Source: Isoetes taiwanensis
Taxonomy: Eukaryota > Streptophyta > Lycopodiopsida > Isoetales > Isoetaceae
Length of the DNA stretch: 64,000 nucleotides
Assembly (NCBI GenBank): GCA_021234155.1
Contig: JAJEKV010000001.1
Location: 18,249,382 to 18,313,381, forward strand
Direction: 5' to 3'
Shown: positions 1 to 64,000 of the stretch, in pieces
Position numbering within the stretch: position 1 is the first letter of the stretch
Layout: each line of letters begins with the position of its first letter
Program-made: the position numbers and the translations under genes
Notes under the pieces: model-generated
What the model saw: the letters and a program-made list of their open reading frames with translations, nothing else
Database searches by the model: none
What the model was told of the DNA's origin: nothing

Positions 1-189
1 ATGAGCTCTAGCACAAAATTTGGAGGCTGAGCAGGCCTGTTATGCTTGCAGCTGTAAATATAAATTTTCCATCGTATCTGTAAAAGCAATAGCATTATTT
101 TGCCGGAATGCTTCATATTTCTTGAATCTAAGTTGCTTGCAAGTGTGGCATCTGATGTGATTCCAACTTCCAGAGATAAGGCAGTAAAA

Positions 190-440
190 TAATTTCTGGT
201 AGAAATAAACTGCAAATAAGGGATGAGGTTTTTAATCCCCCATCTCCAGTGTAATCTATCCTCAATATACACAATAGCAGTCACAGAAATAATTCCTCCT
301 AAGCCGACACACCAGAAATTCCAGTTGAAGAAAGAAACCATGCCCCTCTTCTCCATCATATCCTCTTCATCAAACTGATCAGCTCCAAAAGATACGATGC
401 AAGGTGCCAAGCTTCCAAGCCCAAGTAAATAGCTAATAAC
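190..440 (-). pseudogene. NPF (NRT1/PTR, POT) transporter fragment
   Basis: Translation of the minus strand reads VISYLLGLGSLAPC, then GADQFDEED, then FFNWNFWCVGLGG and a short stretch ending LHWRWG. This is the segment of plant NPF/POT proton-coupled nitrate and peptide transporters that normally reads 'GTGGIKPCVSSFGADQFDE...KSSFFNWFY...VGWGWGF', covering two membrane helices and the loop between them. A possible splice acceptor (AG) lies just before the first valine codon. After LHWRWG the similarity stops and the expected next helix is not found in any frame, so the copy is truncated or interrupted. No start codon or other NPF exon is recognisable in the window. A remnant is more likely than a working gene, although further exons could lie left of base 1. 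The family assignment is firm; substrate cannot be inferred. Confidence 0.72.
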
Positions 441-1011
441 CTAACCCAGCTAGTCATACCATTAAAACCAGATGAAAATATGTACAATATAAGAGTTTCC
501 TTGCAAGTTCATCTCTGAATCATGCATCCACTGCCATTATATCAGATGTAACAGTTACAGAGTATATAGAGAACCAAGAAGTGTTGAATGGTGTAGCCCC
601 TGCTTTATCAAATGCCGTACCTCATCAATGGGCATCCAGGACCGCTTTTCAACTGCAGAACAAAAAGTACCCTAGCTTATGCTGCCATAACCTGCCTGCT
701 AAGTTGGCATAACAATATAGGTTGTTTTCAAATCTCGATCCTACATAAATTTGTTATAAGAAATACTCACCTTCCAATGTTTTCAGGAATTCCATTGTGG
801 CCGAAGTCTCAAATGCACATTGTCTGCTAGTGAAGCACCTTCTGCTTTTATGATAGGATGGGTGTCTGCAACAAACAACCTCAAAACAGTCTCAACCAAT
901 TCTTGGATCTATCCAGAAAAGGTAAATGATTTAGCAAGATCTGAAAAACAAATTGCCAACATGTATGTCAATTAAAACGGAAATCGCACAGAAGTGTGCA
1001 AAAGCCTTTAC

Positions 1012-1330
1012 CATTTCTGAGCTCCCATCTTGAAAGCCTGACAAATTTCTGGTTTGCAATTGTTGTAGGAGGAAAAATTGCAGCTTCTACAGGAGGGGAT
1101 TTCTTAGGAGAAAATTTTTTTAGTGGAAGGATGATAGAAATAGTGAACAGACCTGCCAAGATGAAAATGGCCACAATAACTGTTAGGATTCGAGACTTCC
1201 GACTGGGTTCCTTGAGATGGGGATTTGGTAATTCCACAACTCTGAACAGTGCCGTCGTTACTACCAAAGGCCGCACTTCTTGACCCAGACTTGCCGACTG
1301 TGACATAGTTCCTCTGGGAACATGTGCCAT
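1012..1330 (-). CDS. First exon of an unknown single-pass membrane protein
   Basis: The exon opens with an ATG in good plant context (A at -3, G at +4) and runs 106 codons to a GT donor (reading AAATG then GTAAAG). The protein has a polar N-terminus of about 47 residues, a hydrophobic helix at about residues 48-70 (core VIVAIFILAG), a basic Lys-rich stretch directly after it, and a Pro-rich stalk. This is the layout of a type II membrane or Golgi protein, but no catalytic domain is visible. A short open stretch at about 790-890 (containing DTHPIIKAEG) could be a later exon, but its phase does not join cleanly. I do not recognise the family. It could also be a gene fragment carried with the neighbouring CACTA element. 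Confidence 0.4.
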
Positions 1331-2266
1331 CTTGGCTTGCGTGGATTTACTGCACTGCCCTGTTCCACAAAGACTCACCTGCCTGATTAACCCCCGAATC
1401 TAACACTGCACTGTCAAAAATTGAATAAAAATCCGGGCATTCCAGCCCAACCCAGATGATTAAACAAAGCACTTCGCCCAGCGTAGTGTCTAATCTATTC
1501 CCTGATTGGTCCTGCATTAACCCTGGCCCATTTTGCACTGCCGACGCCATCAGTCTGTACAAAAGCTCCCGGTTAGCCCGTTTCCAGAGTGGCTGTCTAG
1601 AAACAGGGGCAACCGAGCATTTACAGCCTATGATGGGTTTTTAGCAGTCATTGGCATATTCTGGGTATATATTGGCATATACCTAACATATGCCACAAAC
1701 CCACCTCAACAAGGGCTTGCCCCCTTAGGGGCTACCCAAAAATGGTTTATGTTTGACAGCCCACAAATGATGAGGGGCAGTCTTCGGATGATGAGGGCGG
1801 CGATGTAGAAGTTTCCTCCTCCGAAAGTGAGTTCTGCCCTGAAGCTGGATTGTTTGACACAATACAAAATTATTTTCCTGTCAGGGACGAAATGGACGTA
1901 GATGAGACAGACAACATCACATGCACAGGGAAGGTTCTATATTCCGAGGCTGGAAAGCCTTTGTATCCTGGTGCAAAGACATCTCGTCTAGCGACATGTT
2001 TGCTCATCCTCAACTTGCAACATAAATCGGGTTGGAGCAATAACAGCGTGTCAGAGCTTCTTAGGTATGTTATCTATCTATCTATTGTTTAAATTTGGTT
2101 TTTCCGGTTTAGTGAGAAAGGTTTTTGGTTTTTTTTTAACCTAATTTTCTATGATTGTTGGCATTTTGGTCACCGGAAAATATTCCGGTACTTCCAAAAA
2201 TCGCTCACATTTTTAATATGATTCCAAGCTGCGGTCCTTTTTCCCTCTTTCCATGCGGGCATGCAT

Positions 2267-2412
2267 TGCCACGAATTTTTGCCCTTTTCTGTGCATCTTC
2301 TATACACCGGGCAAGTAATATTATCCATTCCGAAATGGATTTGCCACAAATTTTTGCCCATTTATGTGCATCTTCTATACACCGACAAGTAATATTATCC
2401 ATTCCGAAATGG
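2267..2412. repeat. Two-copy tandem repeat, about 72 bp unit
   Basis: Two adjacent copies share TTGCCACRAATTTTTGCCC, the middle TGTGCATCTTCTATACACCG and the end CCATTCCGAAATGGAT (itself a short palindrome). They differ at only a few positions, so the duplication is fairly recent. Confidence 0.85.
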
Positions 2413-4182
2413 ATAGATCTTCTTTAGGCTTCCAAAAAGGTGCGATTTTATATGTTCTTGCTGATTGGCATGTGAAATTGTATTTTTTGTTGCAACAGAC
2501 ACTGCATAAATCGTTGCATAATGATTCTTAGCAAATGAATCAAAGGTAGATGCATGCAGTGTATCAATTCAATGGGTTTGTTGATCTGTGGATTGATAAA
2601 TTCATTTTTTAAATCACTTCTGCTCATCTGCTGATTTGGGAGTTTGAATAATTCTGCCTTTTGGTTTGCTTTGGATTTTGCAGAACATAGCTCTAGGAGT
2701 CGAAATGGATCCGATAACTGCTAGAAGGAAATACAGGTCAGGTATTCTTTTAACTGAAGTGCAGTCCGTTGCGATTTCTTTGTTTGCCATTTTTTGCCTG
2801 ATTATTTCTTCTTTGTTCATATATGATTGTCTCTTCAGAGGTCTCATGTCCTTCATTTTCCAAGAGCAGCGAATAATACAGTTTTGCCCAAGGATTATGG
2901 GTTTCCAGAAGAGCATAATTTGGTTGCAATAATTTATTCGTCCCCGTTTGGAGGATTTGGCATAAAAATACTATTTATCTATCTTTATCCTCTGGCATGC
3001 AGCCTCGGATGATCCAGATGATTCAAGCTTTGCATTATCCGTCCAGATATTAGGTCTGCTACATGAATTTGATTTCTGATCTCCTTTTCCAGCCCTTTCG
3101 TCGCTTCCTATCCCTTTTTTCCACCGGATTTTGCCCCAAATTTCTCACCCCTAAACTAGGCCCCTTCTTTTTCATCTTCTTCATCTGATTTACAGGGGCT
3201 TTTCCCATTAGGGAATAAATTGTGAGGATCCTCGCTGAAATGATTTGGTCGAAATAGGGAAAAAAATACATGGTGTTAGAGTTTTGAGGTTTAAATGTTA
3301 TCCGTTTTTTTAAACCCTGAGGCCATGAGTGGAGCTATAACTATGGAGAAGCTTCTTGCAAGCACCATCAAGCATTACAAATCAGGTTCTGGATTGCACA
3401 TGCCGAGCTAATTTTTTCTCTGGACTTTTTTTTTTGTAGTTCTTTTGGACCTTAAATTTTGCTACCTTTTGCAGATGTGTTGGATTCGTCACCACTTATT
3501 CACTGCCATGGCTACATGAACAGCTAAATCATGCTTTGCTTCTACTATGTGTACATTTGCAGACATTCTTCAGCATTTTCATTTATTGGATAGTGTACCA
3601 ACCTTCTTTTTGCTTTGCTACATGCTGCCAACCTTTGTTCTTCTAACTCAAATGATAAATTGATCACATGGAGATGGAGATTGGTGACAAAGACATGGGT
3701 ATAATAAAGAGCTTGCAATCACATGGAAATGAAGACCGATAAAAAAGACACAGGTATAACAAAGAGCTTGCAATCTCATGGACCTATTTTGTGTGTTTTC
3801 CATGTCTTTATCATTCTCAGAGTTGCAAAAGTGTAGCAGAGGACCACCTTTTATTCAACAACAGAACATAATGTAATGTGCTCATTAGCTAGGTGATTCT
3901 AAAGATAAATTTATGTTGTGTTATTGTGCTGCTTGCATTATGATATCAATGTGTATTGTGAATTCTGAACAAATTTCGCTTTGTGTTTGTCGTATGCAAG
4001 GTACAAAAACAAAGAAAGTTGAATGAAGAATCTTTACTCGCAGGCCTTGCAACTTGCATTTGCATGAGGTAACAGTTGAATGAGTTCACATAAGCTTACA
4101 TAAGACTTTGTATAATGCACTGAGAGTTAGTGCATGTTAGATATTGTTTGAATGCGCTTATCACTAGGATGATTAGATGAAT

Positions 4183-5060
4183 TGTCAAATAGGTGTGTAG
4201 CCTGGCTTTAGGTGTAGATACAGTTTCTGTGCCCAATTGAACTCGATATTAAATCCATAGAAGAGTCGACCACTGTTCCATGTTCCTGTCCAGTACCGTC
4301 ACCGCCAGATCCCTTAATTGCTTTGGAGGTAGGTAGTTTAATGAGGTTAGATAATCTTGCACCATTTTTTAGATGCAGCCAAAGAAACTACTTGCATGCC
4401 TTGGCCATGAAATGTACATTGTTGATTATGGATTTGCAGAGCAAGCCTTTATCTTCACAGTTGTCACATTTTTCGTTCTTAGATACTTGAAAGCCAGTAC
4501 TCAAGTGGCCCCATCCAGAAGATACAATTTTAGGCATTGCAGACCTTACAATAATAGCAAAAATGTAGTAGGAGGCCCTTTGACATTGAATAGTAGAACA
4601 CCCTGTAACGTGCCATGTTCTAAGCTACTCCCAACAATGATCTGAGCTATTCTCAATATTCTATATATATTATCTATACATTATCTGATTGTCTCTAATT
4701 ACAAAACAGATCAGTATTATGAAAGTCCTAAGGGTTTTTTGTAGCTACAATTGCTGAGCCACATATATCCAAGTACCTTTGGCCACTAAGAGGATCATAG
4801 GTATCAAGCCTCTAATGCCACATAGTGCCTTTGAATATTCAGCCTCTTAGCAACGTTCCAATGCTATAGGTATAGTTTGTAGAAATAGGTCTGTAAGTTG
4901 GCTTTAGGGATGTATACCAATTTCTGTGCCCATTGGGCTTGGTATTAAATCCATATTAAATCCATGAATAGAATCAGCCATTGTCCACGTTCCCTATGTT
5001 TGTGCTATGGTGTATTAGAGACAAATAGTTTAATGAGGTCAGATAAGGTTGCATAGGCCA
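4183..5060. repeat. Diverged direct repeat pair (about 4183-4370 and 4870-5060)
   Basis: Both segments contain a 'TTGGCTTTAGG...TTTCTGTGCCCA' stretch, then 'GATATTAAATCCAT' or 'GGTATTAAATCCAT', a 'CCACTGTTCCATGTTCC' or 'CCATTGTCCACGTTCC' block, and 'TTTAATGAGGT(T/C)AGATAA'. They are offset by about 0.69 kb and clearly diverged. They suggest an old tandem duplication or two copies of an unnamed repeat inside the intron. Confidence 0.65.
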
Positions 5061-5269
5061 TTGTGTATACTACACGAGCAGTTAGTAGGTCTTAGATATT
5101 ATTGGAGGGTGCACCTATATCAACCTTAGATTGGGAAATATCCTTACGATGTCTAAGATATGTCTAAAATATGGATTGCGTTGTAATCCTTTGACAGATT
5201 TCTTTGGCACACGTTCACACTTTGCTTGCATGCAAGGCTTTGCGAATCTTTCTGTCATCAATTGCATCT

Positions 5270-6215
5270 CTCCCAGTTTCAAAGTGAGCTATTAGTCTTA
5301 ATAATCCATCCCCCGTTCTCAACAATTCATTCACTGCTGCAGTCACATCAAATCACAAGTTGTGTTGAGAGTAGGTTGGAAAATATTAAAGCAGTGGCCA
5401 TCAACTTCTCACAACTCAGGTGAATATTGAGTGTATTGCATTCTGTTTCTTATGTTTATGCCTTTGAAAGTTGACCAGCATGTACTTATAGGCATGAGCC
5501 TCCAGATTAACGAATCCCATGTATGCAGCTTATATTTTTACTGCCGTAAAAGTCTTCACACTCAGTACTGTTGAACTAAGGTAGGAAAATTGTTCTTTCT
5601 AACCAGCCTGGTCTTCTTTCTAACTTTCAGTGCTTAACGCCATAAGTGCTTTCTGAACACATGATTTAAAAGAGTTACTATTGTGTATATCCATCTTTAT
5701 TACAACACTGCATGTTGATTAGCTCCTTATTTCAGGCACAATTGTGAATGCATTGTAACACTTTTAGCAAGAGTCTTTGAGATGAAAACCAGATTAAATT
5801 ATGGAACACTTTCTGTTTCTTTAGTGGATGGACAGAGAAAGAAGACACAAGCCACATGTCCAGATGCAGTTTCTAGATACCAAACATTACTTGCATGAAC
5901 AATCATTGCTACAGAGGCAACAATGGCCTCCATGACACTCTCTTGGCTATTTCGATAGCCGACCAACATTGGCATTCTTACAATCCGCTAATGATCTTGC
6001 AAGTGTATTATTTTTAAGAGTCCATCCCCTGTCATAAGGGCCACATCAAGTCATGCAAAGTGCAGTTTGGAAAGCTTCAAAAGGACTGCCCATCAACTTC
6101 AACTGAGGTGAATATTAAGTTTACTTTTCCATTTGTTATGTTTACGCCTTTGAAAAATTATCCAGCGTGAACTTCTAGGCGTCATCCTCCACATCGATGA
6201 ATCCCATGTACATTG
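5270..6215. repeat. Diverged direct repeat pair (about 5270-5520 and 5990-6215)
   Basis: Both halves contain 'AATCCATCCCC' or 'AGTCCATCCCC', 'CATCAAGTC' or 'CATCAAATC', 'GCCCATCAACTTC' or 'GGCCATCAACTTC', 'CTCAGGTGAATATTGAG' or 'CTGAGGTGAATATTAAG', 'TATGTTTAYGCCTTTGAAA' and 'CGAATCCCATGTA'. The offset of about 0.7 kb is close to that of the repeat pair just upstream, so one ~0.7-kb unit may be repeated. Confidence 0.65.
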
Positions 6216-6723
6216 AGCTAAGGTAGTTCCTTTCTCACCAACGGATTCACAGTTCGGAAGGCCATGTAAGCCATATCTCCATGTACCAACTATGACTAGC
6301 AACAATAGCGTGTATAAAAGTTGCTATGCAATTTCTGTGCGAACATCATGATCGTTTGTCCATTGCGGTCCATAAATGGCGGATTCTTTTCTTCTATGGG
6401 ATGGTTTATCACAAAATGAGTGACAATTCTTCCATTGCATTTTTGAAAGACATTGTTTTTCCTGATCTACTTTATGAAGCTTTCAAAGTAGATTGCAACC
6501 TTTATATTGTGCATACAAAAAGGATTTCATGCTTCTATTATTGGTCTAACTTGCAAAAATTTTTTGAATCTCCAAAGCTGGTGATAAAAAGTTTTACTTG
6601 CATGGTATTCTTTGAATCTAATGCTCAACTGATTCTTTGGAATTTAGGTAGTTGTGAAATTATGGCATTATGGAAATGAAAAGGAAATGAAAAGGTAAAG
6701 AATGCACTTAGAACGTCTAACAG

Positions 6724-6811
6724 TGTGTTTCAAACCTAATGATTATGAACAAACCAATTAGGCAAACAATGTGTTCCAAACCAAATGATCATGAACAAAC
6801 AAATTAAGCAA
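6724..6811. repeat. Two-copy tandem repeat, about 46 bp unit
   Basis: GTGTTTCAAACCTAATGAT and GTGTTCCAAACCAAATGAT each start a copy that continues with ATGAACAAACMAATTA and GCAAA. No coding sense is visible. Confidence 0.75.
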
Positions 6812-7710
6812 ATGCCTTTGCTATTTGTCATCTCCTATATAATCTTCTACATAGTTTATGGAAGAAGCAAAAAGAACATTAAAAAGGAAAAAAAAAACAC
6901 AATGCTATAGCTAAGCACCTTCGGTCAACTATGTGTCCACATGCAATCGGGTTTTACCCCTTATATCGGAACTTGAGTGATGATAAGTATCTTACAAGAT
7001 TTGTTGCGTTATTCATTGGCACAAGGTGAAAGATTTACGACATGATGCAAAAAAAAAACATCTATTCTGGCGCTTGTATCAGTTGGAGAATAATGGATTT
7101 TGGATTATGATATGCACCAAAGATAACACAAAAAGAATTGGAAGCAATCTTGCAACTGACAGATGTGGTTGTGGATAATGGTGACAGACCAAACATAAGG
7201 TGGAAGAATTGGAAGTGATGTCATAATCGATTAAAACCTTTCATTGTTTCTATGTCTTTGCAAGTTTCGTAACATAAACAGGGCACCCATACATATAGCA
7301 AGCGTTAAACTGCCTTCCAATAGTCGTAGATTAAATGAATTGGTCTAAGCATATACATAGTTCTTATGCTTTATTCCTAACACAATCATGTTGCCATAGG
7401 TACAAATGCAGCTACCAAAGTTTGATTTTAGAGATTTAATTTTTCTTTGAAGGTAATTGCAACTCCAATGTCATTCTACTAACTTCCAATTCAATCCTTT
7501 CTTTCAAATTCATCGATATGCACTCACATTATTTTAGATCACTTCTACTATCTCACTTAATAAAAGCCATTGCCAAGAGCATCAATGAGCAACCATGATA
7601 TCGTGAAGATAGTTTTTCTTTCGAAAACGATTGTTAACCATAAAATCATCTCCCTAAAGATCACCACATAAACACAGGCCATGCAACAATGGAATAACCA
7701 CCCCTTCAAA

Positions 7711-7750
7711 TTTTTACTAAAGCCCGGCAACGCCGGGCACCATAACTAGT
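7711..7750 (+). mobile_element. Helitron-type 3' terminus
   Basis: A perfect 7-bp stem GCCCGGC / GCCGGGC with loop AAC (7722-7738) is followed after 7 bases by CTAG (7746-7749) and then T. Helitron rolling-circle transposons end in a short GC hairpin a few bases before CTRR and insert before T, so the whole signature is present. The 'CAACGC' and 'GGGCAC' context also resembles known plant Helitron ends. The 5' TC end could not be fixed: several 'A TCT...' sites upstream are possible, for example near 6832. No Rep/helicase ORF is present, so any element here is non-autonomous. Confidence 0.6.
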
Positions 7751-10700
7751 TCCTTATATATTTACTTTTGAGTTGCTTTACAAGTTTTCTTGTCACTTTA
7801 TTTATCTTTGAGTTGACACTTGTCCCCTTTTTTCAAGTTTGCTTGGTGAGATACTTCCAAGTGACAATTGCCTTCCTAAAAATAGAAGGGAGGCAAGAGA
7901 GTTACTACGCGAAATGGGATTGGAATATAATTGTATACATGCATGTCCAAACGATTCTATCCTATTTCGCAATGAATACAAGAATATGCAAGAATGTCCA
8001 AAATGCAAAGAATCAAGATACGTTGACCATATGAAAACAAAAGTAGCTAAGAAGGTGTTGAGGCATATGCCAATCATCCCTCATCTACAACACATGTTTA
8101 GGTCACCATCACTTGCAGCATTCATGGATTTCCATGCAACGCATAGGAGCAAAGATGGCATCATGAGAATCCCTGCTGATGGTGAAGCCTTGAGGCATAT
8201 TGAAGACAAATGGCCAATTTTCAAGGAGGAACCAAGAAACATACGCCTTGCACTTGGGATGGATGGTATTTGTCCATTTGGTACAATGTCATCCTCACAT
8301 AGTGTTTGGCCCATTGTTATTATTAATTACAACATTCCATCTTGGATGGCAACTAAGCCTGGGCACATGATGTTAACACTTATTGTACCAGGTATGTAGA
8401 TATTTGAGTTTTATAAGATGTTTCTTATATTCTTCGCTATGTTTTCACGTATTCTCATATTATCTTTCAATTGCTATCAATAGGGAAGTATCAAGTGAAG
8501 AATATGGATGTTTACATGGAGCCTCTTGTTGAGGAGCTAGAGATATTGTGGAAAGGAATCAAAATGTATGATATAGTGAAGGCACCCCATGTTTTTACCT
8601 TCCATGGGATTTTATGTTTTACGATCCACGATTATCCTGGGTTTAGTGTTGCCTCAGGTACCTAGATCAAAATTGGCAATTATCTTCATTTTAGTGGTGT
8701 ATTAATACTTATCTATGGGTTATATAGGTTTGCAAACTAAAGATGCTTGTGGTTGTCCATCTTGTGGTGATCAAGTGCCCTCATATAGCTCGAAACATTT
8801 ATCAAAGATCTCTTCGTGGTAATGACACAACAAACCAACTAAAAGTACTAACTCCTAAAGATTGGTTGGAGAAATGGAACAATAACACCAACTCTCCTCC
8901 ACCTGGAATGAAGAGACTCTCAATATTCTATCGACTAGGCTATTGGTGTGACCTAAAAGTTGTACATTTGTTGGATCCAATGCACATTTTCAAGAATGTT
9001 GCACATTCTTTATGGAGGCATTTGACGGGAGAGTGTGAGACACTAAACGCAAGATATGACCTCAAGGAACAACAAATAATGCCTGAGTTATGGCCAATTG
9101 AAAAGGAAGGCAAAGCACCTCTTATTCGACAGGGCCCATGGGTTTTGACAAAACAAGAGCTTATTCAAGTGAAAGGTGTTATAAAAAAAATGCGCACACC
9201 TACGGGTTATGGGGCGTCTTTAAAACGGGCTTTTACAAAGGACGATAAAGTTACTGGGTTGAAGACACATGATTGGCACAAATTCTTACAGGTTTATTAT
9301 TAGCATTACCTTTTTCTTGCAAACTAATGTTCCATTTGTGTGGGTGCAACATCTTCTTCCTTGTGCCATTGAAAACTGCCTTACACCATCTCATGCATTA
9401 CAATCATTTCTGAGACTTGGCAAGTTCTCTCGATGGGTTTCATCAAAGGAAATTAATCTGGAAGATATTCCTGCAATGGAAGTCGAAATTGTAGAGACTT
9501 TATGTATGCTTGAGATGATTTTTCCCACCAGCTTCTTTGATCTACAAGTAAGTACAAGACACTTATAGATTATGACAAAATATGAGATGATTGATGTTTT
9601 TGTCTTAGGTGCATCTACTATTACATTTGCCACGAGAAATTATGCTTGTTGGTCCGGCTCTCAAGGTGGATGTTCTTCTTGAAGAGATACATGAAAGTCT
9701 TGAAAGGCTTTGTACGGCAAATGGCAAAGCCCGAAGGTTGTATTGCTGAGGGACATTTGGTACAAGAGACGCTATTTTTCCTTACAGAAGCTACGACCTC
9801 GGTACATCCTAATGCACCTAGAATATGGAAAAAGGATGTTGAAGAAGAGTTAGAAGGTGAAGTGTTGCAAGGATTGGGTAAGGAAGGTCGAAAGCTAAGT
9901 GATGAAGAATTTGTTGCCATTAATAGATTTGTCATTAATAATACTGAAAGTCTCGGACGATGGCATGAATTATATGAGAAGGCTCGCAATGAAAGAAGAA
10001 CGGCTAGAGAAGCATATGCACGGGAAAATAGAGTGTCTCGAAGAGGAAGATTAAGATATCCCGATTATCTAGAGGAGTTACCTTTGTCGATGCCAAATTG
10101 GTGGTTGGTTCAGGAAATGGAGAAAGCACAGGAGGAAGGCGAGAAGATATCCACTGACGACTTCAATATTGCTTTAGGTTGTGAGAGGAAGGTAACGCAT
10201 AATATAGAGAAATGACATGCATTATGTTTAAAACTACGAGTAATATTTCTCCTTCTCACTTGTTTGCAGATAAGATACCATTCTTCAATGTGGGCGTATG
10301 GACAACACTTTTGTATTGAGGAAGTTGACAAAGGTCGTGTCACTTTTAACTCTGGAATAATTGCTTCTTTTCTGCAAAGAAGTCAATGCAGTGCGAGCGA
10401 CGTAAATCCTATTGATGGCAATGTGGAGTATGTTGGAGTTATTACCAAAATCATGGACTTGAACTTTCGCTCATTCCATGTGAACGTACTGAAGGCCAAA
10501 TGGTTCAAAACACAAACCCAAGGAAGAAATCAAACTATTCGAGCACACCCTTCTGGATTCTATGAGGTAGATACTTCACACGTCTTAAGGGATCTGGACG
10601 AGCCTTTTATATTTCCTAGTCAGGTAAAGCAAGTTTTTTTCCATGATAATCCTGGGGATAAGAAATGGCGGATAGTGGTTCATTCACAACCAACTTCTCG

Positions 10701-11040
10701 AAGAGTTATTGCCCTGCCTGTCCTCAATGATACTAATTGTGACACACAAGGATCGTCAACTGATAGACTTCCGCTTCCTCATGAGTTGGAGTTGATCAAC
10801 CCAGTCGAAGAAATCATTGATCACGAGCATGATTCACAATTAGAGGACCATCAAGACCTTCAGTTAAGGTCTCCAATAATGCATAGCCCAGAACATCAGA
10901 TATTTGATGATTACTTTGACGAGGAGGACGATAGAGAAAATCAGACGGAGAGACATGAATCACGGCTCTTTTTGCAATTAGATGATGATGAAATAGAAGA
11001 GGTTGAGCGTGATTTGCTATATGACATAACTGAAGACTAA

Positions 11041-11400
11041 TTCAATTAGTTCTTGAAGTATATTTAATTGTCGTTAGTTGATATTGTATTGAGATACTCT
11101 TCATACAATTGCTAATATTATGTATTGAAGAAGTTTTGAACCATATGAGATAAATAAGATAATGCACAAGTTATTGCATATTCATAGCCTTGGTAATCTC
11201 TTTCTAGCCACATAGGATGATATGAAATGAAGACTTTGAGAAAGTGAAAAATCTAGAGAAGCAATAATTATATTAAGGGTCGAGAGGCAAATGGCTCTTT
11301 ATATAGATGGCAAGTGAGTTCTTTTTTGGTATCTTTGCATATGAGAATATTCAAAAAAATTTAAAACCTATAGTAAAGCGCCTGACTAGTCGTGTCTACT
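11041..11400 (+). other. 3' flank of the transposase gene
   Basis: AT-rich sequence after the transposase stop codon, presumably 3' UTR and internal CACTA DNA. Nothing else recognised. Confidence 0.4.
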
Positions 11401-12060
11401 ATATGAGTCAGTCATATATAACTGAACATAAAATCCATGATAGCATCAAATCTAGAGATAGTGTACAGACAAGAGTGAGGTCACATGTTAGCACGAATAG
11501 TAGACTTCATAATACTATTGTATGAGTCAATGTAGGACCAGACATAGGGTTAGTTGTAGAGTCAGTAGTAGCATCAAGCGTAAAGTCGGTGGTAGAGACA
11601 GAATTCAAACCAAACTTAGTGTCAGACATAGGGTTAGATATAGAGTCAATCGTAGCATCAAAAATAGAGTCGGTAGTAAAGTCAAAATTAGAACCAAAGG
11701 TAGTGTCAGACATAAAGTCACTTTAGAGTCAGAATAGAGGTGAACATTAGAGTCAGACATAGAGTCAAGCCCAACGTTACATTCAATACCCATATTAGAG
11801 TCATACGTAGTGTCATCATTAGGGTCAGAATTAGAGTCAAGTGGAATTTATGCTTAAATCTGATGCTAATACCTTTGATTCGTAGTGCATCAGCTCTTGT
11901 GTCAGCCATAGCATCAGTTATAGCGTTAGTAGATCAAAATGATATAGCATCATCCATAGCATCAGACAAAGCGTCAGAATTAGCACAAAAGAATTATTTG
12001 ATAATAACTGTTGCTATTAACTACAGAACACTCTTTTCACCTCAAAAAACACCAAAAAAC
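11400..12060. repeat. CACTA subterminal repeat array
   Basis: A run of degenerate units built from 'GTCAGACATAGAGTTAG', 'GTAGCATCAA' and 'TAGAGTCAG' words fills the last 0.6 kb before the terminus. Subterminal arrays of short motifs are the transposase-binding regions of CACTA elements. The location and composition fit that role; the exact binding motif cannot be defined by eye. Open frames in this stretch are by-products of the repeat. Confidence 0.7.
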
Positions 12061-12093
12061 TCCATCTGATGCTATGGCTGACGTTAATACCCC

Positions 12094-12108
12094 ATTTCTC
12101 TTGTAGTG
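12094..12108 (+). repeat. CACTA 3' terminal inverted repeat
   Basis: The sequence ATTTCTCTTGTAGTG ends exactly at the switch into LINE coding sequence. The partner 5' TIR is not in the window. Confidence 0.85.
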
Positions 12109-12720
12109 TCGGGATGGAATCCCATACGATGTATAATCCTCTCTAAGCATTGCCAACGTAAAGAGTCATATGCTCTCTTAAAGTCCAACTTCAGAAGAAC
12201 TACCAATTGACATGATCTCTGACACCAGTGTGCCCCTTCCCTTGCTGCAAGATAATTATCCAATATGGATCTCCATGGTAGGAAGGCAGACTGCTCATGA
12301 TCAATCACTCTCTGCAGCATAGGTTTCATTCTGGATGTAATGATCTTAGCCAAAGTCTTATAATTAGTGTTAGTCAGAGCAATGGGTCTCGACTCACCTA
12401 TAGACAACGGTCTGTCCACTTTGGAAATCAAGGAAATAAAGCTGGCGGAAATGGCCGGGTGAAGTTCTTTGGTCGACCATGCCCCTCTAATGGCTTCCAT
12501 CAATTTCGCCTTGAGTTCTGGTCAGAATTCCACATAAAACTCGAGGGGAAACCCATCTGGGCCAGGGGACTTGCCCGTTGCCATAGAGCATAGTGTTTTG
12601 AACCTCTTGCTCTGTGATGTCGGCCATGAGTTGTCTATTGTCAGCAAGCAGAATACTGGTTTGAGTTACCCGAGAGCAGGCCTCCATTGCATCATCAAAA
12701 CCCACCAGCTGAGGGTCCTC
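12109..12720 (-). pseudogene. LINE reverse transcriptase, N-terminal part
   Basis: The translated minus strand has GKSPGPDGFPLEFYVEF followed by a TGA where LINE proteins have Trp. It then continues with FISLISKVDRPLSI, RPIALTNTNYKTLAKI, EQSAFLPWRSILDN and LLKLDFKRAYDSLRW. These are RT motifs up to the first catalytic Asp block (the D of LDF). The frame ends at the CACTA junction immediately after MGFHP, before the second Asp box (YADD). It is therefore both nonsense-mutated and truncated by insertion. Confidence 0.8.
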
Positions 12721-13545
12721 TCAGAAAGGGGACTAGTATGTCTGCTTAAGAAAAACACCAATATCCTGTTGCTTCTCGATGATCATCCCCTTGTCATTCA
12801 AGACCCTAGAGATTCCATTCTCTGCTAGCCTGGCACCAGCCACCCCCTAAAGAATGCCTTGGAGTTCTCATGGTCCATCTCTGCATACCACCTAGATTTT
12901 GACCTTACAGCAGCTCCCCTTGCCTCTTCCTCTTCAATAGCCTTTGCCCTTCTTCCATCTCCTCCTCTCTATTTTGCTTACCAACATCAAGGGGGTCGTT
13001 CAACAAATTTTGTCTAGTGCTTCTCAGCTCATTATAGAGGTTATTTTTCTCCTTTCTAAATATAGCAGCACGATCCCTGCCCCATGCTTTTATCCATTTT
13101 TTCACAGCCTGAGCCTTCTGTACCTATCTTTTCATGCTAGGTAAGGATGTTTGGGGCAAGGAGGCAAGAAACAATTTGAATGCATCTACAAAGCTCTGCT
13201 TAGTCAGGTAGCTTGTATTAAACTTGAAGGGCAGGCATCCCTTCTCGTGTACCTCCGGTAGGGATTCAAATGTCAGTATTTGCGGAATATGGTCTGAATG
13301 GGAAAAGCACAAATAAGCCTGTACAAAGCATCGATCCATAAAGCTAGCTGTTCTATTAGCAACATAAAAACGGTCAAGGAGGCAGTAGACTCGGTTCTGA
13401 CCTTTCTGCTTATTGGACCAAGAGTAAAGAGCATTAGATGGGGTACAAGTAGTAGCCCAATATCATCCAGTAGGTGTTTTTAAGACATCTTTTCCTGAAG
13501 CTGGAGGTTACAGTTGACCCCTAACTTTTGGTCCCAAGTATCTGT
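12720..13545 (-). pseudogene. LINE linker between endonuclease and reverse transcriptase
   Basis: Minus-strand frames here include a Lys/Arg/Glu-rich piece (KKWIKAWGRDRAAIFRKEK) and a piece with FVQAYLCFSHSDHIPQIL. Both resemble the region that follows the endonuclease in plant LINEs, where the SDH(x)P block is the end of the endonuclease fold. The frame changes several times. A short C-rich tract lies at 13554-13577. Confidence 0.5.
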
Positions 13546-13985
13546 CATGTTAAACCCCCCCCCACCCCCCCCTCCCCAACCACCCAATTGTCCACTAGCT
13601 GCCTCATAGCCCAATTATCAATTTCGCCCCATAACAAGGCTCTCTCAGCAGGGTTGTTGGAGGCATAGACATTTATCAACCCCCAGGTCACCCCCTGCAT
13701 TTCAAATATAAGTGCCTGCCATATGCCGGTAGTGCTTGTGTGGGTGGCCTTAGGTGTGAGACCCTTCCAGAAGGCACCTACACCCCCCTTAGTCCCATCT
13801 GCTTTGAAAATAAGTGAGTTGTATCCACAACCCATCCATCCCCCTAGGGAACAAGCTTCAAAATCACCCAACCTATGCTCTTGAATAAGAATAATGTCAG
13901 CCTGCATAGAGCGCATAGCTATCAATACCCTGGCCCTCTTGAGAGCACCTTTGATTCCTCTAAGTTTCCACGATACAATCCTCAT
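13545..13985 (-). pseudogene. LINE APE-type endonuclease domain
   Basis: The reading frame starts MRIVSWKLRGIKGALKRA, where the usual endonuclease start has N in SWN and this copy has K. It continues ADIILIQEHRLGDFE (catalytic Glu in QEH), GGVGAFWKG and GLINVYASNNPAERALLW. These are the EEP/APE endonuclease motifs that nick target DNA before target-primed reverse transcription. The change of the metal-site Asn to Lys and the following C-rich frameshift tract indicate loss of activity. Confidence 0.75.
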
Positions 13986-14041
13986 ATCAAATGCCACCAC
14001 CTAACACTGATACACCTGCCCCGAGGCATATCAAATGTTCC

Positions 14042-16373
14042 TTAAAACCATATATTAAAATTGGGGCGCACATCCTGCCGGTGGGCAATGACCGACCACT
14101 CTACATCCAGCTCCAACGTTCGGCCAGTACTAATGAGAATACATATGGGTGGTAGAAGATTCACACCCCTTGCTAAATGTATGCCTATGAGTGGTAACCT
14201 TTCCGTACCCGTGTAGATCATAGCTTTACCCATAAGAAACACACATGCTTGGGGAATACAACCTACCTCTTTTTCCAAAGGGACTTCCTGGTCGATTGCA
14301 AGGACATCTGCGTCACCCCCTGCATCCCATTTATTGATGGTGTACTTGCCCCTGGGGTGAGGTCACCCCTCCCATCATATTCTGCATCTTGACTTCCCCT
14401 CCCTCTCCCCTGGCTACGCATCCCTGCCTCCATATAGGTCGTTGCACTTTTTTCCATCACCCCACGTGACATCATTATCCCTAGTAATACCGTCCTTATG
14501 TAGCATGACATCCTCAACCACGTCTTCAGGAGTTCCATAATTCCAATCCATGAAAGAGGGGCTGTCTTCCTTGCTTTTTGAACCCGTGCCATCCCCACTG
14601 TTTTTTGTGCAAGAGGGATTATTGCCCTCAGGAGGTGGCCACCTGTGCCTGTGCCTTTCTCCATATTAATGTTGTCGAACCCATCCACTTCTTCTCCAGT
14701 ACTGGTATCCCCCTTCAGGACACTAATAGTATCCCTTTTATTATTTTTTGTGGTAGGTGGTCTATCCTCCAAGTCTCCCATAGCCGAGCCATCCCTGTCC
14801 TTATCAATTCCTGTGCAACTTTCCCCATCCTCCCTAATTTTCGTTTCATCCAAACCACTTTCTAGTCTCCCCTTGAAGGAAAAGTTGCCATCTTTGTCCA
14901 CCTTATTTTCAGCGCCAATGTCCACACCTACACCGTTTTTGTCACCTCCATCAAATTGCGTGCCTTTCTCCACATTAACGTTGTCGAATCCATCCACTTC
15001 TTCTCCAGTACTGGTGTCCCCCTTCAGGACACTAATAGTATCCCTTTTATTATTTTTTGTGGTAGGTGGTCTACCCTCCAAGTCTCCCATAGCCGAGCCA
15101 TCCCTGTCTATCAATTCCTGTGCAACTTTCCCCATCCTCCCTAATTTCCGTGTCATCCAAACCACTTTCTAGTCTCCCCTTGAAGGAAAAGTTGCCATCT
15201 TTGTCCACCTTATTTTCAGCGCCAATGTCCACATCTACACCGTTTTTGTCACCTCCATCAATTTGCGTGCCACTTGCTCCCTCCATCTTGTTTAATGTGC
15301 CCTCCTTGCAACCATTAGCACCACACGATCCCTTTTTTTTTTTTTTGGGGGGCTCATTGAGAGAGGGCTCACATTCCTTGGTGCCAATCTTTATATTCTC
15401 TTTTTGTGGGTCGTCCAAGCCACTCTCTGATCTCCCTTCCAAGACAACAATAATGTTGTCGATGTTGTCCACCTTATTTTCAGTGCCCATGTCCCCATCC
15501 ATCTCGCTCTTTGAAGTCTTTCTGTTTTTTGAAGTTTTATCCACCAGTTTTCCGTGCCATCTATGCCAACTTTAGCGCCACATGATACCTTTTGGGGGAG
15601 CTTATTAAGAGAGAGCTCATTTTCCATGATGCCTGTCCCTATCTCCTCCTTTTGCGGACCATAGGAACACTCTCCTTTATGAGGGACACTATCTGGATTA
15701 ATGTAGCTCACATCCCCATGCACCCCTCTAGTCACAGATTAGGCATATCACCCTCCTCTTGTACCTCGCCCACCCCACTTGGATACCACGTTGCTTCCAA
15801 GGTGTTGTCCTGAAGCAGAGAGAATTCCTTTCCTCGTAGATCGTCACCTTGGTTGGGGCATCCCTCAGACCCACCTTGGCCCGATATTTCCAACCTAGCC
15901 ACATCCCTGTATGTTGACTCCCTGAGCAAGGTTTCTCCACCACCACATGGAAGCAAGGCCTGGTCATGCGCTTGTTGGGGGTTGACACCTTCCTTGTTTT
16001 GCGCTTGTTGAGGATTGACACCTCCCTTGTCTTGCGCTTGTTGTGTCTTGGCATCTCCCTCATCACTTCCCAAGGTGTCAATACAACATGAGGTATTCTT
16101 CTTGGAAGGCTCATGGACATCTATTGGATGGGCCATAGCTTGTAGCTCATGGACATCTATTGGGTGGGCCATAGCTTGTAGATCAGTGGCCACCGCTTGA
16201 AGATGTCCCACATAGAGGGATGAAACACTCCCCTCAATATTTAAACCCATGCCAGAAGTAGACACATCTTTATTATGCAGAGCACAGCAATTTTCCTTTA
16301 TATTTGAAACCTTCAATACATCACCATATATATCGCCTTCAATCATAACTATGCAACCCAAAATGGCTACCAA
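14042..16373 (-). pseudogene. LINE ORF1-like low-complexity region with internal duplications
   Basis: Several overlapping minus-strand frames (for example 16373-15732, 15544-15071, 15165-14263) encode polar, acidic, Gly/Asp/Lys-rich protein without a recognised RNA-binding or zinc-knuckle domain. A 309-bp (103-codon) segment is duplicated in tandem: the block containing GDTSTGEEVDGFDN occurs near 14680 and again near 14990. Smaller repeats are AMAHPIDVHE (twice) and GVNPQQAQ-like units. Position upstream of the endonuclease makes ORF1 the natural identity. The sequence alone does not prove it, and the frame is broken in several places. Confidence 0.5.
14640..15255. repeat. Tandem duplication, 309-bp unit
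   Basis: The sequence starting GTTGTCGAACCCATCCACTT at 14671 recurs as GTTGTCGAATCCATCCACTT at 14980, and the similarity continues for about 300 bases with few differences. The period is a multiple of three, so it preserves a reading frame. Confidence 0.85.
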
Positions 16374-16399
16374 CTAACCCCATTGATAGCCTACTAGCT

Positions 16400-17050
16400 A
16401 TATAGTATCCCCAACGTGCAACATCTAACCAAGATAGGAATTTGCACCAAAATCGGGCCCCATGGCCTAGTGTAAGTCTAACCAGTACAGATCCTCCAAC
16501 CATTCAACAAAGACTGTGAAAGTATGCATGGGCCGCTATCGAGACTCACGAAAATGAAATGCTCTGACCCGGATTAAAACTGCGTCAAGGTTACCTTGGA
16601 CTGTGAAGAACCCATCCTTTTCAAAATAAGACACCCAAAGTGCTTGCCTCATAACAATCAATTCCCACAGCTCCCTAGTGTTACCAGTGATCCATCCCCA
16701 TCTCACAAAGGATTGGTTGGTCAAAATGGCTGGAACGTAAATAAAGGGATCATGAGTACTGCTAGGCGATGAGGAGGCTCCAGATCAGTGCGCATCGGAT
16801 GACTCAGATGATGATGACGAGATGACCACCACCTCACCCTCCGTTTGATCCATGCTAAATCTTGTAGATCTCAATGCGGACCTGGCAGTCGTAGTAGTCA
16901 CTCTGTTTGTTGCCCTTAGACTAGAATAGACGTTAACATATAATCACACACGGGAATATAAATTCACACCTTAACTTCAAATTCATATATCATGGAACTC
17001 AAGTAGTACACAACTTTTATTAACTGTAGAAAAGATACATAGTAACTGTT
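16400..17050. other. No gene recognised
   Basis: The stretch contains a short minus-strand frame (16724-16536) that may be LINE 5' sequence and otherwise holds nothing I can name. Confidence 0.3.
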
Positions 17051-17052
17051 TT

Positions 17053-19953
17053 TCATTTTTCCACTAGCATCCCCAAGGATATGAGAAGCTTATTCCTTAC
17101 ATCCTGAGGTATTGTAACTCTCGCTGTTTTACTAGGAATAGTTTTTGGAGTCCACGAGTACAATACGGTTTCAATGTCTAGCCAAAGATCAGGATCACTT
17201 GGATTTCTCCTCCACTTCTTTGTCCAACAATCTGAATATCTTTTCTTTATCGGTGACATTACTCAACTGATGTCTTTGGACACCACCATTCCACAGCACC
17301 TTATTGAAGTTAACATCACCTTCTTCTTTGCAAATATCCGAGATAGTGTATCCCAACCACCTTTGGATAGGTCTCTAGATCTGCTGGTTTTACTACTACA
17401 AATTGGTGGCACTCCACGTCGGTTAGAAGGTTCATAACAATCCATGCCTAAATATTTTGGCCTATCCTTCTTAGGACCAACATAGTGTTTATCAGTTGAG
17501 GAGGAGCATATGCCTTCACAATGCTACTAATGGTACCATCATCTTCGTCGGCACCGGCTAATGTTTTCCACTTACTTTTAGGGAACCACCCTTCTAGCAG
17601 CTCTTCTGAGGATGTGTCTACCTCATCCAACAAGTTGATCACCTTCTTCCAATAATCTATCAATGCACGATTAGTGTCATTTGAATTAGTTTGTCAATGC
17701 TTGATGTAGTCATTGATGCCATCCTTAGTCAAGCCCAATTGCTTGACTTCTTGATTGGTTTTAGAGCTTTTGGTTGACGGGGAGGTATCATAGGCTTGCC
17801 ATTTGCATCCCTAGGCCAAATTTCTGCCCCACCTCTCCACATCTCCTCTGAAGGTCTCATTTTCCATTGCATGATTGGAATCCCTTCTCTCACCCAAAAA
17901 GTGAATTGAAGAGGTCTAGAATGACCTTCCATGTCGAGAGCATAACCGTCCACAAAACTCTTCCAATCAGGCACTTCTTCTATGATAGATCCTATAGGAG
18001 ATGGATTTGTACATCCATGAAATATTTCCAATAGCCTGGGAAAGTTGGTAACTGTCTGCTGTCTCAATACATGACTATATTTTCCAAATAATGCATCCAC
18101 ATCCTCATGAGTATGTCCGGGCATTAGGAACCCCAAATTGACTCTTTCAAAAATACCCACAGCTGTTAAGTAGGATAGGAAAGAAAACATCCACTGTTTT
18201 TATTTTGACCCGGCACAATTATCTAGTTGCAAGAGGAGCTTTCTGGGCAGATCTCGAGGTTTAGCACAAGATGTTGAAGCTCCAACATGTTCATTAGCTC
18301 CATTCCTCCTAAATCTTGCCTTGCTAAACTTTTCAATACTATTAGGGGTTCCATCCAACAATGCACTATGTAGTGCACGGCTAGTCTGTGGGATCCCTGT
18401 AGGTGACCATTGTAACCCTTCTCATAGTTTCTTAAACACCTCATGATACTCCCAATGTGAAAGTCCGGACCATCACTCCACAACTCTAAACTGAAATGGC
18501 CATAATAGGTGCGAGGCTGCCCATGCAATATTGCCCTAGTCATTGAAAAATGCAAAGGGTATGATCTTCCACATGACTTAGGAATGTACTTGAATTGTGG
18601 AAGACAAGTCTTCTGTTGGTCCATTTTATCATGTATAATACATAGATAGTTATTAGGTTCCATTCGGATAAGGTCCTCCACATCCAATAAGTTGATCTAC
18701 ATGATAGTTGATCGTCATATGGTCCTTCATATGTTCCCTTATCTTTGCCCTTAGACTTGGTTGCACGGTCTTATCTAGTGTCTCCTTCAGCTTAGCACAT
18801 AAATTGCACTTGGCAAAGTTGTTTGAAGTTGCTATGGTCACATGCTTGAAATGCTTATTCCATAGCCTACTAAAACTGGCTGGGATATAGAGGCCACTCC
18901 AAGTTCGAAGCAATGCATTTTTTCCTCTAATATGCTCTTAAGGGTACAATGGGATGGCAATCTCTTTTCAACAATAACTCTCTACCTGTTCATCCTTCTT
19001 ACTCTTATGTGGCATGTTTTCGCATTGAAATCCACATATCTTTCAAATATTTCCTTTGTAGCTATAGTTCTTGAGGTAGGCCTTACCGGGCCGGTGTTCC
19101 CATGCAATGCAATTTTACTACCATTTTCATGTCTCTTTTTGCCGGTTGTGCCAAGAAGAGGTTGGAATTCCATGTATAGCCATCCATGCTTTTGAACATA
19201 TCCACTTTCCATTCAATGGAAATCTTTTCTTCTTTGATCTTTCATCACGAATTGTATAGCCAAATATGGTGTACATGAAATTCCTCCTGCTATCACACTT
19301 ATGTTCCGATATGTAGCTCTTCGCCACCATCTCCTCTATTGTGAACATTCTAATACGGAGGCCCAACAACATTCACTTCCTCTAACCTTCATCAAGGCTT
19401 CGGAGAACAATCATAATCGACTTGCATCTTTTGGTGGGATAATGTTTGAAAGTTGGAAGTGGCCTCTTGCTACACTTGTGTGAACATTATTGACAATGGT
19501 TCTACATCTATAGGAAACGTGTAGTTCCCCCCTCGGTTGAATCTTGTCCCTAGGCCATGCAACAATAGTTGGAACCTCTAGTTGCTTCACACAAGCAAAG
19601 GCATTCTTGTTTGCACGAACCCTTTTCCTTCCAATTGTCATATAATTTTGAGATTGCCACACCTAACCTGTCCTCCCCTAATCTTTCATCATTCACTTTG
19701 CATTGATAGGATCTGCTAGAACAATAATCCCTTCTCCCCATCGCCTCTCATTTGCATGCATGCGGGATCTTGACCTTTTGTTTTTCCAATGACCCAGAGT
19801 ATAAAGTACAATTTCCTTTCCTTTGGCATCATCCTTTTCATTTGAGGTCTTTTCCTTTCCTTTGCCATCATCTTTGTCATCCTTGCCTTGATCACCATCA
19901 TTGGGGGCCTTGGGGGGATTTAGCATTTTGCATGCCATTGACCTAAAATGCAT
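17053..19953 (-). pseudogene. DUF7869-type transposon-associated protein, decayed
   Basis: Minus-strand fragments in order: a Lys/Asp-rich N-terminus (19953-19700), a basic part with GRKRVRANKNAFACVK (19662-19411), FMYTIFGYTIRDERSKKK (19372-19127), a Cys-containing part with FAKCNLCAKLKETLDKT (18913-18653), MDQQKTCLPQFKY (18687-18223), then QLDNCAGSK, GHTHEDVDALFGKYSHVLR and a C-terminal tail (18190-17053). The trio 'MDQxKxxxP', 'QLDNCxxxNKN' and 'GHTHEDxD' is characteristic of DUF7869 proteins, a family with nuclease-like Asp/His motifs found repeatedly in mobile elements. Here QLDNCAGSK is followed by an in-frame TAA where NKN is expected, and the frame shifts at about 18670. The copy cannot make the full protein. 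No terminal repeats were identified. Confidence 0.65.
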
Positions 19954-19984
19954 AAAAACCTATAGTAAGTTAGCATATCCAAAT

Positions 19985-20462
19985 AACATCTCCCTAACAT
20001 GTTCTTAAATGAAAGTTAACCTTAATAATAACCTTAATAACCTATAATAACTTAATCTATAATAGTAATAAGTTGACCTATAATATATTAACTTATAATA
20101 ACCTTAAATGTTGTAACCTTAGAAACAACTTTAAAGCTTATTATAGGTTAGCACTTTTAAGGTTAGAAGTTTTAAGGTTAAAACTTCAAACCTTCAATAA
20201 ATATAACCTTAAAACTTCTAAAACTTAAAACTTCTAAATTCAAATTCATAAACTTTTAAACTTATAACCTTATTTATGAACTTAAAAATATTAACCTTAA
20301 CTAATAACCTTAACTTATAAACCTTAAAACTATTAACTTTAACTTATTAACCTTAACTTATAACCTTAACTTATAACCTTAAAACTATTAACCTTAACTT
20401 ATAACCTTAACTTTTAACCTTAAAACTATTAACCTTAAATCTTATAACTTATAACCCTTGCA
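19985..20462. repeat. AT-rich degenerate tandem array (AACCTTAACTTAT words)
   Basis: Almost half a kilobase is composed of AACCTTAA, CTTATAACC and AAAACTATTAACC words in irregular tandem. There is no coding potential. Confidence 0.85.
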
Positions 20463-20499
20463 ATAAATTTTCGCGGCAGTTATTATGGCGCGGTACGAA

Positions 20500-21130
20500 T
20501 TTTTTAAAGCAGTTATTATTTCCAGTTTACAATCCCTTTCGAACTTTTCCAGCTTTTACGTCGTCTCTCTTCGAACTTACGTGCGCTTTTCGATCTTTTC
20601 TTTCGATCTTCTCTTCTGCTGCGCTTCAGGCTTGCGCTTTTCGGCTGTGCTTTTGACTGCGCTTTCGACCTATCATCTTTCGACCTATCTGCTTTTCTGG
20701 CTATCTATCTGCTTCAATCGGCTATCTAGAGCTTCAATCTTCAATCTGCTTCAATCCAAATTCTATCGCTTCTCGGCTTCTATCTGTATTGTGTTCTTAT
20801 TTTCGGCTTCTATCTTCTTTAAACTCGGCTTCTATATGCTTTAAACTCGGCTTTTCGAGCTTTTCGGCTTCTACAATCATCTGCTTTAGGGTTTTCGGCT
20901 CAAAGGTGTTTTCGGCTCAAAGGTTTGTAGGCTTTTTTGGCTTTTTTGGTTTTTCGGCTCTCTACAATCTCTCTGACTTTGAATAACTTTGGTTTTTTGT
21001 GTTAAAGCTTCTCGGCTTCTCGGCTTCTCGAATCAAATCAACTTTGGTTTTCGATCTTTTGGTTTTGGCTTGAAGGCAAAGGCTCAATTCTCGGGTACAG
21101 AACACAAATAGGTTAGTATTTCCTGTTATT
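20500..21130. repeat. Pyrimidine-rich TTCGGCTTCT repeat region
   Basis: Variants of CTTCGGCTTCTATC, GCTTTCGACC and TTTTCGGCTC recur throughout. The open frames across it (for example 20485-20844) are Phe/Ser-rich repeat translations without family similarity, so I do not call a gene. A transcribed leader or low-complexity part of a transposon is possible. Confidence 0.6.
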
Positions 21131-21214
21131 TACATAAAGTAGGTATTTTACATAAAGCATGTTATTTACTTTTACATGCATCGGGTCCTAAAGCGCCCCT
21201 ACCACCTTCATATA

Positions 21215-21600
21215 TAGATCACGCTCTATGATCTTGTTACGTGATCTTGCCTATATGATCTGCTCTTATTCTATTTCACTAGCTCTTCCTCTATACGATT
21301 TCTAATTAATGATCTAAAATAATGAAGTAAATAATGATCTATGATCTATCTGCTCTATGATCTTGCTCTATGATCTATGATCTATCTTGCTCTATGATCT
21401 ATCTGCTCTATGATCTATGATCTATCTGCTCTATGATATATCTGCTCTATGATCTATGATCTATCCGCTCTATGATCTTGCTTATATGATTTTCTTTGTA
21501 TCTGCTCTTATTCTATTTCACTCAGCTCTTCCTCTATCTTGCTCTAAATAATGAACTAAAACAATGAACTAAATATTGAACTAAAATAATGTATTACGCA
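21215..21600. repeat. CTATGATCTATCTGCT tandem repeat
   Basis: More than a dozen near-copies of 'CTATGATCT' alternate with 'ATCTGCT' and 'CTTG', and a related TATTCTATTTCACT block flanks them on both sides (near 21270 and 21500). This implies duplication of a larger segment as well. Confidence 0.85.
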
Positions 21601-21888
21601 TTATGCATTACGTTAGAATAATATGTTAGAATGGGAGAAATCGGCGCTTTGGCATTTCTATTTTGGTTTCGATTTTCCACTAGGTTAATCAAAGCCGCCA
21701 GCGGCGTTTTAGTTTGGCTTTTCTATTTCATACGGTTCTATACAAATCGCGCCCGCGTGTGAAATAGATACGTGAAAAAAAAACAAAGCAAAGCTTTGGG
21801 CGTTTTGAATTATGTATGTTGAGAATCCTTCTCTTGGGGAGAGTAATATATCATTTGCTAATTACTTAATTTCTCTCGTTCTAGTGCC

Positions 21889-22161
21889 ATGGATTTTCCT
21901 TATGCATGGACACCGGGTGATCCTACTTTGGATGGTTCTAGTTCAAATACACTTCCCCTGGGCGACCATCAACTCGGGACCTGTACAAGATATTACTTGA
22001 TTGTCTTTGTTCAAAGCGTTCAAAGAGAGTTGGAGATTCCATTAGGCGGTCGTATCGGGGCCATGGGAACACTTCCATCGCATCTCTACGGACATATGCG
22101 GCTCCTCATGCTCTTAGTAAGGCTCATGCCAATAAATAAGTCACGAGGATTTGATTTATAG
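21889..22161 (+). CDS. Small hypothetical ORF
   Basis: A 90-codon frame opens with an ATG in fair context (GTGCCATGG) after a CT-rich stretch resembling a splice acceptor. It reads MDFPYAWTPGD, a Ser/Gly linker and LGGRIGAMGTLPSHLYGHMRLL. The following bases keep long open frames (22234-22521), so this may be the first exon of a larger broken gene. CG-rich palindrome words like those listed at 25205-25480 flank it at about 21645-21765 and 22310-22395, linking it to the neighbouring unknown gene. I do not recognise the protein. Confidence 0.25.
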   Translation: MDFPYAWTPGDPTLDGSSSNTLPLGDHQLGTCTRYYLIVFVQSVQRELEIPLGGRIGAMGTLPSHLYGHMRLLMLLVRLMPINKSRGFDL

Positions 22162-22539
22162 TATCAAGGATCGATACAACACTGGGTTTGGAGACTCGAC
22201 ATTAGCAGGGAAGATGAGGATCTGTCATATCCGATGAAAGGGCAAGGTGGGACTTTTTTGCGGTATTGGGCCGATGAAGTGGGCCTATGTGATGATTGTA
22301 GAGATAGAAAGAATTGGCGCTGGCGCATTTTTGTAGAAGAAGAAATGTACATACACTTTTTGGAATATGAATACAAACTTCGGCGCTGGCGCAATTTTGC
22401 ACTATACTTTTACGTCATTAGTTTATTATGTTTTTTTATATGCAATGTCGAAAACATTGAATCCTTTGATGCCCTCCGGCCAAGATGCGACCAACCCCAA
22501 GAAACTACATATTTTCATTAATGTGTAGTTTCATGGGGT

Positions 22540-23400
22540 TGATATAACTGGCTAAAGAACATCACGAAATTCAAAATTCACAACATCACTTGAGATGTTA
22601 TGATATATTCATTTTTTTTTGAATATCCAAATATACATACCTTTTTTTTGACGTTCTTTTGGCCATGCTACAAATGTGCCCACACTTTCACCAAGCTGTA
22701 GACGCCACGGGATGTCTTCTTGGAAGAGCCTCATCTTCATAATTGCGGTTTATAATGGAAATCTTCTAAACTGTTTCCAAGAGGAACACCATGACACATA
22801 GAACTTGGATTCAGATCTTGATTTTACATAAGCCTACTTTCAAGGCTTCAAGTTTCTTTGTTAAAAGATAGCATTCTTCTCCCGATTAATCGATAAAGAA
22901 CCGAATGCATTGTAAAAATAGAGGGCCGAAAAATAGAGAACAAGAGAATGCATTGAATGGAATCACACTCACCATAGTTCGCCGGACATCGAATGGATAT
23001 TGAAGGCGGCTCGATCGAATGGATTGAAGGCGCTCGATCGATCGAATGGGATTGAAGCGAATCTTGATCGATCGAGCGGATCTTGGCGCTCGATAGTCGA
23101 TTGTTCTTGGGGCCTCGATAGTAGGAATGATCTTGGGCGCTCTGATAGTAGGTGGCCGATTAGGTGGTAGTAGATTGCCACATATGCGTTTCTTGAAATT
23201 AATAATTAATTGTTATCTTGAAATTGCACTAAAAAGAAAAACACAATTTAAATTTGTAAATGACCGGGACGGGCGGTTAATTAAGGCGGTATAAATTTAA
23301 AAGGACGCGAATTTGAATTTACGGTTGTAAATCTGACGGCCTAGATTATGAACGCATACATATAAGTTCAAACCAAAACCCCAGTCTCATACTATCCGCA
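22540..23400. other. Intergenic, with CGATCGA-rich repeat at 22975-23170
   Basis: Between 22975 and 23170 the words GGCGCTCGATCGATCGAAT, GCTCGATAGT and GGCGCTC recur irregularly. The rest shows nothing recognisable. A TATA-like CATATAAG at about 23356 lies roughly 55 bases before the next start codon and could be its promoter. Confidence 0.4.
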
Positions 23401-23411
23401 CTTGCAGTTCT

Positions 23412-26400
23412 ATGGCGTCTAGAGGATCTGGCCGCGGCCGAGGCGCTGGTAGAGGTGGGCGACAGCCCAAAGCACAAATCCCAAGCCTGGAGGCTGCTGA
23501 ACAAGCAGAAAGCACAAATCCAACAAGCGCCTCAGGTAATTGATCTGTTTTTTGTTTTGTAATTGATTTCTGTGTCCCTTTTTTTGTTAGGTTTTTAGGA
23601 TGTTTTTAGGATGTATTTTCTGTGTATGCGTGTCTCTGTGTATTTTCTACCTTTTATATTGTTTCTGTGTCATTTCTACTGCTTTTACTACCTTGTTTTG
23701 TGTGTTTTTTGTTATAATCTTCTCCTGTACTCTGTGTTTTTTGTTTTGTATTCTCCATTTTGTATAATGTAGACCGTTTAATTATAGTTTCTTGCAGACT
23801 TGTTTGTTTATACTTTTGTTCTGTATTCTCCAGTTCTTTTGACAAGTCTTTTTTGTAGCCTAGTATGTCTCTTATAAAAGAGAAGTGTCTGTAGGGCCCC
23901 TCTTAAAAAGCGGCTTCGGTAGCGATTTATAATGTAGAGATGATTGTTTTTGTTGTCTCGCCACTTTTCCCCGCGGTACAATTTTATGTTTTTAAAGTAA
24001 GGCGTCTAGCAAAACGCGCTCGGCGCGATTTCATTACTCACCACATGATTGTAACTTTCAGGATCTTCTAAAATTGTGAAAAGAAAAGCAAAGCCTCTTG
24101 CAGGTCCAGGGACATCCGCGAACGAAAAACCAAACGGATGAAGATGTATCGTTGATTTGGCACACGCTAGACCATTGACGATCTGACCGGAATAATGAAG
24201 GCTCGGTAGAGCCTCCATGTCCGTAAGAAGATCTACCAGAGGGCTCGAATGGTATGTGGAGATCTTCAAGACTAAGCGGAAAGACAGATCTGATTTTCAT
24301 GTCTAGAGTTAAGGAAACAGATCAAATGAAGAAATAAGGTATTCGATCACATGCGAAGAACGGGGGCGATTCTTCTTTGTTCCGTATTACTTGAAGCGGT
24401 CGGAAAAAAAAAAAAAAGTATTGAAGAAGTTAAATTACTGCAGTGCCAGTTCCTTTAAGGAGACTGCCCTAAGAACGGATGAGGCCGCAGATAACCTCTT
24501 CAAATTTGGCTGGTCAGGTGGTGATCTATTGACACCAAAAACAATATGTGAAGGACTCTCACCGTGAGGAGAGCAATCGGTACAAGGCCGTCGGCTAGAT
24601 GCGTACCTACAAGCTTTAAAAGAGAAGGAAGATGCAAGTTCTAGAGCCGTGGAAACACCCGGGCGTTCTAGGCATTACGAGATATGACTAGTGATGATGA
24701 CAAGGCGAGGCGGTTAGAGGCCATGAGCAAACTCAAGAAATATGCTGACAAGTATCCACTGGGCCTTAGCTTCACGCATCCTATCCATGTCGACAGGCTT
24801 TTCAGGTCCACGAAGGCTATGTTTGTCAGCAGAAGATACGACAAGCAGCACGCAATGGAAATAGTCAACAGCATGATAGAAACCCCGGGACGGTGCCAAT
24901 CTTGCGGCGAGATGTGGTGCCTTTTGATATGAAGGCGAAGAAGGTGTTGATATGGAATAAACTTGAAGATTTAATTGGCAACCTCGATATTCACTTCATG
25001 ATAATAGATGGCCCATTGATTGGAGGAAGCATGAAGGTTTTGATCGGTCAAGCACAAAAACTGGAAATCGGTTATTCTATAGACGTATTGGTCGAGAAAT
25101 TGCCGGTTCCTCGGTGGCTCAACAACGAAAGTGTAATTAGTTAAATCGGCGGGCTCTTGAATGACATGGGAAAGACATTCCTATACAAAAGGTATTTTAT
25201 TTTCCCACATATAGCGTTCCAAATCGCGCCGGTAGCGTTTTTGCTAATCGCGTATTTACAAAGCGGCGCGCGACGCGATTTCTTCATATGGCATACATGA
25301 AGAGATCACGCCAGCGCCGCGTTTTTAAATCGTGATTAAAACGCACTGGCGCGCTTTATGTTGTTATTTGTGTGACGGATTTACAAAACGCGCACCGGGA
25401 ATTCTTCATCGCGGAAGAAATCGCGCCAGCGGCGCTTTCATGTAAACCGTGGTTAATTAAAACGCCGCTGGCGCGTTTTATATTGTTACTTACCGCGGCC
25501 TCTATTTTTTATCTAACGGCCCATATTTTGCGGTCGTATGTGGAGGCGATTCGCGCACGCCGTAACCAATGGATCGAATATGGAAAACCAATGCCGACCA
25601 GACAAGGGCAATCTAAGAGTGCCAAATTCAAATTACTAGAAAGGACACTGTGCCAAACCATAATACAGGACAAGACCAAGGGCACTAGATCAAAGAAGAA
25701 AAAGGGGATGCACAAAGGCGGGCACGGAAGAGCAAAGCGGTGCCAAAGGATGCCCGCAAGATTGTTTTTCTTGACGACCTGTATGGGAAAAGTGGAACAA
25801 TTTTGGGACGCCTATTCGAAAAAAAAGTTGTTGCGATTCGTATGGCAGGTTTCCTCCGCAAGATACGTCTATTTTTGATATACATATCACAGAAATGAGA
25901 AAGGCACAAGGATTGGATGATGCAGAATTAATCTCTGTTCTAGATAGTTGCATCAGAAAGGAAGTTATCTACAAGAAAACGTCTGCAGCAAAGCACTTGA
26001 CATCTTTCGAAGATGCATGCGAATCGATAAAAAATATGAAAGTCCTGAAAAAAGCTGTTGGCGAAGAACTGCAAAGGCTCTCAGGAGACATGATGTTATC
26101 AGAGATAGGCTTAATGCAAAAGTACAACGTATCTAATGATGACATTAAGAAATATGTATTTTGGTCAAAAGATTTTGTGAAGCAGCAAAAGGCGAAGAAT
26201 GTGGCAACTCTTAAGGGGATTCACACGAAAGTTGCGTCTGACCTAAAAAGAAAAGTTGCTTTGGTGAAGAAGACGGCAGTAGACGAGTCTCCTTTTTTCT
26301 ATAAGGTGTCCACTGGTTATAAGTGTGCCATGCCAGAGGTGGGTGAAGGGCCAACCGACATCACTCTATTTGTTCTTGATAGCCGTGGCACGAGATGGAC

Positions 26401-27195
26401 ACAGGATGATTACAGCACCTTCTTCAACACATGCAGTGGTTTGACGACTGAGATGCATTATACTATCGTGACAGTTTGCCACTCCGACATGTCCTACGCA
26501 TATGCACTAGCTGCTGCAAATGATGTCGAATGCATTAAAGTGATGAGGCAAGCAGTAATGATAGATGAAAACAAAGATAGTGAGTTTAGTACCGAAAGTA
26601 AGATCTCACATGTGCTAGTCCTTATGATAGCCATTATGGATGATAAAGAATATGAAAGACTCAAGGGGAAACCAGAAGGTGAGAAGATTGCTTGGCAGTG
26701 CTATCGGCTAGATGAACCCCTATTGAAAAATATTTTTTATGTCGAATCCAATGCTGAAGACAAAGGGAAGGAGACTGCAGATGTGGACTTTGAAGAGGAC
26801 GAAGAGGAAGAGGAAGAAGAAAACTGGGTCGACCCTGTCCTTAATTCACCAATCAAGTATGAGCTAAGCCGACCACAAGATAAGGGAGGCTGAATAAGCA
26901 CGGTTTTCTTTGGCCCTTTCGAAGTTTTTCGATTGAAGCCTTCTGCCCTTTAGAGTCTACGTGTTGGGAGTTTCATGTTGGAGGTTATGTCGAGCGGGAA
27001 GCTCTGAAGCTAGCTAGGAAATGCCAAAGTGTGGTCTCTGATGGTCAAGCCAAGGACTTCCTTGATATTTTTTTCGAGAAAGTGCTAGAGGTGGCACCTA
27101 GGGGTCCGCTAGGTAGTGCAAAAAATAAAGCTTCCAGGGTGGAAGCACACTATAGTGGTTCGATTAGCTTGTCCCCCTTGTCCCCCCCAAAATAG
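23412..27195 (+). CDS. Unrecognised multi-part gene with Gly/Arg-rich N-terminus and acidic C-terminal part
   Basis: Exon 1 (23412-23535) starts MASRGSGRGRGAGRGGRQPK, an RGG-type N-terminus, and ends at a GT donor in phase 1. An acceptor at about 24060 (CTTTCAG then GATCTTC) continues in phase with a Lys-rich stretch (KIVKRKAKPLAGPG), but the frame soon breaks. Further open pieces on the same strand are 24684-24900 (ARRLEAMSKLKKYADK), 24893-25141, about 25730-25880 (KIVFLDDLYGKSGTILGRLF), the 333-codon ORF 25895-26893, and a +2-shifted continuation to 27195 (ESTCWEFHVGGYVERE). The central ORF holds DITLFVLDSRGTRWTQDDY and ends in an Asp/Glu run. Same strand and order suggest one original protein with frameshifts or unseen introns. 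I do not recognise a family. The DxRG...W...D block vaguely recalls methyltransferase layouts, but no DPPY or SAM motif is present. CG-rich palindromes sit between its parts. Confidence 0.5.
25205..25480. repeat. Cluster of CG-rich palindromes (GCGCCAGCGGCG / CGCCGCTGGCGC)
   Basis: Within 270 bases there are repeated AAATCGCGCC and GGCGCG..TTT words arranged as inverted repeats. The clearest is AATCGCGCCAGCGGCG facing CGCCGCTGGCGCGTTTT about 30 bases later. The words stand out because the surroundings are AT-rich. The same words recur at 21645-21765, 22310-22395, 24005-24035 and 39790-39905. Confidence 0.7.
25895..26893 (+). CDS. Intact 332-aa ORF of the unrecognised gene
   Basis: This is the longest undisturbed part of the surrounding gene. 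Residues 1-110 are helical and charged (YKKTSAAKHLTSFEDACESI; YNVSNDDIKKYVFWSKDF). Residues 110-260 look globular, with CAMPEVGEGPTDITLFVLD, the TIVTVCHSDMSYAYALAAAN strand-helix block and VLVLMIAIMDDKEY. The end is an acidic run before ENWVDPVLNSPIKYELS. The first Met may be internal to a longer protein, since coding continues upstream in another frame. Nuclear or nucleic-acid association is suggested only by the RGG exon and acidic tail. Function unknown. Confidence 0.55.
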   Translation: MRKAQGLDDAELISVLDSCIRKEVIYKKTSAAKHLTSFEDACESIKNMKVLKKAVGEELQRLSGDMMLSEIGLMQKYNVSNDDIKKYVFWSKDFVKQQKAKNVATLKGIHTKVASDLKRKVALVKKTAVDESPFFYKVSTGYKCAMPEVGEGPTDITLFVLDSRGTRWTQDDYSTFFNTCSGLTTEMHYTIVTVCHSDMSYAYALAAANDVECIKVMRQAVMIDENKDSEFSTESKISHVLVLMIAIMDDKEYERLKGKPEGEKIAWQCYRLDEPLLKNIFYVESNAEDKGKETADVDFEEDEEEEEEENWVDPVLNSPIKYELSRPQDKGG

Positions 27196-27199
27196 TTAA

Positions 27200-27680
27200 A
27201 GAAGTAGCTCGTTCCCTTACTAATTTCTTTTGGCCTTTTATGGCAACAACCATGCCACGTAGAAAATTTTTAAAATTTTCCAAGAACCTCGGGCCAAAAG
27301 TTCCGTCCCAAGAAGCAAGCTCGGTGCTATCAGATAGGTCTCAATGCTTGACCAGAGGATAGAGGATGATCCCATGAATCAAGACCTACTGATGCAACCA
27401 TGCCAACACGGTAAACCTATCTTTTACATACGTTTAGTTTTTCTTTCTGTATTACATTTGCAACACCATAAACGTTGAGGAGAACTAATGAAATGAAAGT
27501 TTCCTTGTTACTAGATTGGAGCAAGGAGATTTGGGATGTATAATCCGAGAAGAATCCTCGTTGTTTCTAAGGCCGGTAATTGCGTGATTTTTGGCATCCT
27601 GGTTTATTTTTTTGCAAACATGACATTAGGCCGTGCAGAAGGTAAGCCTCATTACTTCTCCATTCTTCCGATAATTATAT
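27200..27680. other. No gene recognised
   Basis: Short open frames only (for example 27536-27742), without recognisable similarity. Confidence 0.3.
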
Positions 27681-27684
27681 CTAG

Positions 27685-30600
27685 TGATGGAAGATACAAT
27701 GCACAATTCAAAAGGAAAAGAAAGAGCACAACAGAAAGGTGAAACTTTGAAAAAAAAAAGAATGAAAGTAGAAAACGAGAAAATGTGAATTGATGACTAT
27801 TATGCAAGAGGGTTCTACTAGTACCAGCCATAGTAAAATTCAAAAGAATAAGATTGTAGCTAGTTTAGTACTCTTCTTTGTGAGAAAAACTTCTCGAATG
27901 GATGTGAAGCAAAGAGAGAAGTTCTAAAGGAGTTCATGAAGCAAAAGGAAGTTGCAGAGTTTCTTGATGACCAATTCAGGAATATGGAGGTGAAGAACCA
28001 TTTAATTGATAATATTAGAGAAAATATCCAGTCGGTAAAATCTTCTACTCGTACAGATTCTATGGCTGCAAAGCAGAGTGTACTTGCGATGTCTATTGGA
28101 CAAGGTTGCACCAGTGAAATTGTTAGTAAGAGAAGTTTGGGAAAAGTTTTGGGAATCCATCCAAGAAATATTGCGATTGCAAGGGATAAACACAAGGAGA
28201 TAGTCACTAATAAAACTGGATGGGTGTTTTATAAAAGGTCAAAGAGGATCGATTCAATTGGAAATGATATTATTGTACAAGGGTCTAGCCAAATGTAAAA
28301 GACGTGAGATATAAAAGGTTGGAGAAGAATGTTAAAGAGGAGCATGCAACTCATTATCTGGAAGATACACAGGTTAGTTTATTGCCTTATTTTGCGCTTA
28401 CTTGTTTCCAAAGTTTTGCTAGCATGTTTGATGTATTTTATTTGGTTAGATTGAACTCAAATATATGTGTTTGATGAATGGTGTTTGCTAATTTTCCTAA
28501 ATGATTTAGGCACTATGTAGTTGTGAGATACTTGCAAGTTGGAGTCCCAACCATAGTAGTAACTTATGTTTTAGTTCCATGTTACAGTATGCATTTGCAA
28601 AAAGGTCCAAGTTACAGGTTACAGTGTGACATGTTATGGACTTACCTTGCACTTAAAGGCCGTAGTTTTAGAGATAGTTGCAGGTCATAGTCTGAAGTTG
28701 CAGGTGACAGTTGCAGGTGGCAGTTGCAAGTTGCAGGTGTTAGTTCTAGTTGGCGGTTTAGGTGACGATGGTGGTGGCGAAAAGGTGCGAGTCCAGGTTA
28801 GGTGATAGTTCTGACTTACCAAATAGTAGTAGTCGTAGATGCCACAAACCCCGACTGGGACTGTTTTAGGTGCAATAGATTCAGTTCTAGTTGTAGTTAG
28901 TCATTGTGAAGTCTTAGTTTTGCACCTAAGACATCATGCATGTAAACTGATTACTATTGTTGTTATTATCCAGTCGTAAATGTTCCTCAAATTCAAAGAG
29001 CAATATCCGGCGGTGAAGATCCGCCAAAGGGCTTTTGAGAAATTAAAGCCATGGTAATGCGTATTGAAATTGAAGCAATTTAACTTGTTGTTGCATACAT
29101 CACGTCTTGGTTGCAAATGCTTTTAGATGGCTTTAATAGATTGAGAAATCAACATGTGAATCCTTGCAACTGTACATGTGATGTATGTCATCATGTGGGA
29201 GATGTGGGAGAAGCTTGTTTTGCCAAGAGAAAGAAATATAAGACAACTACAGAGTTGTGGCAGTCTATTCTTTGTGCAAAGGAGGAGAACCGTGAATTCC
29301 ACAAAAAAAGATTGCATAGATGGAGTTTGCACTAATTGTGGTATATCCCAGCTATCCATATGTCCACTAGAGTTAGCAACTGAAGGATCTGTTAGTTGGG
29401 AGTACTGGGATTATGAAGAAGGTGGAAAAGATAAGTGGGGAAAGCCAAAGAAAATACTGAAGCGTTTGTGGAAAGAAACTGAGCCATTTGTGGAAAGAAC
29501 CATGAGCTTTAGTACACAAGTTAATTGACAAAGTTGGCTAAATTTCCTTTGCATAGTTTTCAGGCATAAGTGGCGTGCCAAGCAATTTAAGGAGTTCTTT
29601 GGAAAATCTTCCACTGTGTACTCTTTTGTCGGGGTTGTAGATTTTCTTTGAGAACTTTAGTATCCAGCTACAAAATCAGGTCCAATCTGCATATTGGACT
29701 AGCAAACAGGTTACTATCTTAGTGCATATTACATACTTTGTAGATCCTGTATCAAATGATGTGATGAAGGATACCCATTATTATATATCGGATGACACAA
29801 AGCATGATACTTTGTTTGTTCAGCATGCATTTATGATGCATTATGAATTTATGCAACAACAAGGAATGGATCCAAATAAACATTGGGTCTTTTCGGATGG
29901 AGCAAACATCTCGTTTTAAGGCAAAGAAGACCTTTTTACTTTGTCGGAAGGTATGCACATGCCACACATATACGATGATGTGGAACTTTTTGTTCCAACC
30001 ATGGGAAAGGGGAGCATGATGGAAAAGCCGCAGAATTGAAGAGATGGTTGAGGGAATTGATGAAGAGACAAAGAAGATCTGAAAATAGAACGCAAAGCAG
30101 AGATATAGTGAAGATAGCTAGGGAGAGCTTCATCATCGTGGCTCCATCATCTAGTGTGAACAAGAAGCCAAGATTTAAGATGGTTTTGGGAAGTGGTGGG
30201 AGTGAATAGAAACAACCTTTGGGCAGCAGAGACAGTGGAGGACACACGAAACATCCATTCTGTTCATGCATTTAATCCAGAATGCCCTACCCAATTGCAG
30301 GTAAGGTGTTTGTCATGCTTTTGTGCAAATTGCCTTGATGCTCAATGGGGTAAATGTATGAACAAAGAGTATGTAGATGATTGGAAGCTTGTAGTTATTG
30401 AACCTAGCAAGGTTCTAGCTGATGAATTTGAGCTATTAAACCAAAAGAACAATTTTCTTCGTGGTCAGCCATGTTGAGTGATGCCGTAATAGTAGGTGAT
30501 ACGTTTGCTGTGGTAGCTCCAAAGGATAATGAAGAGGGTGCACTATTTTGGATGGTACTATGCACAAAGACTAAGTATGTTGTGGAGGAAGACTTTGAGT

Positions 30601-30863
30601 TAAATGGACAAACATTTTATAGAGGAGAGGAACTTCTTGAAGGTACTTATTTTGAAAAGGTACCAAGATCACGTACAAGCTATGTTTTATGCTCTAATGA
30701 GCCAAAGGCGATAGTTTATGCAACCCAAATTTGTGCAATTAAAGTGGACATGCCACAAGCAAAACACCGAGTGAAGGGCAAGATCAGATACACACTCAGA
30801 GAGGCTGATAGTGAGAAGATCTTGGACAATCTACCAGATGTATTATCAGATGATGAAGACTAA
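27685..30863 (+). pseudogene. Transposase-like protein with HWVFSDG motif, decayed
   Basis: Plus-strand pieces in order: a Lys-rich start (MEDTMHNSKGKE), MAAKQSVLAMSIGQG and SKRSLGKVLGIHPRNI (27936-28298), FLKFKEQYPAVKIRQRAFEK (about 28980), CNCTCDVCHHVGDVGEACF (29111-29335), CIDGVCTNCG and a Lys/Trp-rich part (29178-29528), HKWRAKQFKEFF and FFENFSIQLQNQVQSAYWTS (29560-29710), ISDDTKHDTLFVQHAFM and HWVFSDGANISF (29722-29919), FYFVGRY-like and HGKGEHDGKA-like remnants, CLSCFCANCLDAQWGKC (30193-30477) and an acidic C-terminus (30471-30863). I recall this order (YWTSKQ...HWxFSDG...GHGKGEHDG...CxxC) from a widespread family seen in plants and animals that behaves like a transposon or domesticated transposase; I cannot give its formal name. 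Frames change at least five times, so the locus is non-functional. Confidence 0.55.
28560..28900. repeat. GTTGCAGGT-type degenerate repeats
   Basis: Words such as AGTTGCAGGTGACAGTTGCA, GGTTACAGT and AGTTCTAGTTG recur irregularly between parts of the surrounding pseudogene. This looks like expansion of a short purine/T-rich motif in a non-coding interval. Confidence 0.5.
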
Positions 30864-31189
30864 CACCCTGCAGGTACATTTTGTAATGTTAGTTGAATGT
30901 AAGGTTACTATTTTAGACATCATTTCCATTGATACCTTTCACTTGTTGCAGGTCACAACTATCTCAATGGATTCATACTGTTGACTCAGATAAATGTTTG
31001 CTGAGAATTGCTCTCAGATTTTCATTTATCATAATTGCTCAGATTTGCTCAAACAAGGATAAATACTCTTAATCCTAAGCTTTGAATCTACATATGACTA
31101 TAGCTCAGCTCAGCTCAGCTTTGTTGTTCTCATATTTTAGTAATTCTCAGATTTTTGTTGTTCTCATATTTGCTTGTTATTTTGTTATT

Positions 31190-31430
31190 CTGATATTAGT
31201 CAAAATTCATACAGACATGAACATTTCCATTAGTCAAAATTCATACAGACATGGTTGCTAGGGAGCATCAAATCTCGAGTAAATTGTTAGAGGATTCACA
31301 GAACTTCAATATAAGCTGGAACTTCAATATAAGTTGGAACTGCCCGAGCTTACCTAATAGCCAGAACTTCAATATAAGCTGGAACTTCAATATAAGTTGA
31401 AACTGCCCGAGCTTACCAAATACCAATGCT
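31190..31430. repeat. Two short tandem duplications
   Basis: AGTCAAAATTCATACAGACATG occurs twice (about 31198 and 31232). A unit of about 70 bases made of GAACTTCAATATAAGCTGG and CTGCCCGAGCTTACC occurs twice between 31305 and 31430. Confidence 0.8.
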
Positions 31431-31639
31431 ATTCAACTGTTATGGGCCTTTTTTCAAATTCTTTTCGAAACAAAAGCAACTCATGTGTGTTGAGAATTTT
31501 TGCTTCAATAACCTTCCTATCATAAAGGTTAGCCTTTGAAATATTTACTGTTCACTAGGGTCTGGTCGCGCACTCTTCAAGGACCATTCAAATTTATTTT
31601 ATGAGTCCTAAACAATGCACTTCCTGAAATAGCAAATTG

Positions 31640-32360
31640 CATCCTAAACACCCACTTGGCACACGTGGCACACTTGGCACACGTGGCACAAGTGGCACCC
31701 ACTTGGCACACGTGGCACACGTGGCACTTCCTTACACCTAGGTGGCAAGTCAGAGTAATTATGTGTAATAACACTTTGAGATTATGTTGATACCCTTAGG
31801 CCTAGGTGGCACCCACTTGGCACACGTGGCATGTTGATACCCTTAGGCCTAGGTGGCACCCACTTGGCACACGTGGCACACGTGGCACTTCCTTACACCT
31901 AGGTGGCAAGTCAGAGTAATTATGTGTAATAACACTTTGAGATTATGTTGATACCCTTAGGCCTAGGTGGCACCCACTTGGCACACGTGGCATGTTGATA
32001 CCCTTAGGCCTAGGTGGCACCCACTTGGCACACGTGGCACACGTGGCACTTCCTTACACCTAGGTGGCAAGTCAGAGTAATTATGTGTAATAACACTTTG
32101 AGATTATGTTGATACCCTTAGGCCTAGGTGGCACCCACTTGGCACACGTGGCATGTTGATACCCTTAGGCCTAGGTGGCACCCACTTGGCACACACGGGC
32201 ACGTGGCACTTCCTTACACCTAGGTGGCAAGTCAGAGTAATTATGTGTAATAACACTTTGAGATTATGTTGATACCCTTAGGCCTAGGTGGCACCCACTT
32301 GGCACACGTGGCATGTTGATACCCTTAGGCCTAGGTGGCACCTACTTGGCACACATGGCA
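31640..32360. repeat. Satellite-like array of 161-bp units rich in CACGTGGC
   Basis: The landmark CTTCCTTACACCTAGGTGGC starts at 31727, 31888, 32049 and about 32209, giving periods of 161, 161 and 160. Each unit also holds TTATGTGTAATAACACTTTG, two CCCTTAGGCCTAGGTGG blocks and several GGCACACGTGGCA words. About thirteen CACGTGGC octamers are present; this octamer is the plant G-box/ABRE core. The copies are nearly identical, so the array is young. Confidence 0.9.
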
Positions 32361-32625
32361 TGATGACATGGCATGAAACAACTTGGCTTAGAGATGTAAC
32401 ATTTTTTAAAACAAATAAAAGTAGAATATTCTAAGCACTGCCACTTGGACTGGCACATGATGACGGTACTTGTCCACAAGGCATGATGACATGGCATGAC
32501 GACATGGCATGAAACAACATGGCATGATGACATGGCATGAGACAACTTGGCATGGCATGAGACAACTTGACATGAGACAACTTGACATTTTCTTAAAACA
32601 AATAAAAGTAGAATATTCTAAGGAT
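32360..32625. repeat. GGCATGATGACAT repeat flanked by a 28-bp direct repeat
   Basis: Words GACATGGCATGA and GAGACAACTTGGCATG recur about ten times. The block is bracketed by two copies of TTAAAACAAATAAAAGTAG...ATTCTAAG (about 32407 and 32594). It probably evolved from the TTGGCAC words of the neighbouring satellite. Confidence 0.8.
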
Positions 32626-32791
32626 CTATCCTTATATAGGTCCTATCGAGCTTTTATTATAGGCTACCTTTTTCGTACAGGATAATAAGTTCCTAGATAT
32701 AGGATCTATATAGGATGACTATTCATTTCTGCATGCAAAATTTTGAATAAATAGCTTAACAAATGGATTGCATTGCTTCACAGCTCTAGAG

Positions 32792-33046
32792 ATGGCGCGG
32801 ATTAAGATCACAGAAAAGAGGCCAATGGAGGAATCCGTCGGTTCTTCCCAAAAACTTCAAAAACTTAGTGCAAGAGCTCGGTTCAGTTGTTCCGAGGTGA
32901 TGGTTTTGCAAAACGTAAGGAGTTGATATTTTGAAAAAGTGCAAAGATTGGATAGATCGTTCCGCCTCCATGAGGAACGCCTTCTCAAGATGAAGATTGA
33001 AGTTGATGGAGACGATGGCCTCAAAATTCATTTGAAGATGCCTTGA
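32792..33046 (+). pseudogene. Small broken ORF, MARIKITEKRP start
   Basis: ATG at 32792 opens MARIKITEKRPMEESVGSSQ and stops after about 45 codons. The same frame then continues open as YFEKVQRLDRSFRLHEERLL and ends HLKMP at 33046. The composition (charged, Lys/Glu-rich, one internal stop) looks like a short nuclear protein or an exon of one. No family recognised. Confidence 0.25.
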
Positions 33047-33049
33047 TTA

Positions 33050-34270
33050 GAGTGATCTGCAGTCTACTATAAAGTATAGAATAGTATCTTATGCTTTTTA
33101 GTTTTTTTCGCTAGTTTTTCTGGCCTCTGAAACGTGGTTGTGAATATGTGTACTGGGTGTTCCTGTAAAATGTTGACGGATTTATCATGATATTTTTTTT
33201 TTTTGGTATGTGAAAGCCTTATGGCATTTTTGTAAACAAAGTTGACTAATATAATATAATATGGTTTTACATATGTGTTCATTGTTTATGTTCTGTTAAA
33301 GGAAGCAGTCTTTAAGTTCTGTTGAATTCTGACTTCTATTTTCCTTTTGATGTTATTATTCTAATGATCCGATCCATACAATTCTCAAAGATCTTTGCTC
33401 AAAGATCTTTGCTCAAAGATATGCTATTCTTGCACATACATGCTTGACATAGCATGCAACATCTAAAAAACATTCCACTGTAATACACGATTATTTCTTT
33501 AATACAAGTTCAGAAATGCTTCACTTGTAAACACAACTTCTACTTCAGACTTCTACATCATGACATTACCTATTGAATCTGCTTATTCAGAGCAAGTTAA
33601 TTGCATGCAAAAGCCTCAGCCATGTCATTACTGTAGCATAGGGTTTAGATACCAAAATGCTAGTGCATAATTTAGTGAAAGCAATTGCCTTAATCTTTTA
33701 GCTTGCTACTCACAAGGACTCTACAAAAAGTCTTGAAAACAATGGCTGTATGCTTTGGATATGAGCAATTCCATTAGCAACCTGCATGAATGATCTTTCT
33801 AAATTTGATAGCATTCAGATATTAAGTATCCAGCCTGGACCTCAATTCTCTCTTCGATGCAAATATGGATCTAATGTTTTCCTGCTTCCAATCTACAAAA
33901 TGCAGAACGGATTTGCTGCTTCATTCATATGCACATGCTTTGTGTTGCCATGTAAATACTGTACAATCTTTCCTTCTGCACATGGTTTTGGAGTACAGTT
34001 TCTAATACCAGCAGTGTCCAATGAATATGCAGGGACTTACAGGGCCAGTTCCATGTCAATACACATTATGTTCTAAGAAGAAGCAGAGATGCACATTACC
34101 ATTTGCACTATAAAAATCTGCTGAAAACCATCATTTGATAAAAATGTGAGGCAAAAGCCAAATACAAATGTAAGGGAAAAGCCAAATAGTCATTGAACAA
34201 AAACAATTTAATTCGTGTACAAATGACACATATCAAAATACTTCAGAGCTTCATAGTCTTCCACTCACTC
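33050..34270. other. No gene recognised
   Basis: AT-rich sequence with a triple AAAGATCTTTGCTC repeat near 33390 and one 96-codon open frame (33786-34076) that resembles nothing I know. It includes the 3' flank of the minus-strand RING-HAD gene. Confidence 0.4.
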
Positions 34271-34274
34271 AATG

Positions 34275-37200
34275 TCAATGATACCGATATTTCTTGAGAA
34301 TGTCCACTGCTCTTTTAGAAACCTTATCCAGAAAGTTGGTCAATGGATTTGCTTTCGCATAGACTTCCACACTTTCATTTTCTAATAATCCTTCCAGCCA
34401 AGGTCTCAAATGTTCGTAGAGGAAGTCACCATCTATTCGAGATGGTTGGTAAGTATTGGGACATACCATTGAATGCGGACTGTTTTTGAAACCATGGTAC
34501 AGCATATCATCTATTAACAATGTATTCTTTTCATTCCACACTCCCTTTGATTCCTGATATACCTTGCTCAACTCCTTCAACATAATAGGCTTTCTATCAA
34601 TCTTGAACGATGTGTTTGTGCACTTTCCTGAAGACCAAGTAAAATGTAATTTCTGTTTGACAGCTTGTTGAAACATTTGATTAATAATAAGATTGGCCGC
34701 CGTGCTGCTCAATCTTGTCCAAACAGCAATCTCAAAGTGCTCCAAACACCAATCTAGAAGATCCCTTGCCCTCGGACGCAAACACGCCTAACTTTGTATG
34801 ATTGAGGTGCTTTAGTTCTGCACCATCCATGACACAGCTGGGCAATGGTTCCGTATTCTCAAATAGCTTCAACAAAACACCATCAAGCTCAAAAATAAGA
34901 AGCTTCTTGTGTGATTTGATCCTTTTAGTACATGGGGACATGGAAGGACTACCACTTGCCTCCCCCCGTTTACTTTTTCTGGTTGCTAAACTTATTGTAT
35001 TTCCTACAGTAGAATGTAAATTTCAGCATATATTCAAACAAATAAATTTAAAATCAATCTAATAGGAGAACATTTTACCAGGTGAAATGGACTCTTCATA
35101 TTGTGACGGATAAGATGTTCCATTCCTTGTCTTCAAGATTGGGCTACGCGATGGAGTGCGAACTTCACCGAGATTGTCATTCTTTCCCCGCAACAACTAC
35201 CCTATTGTCTCCTATAGATAACCGCTACATCTCAGTTATGATCATGTGTCATTACTATACAATCCCAAAGTTAAGACACTACCTGGCCCAATGGAGTTAG
35301 CTAATTTTGATCGACAAGAAGCAGTCTTTCCATTGTTAGGTGGATCACAAGACATCATGTTTCTTTCCAAAAGGGGATGAGGCAAAGGTCGTTGGCATCT
35401 TTCCCATTTGAGGCTTCTGGTTGGGGGCCTTTAGACACTACATCATTAGTGCTATTATCTGATGTGACAATAAACAACATAAATAAACAAAGTAAGTAAG
35501 TCAAACCACTTGCATCCCTGTAACAGTCCATGCAACATGACCCTAGCACTACAGTTTAACTAACCATGCAACTGGACACTACCACTAAAGTTTAACCAAA
35601 CCACCTGTCAAACAACTTAAAACATTTTCTGTCACAGATCCGTGTAAAGAATACCCTAGCAAAATTACATATAATTACCTTGGGGAAACAAGACTGCAGT
35701 GTTTGGTTCATTGTCTTCAACAGAAATCAGGTTTTTGCAGTTATCGTGAACTTCCATACCAGTTGTTGATTGCCCTTGACTATCTGTGTTGCATATGTAT
35801 AATAAAATACACATGGTCATATTTTTTTGAAAATCCTGCACATTAGAAAATATTAACAACTTTTGTTACCATTATTGTCCTTCTGCTCTTTGTAAGAAAT
35901 ATTGTCCATCACGCCCTTCCCAACTGTTAATGCAGTGCTCAAACATCTCGGCATAAGTTTATGATCCTTGGGATATGATACGGATGCCGGGGTGGAGCTA
36001 ACACCTTTCATTGTCAATTTCTCTATTTCCATATGTAAGTAACAATCATTAAGTACCTAGCGTGAGCTGAAAATAAATGAAAACAAACCAACCATGCGAA
36101 TCTAGCGTTATGCTAATCTTCGACTCCTGGCACCCTGATTTTGACATGGTATGTCCACAATTCGTATAACAACATAATGTAGAGCAACTGCAAAACAAAA
36201 CGCTGTTAGATTAATTCATTCAGAAACATATGGAATTGGAAGATGCTACCTGAAATGCGCTACGCAACATGCCACATGATATGTGTGTCTGCACTCGACA
36301 ATAATGATTGGCAAGAGCATCTCATCCGATTTGAGTGACCTGTAACAAAATGGGCATGCTTCGCTCAAATTAATGCTCGAAGCTTCCTTCAAACTATCAA
36401 CAACGACCGGTGTTTGGGTAGGCAAACAAGGATCGAACTCAAAAGGTTGGCACATGCTGGATCGAGATGCCAAAAGCCTTGTAAGGCAGGGTCTCAATTT
36501 GTTTAGCTGCTCCAACTCGACATCTCCGAAATCTCCACGCATTAATAAGTCATCGAGAGCTTGCTTCAAAGCTAGACGCAACTCTTCAAGCTCCCTTTTT
36601 GTAGGTCAATTACTGCCTCAACGCCCTCCTTCGCTGCACTTGAGAGCTTTGTGATTAAATCTTGGTACTTTTTAATGTCATTGGCTACACGAACCTCCCT
36701 AGCCTCTAGACCTTTAATATTTTCTTTCATGACACTGCACTTATCCTCGCTCAGTTGCAGTTCAATAGTCAGCCTGTTGACATCATGTTCTGCAGTAGAA
36801 ATCCACTCCTTCAATATCCTTGACATTTCTGAAATACAAGAGATAATTAAATTAGAATCTTAAATTAGATAAACAATTGATGGAATGAAGGTGCAAGTAC
36901 ATGCAAAACATCTTGCTCTATTGAAAAAAGGTCAAGCATCTTGCCATCTAGTATAAAGAAAGAAAGCTCTAACATTTTGCTCTATTGCTTTAGACGTGAA
37001 TAAACTTGAATTACATCAGCCAATGGGCTGGAAGATTAACCAAACCTATCGCAAGAGTTTGAGTGCTCATTATGGTGATCTGCAAAAGCTTGGCCTATAG
37101 CTTCAGAGCATCTCGATGGCAAAGGACACAAGCTGCAACTATATGACACAAGCTGCAACTATAGGACACAAGCTGCAAGCTGTGACTTGAGCTAGAAGAC

Positions 37201-38204
37201 ACAAGGTGCAAGCTGTAACTGCCTGATACACTCTCTCACTACGACTGTGACTGAAACTGCAACTACTAAGGCATGGTGCACTATGGCTAAGACCGAGGAT
37301 CAGAACTAGTAAGGTGTGGTGCATCTGCAACAAGCAACTGTAAGCTTCCAGCTGCAATCTGCACCTGCGACTGGAATAATCAAAATGGTTGTAAATATCA
37401 ACTACAACATGTGACTAAGCTTAAGCTTGTAGCTGCAACTCATAACTACATGATTCTACCTATGAGCTTCAACTTTGGCTTAAAACATGCAATTATACCT
37501 TACAACAACATGCCTCTAACTATGAATACAACAACTACTTCAACTCCATGTAGCTACAGCTAAAAATTAATTTATGTAGCTAAAGATAAACATAGTAATT
37601 GAATATAAGAGTTTGCTATGACCTCAGTGGTTAAGAAATTAGCTACAAAATAGAGAAACAAGAATCAAATAGTACCTGGTATCTTTTTTTCATAATTGGC
37701 ATCATTCACCTTGGTCTTACATGTCACATTAGAGCTAATAAAGATTTGTGAAGAGGGCTTCTCAACAAGCACTGACGCAATTGGAGACAATGTCTGTTGA
37801 GAAACAACATTTCTTTGTCCCGCTTTTTCAGCCCATCGTCATAGTCACCGTTTTGAAAGTGCTCTACTCTTTTTTTTGCTGACTTTGCATGCTTGTAGAA
37901 ACTCATCCAATTTATTTCCACGACCATTGCAATGCAAGAGAAATGCTATCGCCAATGCTTGAGGCACCTGCCCTCCTAAAACCTTCTTTCTATCATGTAT
38001 TTTCTTATATAGCAATAGGAACTCCTCCTTCTTGTTTTCTTTCAACAACCTGAACCTGTAACAAGACTTGCCATTTACCTTTGGACCCCACATCCTCCGC
38101 ATGTCATTGTCATCAACATTCCTTTCCTCTGATTTATATAACTCCTTAAAGGTCAAACCTCTGTTGCTCAAATCTGGAATTGCATCGCTTGGAACTGACT
38201 CCAT
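34275..38204 (-). CDS. Putative RING finger / coiled coil / HAD phosphatase-like gene, with lesions
   Basis: Exons on the minus strand: 38204-37676, 36828-36250, 36187-36093, 36022-35870, 35783-35679, 35458-35283, 35196-35079, 35003-34275. Most junctions are phase 1 and join in frame, which argues for one gene. Exon 1 is a helical unknown domain (TFKELYKSEERNVDDND; VPQALAIAFLLHCNG). Exon 2 has a coiled coil (EHDVNRLTIELQLSEDKC) and CPFC...ECRHTYHVACC, completed by exon 3 (SCSTLCCYTNCGH) into a RING-like zinc finger. Exons 4-7 are Ser/Asn-rich linker. Exon 8 has LLIFELDGVLL, RPRARDLLDWCLEHFEIAVWT and NTLLIDDMLYHGF, the NLI-interacting-factor branch of HAD phosphatases, with Glu in place of the nucleophile Asp. 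Lesions: two in-frame TGA codons near 37841-37847, a one-base loss in an A-run near 36600, a stop or shift near 35310, and a shift near 34790. It is either a recent pseudogene or a gene with assembly errors. Confidence 0.6.
37080..37580. repeat. AGCTGCAACT-type degenerate repeats in intron 1 of the RING-HAD gene
   Basis: ACACAAGCTGCAACTAT is present in two near-tandem copies near 37125 and 37145, followed by many AGCTGCAA, CTGTAACT and CAACTAC words over about 0.5 kb. It is the complementary style of the GTTGCAGGT repeats near 28.7 kb. Confidence 0.5.
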
Positions 38205-38229
38205 GAGATACAACTACCTACATGCACAT

Positions 38230-38990
38230 CAGTAAGACAAGGCTTAACTAAATTTGCATAAACATTCAAAAATATGCACAACTAACTGTACACAAGAAGA
38301 GAGGCAGCGTTGTCTTTTTCAAATTTCCTACAATCATAGAGTAATAGTGTAATGCAAAAGATATAACATGGACTTATAAATTCTCATAATAAATCAGAGC
38401 AAGAATTTAAAGTTAGATATGGCTAGCTTGAATTAAAACTAACGGTTTTGTAACAATTGGCTAGAGATGCTTTATGTGCACAAGATCTATTATAGTCCTG
38501 GATTTTCCCTGCCAAGAGAGATCAACAATGCATGTGAAAACTTAAGTTCCAGCATTACCCAACAAGCTATCTAGAGAGATGACCACAACATGTATGAAAT
38601 TAAGACTCATCACTACATCACCCAACAAGAAATAAACGCCAAGTTTAACAAGAAAAGAAAGAAACTGCATTTGCCTTTTCCCTTGTTCCTGCTTGTAGCA
38701 CAAACGTGGACAATAAAAAAGAAATCCCCATTCTAATCCTTTGATGGAATGAGAGAAAGTTTCAGGGCAAAAAAACTTGAGAGTTCATAAACTAGAGAAT
38801 TAGCAGGGCCGGAAGAAAAACCTGAGGGAAAGACCTGAGGGAAGACAAACCTGAGGGAAAAAACTGAGGGAAAAACCTGAGGATAGGAGAAAAGTTGAGG
38901 CCGCTTTAGCTGTGTAACGGAAGTGGGATGTTGAATCAGAATGGACCCAGAAGATTCGGCAGCAAACGAATTCCCTCCCATCTCCCATTG
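38230..38990. other. Upstream region of the RING-HAD gene with a CCTGAGGGAAA minisatellite
   Basis: At 38818-38882 the motif CCTGAGGGAAAAA or a variant is repeated five to six times. Minus-strand frames through it are Phe/Ser/Pro-rich by-products. No clear promoter element was identified. Confidence 0.45.
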
Positions 38991-38997
38991 GGTAAGA

Positions 38998-39256
38998 GCA
39001 TGTTAGGGCCTACATGTTTTGGAAACTACCTGGAAAGTACTCTGGGTAGTCAAAGATGATGATATATTTGGGTTCTTAACATCTTCTTGACATCACAAAG
39101 TACCTTACAACATGTATATACTACTACTCTTGAACATAACACAATTTCTTTTAGTCAATCTTGTAGTCTAGGTACTTTAAAATACAATTATGTACTTGCA
39201 CAGAAGTACACAGAAAAGTACCTTTTTGGTAATTTTTTATGTAGGCCCTAACATGC
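38998..39256. mobile_element. MITE with perfect terminal inverted repeats
   Basis: GCATGTTAGGGCCTAC at 38998-39013 is matched exactly by GTAGGCCCTAACATGC at 39241-39256; the match extends to 18 bases. The 259-bp interior is AT-rich, non-coding and contains repeated AAGTAC words. Length, perfect TIRs and lack of coding identify a miniature inverted-repeat element. No convincing target duplication is visible, so the superfamily is undecided. Confidence 0.8.
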
Positions 39257-39382
39257 TTTCACCCCATTCTTGCTATTTCGTCCCGAGCCCTCCCTTTCCC
39301 CGTTAACTTCGGAAAATTCAAAATACAACCTAAATTTCCCACTAATTTTCCAACTACTTTCATAGTTCGAAAACTGACTTTT

Positions 39383-40450
39383 TTGACCCACTATATTGTG
39401 CTTGGACCCTCCAGCTCTAAGTCCGAATTACCTGCAGATCTGGCTGCAGAGCGGGAAGAAATGAGAAAGCATCTAGAGGGCATAAAGAAGAATATCGACA
39501 AGCAGCAGCTTAACTATGCGGCCGAGAGCGTGCCTTTCATTCCAATCACATTGGAAAATCTGACTGAAGTGGATGTAGGTAACGCAAACGAAGAAGACAA
39601 AATCCTAGATGATACAGTGGATTCGGAAAGCTCGAGTCAGGTTAGCATAAAGAGTAATGAAGTATCAACCATAGTTCAAACACTAAGTGATGTGGCTGAC
39701 ACTTCTGGCAGACCGAAGACAGCCGAGAATAAGCTCATCATTGCGGATGTTGAACAGGAACCAGAAAGGTATGTTAATCAAACAGAAATAAAAATCGCGC
39801 CAGGTGCGATTTCAATTCTTCAAACCAAATTGAAAATCGCGCCAGGCGCGATTTCAATTATTCAAACAGCAATTGAAAATCGCGCCGGTAGCGCGATTTC
39901 AATTTTCTTTTTCCTTGTCTCACAAGTGTGTGCTTTATTATTCTGAGACCTAATCCGGTTTCCTCCAAAATTTCGGTGTTTGATTTGAATGGAGTGCTCG
40001 CAAAAACGTTACCTAAAGCACAATTCCCTTTATCATGGTATGCACGAAACCATTTGAGACATATCTGAAATGGGTATATCCGTGGCCAGATATCTGGAAG
40101 GAGATGTTAGACCAAGCTTTCACTTTATTTCGTTGTGCAATTTGGTCGTCGATGGAGAATAGAAATATCTGAGGAAGTTTTGAGAGTAGTTCCCGAGTTA
40201 CATAGAGATTGGACATCTGTTTGGGATCGAGCAAATGTAAGTCATTCAATAACCGAAGGATCCCTCTGGGTAAAAAAATATTTGTGAAATGCTTGAGCGA
40301 CATGATGGATGACTTGGGCGTTCGGAGAAGGAAGACATCATTATAGTTGATGATGATGCCTTGAAGTGTTGCTTCAATCGATCCACGATCACTAAATCCA
40401 CCATCCTATCATCACGAAGATTTTGACAAAGATGACTTCGCCTCCCGTTT
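39383..40450 (+). pseudogene. HAD phosphatase-like (NLI-interacting factor type) gene, broken
   Basis: Exon 1 encodes a charged coiled-coil-like part (AAEREEMRKHLEGIKKNIDK) and an acidic Ser-rich linker, ending at AAAG then GTATGT (39767). The intron ends CTGAG at about 39946 and the join gives PERPNPVSSKISVFDLNGVLA in frame. DLNG is the variant nucleophile motif of a plant HAD subfamily. After shifts of frame come KPFETYLKWVYPWPDIWKEM, FTLFRCAIWSSMENRNI, VPELHRDWTSVWDRA, KKIFVKCLSDMMDDLG and DIIIVDDDALKCCFN, the conserved later motifs. At least three frameshifts or stops make it non-functional. It lies divergently next to the RING-HAD gene but is not a close copy of it. ORF continuation through the intron is coincidental. 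Confidence 0.65.
39787..39905. repeat. Triple AATCGCGCC palindrome filling an intron
   Basis: Three consecutive units have the form AAAATCGCGCC-AGG(or GGTA)-GCGCGATTTCAATT. In the last two the arms extend to AATTGAAAATCGCGCC versus the complementary GGCGCGATTTCAATT. Together they occupy most of the 179-base intron of the HAD pseudogene and would fold into strong hairpins. Confidence 0.85.
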
Positions 40451-40860
40451 TGTCAAGATCTGCACCTAAATAGCTACTGGAAAAAAAGCGGTCGAAGAGA
40501 TACAAACACTATACCCAAGAACTTAATCGGACAGGGGAAATTGACAGGGGACCTAGAGAAGATCGTTCTAGAAAGGGAACTTTTTTGATATATCATAACA
40601 TATATATGTATACAGGAAATACACTTTCCAAAAAGTTTTGAATATGAAATATACTTTACACCAACCTCTTTCGAATATATATTGTGTTCTTATATCGGCA
40701 TTATTGGTTCTGTGTACGTATTGTTCTTTTATATTATGTGTATGGTTTGCTATACTTGCAATAATTTGTATGTATATACCGTCAATAATTTAGGTGTCTA
40801 TAAATACGTATGCATGAAATTGGCAAACCATAAACCCGGCTTCCATATACGCTTGTTATT

Positions 40861-41094
40861 ATGGCACATTCTATTACCTGCCAGATGAACCATGCGGACC
40901 TCTGCAGGTGCCTCGAGCTAGAAATAGAACTTCAGGACTGGCTTGATGTCGTTGCTATGAATCCCGTCCGCTTCTATCCTGATCCCTTTGATGTTGTAAT
41001 CCATCTTATATGGAATCCGAAAGCATGGTTTGTTCATGATCGACGGGATCTCAAAGACACCGCTGCGGCCTTTGTCGGCGATGATTCGGATTAG
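40861..41094 (+). CDS. Small hypothetical ORF
   Basis: A 77-codon frame reads MAHSITCQMNHADLCRCLEL, then NPVRFYPDPFDVVIHLIW and an acidic end GDDSD. Its composition is protein-like and higher in GC than the flanks, which suggests an exon of an unknown gene related to the upstream HAD locus or its host repeat. No family recognised. Confidence 0.3.
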   Translation: MAHSITCQMNHADLCRCLELEIELQDWLDVVAMNPVRFYPDPFDVVIHLIWNPKAWFVHDRRDLKDTAAAFVGDDSD

Positions 41095-41509
41095 TTTTTA
41101 AAGTTTATGTTCCACTATAATACGTTATTTATGCGAATAAAATCGCTACCACGCTTGATTTGACCCATGAAAATCTCTGTTTTATAGAAACTTGCTTGCT
41201 ATTATTTATTCGTAAAACACTACAATTTCAATGTTTAGATTTCGTTGTCGCCGGTGATTGTATGCAATTAATAAGCAATTTCCTACTTTTATATTGCCAA
41301 CATTCTTTCATAATATGGGTCATTTGCAACCGAATATTTGGATGCCTTTGCATTTCAACATAAAATGCATCTTCCTAGCCCGAAAATGAACTCAGTGCAA
41401 AAGTGTGGTTAATTCAATATAATGGTCAATAAAAGGCTTATACGGCGCGATTTTGGAATAGACATAATCCCAATTTAATTGAATGATGGTTCAACGACCT
41501 TTCGAGCTC

Positions 41510-42619
41510 TTATGAGCTGAATTTCCTTCCCCGATCACTTCCCGCCAGGCCCACCGAGCTTGACCAATACTCCTCAGCTACCACTGGAACCACCTGATCC
41601 CCTGGCAACGAGTTGGCTACTGGAAGGAAGATGGTGCTGCCCACGGGGATCAGCACGGGAGCCACCGGTGATGGAGCAAAGACTCTATAGGCGGGAGGTG
41701 GGGGAGCAAAGCCTAGCACCGGCGCAATCCGAGGCTTGTGTTGGGACAGGCAATGTTTGAACAGGAGGAGTCGATGCCGATGATGATGGTTCTGAATAAG
41801 ATTTGGCCAGGGGATGCCCATGAATTGCAACCCATTTACATGAGGGAAGGTGGCATCCAAACCAGCAAAGCATCCAGTGAGGCCAGTGAGTTGGCCAATC
41901 AAGAACCTGGTGCCTTGTGAACGCGGGAGATCGCCGCCATATAAACAGAGATCAGAATGGTAGTATACTGCATCAACATCCCCAAAACCAGGCCACAAGA
42001 GCCCATGCTCAGCTTTAGCTTTGTTATGGCAGAAGCTTTGATATAGAGATCCAGCTTTGTTGAAGCCAAATCTTTTGCAAAGTCTCCAAAATAGAGACCC
42101 TCCGTTTGCAAGAGCTGGAAGAGTTGTGTTGTAGGCAGAACTGAGAGACTCCCAGCATGCAAGAGCTAGGCCAAATACAAGAACACAGGCAGACTCTGAG
42201 CCAACAGAAGCACACTCAGACAGAAACTCTTCATGCCATGAGTAAGAAGAACAGGCAGGCCAACGACCCACAGACTTGGGAGAATCACAATTGCTACCAC
42301 AAATGGGGCCCCTGCATGCAAATGATAGCAGGCTCCCAAGAAGAGATGTCTCAGCAAGAACAAGATCGAGGGCCAAAATGAGAGCCCCAGCTTTTGATTT
42401 GGCCATGAGGAAAAGATTAGAACCAAAAGAGGTGTAGCAGCTCGCACAACAGCTTGCAGGAATAAAACTCCAGTTAAGCAAAGAAAGCTCTGTGCTGAAC
42501 TTCTTCCAGCACCAGAGGGCCACATGAGCTTGAAGTCTCTGAGCCAGCAACGAGAGAGGATTTTTTGAAGGCAACGGAGTCGGTAGATGCTTGAGCCGTG
42601 GTCGTTCTATTATTCTCAA
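41510..42619 (-). CDS. Orphan 369-codon ORF
   Basis: This is one of the longest open frames in the window, with an ATG start and no intron needed. The protein has a basic N-terminus (RIIERPRLKHLPTPLPSK), several hydrophobic but not clearly membrane-spanning stretches (AGALILALDLVLAETSLLGS), many Cys and Trp residues, a His run (NHHHRHR) and a Pro-rich C-terminal part (GFAPPPPAYRVFAPSP). I recognise no domain. The opposite strand has Gln-rich open pieces, so the frame could be an antisense by-product of an old coding sequence. GC is higher than in neighbouring DNA. Confidence 0.3.
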   Translation of the reverse strand: MRIIERPRLKHLPTPLPSKNPLSLLAQRLQAHVALWCWKKFSTELSLLNWSFIPASCCASCYTSFGSNLFLMAKSKAGALILALDLVLAETSLLGSLLSFACRGPICGSNCDSPKSVGRWPACSSYSWHEEFLSECASVGSESACVLVFGLALACWESLSSAYNTTLPALANGGSLFWRLCKRFGFNKAGSLYQSFCHNKAKAEHGLLWPGFGDVDAVYYHSDLCLYGGDLPRSQGTRFLIGQLTGLTGCFAGLDATFPHVNGLQFMGIPWPNLIQNHHHRHRLLLFKHCLSQHKPRIAPVLGFAPPPPAYRVFAPSPVAPVLIPVGSTIFLPVANSLPGDQVVPVVAEEYWSSSVGLAGSDRGRKFSS

Positions 42620-42649
42620 GCGTGCTTCCCATTTATTTTACTCTAGGAT

Positions 42650-45600
42650 GGGCTAAGAGCTTATAAGTTAAAACTACATCACTTTGCAGGCAATGCAATA
42701 AATCCATGTAAATCATGCTTCTATAGCCTATTTCTTTCTTTAATTCATTTATTCACTCCATCTTACTAGCCAAGTTCCTATTGACGGCATAATGCATCCC
42801 TAAGCTTGTGCTATGCTAGAATTAATTCACCAATCCATGGGTGGTTTTACACGGACATATGCTTCACTTTGCTTTGTCATGCATGTTCGGTTCTGTGGTT
42901 AGCATTTCTAGAAAACATCAATGGATTATAGTTAAAATACAACTACTCAATGACCCACATTGAGTAGTTCATGCCAACGACCCACATCCTTGGTAGAATG
43001 AGCTACAATAAAACAAGACATTGAGGTATTACCTTAACTAGTTCCCCAACACAATAATCATCAAGCTCTGCTCCGGTAAGACGCATTGCATTTTGCTAAG
43101 ACCATAGAAGATGCATTACTACCTCATTGATAGAAAAGAAGCTTATGCAACAAGCTCTTCCTGGACACGAACAACCACTACTTGGCAATTTGCTGTGCTT
43201 TCTAAGTAGTCTAATAAGACGTGAGAACTTCGAACAATCCTTTAAGTGTGAAGTGTATAGATGTTTCTTGAGCCAACTATGGGCATGAATGCATAGTAGG
43301 ATAATGATGTGTCAAGTGATAACATTTTATTCGATCTATAGTGTTTGAAATTTTGTGGGCAAAGTGTATATAGTTATAGCATCAAAGCTTTAAAGAATTG
43401 ATTCAATCAATGTAGTGACTGAACAAAAGAAAATTAAATGATGACAATGATCTAATTTTCAAAAAGGATCCAGAAGTTCAAAATCAAAAGTTAGACACAA
43501 CGAGCCACAAGAACTAGTTCCCTTACCCAGTTGTCAAATTATCCTCGGATGAGGAAGAGAACTGTCAAACATCATTCCAACTCTTAGAGATATTTGCAAT
43601 AGATAGATTCTTAGTATTATATTGATAAGGCACTTTTGCATCATTGTAGAGTAAGGTGAATTTTGTTTTCACATGTTGAAACAAATTGGTCAATTGATAT
43701 TGCTTAAAAGGCCATTCCAAAGCCCGCCAGCAAGGCTAGCATGCAAAAGAAAAGTTGCAGCTATGAATTATGGACTGAAGTGTGGAAATTGTGCATAAGG
43801 TGAGAAAAAGTGAGCTTGACAAAGTGTGTGTGCCTAATATACGCAATTTTTCTTTAATAGTGACAACCACTAATTTGTTGGACAATGATATTGCTTTCCC
43901 AAATATCAGTAGATAAAGTAGACAAACACTAAATAAAGTGATGCGGAGATAATACCTCTAGTGGTCAGTGGCATGAAAACAGCACTATAGTAGCACCTAT
44001 ATTTTGCATAATGGAAGTAATGAAATCATCATATACAGATGCATGATAGAAGGATAATTCGAGGCCATCAAGTTCCATTTTTAGCGTATTTGAGGAGGAG
44101 GATTGTTTTTAATCTTTGGAAGAGCATCCAACAGTAAATTTAACGCATTAGGGATGCTAGTGCAGCACAATGGTGCTCTTAGTTCACCCTCCTCCATCCC
44201 AACTGAAGAGGGAGTTAGAGCCTGGCATACGGGATGGGAGGCCCATGGCAGACTGGTTGCCCAGACAATATGGTTTTCTTTGCATTGCATAATTTTTTTG
44301 ATTTGCTCCATTCTTTAAAGGAAAAAAAACCATTACCCATGTTTAGCAGAAGGGGTTTTAGCAGAAAGCAGAGGTAGTCATAACTTTGACAAGTAACTAA
44401 ACCTATTTCCATTTGGAGAAAGGTGACTGCAAATTTAGATAGATTTAGATTATTTGTTGTTTCTACTACTCTGACGACTAAAGGACTAGGAACTTAGTAT
44501 TAATTAAAGATGTAGTTGGAGCTTATATAAACATGCAAAACAAATCCAGCTCTTTTTCTGCATAAACAAATCCGTCTGTGCCAAGTTTCTCTTATACCTT
44601 TGAATGGTTTCTATTGGAAGAAAAGAAGTCATGTTTCAAATGGTGTTTCCTCTGCATGATTCTTAGTTCATGTCTCCTTTCCTTGTGGAGCTGCCATGCT
44701 CCTGGTCTGGTGAGGTCGAGGTATTATTTTGCAGCGAGTCTCAAGTTCAGTTGCAATCATTATGTTTTGGTTTATATACAGATCATTTCTAGTAATGCTT
44801 TGTAATTTTCTTTTAAATGCTGACCAGGGGAAACTCAATTTTCCTCTATATCTCCTTTCTCAACTCCCTTCTACGCCATGCAATTGCTTCAGAAGAAGCC
44901 CCTGGGAAATACTATGTAATCCAGCTACAATTCTGATATATTAGCCTGGACCCTTTTTAGGCCCGAAATCTGAAATCAAATTAGCAATTTGAATTCTATG
45001 AGTTTCATTCAGCATTATAGCAATCTGCACAAACCCAGATGATAGCCACAAGTTTGCTGCCCATGCGATTCATGAAAAAGCAGATATTTCATTCATCTGG
45101 ATCTTTTTATCAGTCTTCAACATTTAGACTATTACGAACACCAACAATTGAGACCCAAAAAGTTTCAACTGACCAGGTAATTTTCTATATCATTAAGATG
45201 TAACAGGCCTACTGGGTTAACCCTTTTGGTAACTCGAGATCACATCAAGACTTGCATGAACACTAACAAATTGGTACACATGTGAATTGGGTGATGTAAT
45301 GCAAAAGCATTCTTAAGACAAAACTCAAGATAAAGATTTGAATCTTTAATCTCAACCATAAGCCATAAACAAGTATGATCACTCCTCTCAAAGAGTATAA
45401 TATCATATTGTATACAATGAAAATGCTTCACCTCTAAGAATCCACAATATCAAGTTTATTAAGTAACTACAAGCCCTTGCTAAAGGCTCACAACTATCTT
45501 AGGCCTTTAACTTCATTCCAGCTTTCAACTGCACAATGATCCTTCAAGCATCTGCTTGCATCATGAACACGTAGGATTAATAATTTGAGGTTTGAGGCAT

Positions 45601-47590
45601 TTAAAAAAAGTTGGCATAATCAACAAGAAAAATGTATGTTGTAGCAATCACAGGAATCATTCTGAGACTTAGATGCCTCACTTGGTATTCCCTCTATGTC
45701 TAGGAACTAGCAATGTAGCACATAACATGAACAATGATAATAAGAACCACATTATGAGAAATACATGAACATCACCAAGTCATCTAATAAAGCTATAAAT
45801 GCACATGTCATAACCTTGCAATAACAATAAGATAACCACAAGACCATGAGAAACTATAAAATAACCGTGAGATATCTATAAGTATACAGTGCAACTCCAG
45901 TTCTATGAAGGCCACCAGGCTGATCAGGCCCTGCAGTAAATATGAGCGGGGTATGCCTCATGTGTACACACCCTCCTAGCTTGCATCCAACGCTAGAGGA
46001 CCAGTTCTAAGCCATGTACTGCAATGAAGCACCCTCGGCGGGGTGACAACATCCAGTGTCAAGAACAAGAACAACCGCAAGTCCAAGCCACTACAAATGG
46101 ACTCGGGCTTCAGAGATACACTGGTACATCAACCAAGCACTTATAATATGTCCCACATGTCAGAGTTTAAACTATATTTATCAGCATGATCCAAGAATCC
46201 AGAACCACATCTCACATGCATTTACCATGTATATATACGAAGGACAACATAGAACAATGCCAACACTTGCAACGATATCATAGAACAAATCCCATTCATG
46301 TACTACCACATCATGATGTCTAATCAACAAGATCATGCTAACATAATGCAACCGAGACTACATAATCATGGTATCCAAGCATTTAGTATGTCTAGATGTT
46401 TTATACAGAGCACATAGAAAGTCTAGCATTTATTACTTCAACAGTTTTCTAGAATCCTTTCCCCATAAGGAACATTTCACAAGGAGTGCATGGCTTGTCA
46501 ATTAAGTCTACTAGTGTTAACTTGTTACTTCGTCTAGAACATACTTCATGCATCTTACTAGACTTATAAGAGTCCCATGCCAAAATTATTTTTAGAAGCT
46601 CCCATAAGTTTCTCAAGACCACCTTCTCCATGGAGAAGCATCACATGTTTCTATTTCACTTTTCCCCTTAACTAGCTATATTAACAAAGTTCAATTTATT
46701 ACTCGCTAAATTCTATTCCTTAGGTTTTATTAACTTCTTTAGGTAGCCAAACCATGTTTTCGAGTTCCCATAGACCGAAATATTCTGTCGTCCTAGTGGA
46801 CGATAAAAAATCTATCCTATTCTATTCTATTCTATTCTTAATTGGCCTATGGAATACAATTTCCTGTTTTCGTTATAATACTTCGACTAATACTCCGACC
46901 TTCATTTCTCATTCTCAAGCATCTCTCTTTGCTTGAAATCACCCAGCCTCCATAGCTTCACTAATTCTACGGACTACTCCAATATCCAAATTTACATTGT
47001 TACCCCATGTTATGTTGTTATCCGGGCTTAGTTTTTACAATTTGATAAGCTCATTCTCGATGGTTGACCATTTTAAGTCTCATCCGAACACCAACAAGGG
47101 AGACATCCAGCTCGGATTCCCAGCTAGTACGGCCTGGTCGAAGCCTGTTCTTGGCAAATCAGCCCTCCTGGGCTGGATTTCGATCTTTTCTGGTCGCCAA
47201 CTCATCCTAACAGCATCAACCTAAAGATCTGCTTCTGATCTAGAAAGCTCTTCAATGTTCAATATGGCAAATAGATCATTTCACAGACAAATCGACCCGT
47301 TTCAGGTTGTTTTAGGAGGTTTTCTAGGGAGTCGATTCTGGCTTGAATGGTTTCGTGTAGCAGGCTCAAACTTTTGCCACATCATATATTCCATCCTATC
47401 AATCTTTCTTGTGTAATTTTGACCTATCCAATCCCTTCCAACAGATTTTGCATGCCATTTGATGATCCCAACTCGAATTCTACAACCAACCTACCATCTA
47501 GGAATAATTTCAAAGTCCAAGCTGGCACTACAGTCTGCTTACAGCCATCTACAATTGCCCCCAGATGATCTGCAATACATTCTTCCAATT
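42650..47590. other. Gene-poor stretch, about 4.9 kb
   Basis: AT-rich sequence with only short frames. A (TATTC)n run lies at 46806-46832. The part around 45.9-47.3 kb has moderately higher GC and could be an old retrotransposon fragment, but no RT, integrase or LTR is recognisable. Confidence 0.45.
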
Positions 47591-47639
47591 TTCCCTAGTT
47601 TTTTTCTTGAAGACAATTCAGTTCTACTATTCTTGATAG

Positions 47640-47813
47640 TGCCTGAATCCGCTCTTCACTGCCATATAGATATGAATATCTCTGAATACATTCATTTTGC
47701 ATCTTTTCAAGGGCATTTGCCAAAGCAAAACTGAATGCAAATCCACCTCCTCCAAAAGCCATATAGTAAGACAATCTAATTTTCTGATCATGGCTCTCGG
47801 TTTTGATGGTCAT
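47640..47813 (-). pseudogene. DUF604 (Fringe-like) glycosyltransferase fragment
   Basis: The minus strand reads SYYMAFGGGGFAFSFALANA followed by CIQRYSYLYGSEERIQA. Plant DUF604 beta-1,3-glycosyltransferases have 'MAYGGGGFAISYPLAKALxxMQDxCIxRYPxLYGSDxRIxAC' at the end of the catalytic domain, so the match is specific. Neither the preceding DDD block nor the following HQxDxxG part is found, and the frame ends after LNCLQEKN. This is an isolated exon-sized fragment. Such enzymes sit in the Golgi and transfer sugars in cell-wall or glycoprotein synthesis. Confidence 0.65.
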
Positions 47814-47829
47814 ACTTGGAAAGAACCCT

Positions 47830-49900
47830 AATCAGATTATCAGGATAAAAACTGTATCATCTCTTTGGTGAATTGTGTAGAATCTTAAGGGCGTTACAAA
47901 AATCTAAATACAATTTTCAATAATACAAAATACTAAATACGTTGACCAAGGGCATTACAAAATTTTATGGAAACTCAGGGGTATATCATGAAATTTGTCA
48001 AAACATAAGGGTATTTTGTAGTTTTTTCCTTTAAACAATTCAAAACTAAAAATTAAATGGCATATAAGCCGTTAAATTCATCAAAGATGGATAAGACAAA
48101 AAGAAGAGTAAGAATGAGACGTCTATCTTCTGATCAAAAGAGCGAAATTTTTGCAACCTATTCACACATCATATTCATGTAAGCAGACTTAGCACATTAC
48201 TGCTCTTCTTCTGTTAGAGCTTGGCCACATAAGAAACAAAGTTTGAGTCAAGCTATTCCAAGCGAACTGTAATGAGCGATGAAATTTAAATTTCCGCAAC
48301 TTGATGTGCACTTGATGAAGAGCCAGCTCATTTGAATGACAAATGGTTGCATATATCAATACAACAATAATGGTATCTGAACTTCGCTTAGTAAGAAAAA
48401 AATTGTGGAGTATGCAGGCTAGTAGATACTAAGTTCAAATAAAACCGTATGGCTCTTATGGCTTACTTTATCATCTTGACATATAAGATGGCCTATGGCA
48501 ACTGTACACACAAATACTATTGTCATTTTCCTTGGACACTCATCTTGATTGTTGTTAGAATCCAATCTCCAAAGTTTTTGTGACCATACTGTATAACCCA
48601 AGCCAGAAAGAGAATTTCCAATTCAAAGCTTGATAGGAATCAATAAATAACTATATAGAAACAAATATCGTGCAAGTAAATGAAAGCTAATGAGAGAAAT
48701 GCATGCCCTGTCTTTTAGCATTGATAACAATGAACACCATATTCAATTCACAACATTTAATGTCGTGGAGTACTTTTTTAAGATGATGTTCATAATTTCA
48801 AAACAATGGTAAATGTGATTAGATTCAGCAAAAAACCTGTACAAAGATGCCCTCCTTGCTGGTTTAAGCCATGAAGGAATGGTACACCATAACTCTGTTT
48901 AAAACCTGTACAAAGAAGCCCTCCGTGCTGGTTCGAGCTAAGAAGGAACGGTATGCCATAACTCTGTTTAGAACCTCTTAAGCATGTACATCTAGTTGTC
49001 ATCTACTTCCCAAGAAGAACCAAGCACATAGAATTTAGAAATCATGATAAAAAACCAAACATACTGCGAACGATGCATCCTTCCTTATCGCTTCTTTCTC
49101 CATCAAATAACATGAATGAGACAATGAATTCTTGTTGCTGCTTCTGCCGATCCTTTCCAGAATCATGCTCCAAATCCACCACGTCTGCCCTGGCTTCCAG
49201 TATCCTGTGAGGAATGGCCGGAATCAATAAAGGAAGAAGATATGGCTGAAAAAGAAGAGATAAGATAGATGTATTTGCTATTGGGGTCGGAAAAAACTCC
49301 ATCGAAGCAATTCAAGAATCGTGGCATGCAGGTCGGGTTCCTATGCATCTTCAGTATAGCCGAAATTGGGAATTTTAAGCCTCCATCTCAGATTATCAGA
49401 GAGATGTCCAAATATAGAGAAAAGCATGCGGGGACATGTCCCCATTCAAAACCATAGAAAAAAGCTTATTTTTTAGAAATCCACAAAATTTTCTGTTCTC
49501 GGAAAACCCAAAACCTTAGACAATTAACATAAGAAAAAAAAAAAAAGTTTCTCACTTGCCGGAAAAACCAAATTTAAACAATAGATATTATTAATTGAAT
49601 TAATCGTGAATGCGCTTTCTTTTATCGAAATTGACATTAAAATATTTAGATTCTATATTGACTTGCAACATGAATCCACGAGTTTGTCTTCAGCTCGTAT
49701 GTACATGAGGATGCAAATTTTGTCCATCATCATAAGTACAAACATGAATGAACATATGATGATATACATGAGAATGAAATCTTCTCTATCATCATAAGTA
49801 CAAATATGAATGGACATATGATGATTTATTTATTTTATATAAAATAAGATATGTGAGCTACAAAGTGGAAATTTGCATTACAATACTATTGTGCTTTCCA
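47830..49900. other. Intergenic, with a 69-bp tandem duplication at 48834-48971
   Basis: AACCTGTACAAAGATGCCCT at 48834 recurs as AACCTGTACAAAGAAGCCCT at 48903; the two 69-bp copies end with CATAACTCTGTTTA. Otherwise there are only short frames and nothing recognisable. The part just left of 49919 holds two ATCATAAGTACAAAYATGAAT copies (about 49727 and 49790) in what would be the 3' flank of the extensin gene. Confidence 0.5.
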
Positions 49901-49918
49901 TTGTTTGGTTTAAACTCT

Positions 49919-51296
49919 TTAGTAACTTGGAGGTGGAGGGGAATAGTAGTGATAAGCATGTAGTGGCGGTGGTGGAGATGCATAGTGGTAGATGGGGGGT
50001 GGAGGTGGAGACGTGTAGTGATATGTTGGACGCGATGGGGACGGGTAGTGGTATATAGGAGGTGGAGGTGGAGATACATAATGATAAAGGGGACGTGGAG
50101 GGGGCGACTTGTATTGGTACACGGAATGTGGCGGAGGTGGAGGAGAGAGGTACTTGTAAGAAGGAAGAGGAGGTGAAATGTGGTGGTACGTTGAAGGAGG
50201 TGGCGAAGGATATTTGTATACAACTGGTGGGGGAGAGTTATAGTGATACGCGGGAGGAGGAGGAGGAGGAGGAGGGATGTAGTGATACAATGGTGGAGGT
50301 GGTGACCTATAGTGATAAATTGGGGGACGATTATCTCTATAAATTGGAGGGGGAGGGGAGGCATAATGATATGTAGGGGAAGGTGGTGATCTATAATAAT
50401 AAGCTAGTGGAGGTGGTGGTGCTTTGTAGGAATAAACTGGGGAAGGAGGTGAAATGTAATGGTATGCTGGAGGTGGAGGAGATTTGTAATAATAAGGTGG
50501 CGATATAGGAGCTTTGTATGATGGCGGACCATAGTGCAAAGGGGGAGGAGATAAATATTGATAAAAAGGAGGTGGGGGAGAGGATTTGTATCTATAAACA
50601 GGTGGTGGAGGAGAGTGAGAATAGTAAGACGGTGGTGGTGGAGCATGGTAATAGTATATGGGAGGTGGAGGAGACTGATAACGATATATTGGAGGGGGAG
50701 GTGGAGGTGGTGGTGGGGGGGGTGGGGAGGCGGAGGAGGTGGTGGTGGTGGCGGGGAGATTTATACCTATACGGAGGAGGCGGAGGCGGAGGCGAGTAAT
50801 AAGAATATATTGGAGGTGGAGACAATTTATATTTGTAAATAGGAGGGGGAGGAGATTTGTATGTGTAAATTGGGGGAGGTGGAGAAGCGTAATGATAAAT
50901 GGGATGGGAAGAGTATGGGCGAGGTGGAGGGGGAGGTTTGTAAGTGTTGTGGTGATTGGGAGGAGGAGATACATAACGGTAAGCTGGAGGAGGAGGGGGT
51001 TTAATGTAGTAGTGATGTGGAGGTGGCGGTGAATGATACTTATAAATGGGATGTGGTGGTGGAGGCGGCAAATGGTACCTGTAAATGGAATGTGGTGGTG
51101 GAGGTGGCGGTGAACGGTACCTGTAAATGGGATGATGTGGTGGAGGGGGCGAATGATACTTATAAGCGGGAGGTGGTGGTGGAGGGGAGAGCAGAGGCTT
51201 GTACTCATATGTTCCCTTGGCTAGGACGACCATAGCCAACAAAGTGAGCAACAACACTTGAATTGCCAAGGGACCTGCATGTAAGTAACGGGCCAT
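49919..51296 (-). CDS. Extensin-like hydroxyproline-rich cell-wall protein, one frameshift
   Basis: The protein starts MARYLHAGPLAIQVLLLTLL, a clear signal peptide (about 27 residues, cleavage near LAKG). It then consists of SPPPP or longer proline runs alternating with Tyr-rich spacers (YKYHS, YRYRS, YHYAS, IYTYK). Hydroxylated, arabinosylated SPPPP blocks and YxY motifs are the glycosylation and crosslinking sites of extensins in the primary wall. About 180 residues are read in the first frame to near 50760. The remaining about 280 residues, equally extensin-like and ending SPPPPSY, are in the neighbouring frame down to 49919. Without a one-base correction in the C-rich tract (about 50735-50765) translation runs into a non-extensin tail and stops at 50592. 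This is either an indel in a homopolymer or a recent null allele. Total corrected length is about 459 residues. Confidence 0.85.
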
Positions 51297-51365
51297 TGCA
51301 CATCTAGAAGGAGTAGATATCAGCTTCCTTCAAGCATGACTTGGTTTGAGGATCAAACATGAATC

Positions 51366-51373
51366 CTTTTATA
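51366..51373 (-). promoter_or_regulatory. TATA box of the extensin gene
   Basis: TATAAAAG on the minus strand lies 70 bases upstream of the extensin ATG. This implies transcription starting roughly 40 bases before the start codon, a normal plant promoter spacing. Confidence 0.6.
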
Positions 51374-51399
51374 AGAAGTAGGGGAGTTAACGTTATGCG

Positions 51400-53700
51400 C
51401 AATGATGATATAGTGGAGGAGGTTGAGGTGTATAATCAGAGAGCGCCAGATGTGAAACTAAGTGGGATACATAAAGCTGATGTGTGGGAGCAATTTATCT
51501 GCGAGTTAGTGGGGAGCTACGGGTGGAGTTCAGAAGAGCAATCCTCGCAATCGAATGGAGGGCCATTGCTCGTGGTTGTAGTTCATTTTGTCAGGCCACT
51601 TTTATTAGTGATATGAACATCTCATGGACATGGTCTACAATATACAACATGGATGGCATCCACCATTTCTTTTAAAGAAAAGTCGAATTAGTTTGAAAAA
51701 GTCGACCTTTGTCCAGGACCACTGATTGTCTTTCTCAATTTTCAACCATTGCGAGGTTGCCACGTGTTTCCCACTCATTGGTCTTCCTCACGGATTGAAG
51801 CCTTCTCACGGATTTAAAAGAGGCGAACCCGAGAGACCTATATTGTTTGCTGATATTTCCTTTGATCTTAAAGCTTATTCCTGTTTGTGGCCTTTTTTTT
51901 TTTTTTTTTTTTTTTTCCCAAGAAGCTCTTGTTTGCTCTTATTGTGTGGCTATGCTTAAGCAACGGTCTTAAGGTTTATTGCTATTCTATTTTGAGAATT
52001 AAACCCAGTCTTTCATTTGTCAGTCTCAGGAGCAAATACACAGTTTTGAGATTCTCATAAGCTCCTTTGGAAGGGCGCGATTTTGAAGTTAATGATTCAT
52101 TTTTAATGGTGAAATTGTCCGTCACTAATAGTTCATTCACATGATGCTTTCTTGGCACAGCGCAGAAACAGCGAAGGGCCCAAATTCAGCCGCAGTGCTT
52201 GCAGATCAAATCTAGGCTGTTCTTCAAATCTTGCATCAGTTTGAATTTCGAAATCACAGAGCCTTCAAATTATATAGAGCTTGAATTTTGAAAATCACAA
52301 AGCCTTCAGATCAAAGAGCTTGAATTTCGAAAATCAGAGGGCCTTTAGGTTGCATTGTGATCAGTCTTTAATGATAAATAGTATTTACAACTCCCTAGGA
52401 TTGTGACAAGGCGAGGTCAGCTGTGCTCTACTTTGTCTCTGTAATCTGTAATCAGGCTTTTTGTTATGTGCTGCTGTGGTAGAACCGTTTAGTTGCCTGG
52501 TAGTACTATTCATGTTTGTATAGCGTACATTTACTTCTATTGTGGTTTTCACAACCATATGCTGAGGTGTAAAATTGGGTTTGACCCATCTTGTTTTTGC
52601 ATGGACGGTCAAGGGTTGTGATATTTGGCATATTTGGTGGTATATTCCATGGATCAAGGGTTAAGCTGAGACGAGTATTAGGATGCGACTAGTATTAGGA
52701 TGTTTATCTCTATCCACATCATTCAAAGGATATGCAGACGGATTAAAAAAATTCATATCAAGGAACACATCATTCAGATCTGCCCTGCCAATCTGTTGGT
52801 GCACAGTTCCCCGCCAAATAACTAACTAACTATATCTAAATATGACATGTGAACGAGAATAACATGCATTTCTCCATACCCCTCGAACGTGGTAGAGTGA
52901 CATGCATCAACAACTTCGATGAATCAAAAAGAAGTTTTCTTTTCTATTCTAGGGTGGCACTACATCTAAGAACATGAAACAAGGCATCACACATGACAAA
53001 ATTTCCTCTACTAGAGGTTATCTCCTACTAATGAGCAGCACATTACATGCATCTTATTCAATTTCAGTAATAAATTGCTTGCATTGCAACAATAAGTGGA
53101 AAGCTTCAGGTTACCTTGGCAAGCTCTTAAATAGGGACCTTTGAAGCATATCTTGTTGTGCCATTTAACAAATAGGAGGAATCCTGCATGCATAAGCTAA
53201 AGAATCCCAAATCGATGGACACATGCAGAGTTCCTTCAAGAACACAAAGCCAAAGTAATCTGTAGTAATCTTGGCAAAACATTTACTTCTGAACCAAATC
53301 AAGTGATTAGAATCTGCTTTGTTCCGAAAGAAAATTTGCCACAAGCATGGTACTAAAACAAATCAAGGCCAAACACCATCATGGCCTAAAAATGAAATCC
53401 ATGAAGATTTTGAGAATTGAATGGCCCAAGTCTAACTACCAAACTAGGAACTACAACGATTTTTCATGTGGCTCCTTCGTATCTAGAGATTCATACATCT
53501 ATCTGTCTAGCCATTTGTCTAGGGCAAATAATATATTGTTGTATAGACACATTGCTTTATTAGGGTTTTAGTTCTTGACTTTGAGTAACCACTGCCCATT
53601 TCGTTATGGAGTAATCCGAGTTCGGGGCATGTCGAATCCTTACTTATGCTCGTTGGTCTGGTATCTACTTATACTTTATCCAGAACATTTGACAAAAAAA
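51400..53700. other. Intergenic with T26 run at about 51892-51917
   Basis: The T-run could be the tail of an insertion on the minus strand, but no coding remnant or target duplication accompanies it. Near 52240-52340 the words AGCTTGAATTTYGAAAATCA and GCCTTCAGATCA recur. No gene recognised. Confidence 0.45.
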
Positions 53701-53728
53701 TAATAAACAGACAGAGAACACGAGGATA

Positions 53729-55324
53729 ATGCGGCAGCTGGAAAATTCTGCTATCAGAAATAATATATATTGCCGTCTGCTAGGTTGCTGCAAGAGAAAT
53801 GATATGCAATTAGGAAGACAAGTTCTGTCTCTTATGATTCAGAATGGGCTTGATTCAATTGGCGTGTTGACTGATCATCTTATTCGTCTCTTTGCATACA
53901 ATGGTTTTGTAATTGAAGCTAATAATGCCTTTAACAGGGTAATAAATCCTTCTGTTTATACATGGAGTGCAATAATATCAGCAAATGCAGACCTTGGCCA
54001 AGAGTTGGCAGCCCTTGATTTGTATTATGATATGAAGCTCTCAGGTACGCAGAGTGACCAGTATATTTATCTCAATGTTATTCAAGCATGCACAATGGCA
54101 TTAACCCTTCCTCATGGCAGGCTGATTCACCAATGGATAGCTAGAAACATTTTACCTGGTGTTGTAGTTGGGACAGCCCTGACTGATATGTATGGTAAAT
54201 GCGGCAGCCTCGAAGAGGCATTCAGAATTTTTGCTGCAATGCCAAATAGAAATGTGGTGTCATGGGGCGCGATGATCACAGCATATAGCCAACATGGGAA
54301 AGGTAATCTTGCCCTGGACTGTTTTAGACAGATGCAGGAAGTTTTCATAATAAAACCAAATGAAGTTATACTTTCTAGCATACTTAAGTCTTGTGCTAGC
54401 ATAGGAGAGTTAGAGCATGGTAGGATTATCCATGAGAGTATGATGGACAGTTGTTTCCAAGCTGACGTTGTAGTAGCCAATTCCCTTATTGACATGTATG
54501 CCAAATGTGGTAATCTGCTGGATGCATTTTATGTGTTTGATAAAATGCTGAATCGCGATGTTGTTTCCTGGAATACAATGATCACTGGATGTGCACAACA
54601 TGATGAATCTATTCTTGCTCTAGAGTTTTTTGATGAAATGCAGAGTGAGGGTGTAAAACCAGAAACAGCAACATTTTGCGTTGTATTGAAAGCATGTGGT
54701 AACATAGGAGCCATAGAACAGGGCAAGTTCATTCATGGATTGATCGTTAATAATGGTGGTCAATTTGATGTGGCCATTGCAAATGCCCTTGTTGACATGT
54801 ATGCAAGATGTGGAAATTTAGAGAGGGCAAAATGGACATTCGATAAATTTCCAGTCCACGATGTCAAGTTATGGAATGCAATGATCGCAGCATATGCGCA
54901 ACATGGCGAAACCCTTGTTGCTCAAAAATATTTTCAGGCAATGCAAATGAATGCCATACCGCCAAATGACATGTCATTTACTAATATCCTTATCGCATGC
55001 GGCAGAACAGGTTTGGTGGATGTTGGTCTTTGGTATTTCAAATTTATAAGAGAGCACAATAACATTGCAGCAACTGACATACATTTTGCAACTGTTACTG
55101 ATATTCTAGGACGAGCTGGACATCTTAGTGAGGCAGAAGATTTATTGGAGGCCTCAATCGAGCCTAATATTATTGCTTGGAAATCTCTGCTAAATGCTTG
55201 CAAGTTGCATGGAAATGTAGAGATAGGAAGGCACTGCTTTGACCAACTTGTCTGTTTAGATCAGCAATGTGATGCTGGTTATGTACTTATGTCAAATGTT
55301 TATGCTGATTGTGAAGATGCTTAG
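53729..55324 (+). CDS. PLS-type pentatricopeptide repeat (PPR) protein, C-terminally short
   Basis: A single intronless 531-codon frame consists of successive P, L and S PPR motifs, recognisable by VVGTALTDMYGKCGSLEEA, NVVSWGAMITAYSQHGKGN, VVANSLIDMYAKCGNLLDA, DVVSWNTMITGCAQHDES and VAIANALVDMYARCGNLERA at about 100-residue spacing. Plant PLS proteins bind organellar RNA and usually direct C-to-U editing. The frame ends at YVLMSNVYADCEDA just inside the E motif; the following bases still read RAAEKFEES after the TAG. No E2 or DYW deaminase region is found downstream. No organelle transit peptide is evident before the first repeat, so an upstream exon may be missing. It is either a truncated PPR or a PPR that works with a partner. 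Confidence 0.85.
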   Translation: MRQLENSAIRNNIYCRLLGCCKRNDMQLGRQVLSLMIQNGLDSIGVLTDHLIRLFAYNGFVIEANNAFNRVINPSVYTWSAIISANADLGQELAALDLYYDMKLSGTQSDQYIYLNVIQACTMALTLPHGRLIHQWIARNILPGVVVGTALTDMYGKCGSLEEAFRIFAAMPNRNVVSWGAMITAYSQHGKGNLALDCFRQMQEVFIIKPNEVILSSILKSCASIGELEHGRIIHESMMDSCFQADVVVANSLIDMYAKCGNLLDAFYVFDKMLNRDVVSWNTMITGCAQHDESILALEFFDEMQSEGVKPETATFCVVLKACGNIGAIEQGKFIHGLIVNNGGQFDVAIANALVDMYARCGNLERAKWTFDKFPVHDVKLWNAMIAAYAQHGETLVAQKYFQAMQMNAIPPNDMSFTNILIACGRTGLVDVGLWYFKFIREHNNIAATDIHFATVTDILGRAGHLSEAEDLLEASIEPNIIAWKSLLNACKLHGNVEIGRHCFDQLVCLDQQCDAGYVLMSNVYADCEDA

Positions 55325-55329
55325 AGAGC

Positions 55330-56690
55330 TGCTGAAAAGTTCGAGGAGTCTTCAAGTTCCTAAACTGTAGTGATCATTGATTATCTGCATCACCTTCAGC
55401 TCACTTTCCAAACAAGCTTCTCTTCTCAACAACCATTCTATTGTCTCATAACCTCCATTCCAGAAAACAACCAACGTTCCTTTTTCATCAGATTTTCAAT
55501 AACACCATAACAAGGACATATACCCCTGTTGGCTGATAAAAGGAAGTAATCTATGAGGTATTTCATTGCACCTTTGTGGAGCATCAAATAAGGGTCTTTG
55601 TTGGTGATTTTTCTTTGAAAAACAAACCTTGCGTTATATGCACACACAATCGCCCCAGCAAATATTAAATTCTATATATCATAGCGTTTACAAGACAAGC
55701 CCGAAGATTTAAGCTGTATAGCCTACATGCAATCTCTAACTAAAATTTCCCACCTTTAGTGTCGTTTAATAGAATTAATTCCATCGTCAAAATGAACATG
55801 CTCAAGCAATCTTTTAAATGTAGCATATGTTGGTGCGTGAGAATATGATGGGAACATTTGTGAATATCTCACACGACAATAGCTTCTTTTTTAAGGTTAA
55901 CATCTTCATTTGGAGATATGCTAGAAAGAAGGGGAGATATGAATTGTAGAGAGAGAAAAGGAATCATTAGGGTGGCTACATGATCATCTTTTTGCCTTCA
56001 ACGACAGATTTTGATGCAAAAACAGAGGGTTTTTGCCTCTTCTTGAAGTCGGAGGCCAGTTTTCAATATTCCACTCCGGCAAGGGGAGCATCCACAAAAA
56101 CTAGTTCAATTTGCTGGTCCCCCTCTCTTCTAAAGCTCTTCCCCCTTTATTCTGCCACTCTTCACCTCTTTGGTATCTGCTCTCGTATCAAATTGAGATA
56201 GGGAGGTGGAGGCAGCAAAGATCGCATGTGGCCACCCCTATTATCTGCAATAGTTTTTATTTTTTAGAGCCTCGGGTTTTTTTGTCTTGCTATTTCTCGT
56301 ATTAGTAGTAGGGTTTCTACCAATTGATGTAGCTCTATTTTTAGCTTTAGCTTTAGCTTTAGAAGTATCTTTTAGGGTAGGAAGTTTTCCAGATGATTTG
56401 CTATATTTGCTAGGAGAGTAAAAAAATAAATAAAACCTCTCATCTTATACACTATTGATCAGAATCATTCTCAGATCTATTATCAATATGTTTATTGCAA
56501 GAATTTAAAGGCACAACATTCATCAATATCTGCAAAACAATTATTATCCATAAGAATATGTAGCATAATAACAGGGGGTTTTCTTTGTGTTTTTGTACGC
56601 TTTTCACTAAGGTTTTCCTATGATTTCGTGATGTATTCAAATGGATGTACTAATGCGTACATCTAGAGTGCACCATTTCTTAGCCATTGA
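55330..56690. other. No gene recognised
   Basis: AT-rich DNA with a short (AGCTTT)n run at 56336-56362. No DYW or E-domain remnant of the upstream PPR gene was found. Confidence 0.45.
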
Positions 56691-56699
56691 TTTTAGCCC

Positions 56700-56905
56700 T
56701 TTTTTTGTGCGTGTGGTGCATAATGGTCAACAACCAATGGCTCACAACAAAAGCCCTCTTTTTGTGTGTGTAGTGCATAATGGGCAACAACCAATGGCTC
56801 ACAACAAAAGCCTTTTTTTATGCGTGTGGTGCATAATGGTCAACAACCAATGGCTCACAACAAAAGCCCTCTTTTTGTGTGTGTGGTGCATAATGGGCAC
56901 ATGAA
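56700..56905. repeat. 57-bp tandem repeat, about 3.5 copies, two alternating subtypes
   Basis: GTGCATAATGG occurs at 56716, 56773, 56829 and 56886 (periods 57, 56, 57), each followed by CAACAACCAATGGCTCACAA. Copies 1 and 3 read GCGTGTGGTGCATAATGGTC; copies 2 and 4 read GTGTGTRGTGCATAATGGGC, so the original duplication was of a dimer. In one frame it encodes a 19-residue repeat (VVHNGQQPMAHNKSPLFVC). Confidence 0.9.
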
Positions 56906-56909
56906 GGGC

Positions 56910-58280
56910 TTGAAGGGCGCATGTAGTGCGTTTTCATGGCAACACATTTCTTATCATAACTTTTTGATCGAGCTCTGTTTTGAGATGATTTTTTATTGCG
57001 TTGGAAAGCTCTCTCCGAGATCTTTTGATAGTGTATGATATGGATATGTTTGGTTAAGTTGTCTATGCTAAAACAGCAATTTTTTCGGCCGGGTTTGGTA
57101 GGCTTTCACATCCTACCAACCCGACTATCTGAGATTGTGCTATTGGATATTGTTTTATGGCTCATTCCGAATGAAGCTTGCAAAAAATTACCATGCATTA
57201 TTAGATTTTGAGGCAGTTATTAAGCAAATTCCAAGGCTTCTAGATCCTTGTGCTAACAAGCAGAAAAGTTTCCCATTTTGGTTTCTCACCACAAGAATCC
57301 ATGGAGGCCAAAGGCTGCTGTTAAATTCCAGTTGAAAAATGTTTGTGTATGGGTGTTGCAAACTTTATGACTTTCAGAATAATGGGATCAATCTGCTCTA
57401 TCTTTATGGTAACTTTTACTTATGTTCTATTTGTTTTATTGTGATGAAATTCAAAAGCTACAGGTGATGAAAGCCTCAAATGAATTCTAGTTTTTTTTTC
57501 TGGTTTGAATTCTAAAATTTTTGTCACCCCGGGAGGGGGACGTCCCTAAGGCCCCGAAGGGGCCAAAAATTTTTTTTTGCAACACAAACCATTAACATTC
57601 AACATATAAAAATTAAATCCCCCAACACATAGCAACCATTGACATTAACAACCAACACATAACTACCATTGACATTAATTAACACAACCATTGGGTCCAA
57701 AACATTTAAATTAAAATCCCCCTTAAACCCCCTTTGGTTTGGGTGCATATTCACACGGGGGGGGTGACATAGGGCAGCGAGAGCCCTCATAATTGTATTT
57801 TGCACGTACAAAATCAACACCATATAGTATTCCGCTTGAAATCTTATAATATTTTGTGAATCTTGTTATACAGTATAGCAAATTTTGTACTTACATACCC
57901 CACAAACGAGGAACTTTACGTACGGTGTAGATTAAGGAATAAGGGGTGAATATGCCTATCCAACAGCTCTTGCATGTGATTCAAGTCATCGACAAATTCT
58001 TGTGTTGGAGTTGATAATATTGTCTCTTGCAAGCATTCTCCATTTGAGGCTTCTATTACGAATCTATGAGAAATAGGTATTTTGCGTCTGAAAGTTTAGC
58101 CAATTCTTTCTTTGCTTCAACGGTCTCATTATCTTTTAAATTAGGCTTGCTTTTATCCATCGAGATAATTAAAATTTAGCATTTTGCTCACTCTGTTTAT
58201 TAACATTAGCTTCCAAATTGAGTCATCTCTCTGTAACCAATGTTTGTGTGCAAAGAACCACGTGAGCTTTCGACTTCACA
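56910..58280. other. No gene recognised
   Basis: The stretch contains a short GC-rich palindrome GGCCCCGAAGGGGCC near 57551 beside TCACCCCGGGAGGGGG, and an AACATTGACATTAACAACC repeat near 57630. These could be the end of an unidentified element. Only short open frames are present. Confidence 0.4.
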
Positions 58281-58282
58281 AA

Positions 58283-58319
<37 letters not shown>

Positions 58320-58629
58320 GATGTCAAACTTTATTAAAAGTCTAAGCCAAAATACAGATACAACTACACAGGGGGGATTAAAATCACAAAGGATAATCAT
58401 GATCCACTGAGTAGGACCACCAGCCTATGCATAAGACAACACCACCAAATAAATCTTAAAGATCAAATGTCGTCTGGCAGGAGCAACGAAGAACAATGGT
58501 AGGCCTTAGCAATTCTATCTCGAGCTTCCTAGAGGACAACAACAACAAGAATATCCAAGCCCTTAAAAACACACAATTTTCTTCGCTTCCAGATGGACCA
58601 CAACAACCATCCTGATGCTAAGTGAAAGG

Positions 58630-59075
58630 CTTAGCTTCGTAGCTTATTCCAAGTATCCAGATAAATAGCCAATAGCATTTGCTGACTTGTCAATGTCACA
58701 TGAAGAAAGAGAAAGCAACTAAGACCAAACCGGTTGGAGGTGATAACACAAAAAGAAATAGTGCTCAATAGTCTCATCCCTTTGCTTGCATAGCGGGCAA
58801 AGTGTCGACACTCGAGGTTCGAATTTGTGGACAAGCACATTGACAAGAGGGCATCTATGAAGAATCTTCCACCAAAGCACAGCCATCTTAGGATGAAGTA
58901 GTTTATCCCCAGCCCAAGTCCACATATGCCTCCAACTAAGGGGCCACTTAGTGGATGGTGGAAGGATATCACCGACAAGCAGCTTATATATAGGTTTCAC
59001 GAGCCTATGTTCGTGAACACTTCGGTGGGAAATCCACATGCACACTTCAATAGGCTCTGGAGCAACAAATGGCAA
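58630..59075 (-). pseudogene. LINE C-terminal zinc-binding (zf-RVT) region
   Basis: WTWAGDKLLHPKMAVLWWKI, then CPLVNVLVHKF, STLCPLCKQRDETIEHYFF and LCYHLQPVWS form the zf-RVT signature (C-x2-C...H...C) that follows RT in plant LINEs. It is separated from the RT frame by stops and ends about 0.3 kb before the poly(A) tail. Confidence 0.75.
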
Positions 59076-59350
59076 ATTACCAGCTTGCCAAATAGGTCTA
59101 TTCCATCAAGACAACAAGAATTTGATTTGAAAAACCTTCTAGGTCACTAACTGGCCAGACTTATAACATGCCGCAATTGTCAAGATTCTTGCTAACCTTC
59201 AATGTTACTGAGTTAATGGATGGACTGAAGCACAATGTGGAAGATTATTTTTCACAGGTATCCACTAACAAGGAGCACTCAGCTGATGATATGCAATATG
59301 ATTAATACAAAATAAAGTTTGCACTATCCCCCAAGACTCTAACAAGCCCT

Positions 59351-60600
59351 TCAAAAAAGGGGATGCATTAGGAAAGGCCATAGCTGGTAAAAGAGACCCC
59401 AAGGAAGAAGAGGTTTTGATGAAGTTTTCCCAAAAGGAGAACAGTATGCAAGTGACTGCTTCACCAACCGCAATCTAGGTGAATCAATGATATCCTTAAG
59501 GATCCTCCATATGAACTTAAAAATCATATCCTTGCTTTTCAAATGGAGGTCTATCATACCTAAGCCACCATCAAATTTTGGCCTAGTGCATTTGGACCAT
59601 GAAATCTTCACCATAGCATGCTCTTCACTCCCACCCCAGATAAAGTTACGAATAATAGTAACTATCTCTTGAAATTTTGCCTTAGAAGCCAGAAGGGCAA
59701 AGGCCATATAAACATGGGAATTACTTAAAATATGATTAGCAACAGTTATCCACGCTGACAGAGAGAGCTTAGCAGTATTCCACCAAAACAAATGCTTTTG
59801 CAACTCTTTTATAATAATATCCCACGCATCTGAAGTAGAAATATGAATGCCCACAGGAATCCAGAAGTTTAGTGGCCTTCCTATGAGGAAGCACCTTCCA
59901 AGGATGGCAACACAAGGAGGCACACCACCATCAAATGTCCATAAGGTAGAGCACTCCAGCCAACCAATCAGAACTCCAGATGCTAAAGAAAAGGTATTAA
60001 GAAGAAGGTTTGCATTCTGAAGTTTGTCTGCTTCAGCAACAAGAAAGAGGAATCTATCATCGGCATAGTGGTTACATATTTCTTGTGAATCATCCTTCAT
60101 AGTCAGACACTGCACTATATCTTGCACTGCCTTAGCAAATAATTGTGAAAGGACCACAGCCACTATTGTAAACAAAAGTGGAGCTAATGGGCATCCTTGG
60201 CGAATGCCCTGCCCAACAGAAAATACAATTGAGGATTTACCCTGAAAAAGCACAGCACAGTAGACCGTGCGCAAAGATATAAAGATTCATAACATCATTG
60301 GTAAACTGCTGACCAAAATCTAAGGTCAAGGGGCTCTTTTTCAAAAATTCCCAATCCATGCTATCATAATATGCCTTGGCAAAATCTAATTTAAGATAGA
60401 CTATGTGCTGAACTTTCAATCTGCTCTAATACATACCCTCATAAGCAGCAACAACATTGTCTAAAATGCACCTCCTTGGTAGGAAGCCAGATTGAGTAGG
60501 AGAGCTTGAAGAATCCAAGAGCCACGACATCACGCGCTAGTTGATGGTCCATTTGTTTTTCCCTTTCAAATTGCCCATCATGGCACAATTTATCTAATTG
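59351..60600 (-). pseudogene. LINE reverse transcriptase
   Basis: Motifs in order are QSGFLPRRCILDNVVAAYEG, VYLKLDFAKAYYDSMDWEFL, GIRQGCPLAPLLFTIV, EICNHYADDRFLFLVAE (catalytic YADD), then a thumb region with LFWWNTAKLSLSAWITVAN and RNFIWGG. The order and spacing are those of L1-clade plant LINEs. Several frameshifts occur: the upstream QSGF part is in a different frame, and another change lies near the GQGIRQG block. The catalytic residues survive but the protein cannot be made whole. Confidence 0.8.
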
Positions 60601-61340
60601 TTGAACAATGAATGGGAAAACAGACTAGAGTAAGTTATTTGAATTAGAGACAGGCAGGCAGGCAGACAGACAGAGGGTGAACGAACGTGCAGATCGAGGG
60701 TCGGGGAGGCGGGCTGCCAACCGAGCGGATGGAAGGGCGAACGGAAAGGCAGACATGCAAACACAACTTTCAATGTCAATGGGAAGCCAAAACTTATGGG
60801 ACACCCACCCAGATCGGACCTGCCCCCATCACTGTACATAACTAAAGTGGAGAGAAGGAACAGTTGAAGTGGATCTTTTCCCTACTAACACGATATGATC
60901 ATAATATGATGAAAATTAAATTTGGATTTTAATTTTTCAATGGAATTGGTAGTGATAACTTGAGCATATGAAGATGGAATTGCATCGTGGGTTTTGAAGG
61001 TAGAAGAAAGATTAGTTTTGGCTCCTTATTGGACTGTAATATGTGTAAAGAGACAATCTTTGTTTTTTGGTTATTACTACAAGAGGAGTACTTATGATTA
61101 TCCACTCATATAAGCCCGATGAGGTGGTTATCAGTCTTTGCCTCGGCTGATAACTAGAAATGCATGGCCTTGGTTGTACGTTCTCGGCTATATTTGGCAT
61201 ATAAGGTTGAGCCCCAGCTTTCAGCCCTAGCGGGCCTCAGCCTTACGTGCCAAATATCTAGTCTTGGATGTACAACCTCGGTCACGCATTTTTGGTTATC
61301 GGCCTCGGCCATATATATAACCTTACCTTATGTCTTTACA
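60600..61340. other. Intergenic; CAGG/CAGA microsatellite and hairpin
   Basis: A (CAGG)n(CAGA)n run lies at 60650-60675. GTTATCAG and CTGATAAC (61126-61153) form an 8-bp stem with a 12-base loop. Between 61160 and 61320 the word CCTCGGYC and related words recur. No gene recognised. Confidence 0.5.
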
Positions 61341-61354
61341 AAAGTCTTCAGTTA

Positions 61355-62280
61355 CCTCGTCAGTGTAACTTGAATAATGTGGCAGCAGCATATTTGGGCT
61401 AGAATGCATGGCTATGCCATTATATACTTGAAGCTGGATTTTGCAAAAGCATATGACAGTGTTGACTGGAGTTTCCTGGAGCAGTGCATTTTACGCCTTG
61501 GTTTTGGTGCCCAGTTCACAACAGACGTTATGAAACTTCATTATTCTGCTCGTTCTTCAATTCTTTTTCAAGGAGAACCATCGACATTTTTTCAGGTGGG
61601 ACGTGGCATTCGTCAGGGCTGTCCTTTGGCACTGCTGCTTTTTACAATTGTGGCAGAGATTCCTTCTCAGGTATACTCTCTTGCAGTGCAGGAAGGTATC
61701 CTGCATGGTCTTCCCATGAATAATGGTTCACAAGAGATTTGTAATCAATACGTAGATGACACTTTCTTGTTCTTAATGGCTGATGAGCAGAATTTGCAGA
61801 ATGCCATTTCCTTGTTGGACAGTTTCTCTTTGGCTTCTGGTATCTTTGTGGGATGGCAAAAGTGTACTGCCTTATGGGCCCTAGACTCTCCAGTACCGTC
61901 TTCTGTGGTTGCATTTCTATGGAAGTTTCTTCCTCATGGGAAGGCAACTAGGCTTTTGGGCATTCCAGTTGATATACACCTCTCATCTGGAGACGGGTGG
62001 GATGTTATTATTAAGGGGTTGGAAAGGCATTTGTTCTGGTGGTCCACGGCTAAGTTATCCATGGCTGGTCGTATAACTGTGGCAAAGTCAGTTCTGAGTG
62101 GTACACATGTCTACATGGCATCCATCTTGCTGGCACCCCAGACAAAAATGCAGCTCGTCAGGAACTTTATTTGGGGTGGCACTGAAGAAGGAGCTGATGT
62201 TAAAATTACTGGGTTTTGAGTCCCCCATGTACTCTTATTATTCCTTTGGGTAATAAAGGTCCACATTCATAAAAAAAAAG
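61355..62280 (+). mobile_element. Short LINE insertion with 12-bp target-site duplication
   Basis: AGTCTTCAGTTA occurs at 61343-61354 and again at 62281-62292, immediately after a short poly(A) run (62271-62279). Between the copies lies a 5'-truncated LINE fragment of about 0.93 kb with AATAAA at 62252-62257. The perfect duplication shows a relatively recent target-primed insertion. Confidence 0.85.
61377..62219 (+). CDS. LINE reverse transcriptase fragment (280 codons, open)
   Basis: The open frame contains YLKLDFAKAYDSVDWSFLEQ, GRGIRQGCPLALLLFTIVAE, EICNQYVDDTFLFLMADEQ (YVDD catalytic box), LFWWSTAKLSMAGRITVAKS and RNFIWGGTEEGADVK, then stops. It is closely related to the minus-strand LINE at 58.3-60.6 kb. 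However, the zinc-binding region is missing: the 3' UTR follows directly after VKITGF, implying an internal deletion in this copy or in its source. The first Met is not a native start because the RT N-terminus is absent. Confidence 0.8.
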   Translation: MWQQHIWARMHGYAIIYLKLDFAKAYDSVDWSFLEQCILRLGFGAQFTTDVMKLHYSARSSILFQGEPSTFFQVGRGIRQGCPLALLLFTIVAEIPSQVYSLAVQEGILHGLPMNNGSQEICNQYVDDTFLFLMADEQNLQNAISLLDSFSLASGIFVGWQKCTALWALDSPVPSSVVAFLWKFLPHGKATRLLGIPVDIHLSSGDGWDVIIKGLERHLFWWSTAKLSMAGRITVAKSVLSGTHVYMASILLAPQTKMQLVRNFIWGGTEEGADVKITGF

Positions 62281-62559
62281 AGTCTTCAGTTAGATATATA
62301 AAGCATTGACTTCATTTCAGCAATTAACCTTTTTGTGCAAATCTCTGTATCCATATCTATCTGTATCTCGTTTTATTTAGAAGAAGAGGCATGATTATTA
62401 GCATTTCATATTTGCTGACAGATATGTTGGTGAGCTAAAGAGCCTACAATGTATGGAGATTGAGAAAGTTGAGCAGTCTAATGTTCCTTGCTTTGTTGTG
62501 CTTGTAGAGCAATGTCTAATGTATAAGTGAAGGTTAAGAAGGTTGTATAACTTGTTACA

Positions 62560-62760
62560 TGTTAGTTTGCTGGTTGCATTGGTTAAAGCATTGTTATTAA
62601 GATATTGAATTATTTTGGTAGAGGTTCGAGTCTCCGTATCTCAAATTCTAAATCTTAGGCAAACCCGTATAGAGATGAGTCTCAATATTTCATATTATAA
62701 AATCTTAAGAGAACCTATATTCTATATTTCAAAATCATAGGCGCCCCCGTCATAAATGAT
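62560..62760 (+). mobile_element. tRNA-derived SINE-like element
   Basis: TGGTTGCATTGGTTAAAGC (62571-62589) matches the spacing and core of an RNA polymerase III A box, and GGTTCGAGTCT (62623-62633) is a near-perfect B box (GGTTCGANTCC). They are about 45 bases apart. This is the arrangement of the tRNA-like head of plant SINEs. The rest of the head does not fold into a convincing tRNA, so a functional tRNA gene is unlikely. The 3' end is a guess; no flanking duplication was identified. Confidence 0.45.
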
Positions 62761-62769
62761 TATAATCGA

Positions 62770-64000
62770 AACAAGAGGCATCCCGAAAGCCCCAATATAT
62801 GATGTGGGCCATAGGATGGACAGATCCGACAATTGAGGTAGTCCAAGTGCATCTCGTTTAGAATATGTAGCACATATAACTATAACTATAATTTATTGAT
62901 CACGCCATTTTTGAGACCCAACAAGGATTATGGCAATATGTACATATCATACATCATAAGCATTTTCGAATACAATTAACGTTCATGAGCTACTTCCATC
63001 TCCTGCATATAATCATAAAACACAATTATCTCTGTTCTTTCTTTATATACCTTTTTGATGTAGGCACTCAGTTTCCTTGGTTGAACTTCCATACGCTCTC
63101 GCAAGCTACTGCATATAATTCTAAAGTCCCCCCGAATATTCTCATATGCAAGTTATTGTGTATGTTGTAGTTGAAAATGCAACGTAAGGTTAACATTAAC
63201 AGAAAATGTTATTGTTAGGAAATGAAGCTAGTTGAGAGGAGATTGCTCTTTGGAAAGAGATGTCCAGAGTTCCAAGCCGTCCTCACTGCAATCTATGGAA
63301 AATTATTTCTGTATAAGTACCAATAATAGATGTGAATGTTTTTCTGTTCTATTGTGAAGATTGCTTATCATTTTTAAATTTCATGTTATATTATGCAAGC
63401 ATTCGAGTTTCTATAATATGCAAGACAAAGATTTGCTCTGTATTTTGCATCAAAAAAGTAATGTTCGGACATCCAAGGAGGGATGTCTTTTTGGCTTGCC
63501 TTAGGGATATCAGTTTGAGCATCTAAGTTGCGGAACCATTTAGGAAAACAAGTATAGTAGTATCATTATTTGAGAGCATAGTAGTTAATCGTCTTCCAAA
63601 AATTATATGTACATTCAATTGGAATATTTGAAGTTGGAAATTTGATGCTTTATAAAGTATATTTATCTGCTTCTTTTAACCAGGAGGGTACTTTCTAAGC
63701 TGCAGAATTTGCATTTCCTTTGGGAACTTGCATATGCCTTATGTTGATTCTTAATTTCTGGAGGATAGACATTGCTTGCAATATCATTAGGCAAAATTGG
63801 AACATCAGTGCGCGATTTGTTAAAATCACAAGCATTTATCACTTTGTTGCACTTAGATAACAACAATAATGCATACCCATAAACAATAAATATAGAACAT
63901 CAAACTTCCAAAGACACTAATTCTTACTTGGTTTGAATGTTAGACTGTCTTCAATACAAATTTAAACAAATTTTCATAACTTAAAATCACTTAAAAGGAT
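62770..64000. other. No gene recognised
   Basis: AT-rich sequence with frames below about 70 codons and no recognisable motifs. Confidence 0.45.

Follow-up and report, generated by a model that had tools for sequence, protein, structure and literature searches.

An interrupted candidate gene of Isoetes taiwanensis that links a RING-like finger with an NIF-type HAD domain

Introduction

Several described protein families carry HAD domains of the FCP type. The plant SCP1-like small phosphatases (SSPs) of Arabidopsis constitute a family of 16 genes of the FCP/SCP type, described in the available part of the source without a RING finger or a coiled coil (PMC8774115). UBLCP1, in which a ubiquitin-like domain is combined with an FCP/SCP phosphatase, is described as a proteasome phosphatase (PMC5451543). 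Fungal Tim50, a mitochondrial import protein, has an imperfect motif and no phosphatase activity and acts as a presequence receptor; as far as the accessible text of the source goes, it is described without a RING-like finger and sets a precedent for binding in place of catalysis by an FCP-like HAD domain whose catalytic motif is imperfect (PMC8346121).

In this study we analyzed a 64,000-nucleotide stretch of DNA (referred to below as the window), which contains, on its minus strand, a real gene, or the recent remnant of one, whose two modules are known but may stand in a new arrangement. The locus resembles the SSPs in its FCP/NIF-type HAD domain; it differs from them, and from Tim50, in the presence of a RING-like finger, which here precedes motif I (ELDGV). 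Like UBLCP1, it combines an FCP/SCP domain with a module of the ubiquitin system, probably in one protein, but this module is a ubiquitin-like domain in UBLCP1 and a RING-like finger here. To our knowledge, UBLCP1, with its ubiquitin-like domain and active phosphatase, is the nearest known arrangement, and no fusion of a RING finger with an NIF, FCP1 or HAD domain was found in the open-licence literature by title or the beginning of the abstract.

Results

Structure of the gene

The proposed gene occupies positions 38204 to 34275 of the minus strand (from the ATG at 38204 to the last base of the stop codon at 34275). Its rebuilding resulted in eight exons, comprising 2496 bases in total, and seven GT-AG introns of 847, 62, 70, 86, 220, 71 and 75 bases, in this order. 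The borders were the same as those of the original prediction, which had placed eight minus-strand exons with mostly phase-1 borders at these coordinates. Six of the seven junctions are in phase 1, and the remaining one, between exons 2 and 3, is in phase 2 and lies inside the finger; the exon borders were picked to fit, so part of this agreement is built into the model. The acceptor of exon 4 has a weak look when inspected by eye. The exons are as follows:

37676..38204, minus strand: exon 1, start codon and helical N-terminus
36250..36828, minus strand: exon 2, coiled coil, then zinc ligands 1-6 of the finger (CPFC...ECRHTYHVACC)
36093..36187, minus strand: exon 3, end of the RING-like finger with its final Cys ligands (CCYTNC), joined to exon 2 in phase 2
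35870..36022, minus strand: exon 4, linker, phase-1 borders
35679..35783, minus strand: exon 5, linker, phase-1 borders
35283..35458, minus strand: exon 6, linker
35079..35211, minus strand: exon 7, linker
34275..35003, minus strand: exon 8, basic stretch and NIF/FCP-type HAD domain (ELDGV motif I, LLIDD motif IV), terminal stop

The first 119 aa encoded by exon 1 gave no Pfam match, and a sequence search of the N-terminus against the PDB returned four matches, every one with an E-value of at least 1. The linker gives the impression of being disordered. None of the nine direct-repeat families detected in the window (at least 60 bases, ungapped) overlaps the gene, i.e. no second DNA copy of it was found there by this approach.

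Genetic surroundings

Of the 53 open stretches in the window with 110 codons or more, 20 were scanned against Pfam. The following features were distinguished around the gene:

7812-11040, plus strand: transposon remains, with Transposase_21 (tnp2) and DUF4216 in separate open stretches
12084-12521, minus strand: reverse-transcriptase domain (RVT_1, E 3.6e-14)
14263-16373, minus strand: long open stretches that contain internal repeats (149-163 bases, at distances of 307-309)
17729-18199, minus strand: DUF7869 (E 1.6e-24)
25336-28298, plus strand: open stretches of up to 372 aa, the first two overlapping in different frames
31685-32354: four copies in tandem, spaced 160-161 bases apart, the others 87-98% similar to the first
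39780-39910: short palindrome-like units around AATTGAAATCGCGCC and GGCGCGATTTTCAATT, with about three repeats (by eye)
49919-51329, minus strand: extensin-like gene (SPPPP/YxY repeats; Extensin_2, E 4.8e-08)
53693-55324, plus strand: PPR gene (PPR, E 6.3e-55), open over 543 codons
61374-62219, plus strand: reverse-transcriptase domain (RVT_1, E 8e-16)

With its PPR gene, extensin-like gene and transposon-derived domains, the window has the appearance of land-plant DNA. We take the transposon remains to be of the CACTA type and the two RVT_1 stretches to be LINE-like. The PPR gene ends within its E motif, at profile position 34 of 63, and is thus truncated or frame-broken, while the extensin-like gene contains one frame change, located in its proline-rich part. 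In the region 14263-16373 frame changes are as few per length as in the RING-like/NIF gene. Three open stretches of the region 25336-28298 were scanned, with no Pfam matches up to an E-value of 0.01, and scans of the window for tRNAs and Rfam families gave no hits.

Interruptions of the reading frame

The eight exons had been proposed to join into one protein. This did not hold on the present sequence, since the spliced exons are not open and require a minimum of six frame changes, distributed over exons 1-8 as 2, 1, 0, 0, 0, 1, 1 and 1, within the following intervals:

37845-37945, minus strand: break 1, exon 1, frame change or in-frame stop
37724-37838, minus strand: break 2, exon 1, frame change or in-frame stop
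36572-36605, minus strand: break 3, exon 2, between the coiled coil and the finger
35355-35430, minus strand: break 4, exon 6, linker between the finger and the HAD domain
35177-35196, minus strand: break 5, exon 7, linker between the finger and the HAD domain
34732-34787, minus strand: break 6, exon 8, within the HAD domain

Extra small introns in place of the frame changes were considered, but a non-exhaustive inspection by eye of the short break intervals in exon 2 and exon 7 showed no fitting GT-AG pair.

Shuffled exons (n=300) need between 20 and 42 changes, none of them reaching 6, and the reverse complement of the spliced exons needs 24. Stretches of equal length taken from the window in 500-base steps on both strands (n=248) need a median of 25 frame changes, and only one of them, at 14001 on the minus strand in a transposon-like region, is as low as the gene. 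Summed over the exons, the minima equal that of the full chain, which means that no frame change is needed at an exon junction, although the borders had been picked to fit. The low number of changes relative to the shuffles, together with the absence of changes at the junctions, demonstrates that the gene is, or recently was, coding sequence; the gene model follows real coding sequence, either intact or recently so. On this strand the open stretches of greatest length have 170, 119, 119, 96 and 95 codons; their sum was reached in none of 500 dinucleotide shuffles of the region, and the longest one alone was reached in one of 500. Codon-usage scores trained on the PPR gene of the window did not consistently favour the chosen frames and were uninformative.

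These data leave considerable room for a pseudogene, i.e. a formerly functional gene, fusion or not, that lost its reading frame through indels, an explanation that we consider quite possible. In such a case the Glu found at the nucleophile position of the HAD domain (see below) may be a product of decay and would be uninformative on function. Transposon remains lie close by, and the six changes in 2496 exon bases compare with a single one over 1378 bases in the extensin-like gene and with none over the 1629 bases for which the PPR gene is open, an excess that is not statistically firm with only two neighbouring genes, one of which, the PPR gene, itself stops inside the E motif. Decay is also opposed by the number of changes, far below what the shuffles require, and by the splice sites and the four linker exons, all of which are kept. 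Every break interval contains three or more identical bases in a row, which is a weak point against decay, as such runs are common.

The coiled coil and the RING-like finger

The predicted coiled coil was recovered as a heptad periodicity: the 77-residue piece encoded by exon 2 contains no prolines, and its heptad hydrophobic moment (1.07, against a shuffle mean of 0.34) was reached in a fraction of 0.0004 of 5000 shuffles. A sub-threshold match of this piece to SOGA (E 0.0066) was discarded as that of a generic coiled coil.

The finger that follows has the pattern C-x2-C-x17-C-x-H-x2-H-x2-C and then a Cys cluster spanning the phase-2 intron. The RING ligand consensus is C-x2-C...C-x-H-x2-H-x2-C...C-x2-C. 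Zinc ligands 1-6 of the finger fit this pattern, and their order and spacing are those of the Pfam families zf-RING_2, zf-RING_11 and zf-rbx1; in contrast, the two residues of the last Cys pair are three or four positions apart (C-x3-C or C-x4-C), where x2 is usual. Fingers with the spacing C-x-H-x-Y-H-x2-C ... C-x4-C also occur in fern, lycophyte and moss proteins, which would make this a known plant type.

Three short forms of the finger matched RING models with E-values of 0.0011 (exon-2 frame alone), 0.0013 (68-aa finger) and 0.0019 (74-aa finger), but their best RING scores stayed below the gathering cut-offs (19.6, 18.8 and 18.3 bits against 31, 27 and 27, respectively). When the coiled coil was included (225-aa form), zf-rbx1 was the sole RING model (E 0.049; 14.3 bits against a cut-off of 31). 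None of nine shuffles of the finger matched a RING model; two of the nine matched unrelated families (E 0.19 and 0.22). In the PDB, the best of six matches was the RING of PCGF6 (E 0.0039). The RING finger of the original prediction is thus borne out only weakly, in its ligand order and its weak matches to RING models but not in its last Cys pair or in its scores, and because these lie under every Pfam cut-off we refer to it as RING-like rather than as a RING. The AlphaFold2 single-sequence model of the 119-aa RING-exon frame was poor (mean pLDDT 46.1).

One gene or two

The finger in exon 3 and the HAD domain in exon 8 are separated by 1089 bases containing four small exons. The two modules thus lie some 1.1 kb from each other in consecutive exons of compatible phase, which makes a single gene the likelier arrangement, and the RING-like and NIF modules probably belong to one protein.

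We regard as doubtful the alternative of two neighbouring genes, in which a coiled-coil/RING-like gene would end just after exon 3 and a gene for an NIF-type HAD protein would begin in exon 4 or later. If the donor of exon 3 were unused, a stop codon would follow 42-44 bases past this exon; moreover, exon 4 carries an in-frame ATG, and with breaks in both exon 6 and exon 7 the connection between the modules is weaker. However, the phases agree over every junction and intron 3 has just 70 bases. If the second gene began in exon 4, fewer than 40 bases would extend from the stop codon to the ATG of this exon, which would seem too little room for an ordinary terminator and promoter.

We also searched two collections of contigs, one viral and one genomic, neither of which includes plant genomes, with scans that detect only close relatives. 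Among the viral contigs, the HAD frame gave five pattern matches and the RING exon seven, and among the genome contigs the HAD frame gave 28, none of them confirmed by tblastn. Due to the composition of these collections, the absence of relatives says little.

The NIF/FCP-type HAD domain

The C-terminal NIF-type HAD domain proposed for this gene was found by the profile search: the translation of exon 8, with X at the break, matched PF03031 (NIF) with 46.5 bits against a gathering cut-off of 21.8, over profile positions 1-159 of 160. The unaltered 170-aa frame (the last 170 aa) also exceeded this cut-off, with 36.8 bits. No continuous frame runs through the domain, as one change is needed. The 170-aa frame produced a poor AlphaFold2 single-sequence model (mean pLDDT 39.5), and a phmmer search of the domain against the PDB returned no match up to E-values of 1 and 10.

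In human CTDSP1 the nucleophile is the first Asp of the DXDX(T/V) motif (PMC7281111). The domain of exon 8 does not match this catalytic motif, since it reads E-L-D-G-V, in agreement with the Glu initially noticed at the nucleophile position. With Glu in place of the nucleophile Asp, catalysis would presumably be crippled. By reading of the sequence, the other residues are present: motif I keeps its second Asp, and the Thr of AVWT, a Lys in LKEL and the DD of LLIDD are in place. We take AVWT, LKEL and LLIDD to represent HAD motifs II to IV. Some plant SCP1-like members have the same LLIDD context together with an altered motif I, as observed here.

It is very unlikely that this is an ordinary intact gene masked by assembly indels and encoding an active HAD phosphatase with a zinc-binding finger devoid of E3 activity, in which the Glu would be a base error or a tolerated change: the other motif residues are in place and the finger is no more than RING-like, but it is Glu that occupies the nucleophile position.

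Discussion

The idea of a RING/HAD fusion whose HAD domain may bind instead of dephosphorylating has gained from the phase-compatible adjacent exons and from the Glu at the nucleophile position, and has lost from the six frame breaks and from a finger that scores under the RING cut-offs. We tentatively favour, as the leading explanation, a single land-plant nuclear gene, intact now or until recently, that encodes a phospho-reading adaptor of the E3 type and whose breaks are mostly assembly indels, with gene decay a close second. The breaks in exons 6 and 7 count against it, as they lie in the very linker that is meant to join the finger to the HAD domain.

The product of such a gene would consist of a helical N-terminus, a coiled coil, a RING-like finger and a linker, and would end in a HAD domain of the NIF/FCP type whose nucleophile position is occupied by Glu. 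The coiled coil may form dimers. The HAD domain would bind phosphorylated partner proteins without turnover, and the RING-like finger may bring a ubiquitin-conjugating enzyme to the partners so bound. This scheme supposes that the exons form one transcript, that the linker is disordered, and that the finger binds zinc and has E3 activity while the HAD domain has lost catalysis, each of which we infer from the sequence. Perhaps the partners of the phosphoprotein-reading domain are phosphorylated RNA polymerase II tails. We would give only a slim chance to the full proposal, i.e. a working plant protein in which a dead FCP-type domain reads phosphoproteins and passes its partners to a built-in RING-like E3 for ubiquitylation.

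If the locus is a relic or a casualty of assembly, it serves as a warning against joining exons by eye without a check of the frame. If the gene is intact in the living plant, it would couple the reading of phosphorylation and the transfer of ubiquitin in a single chain.
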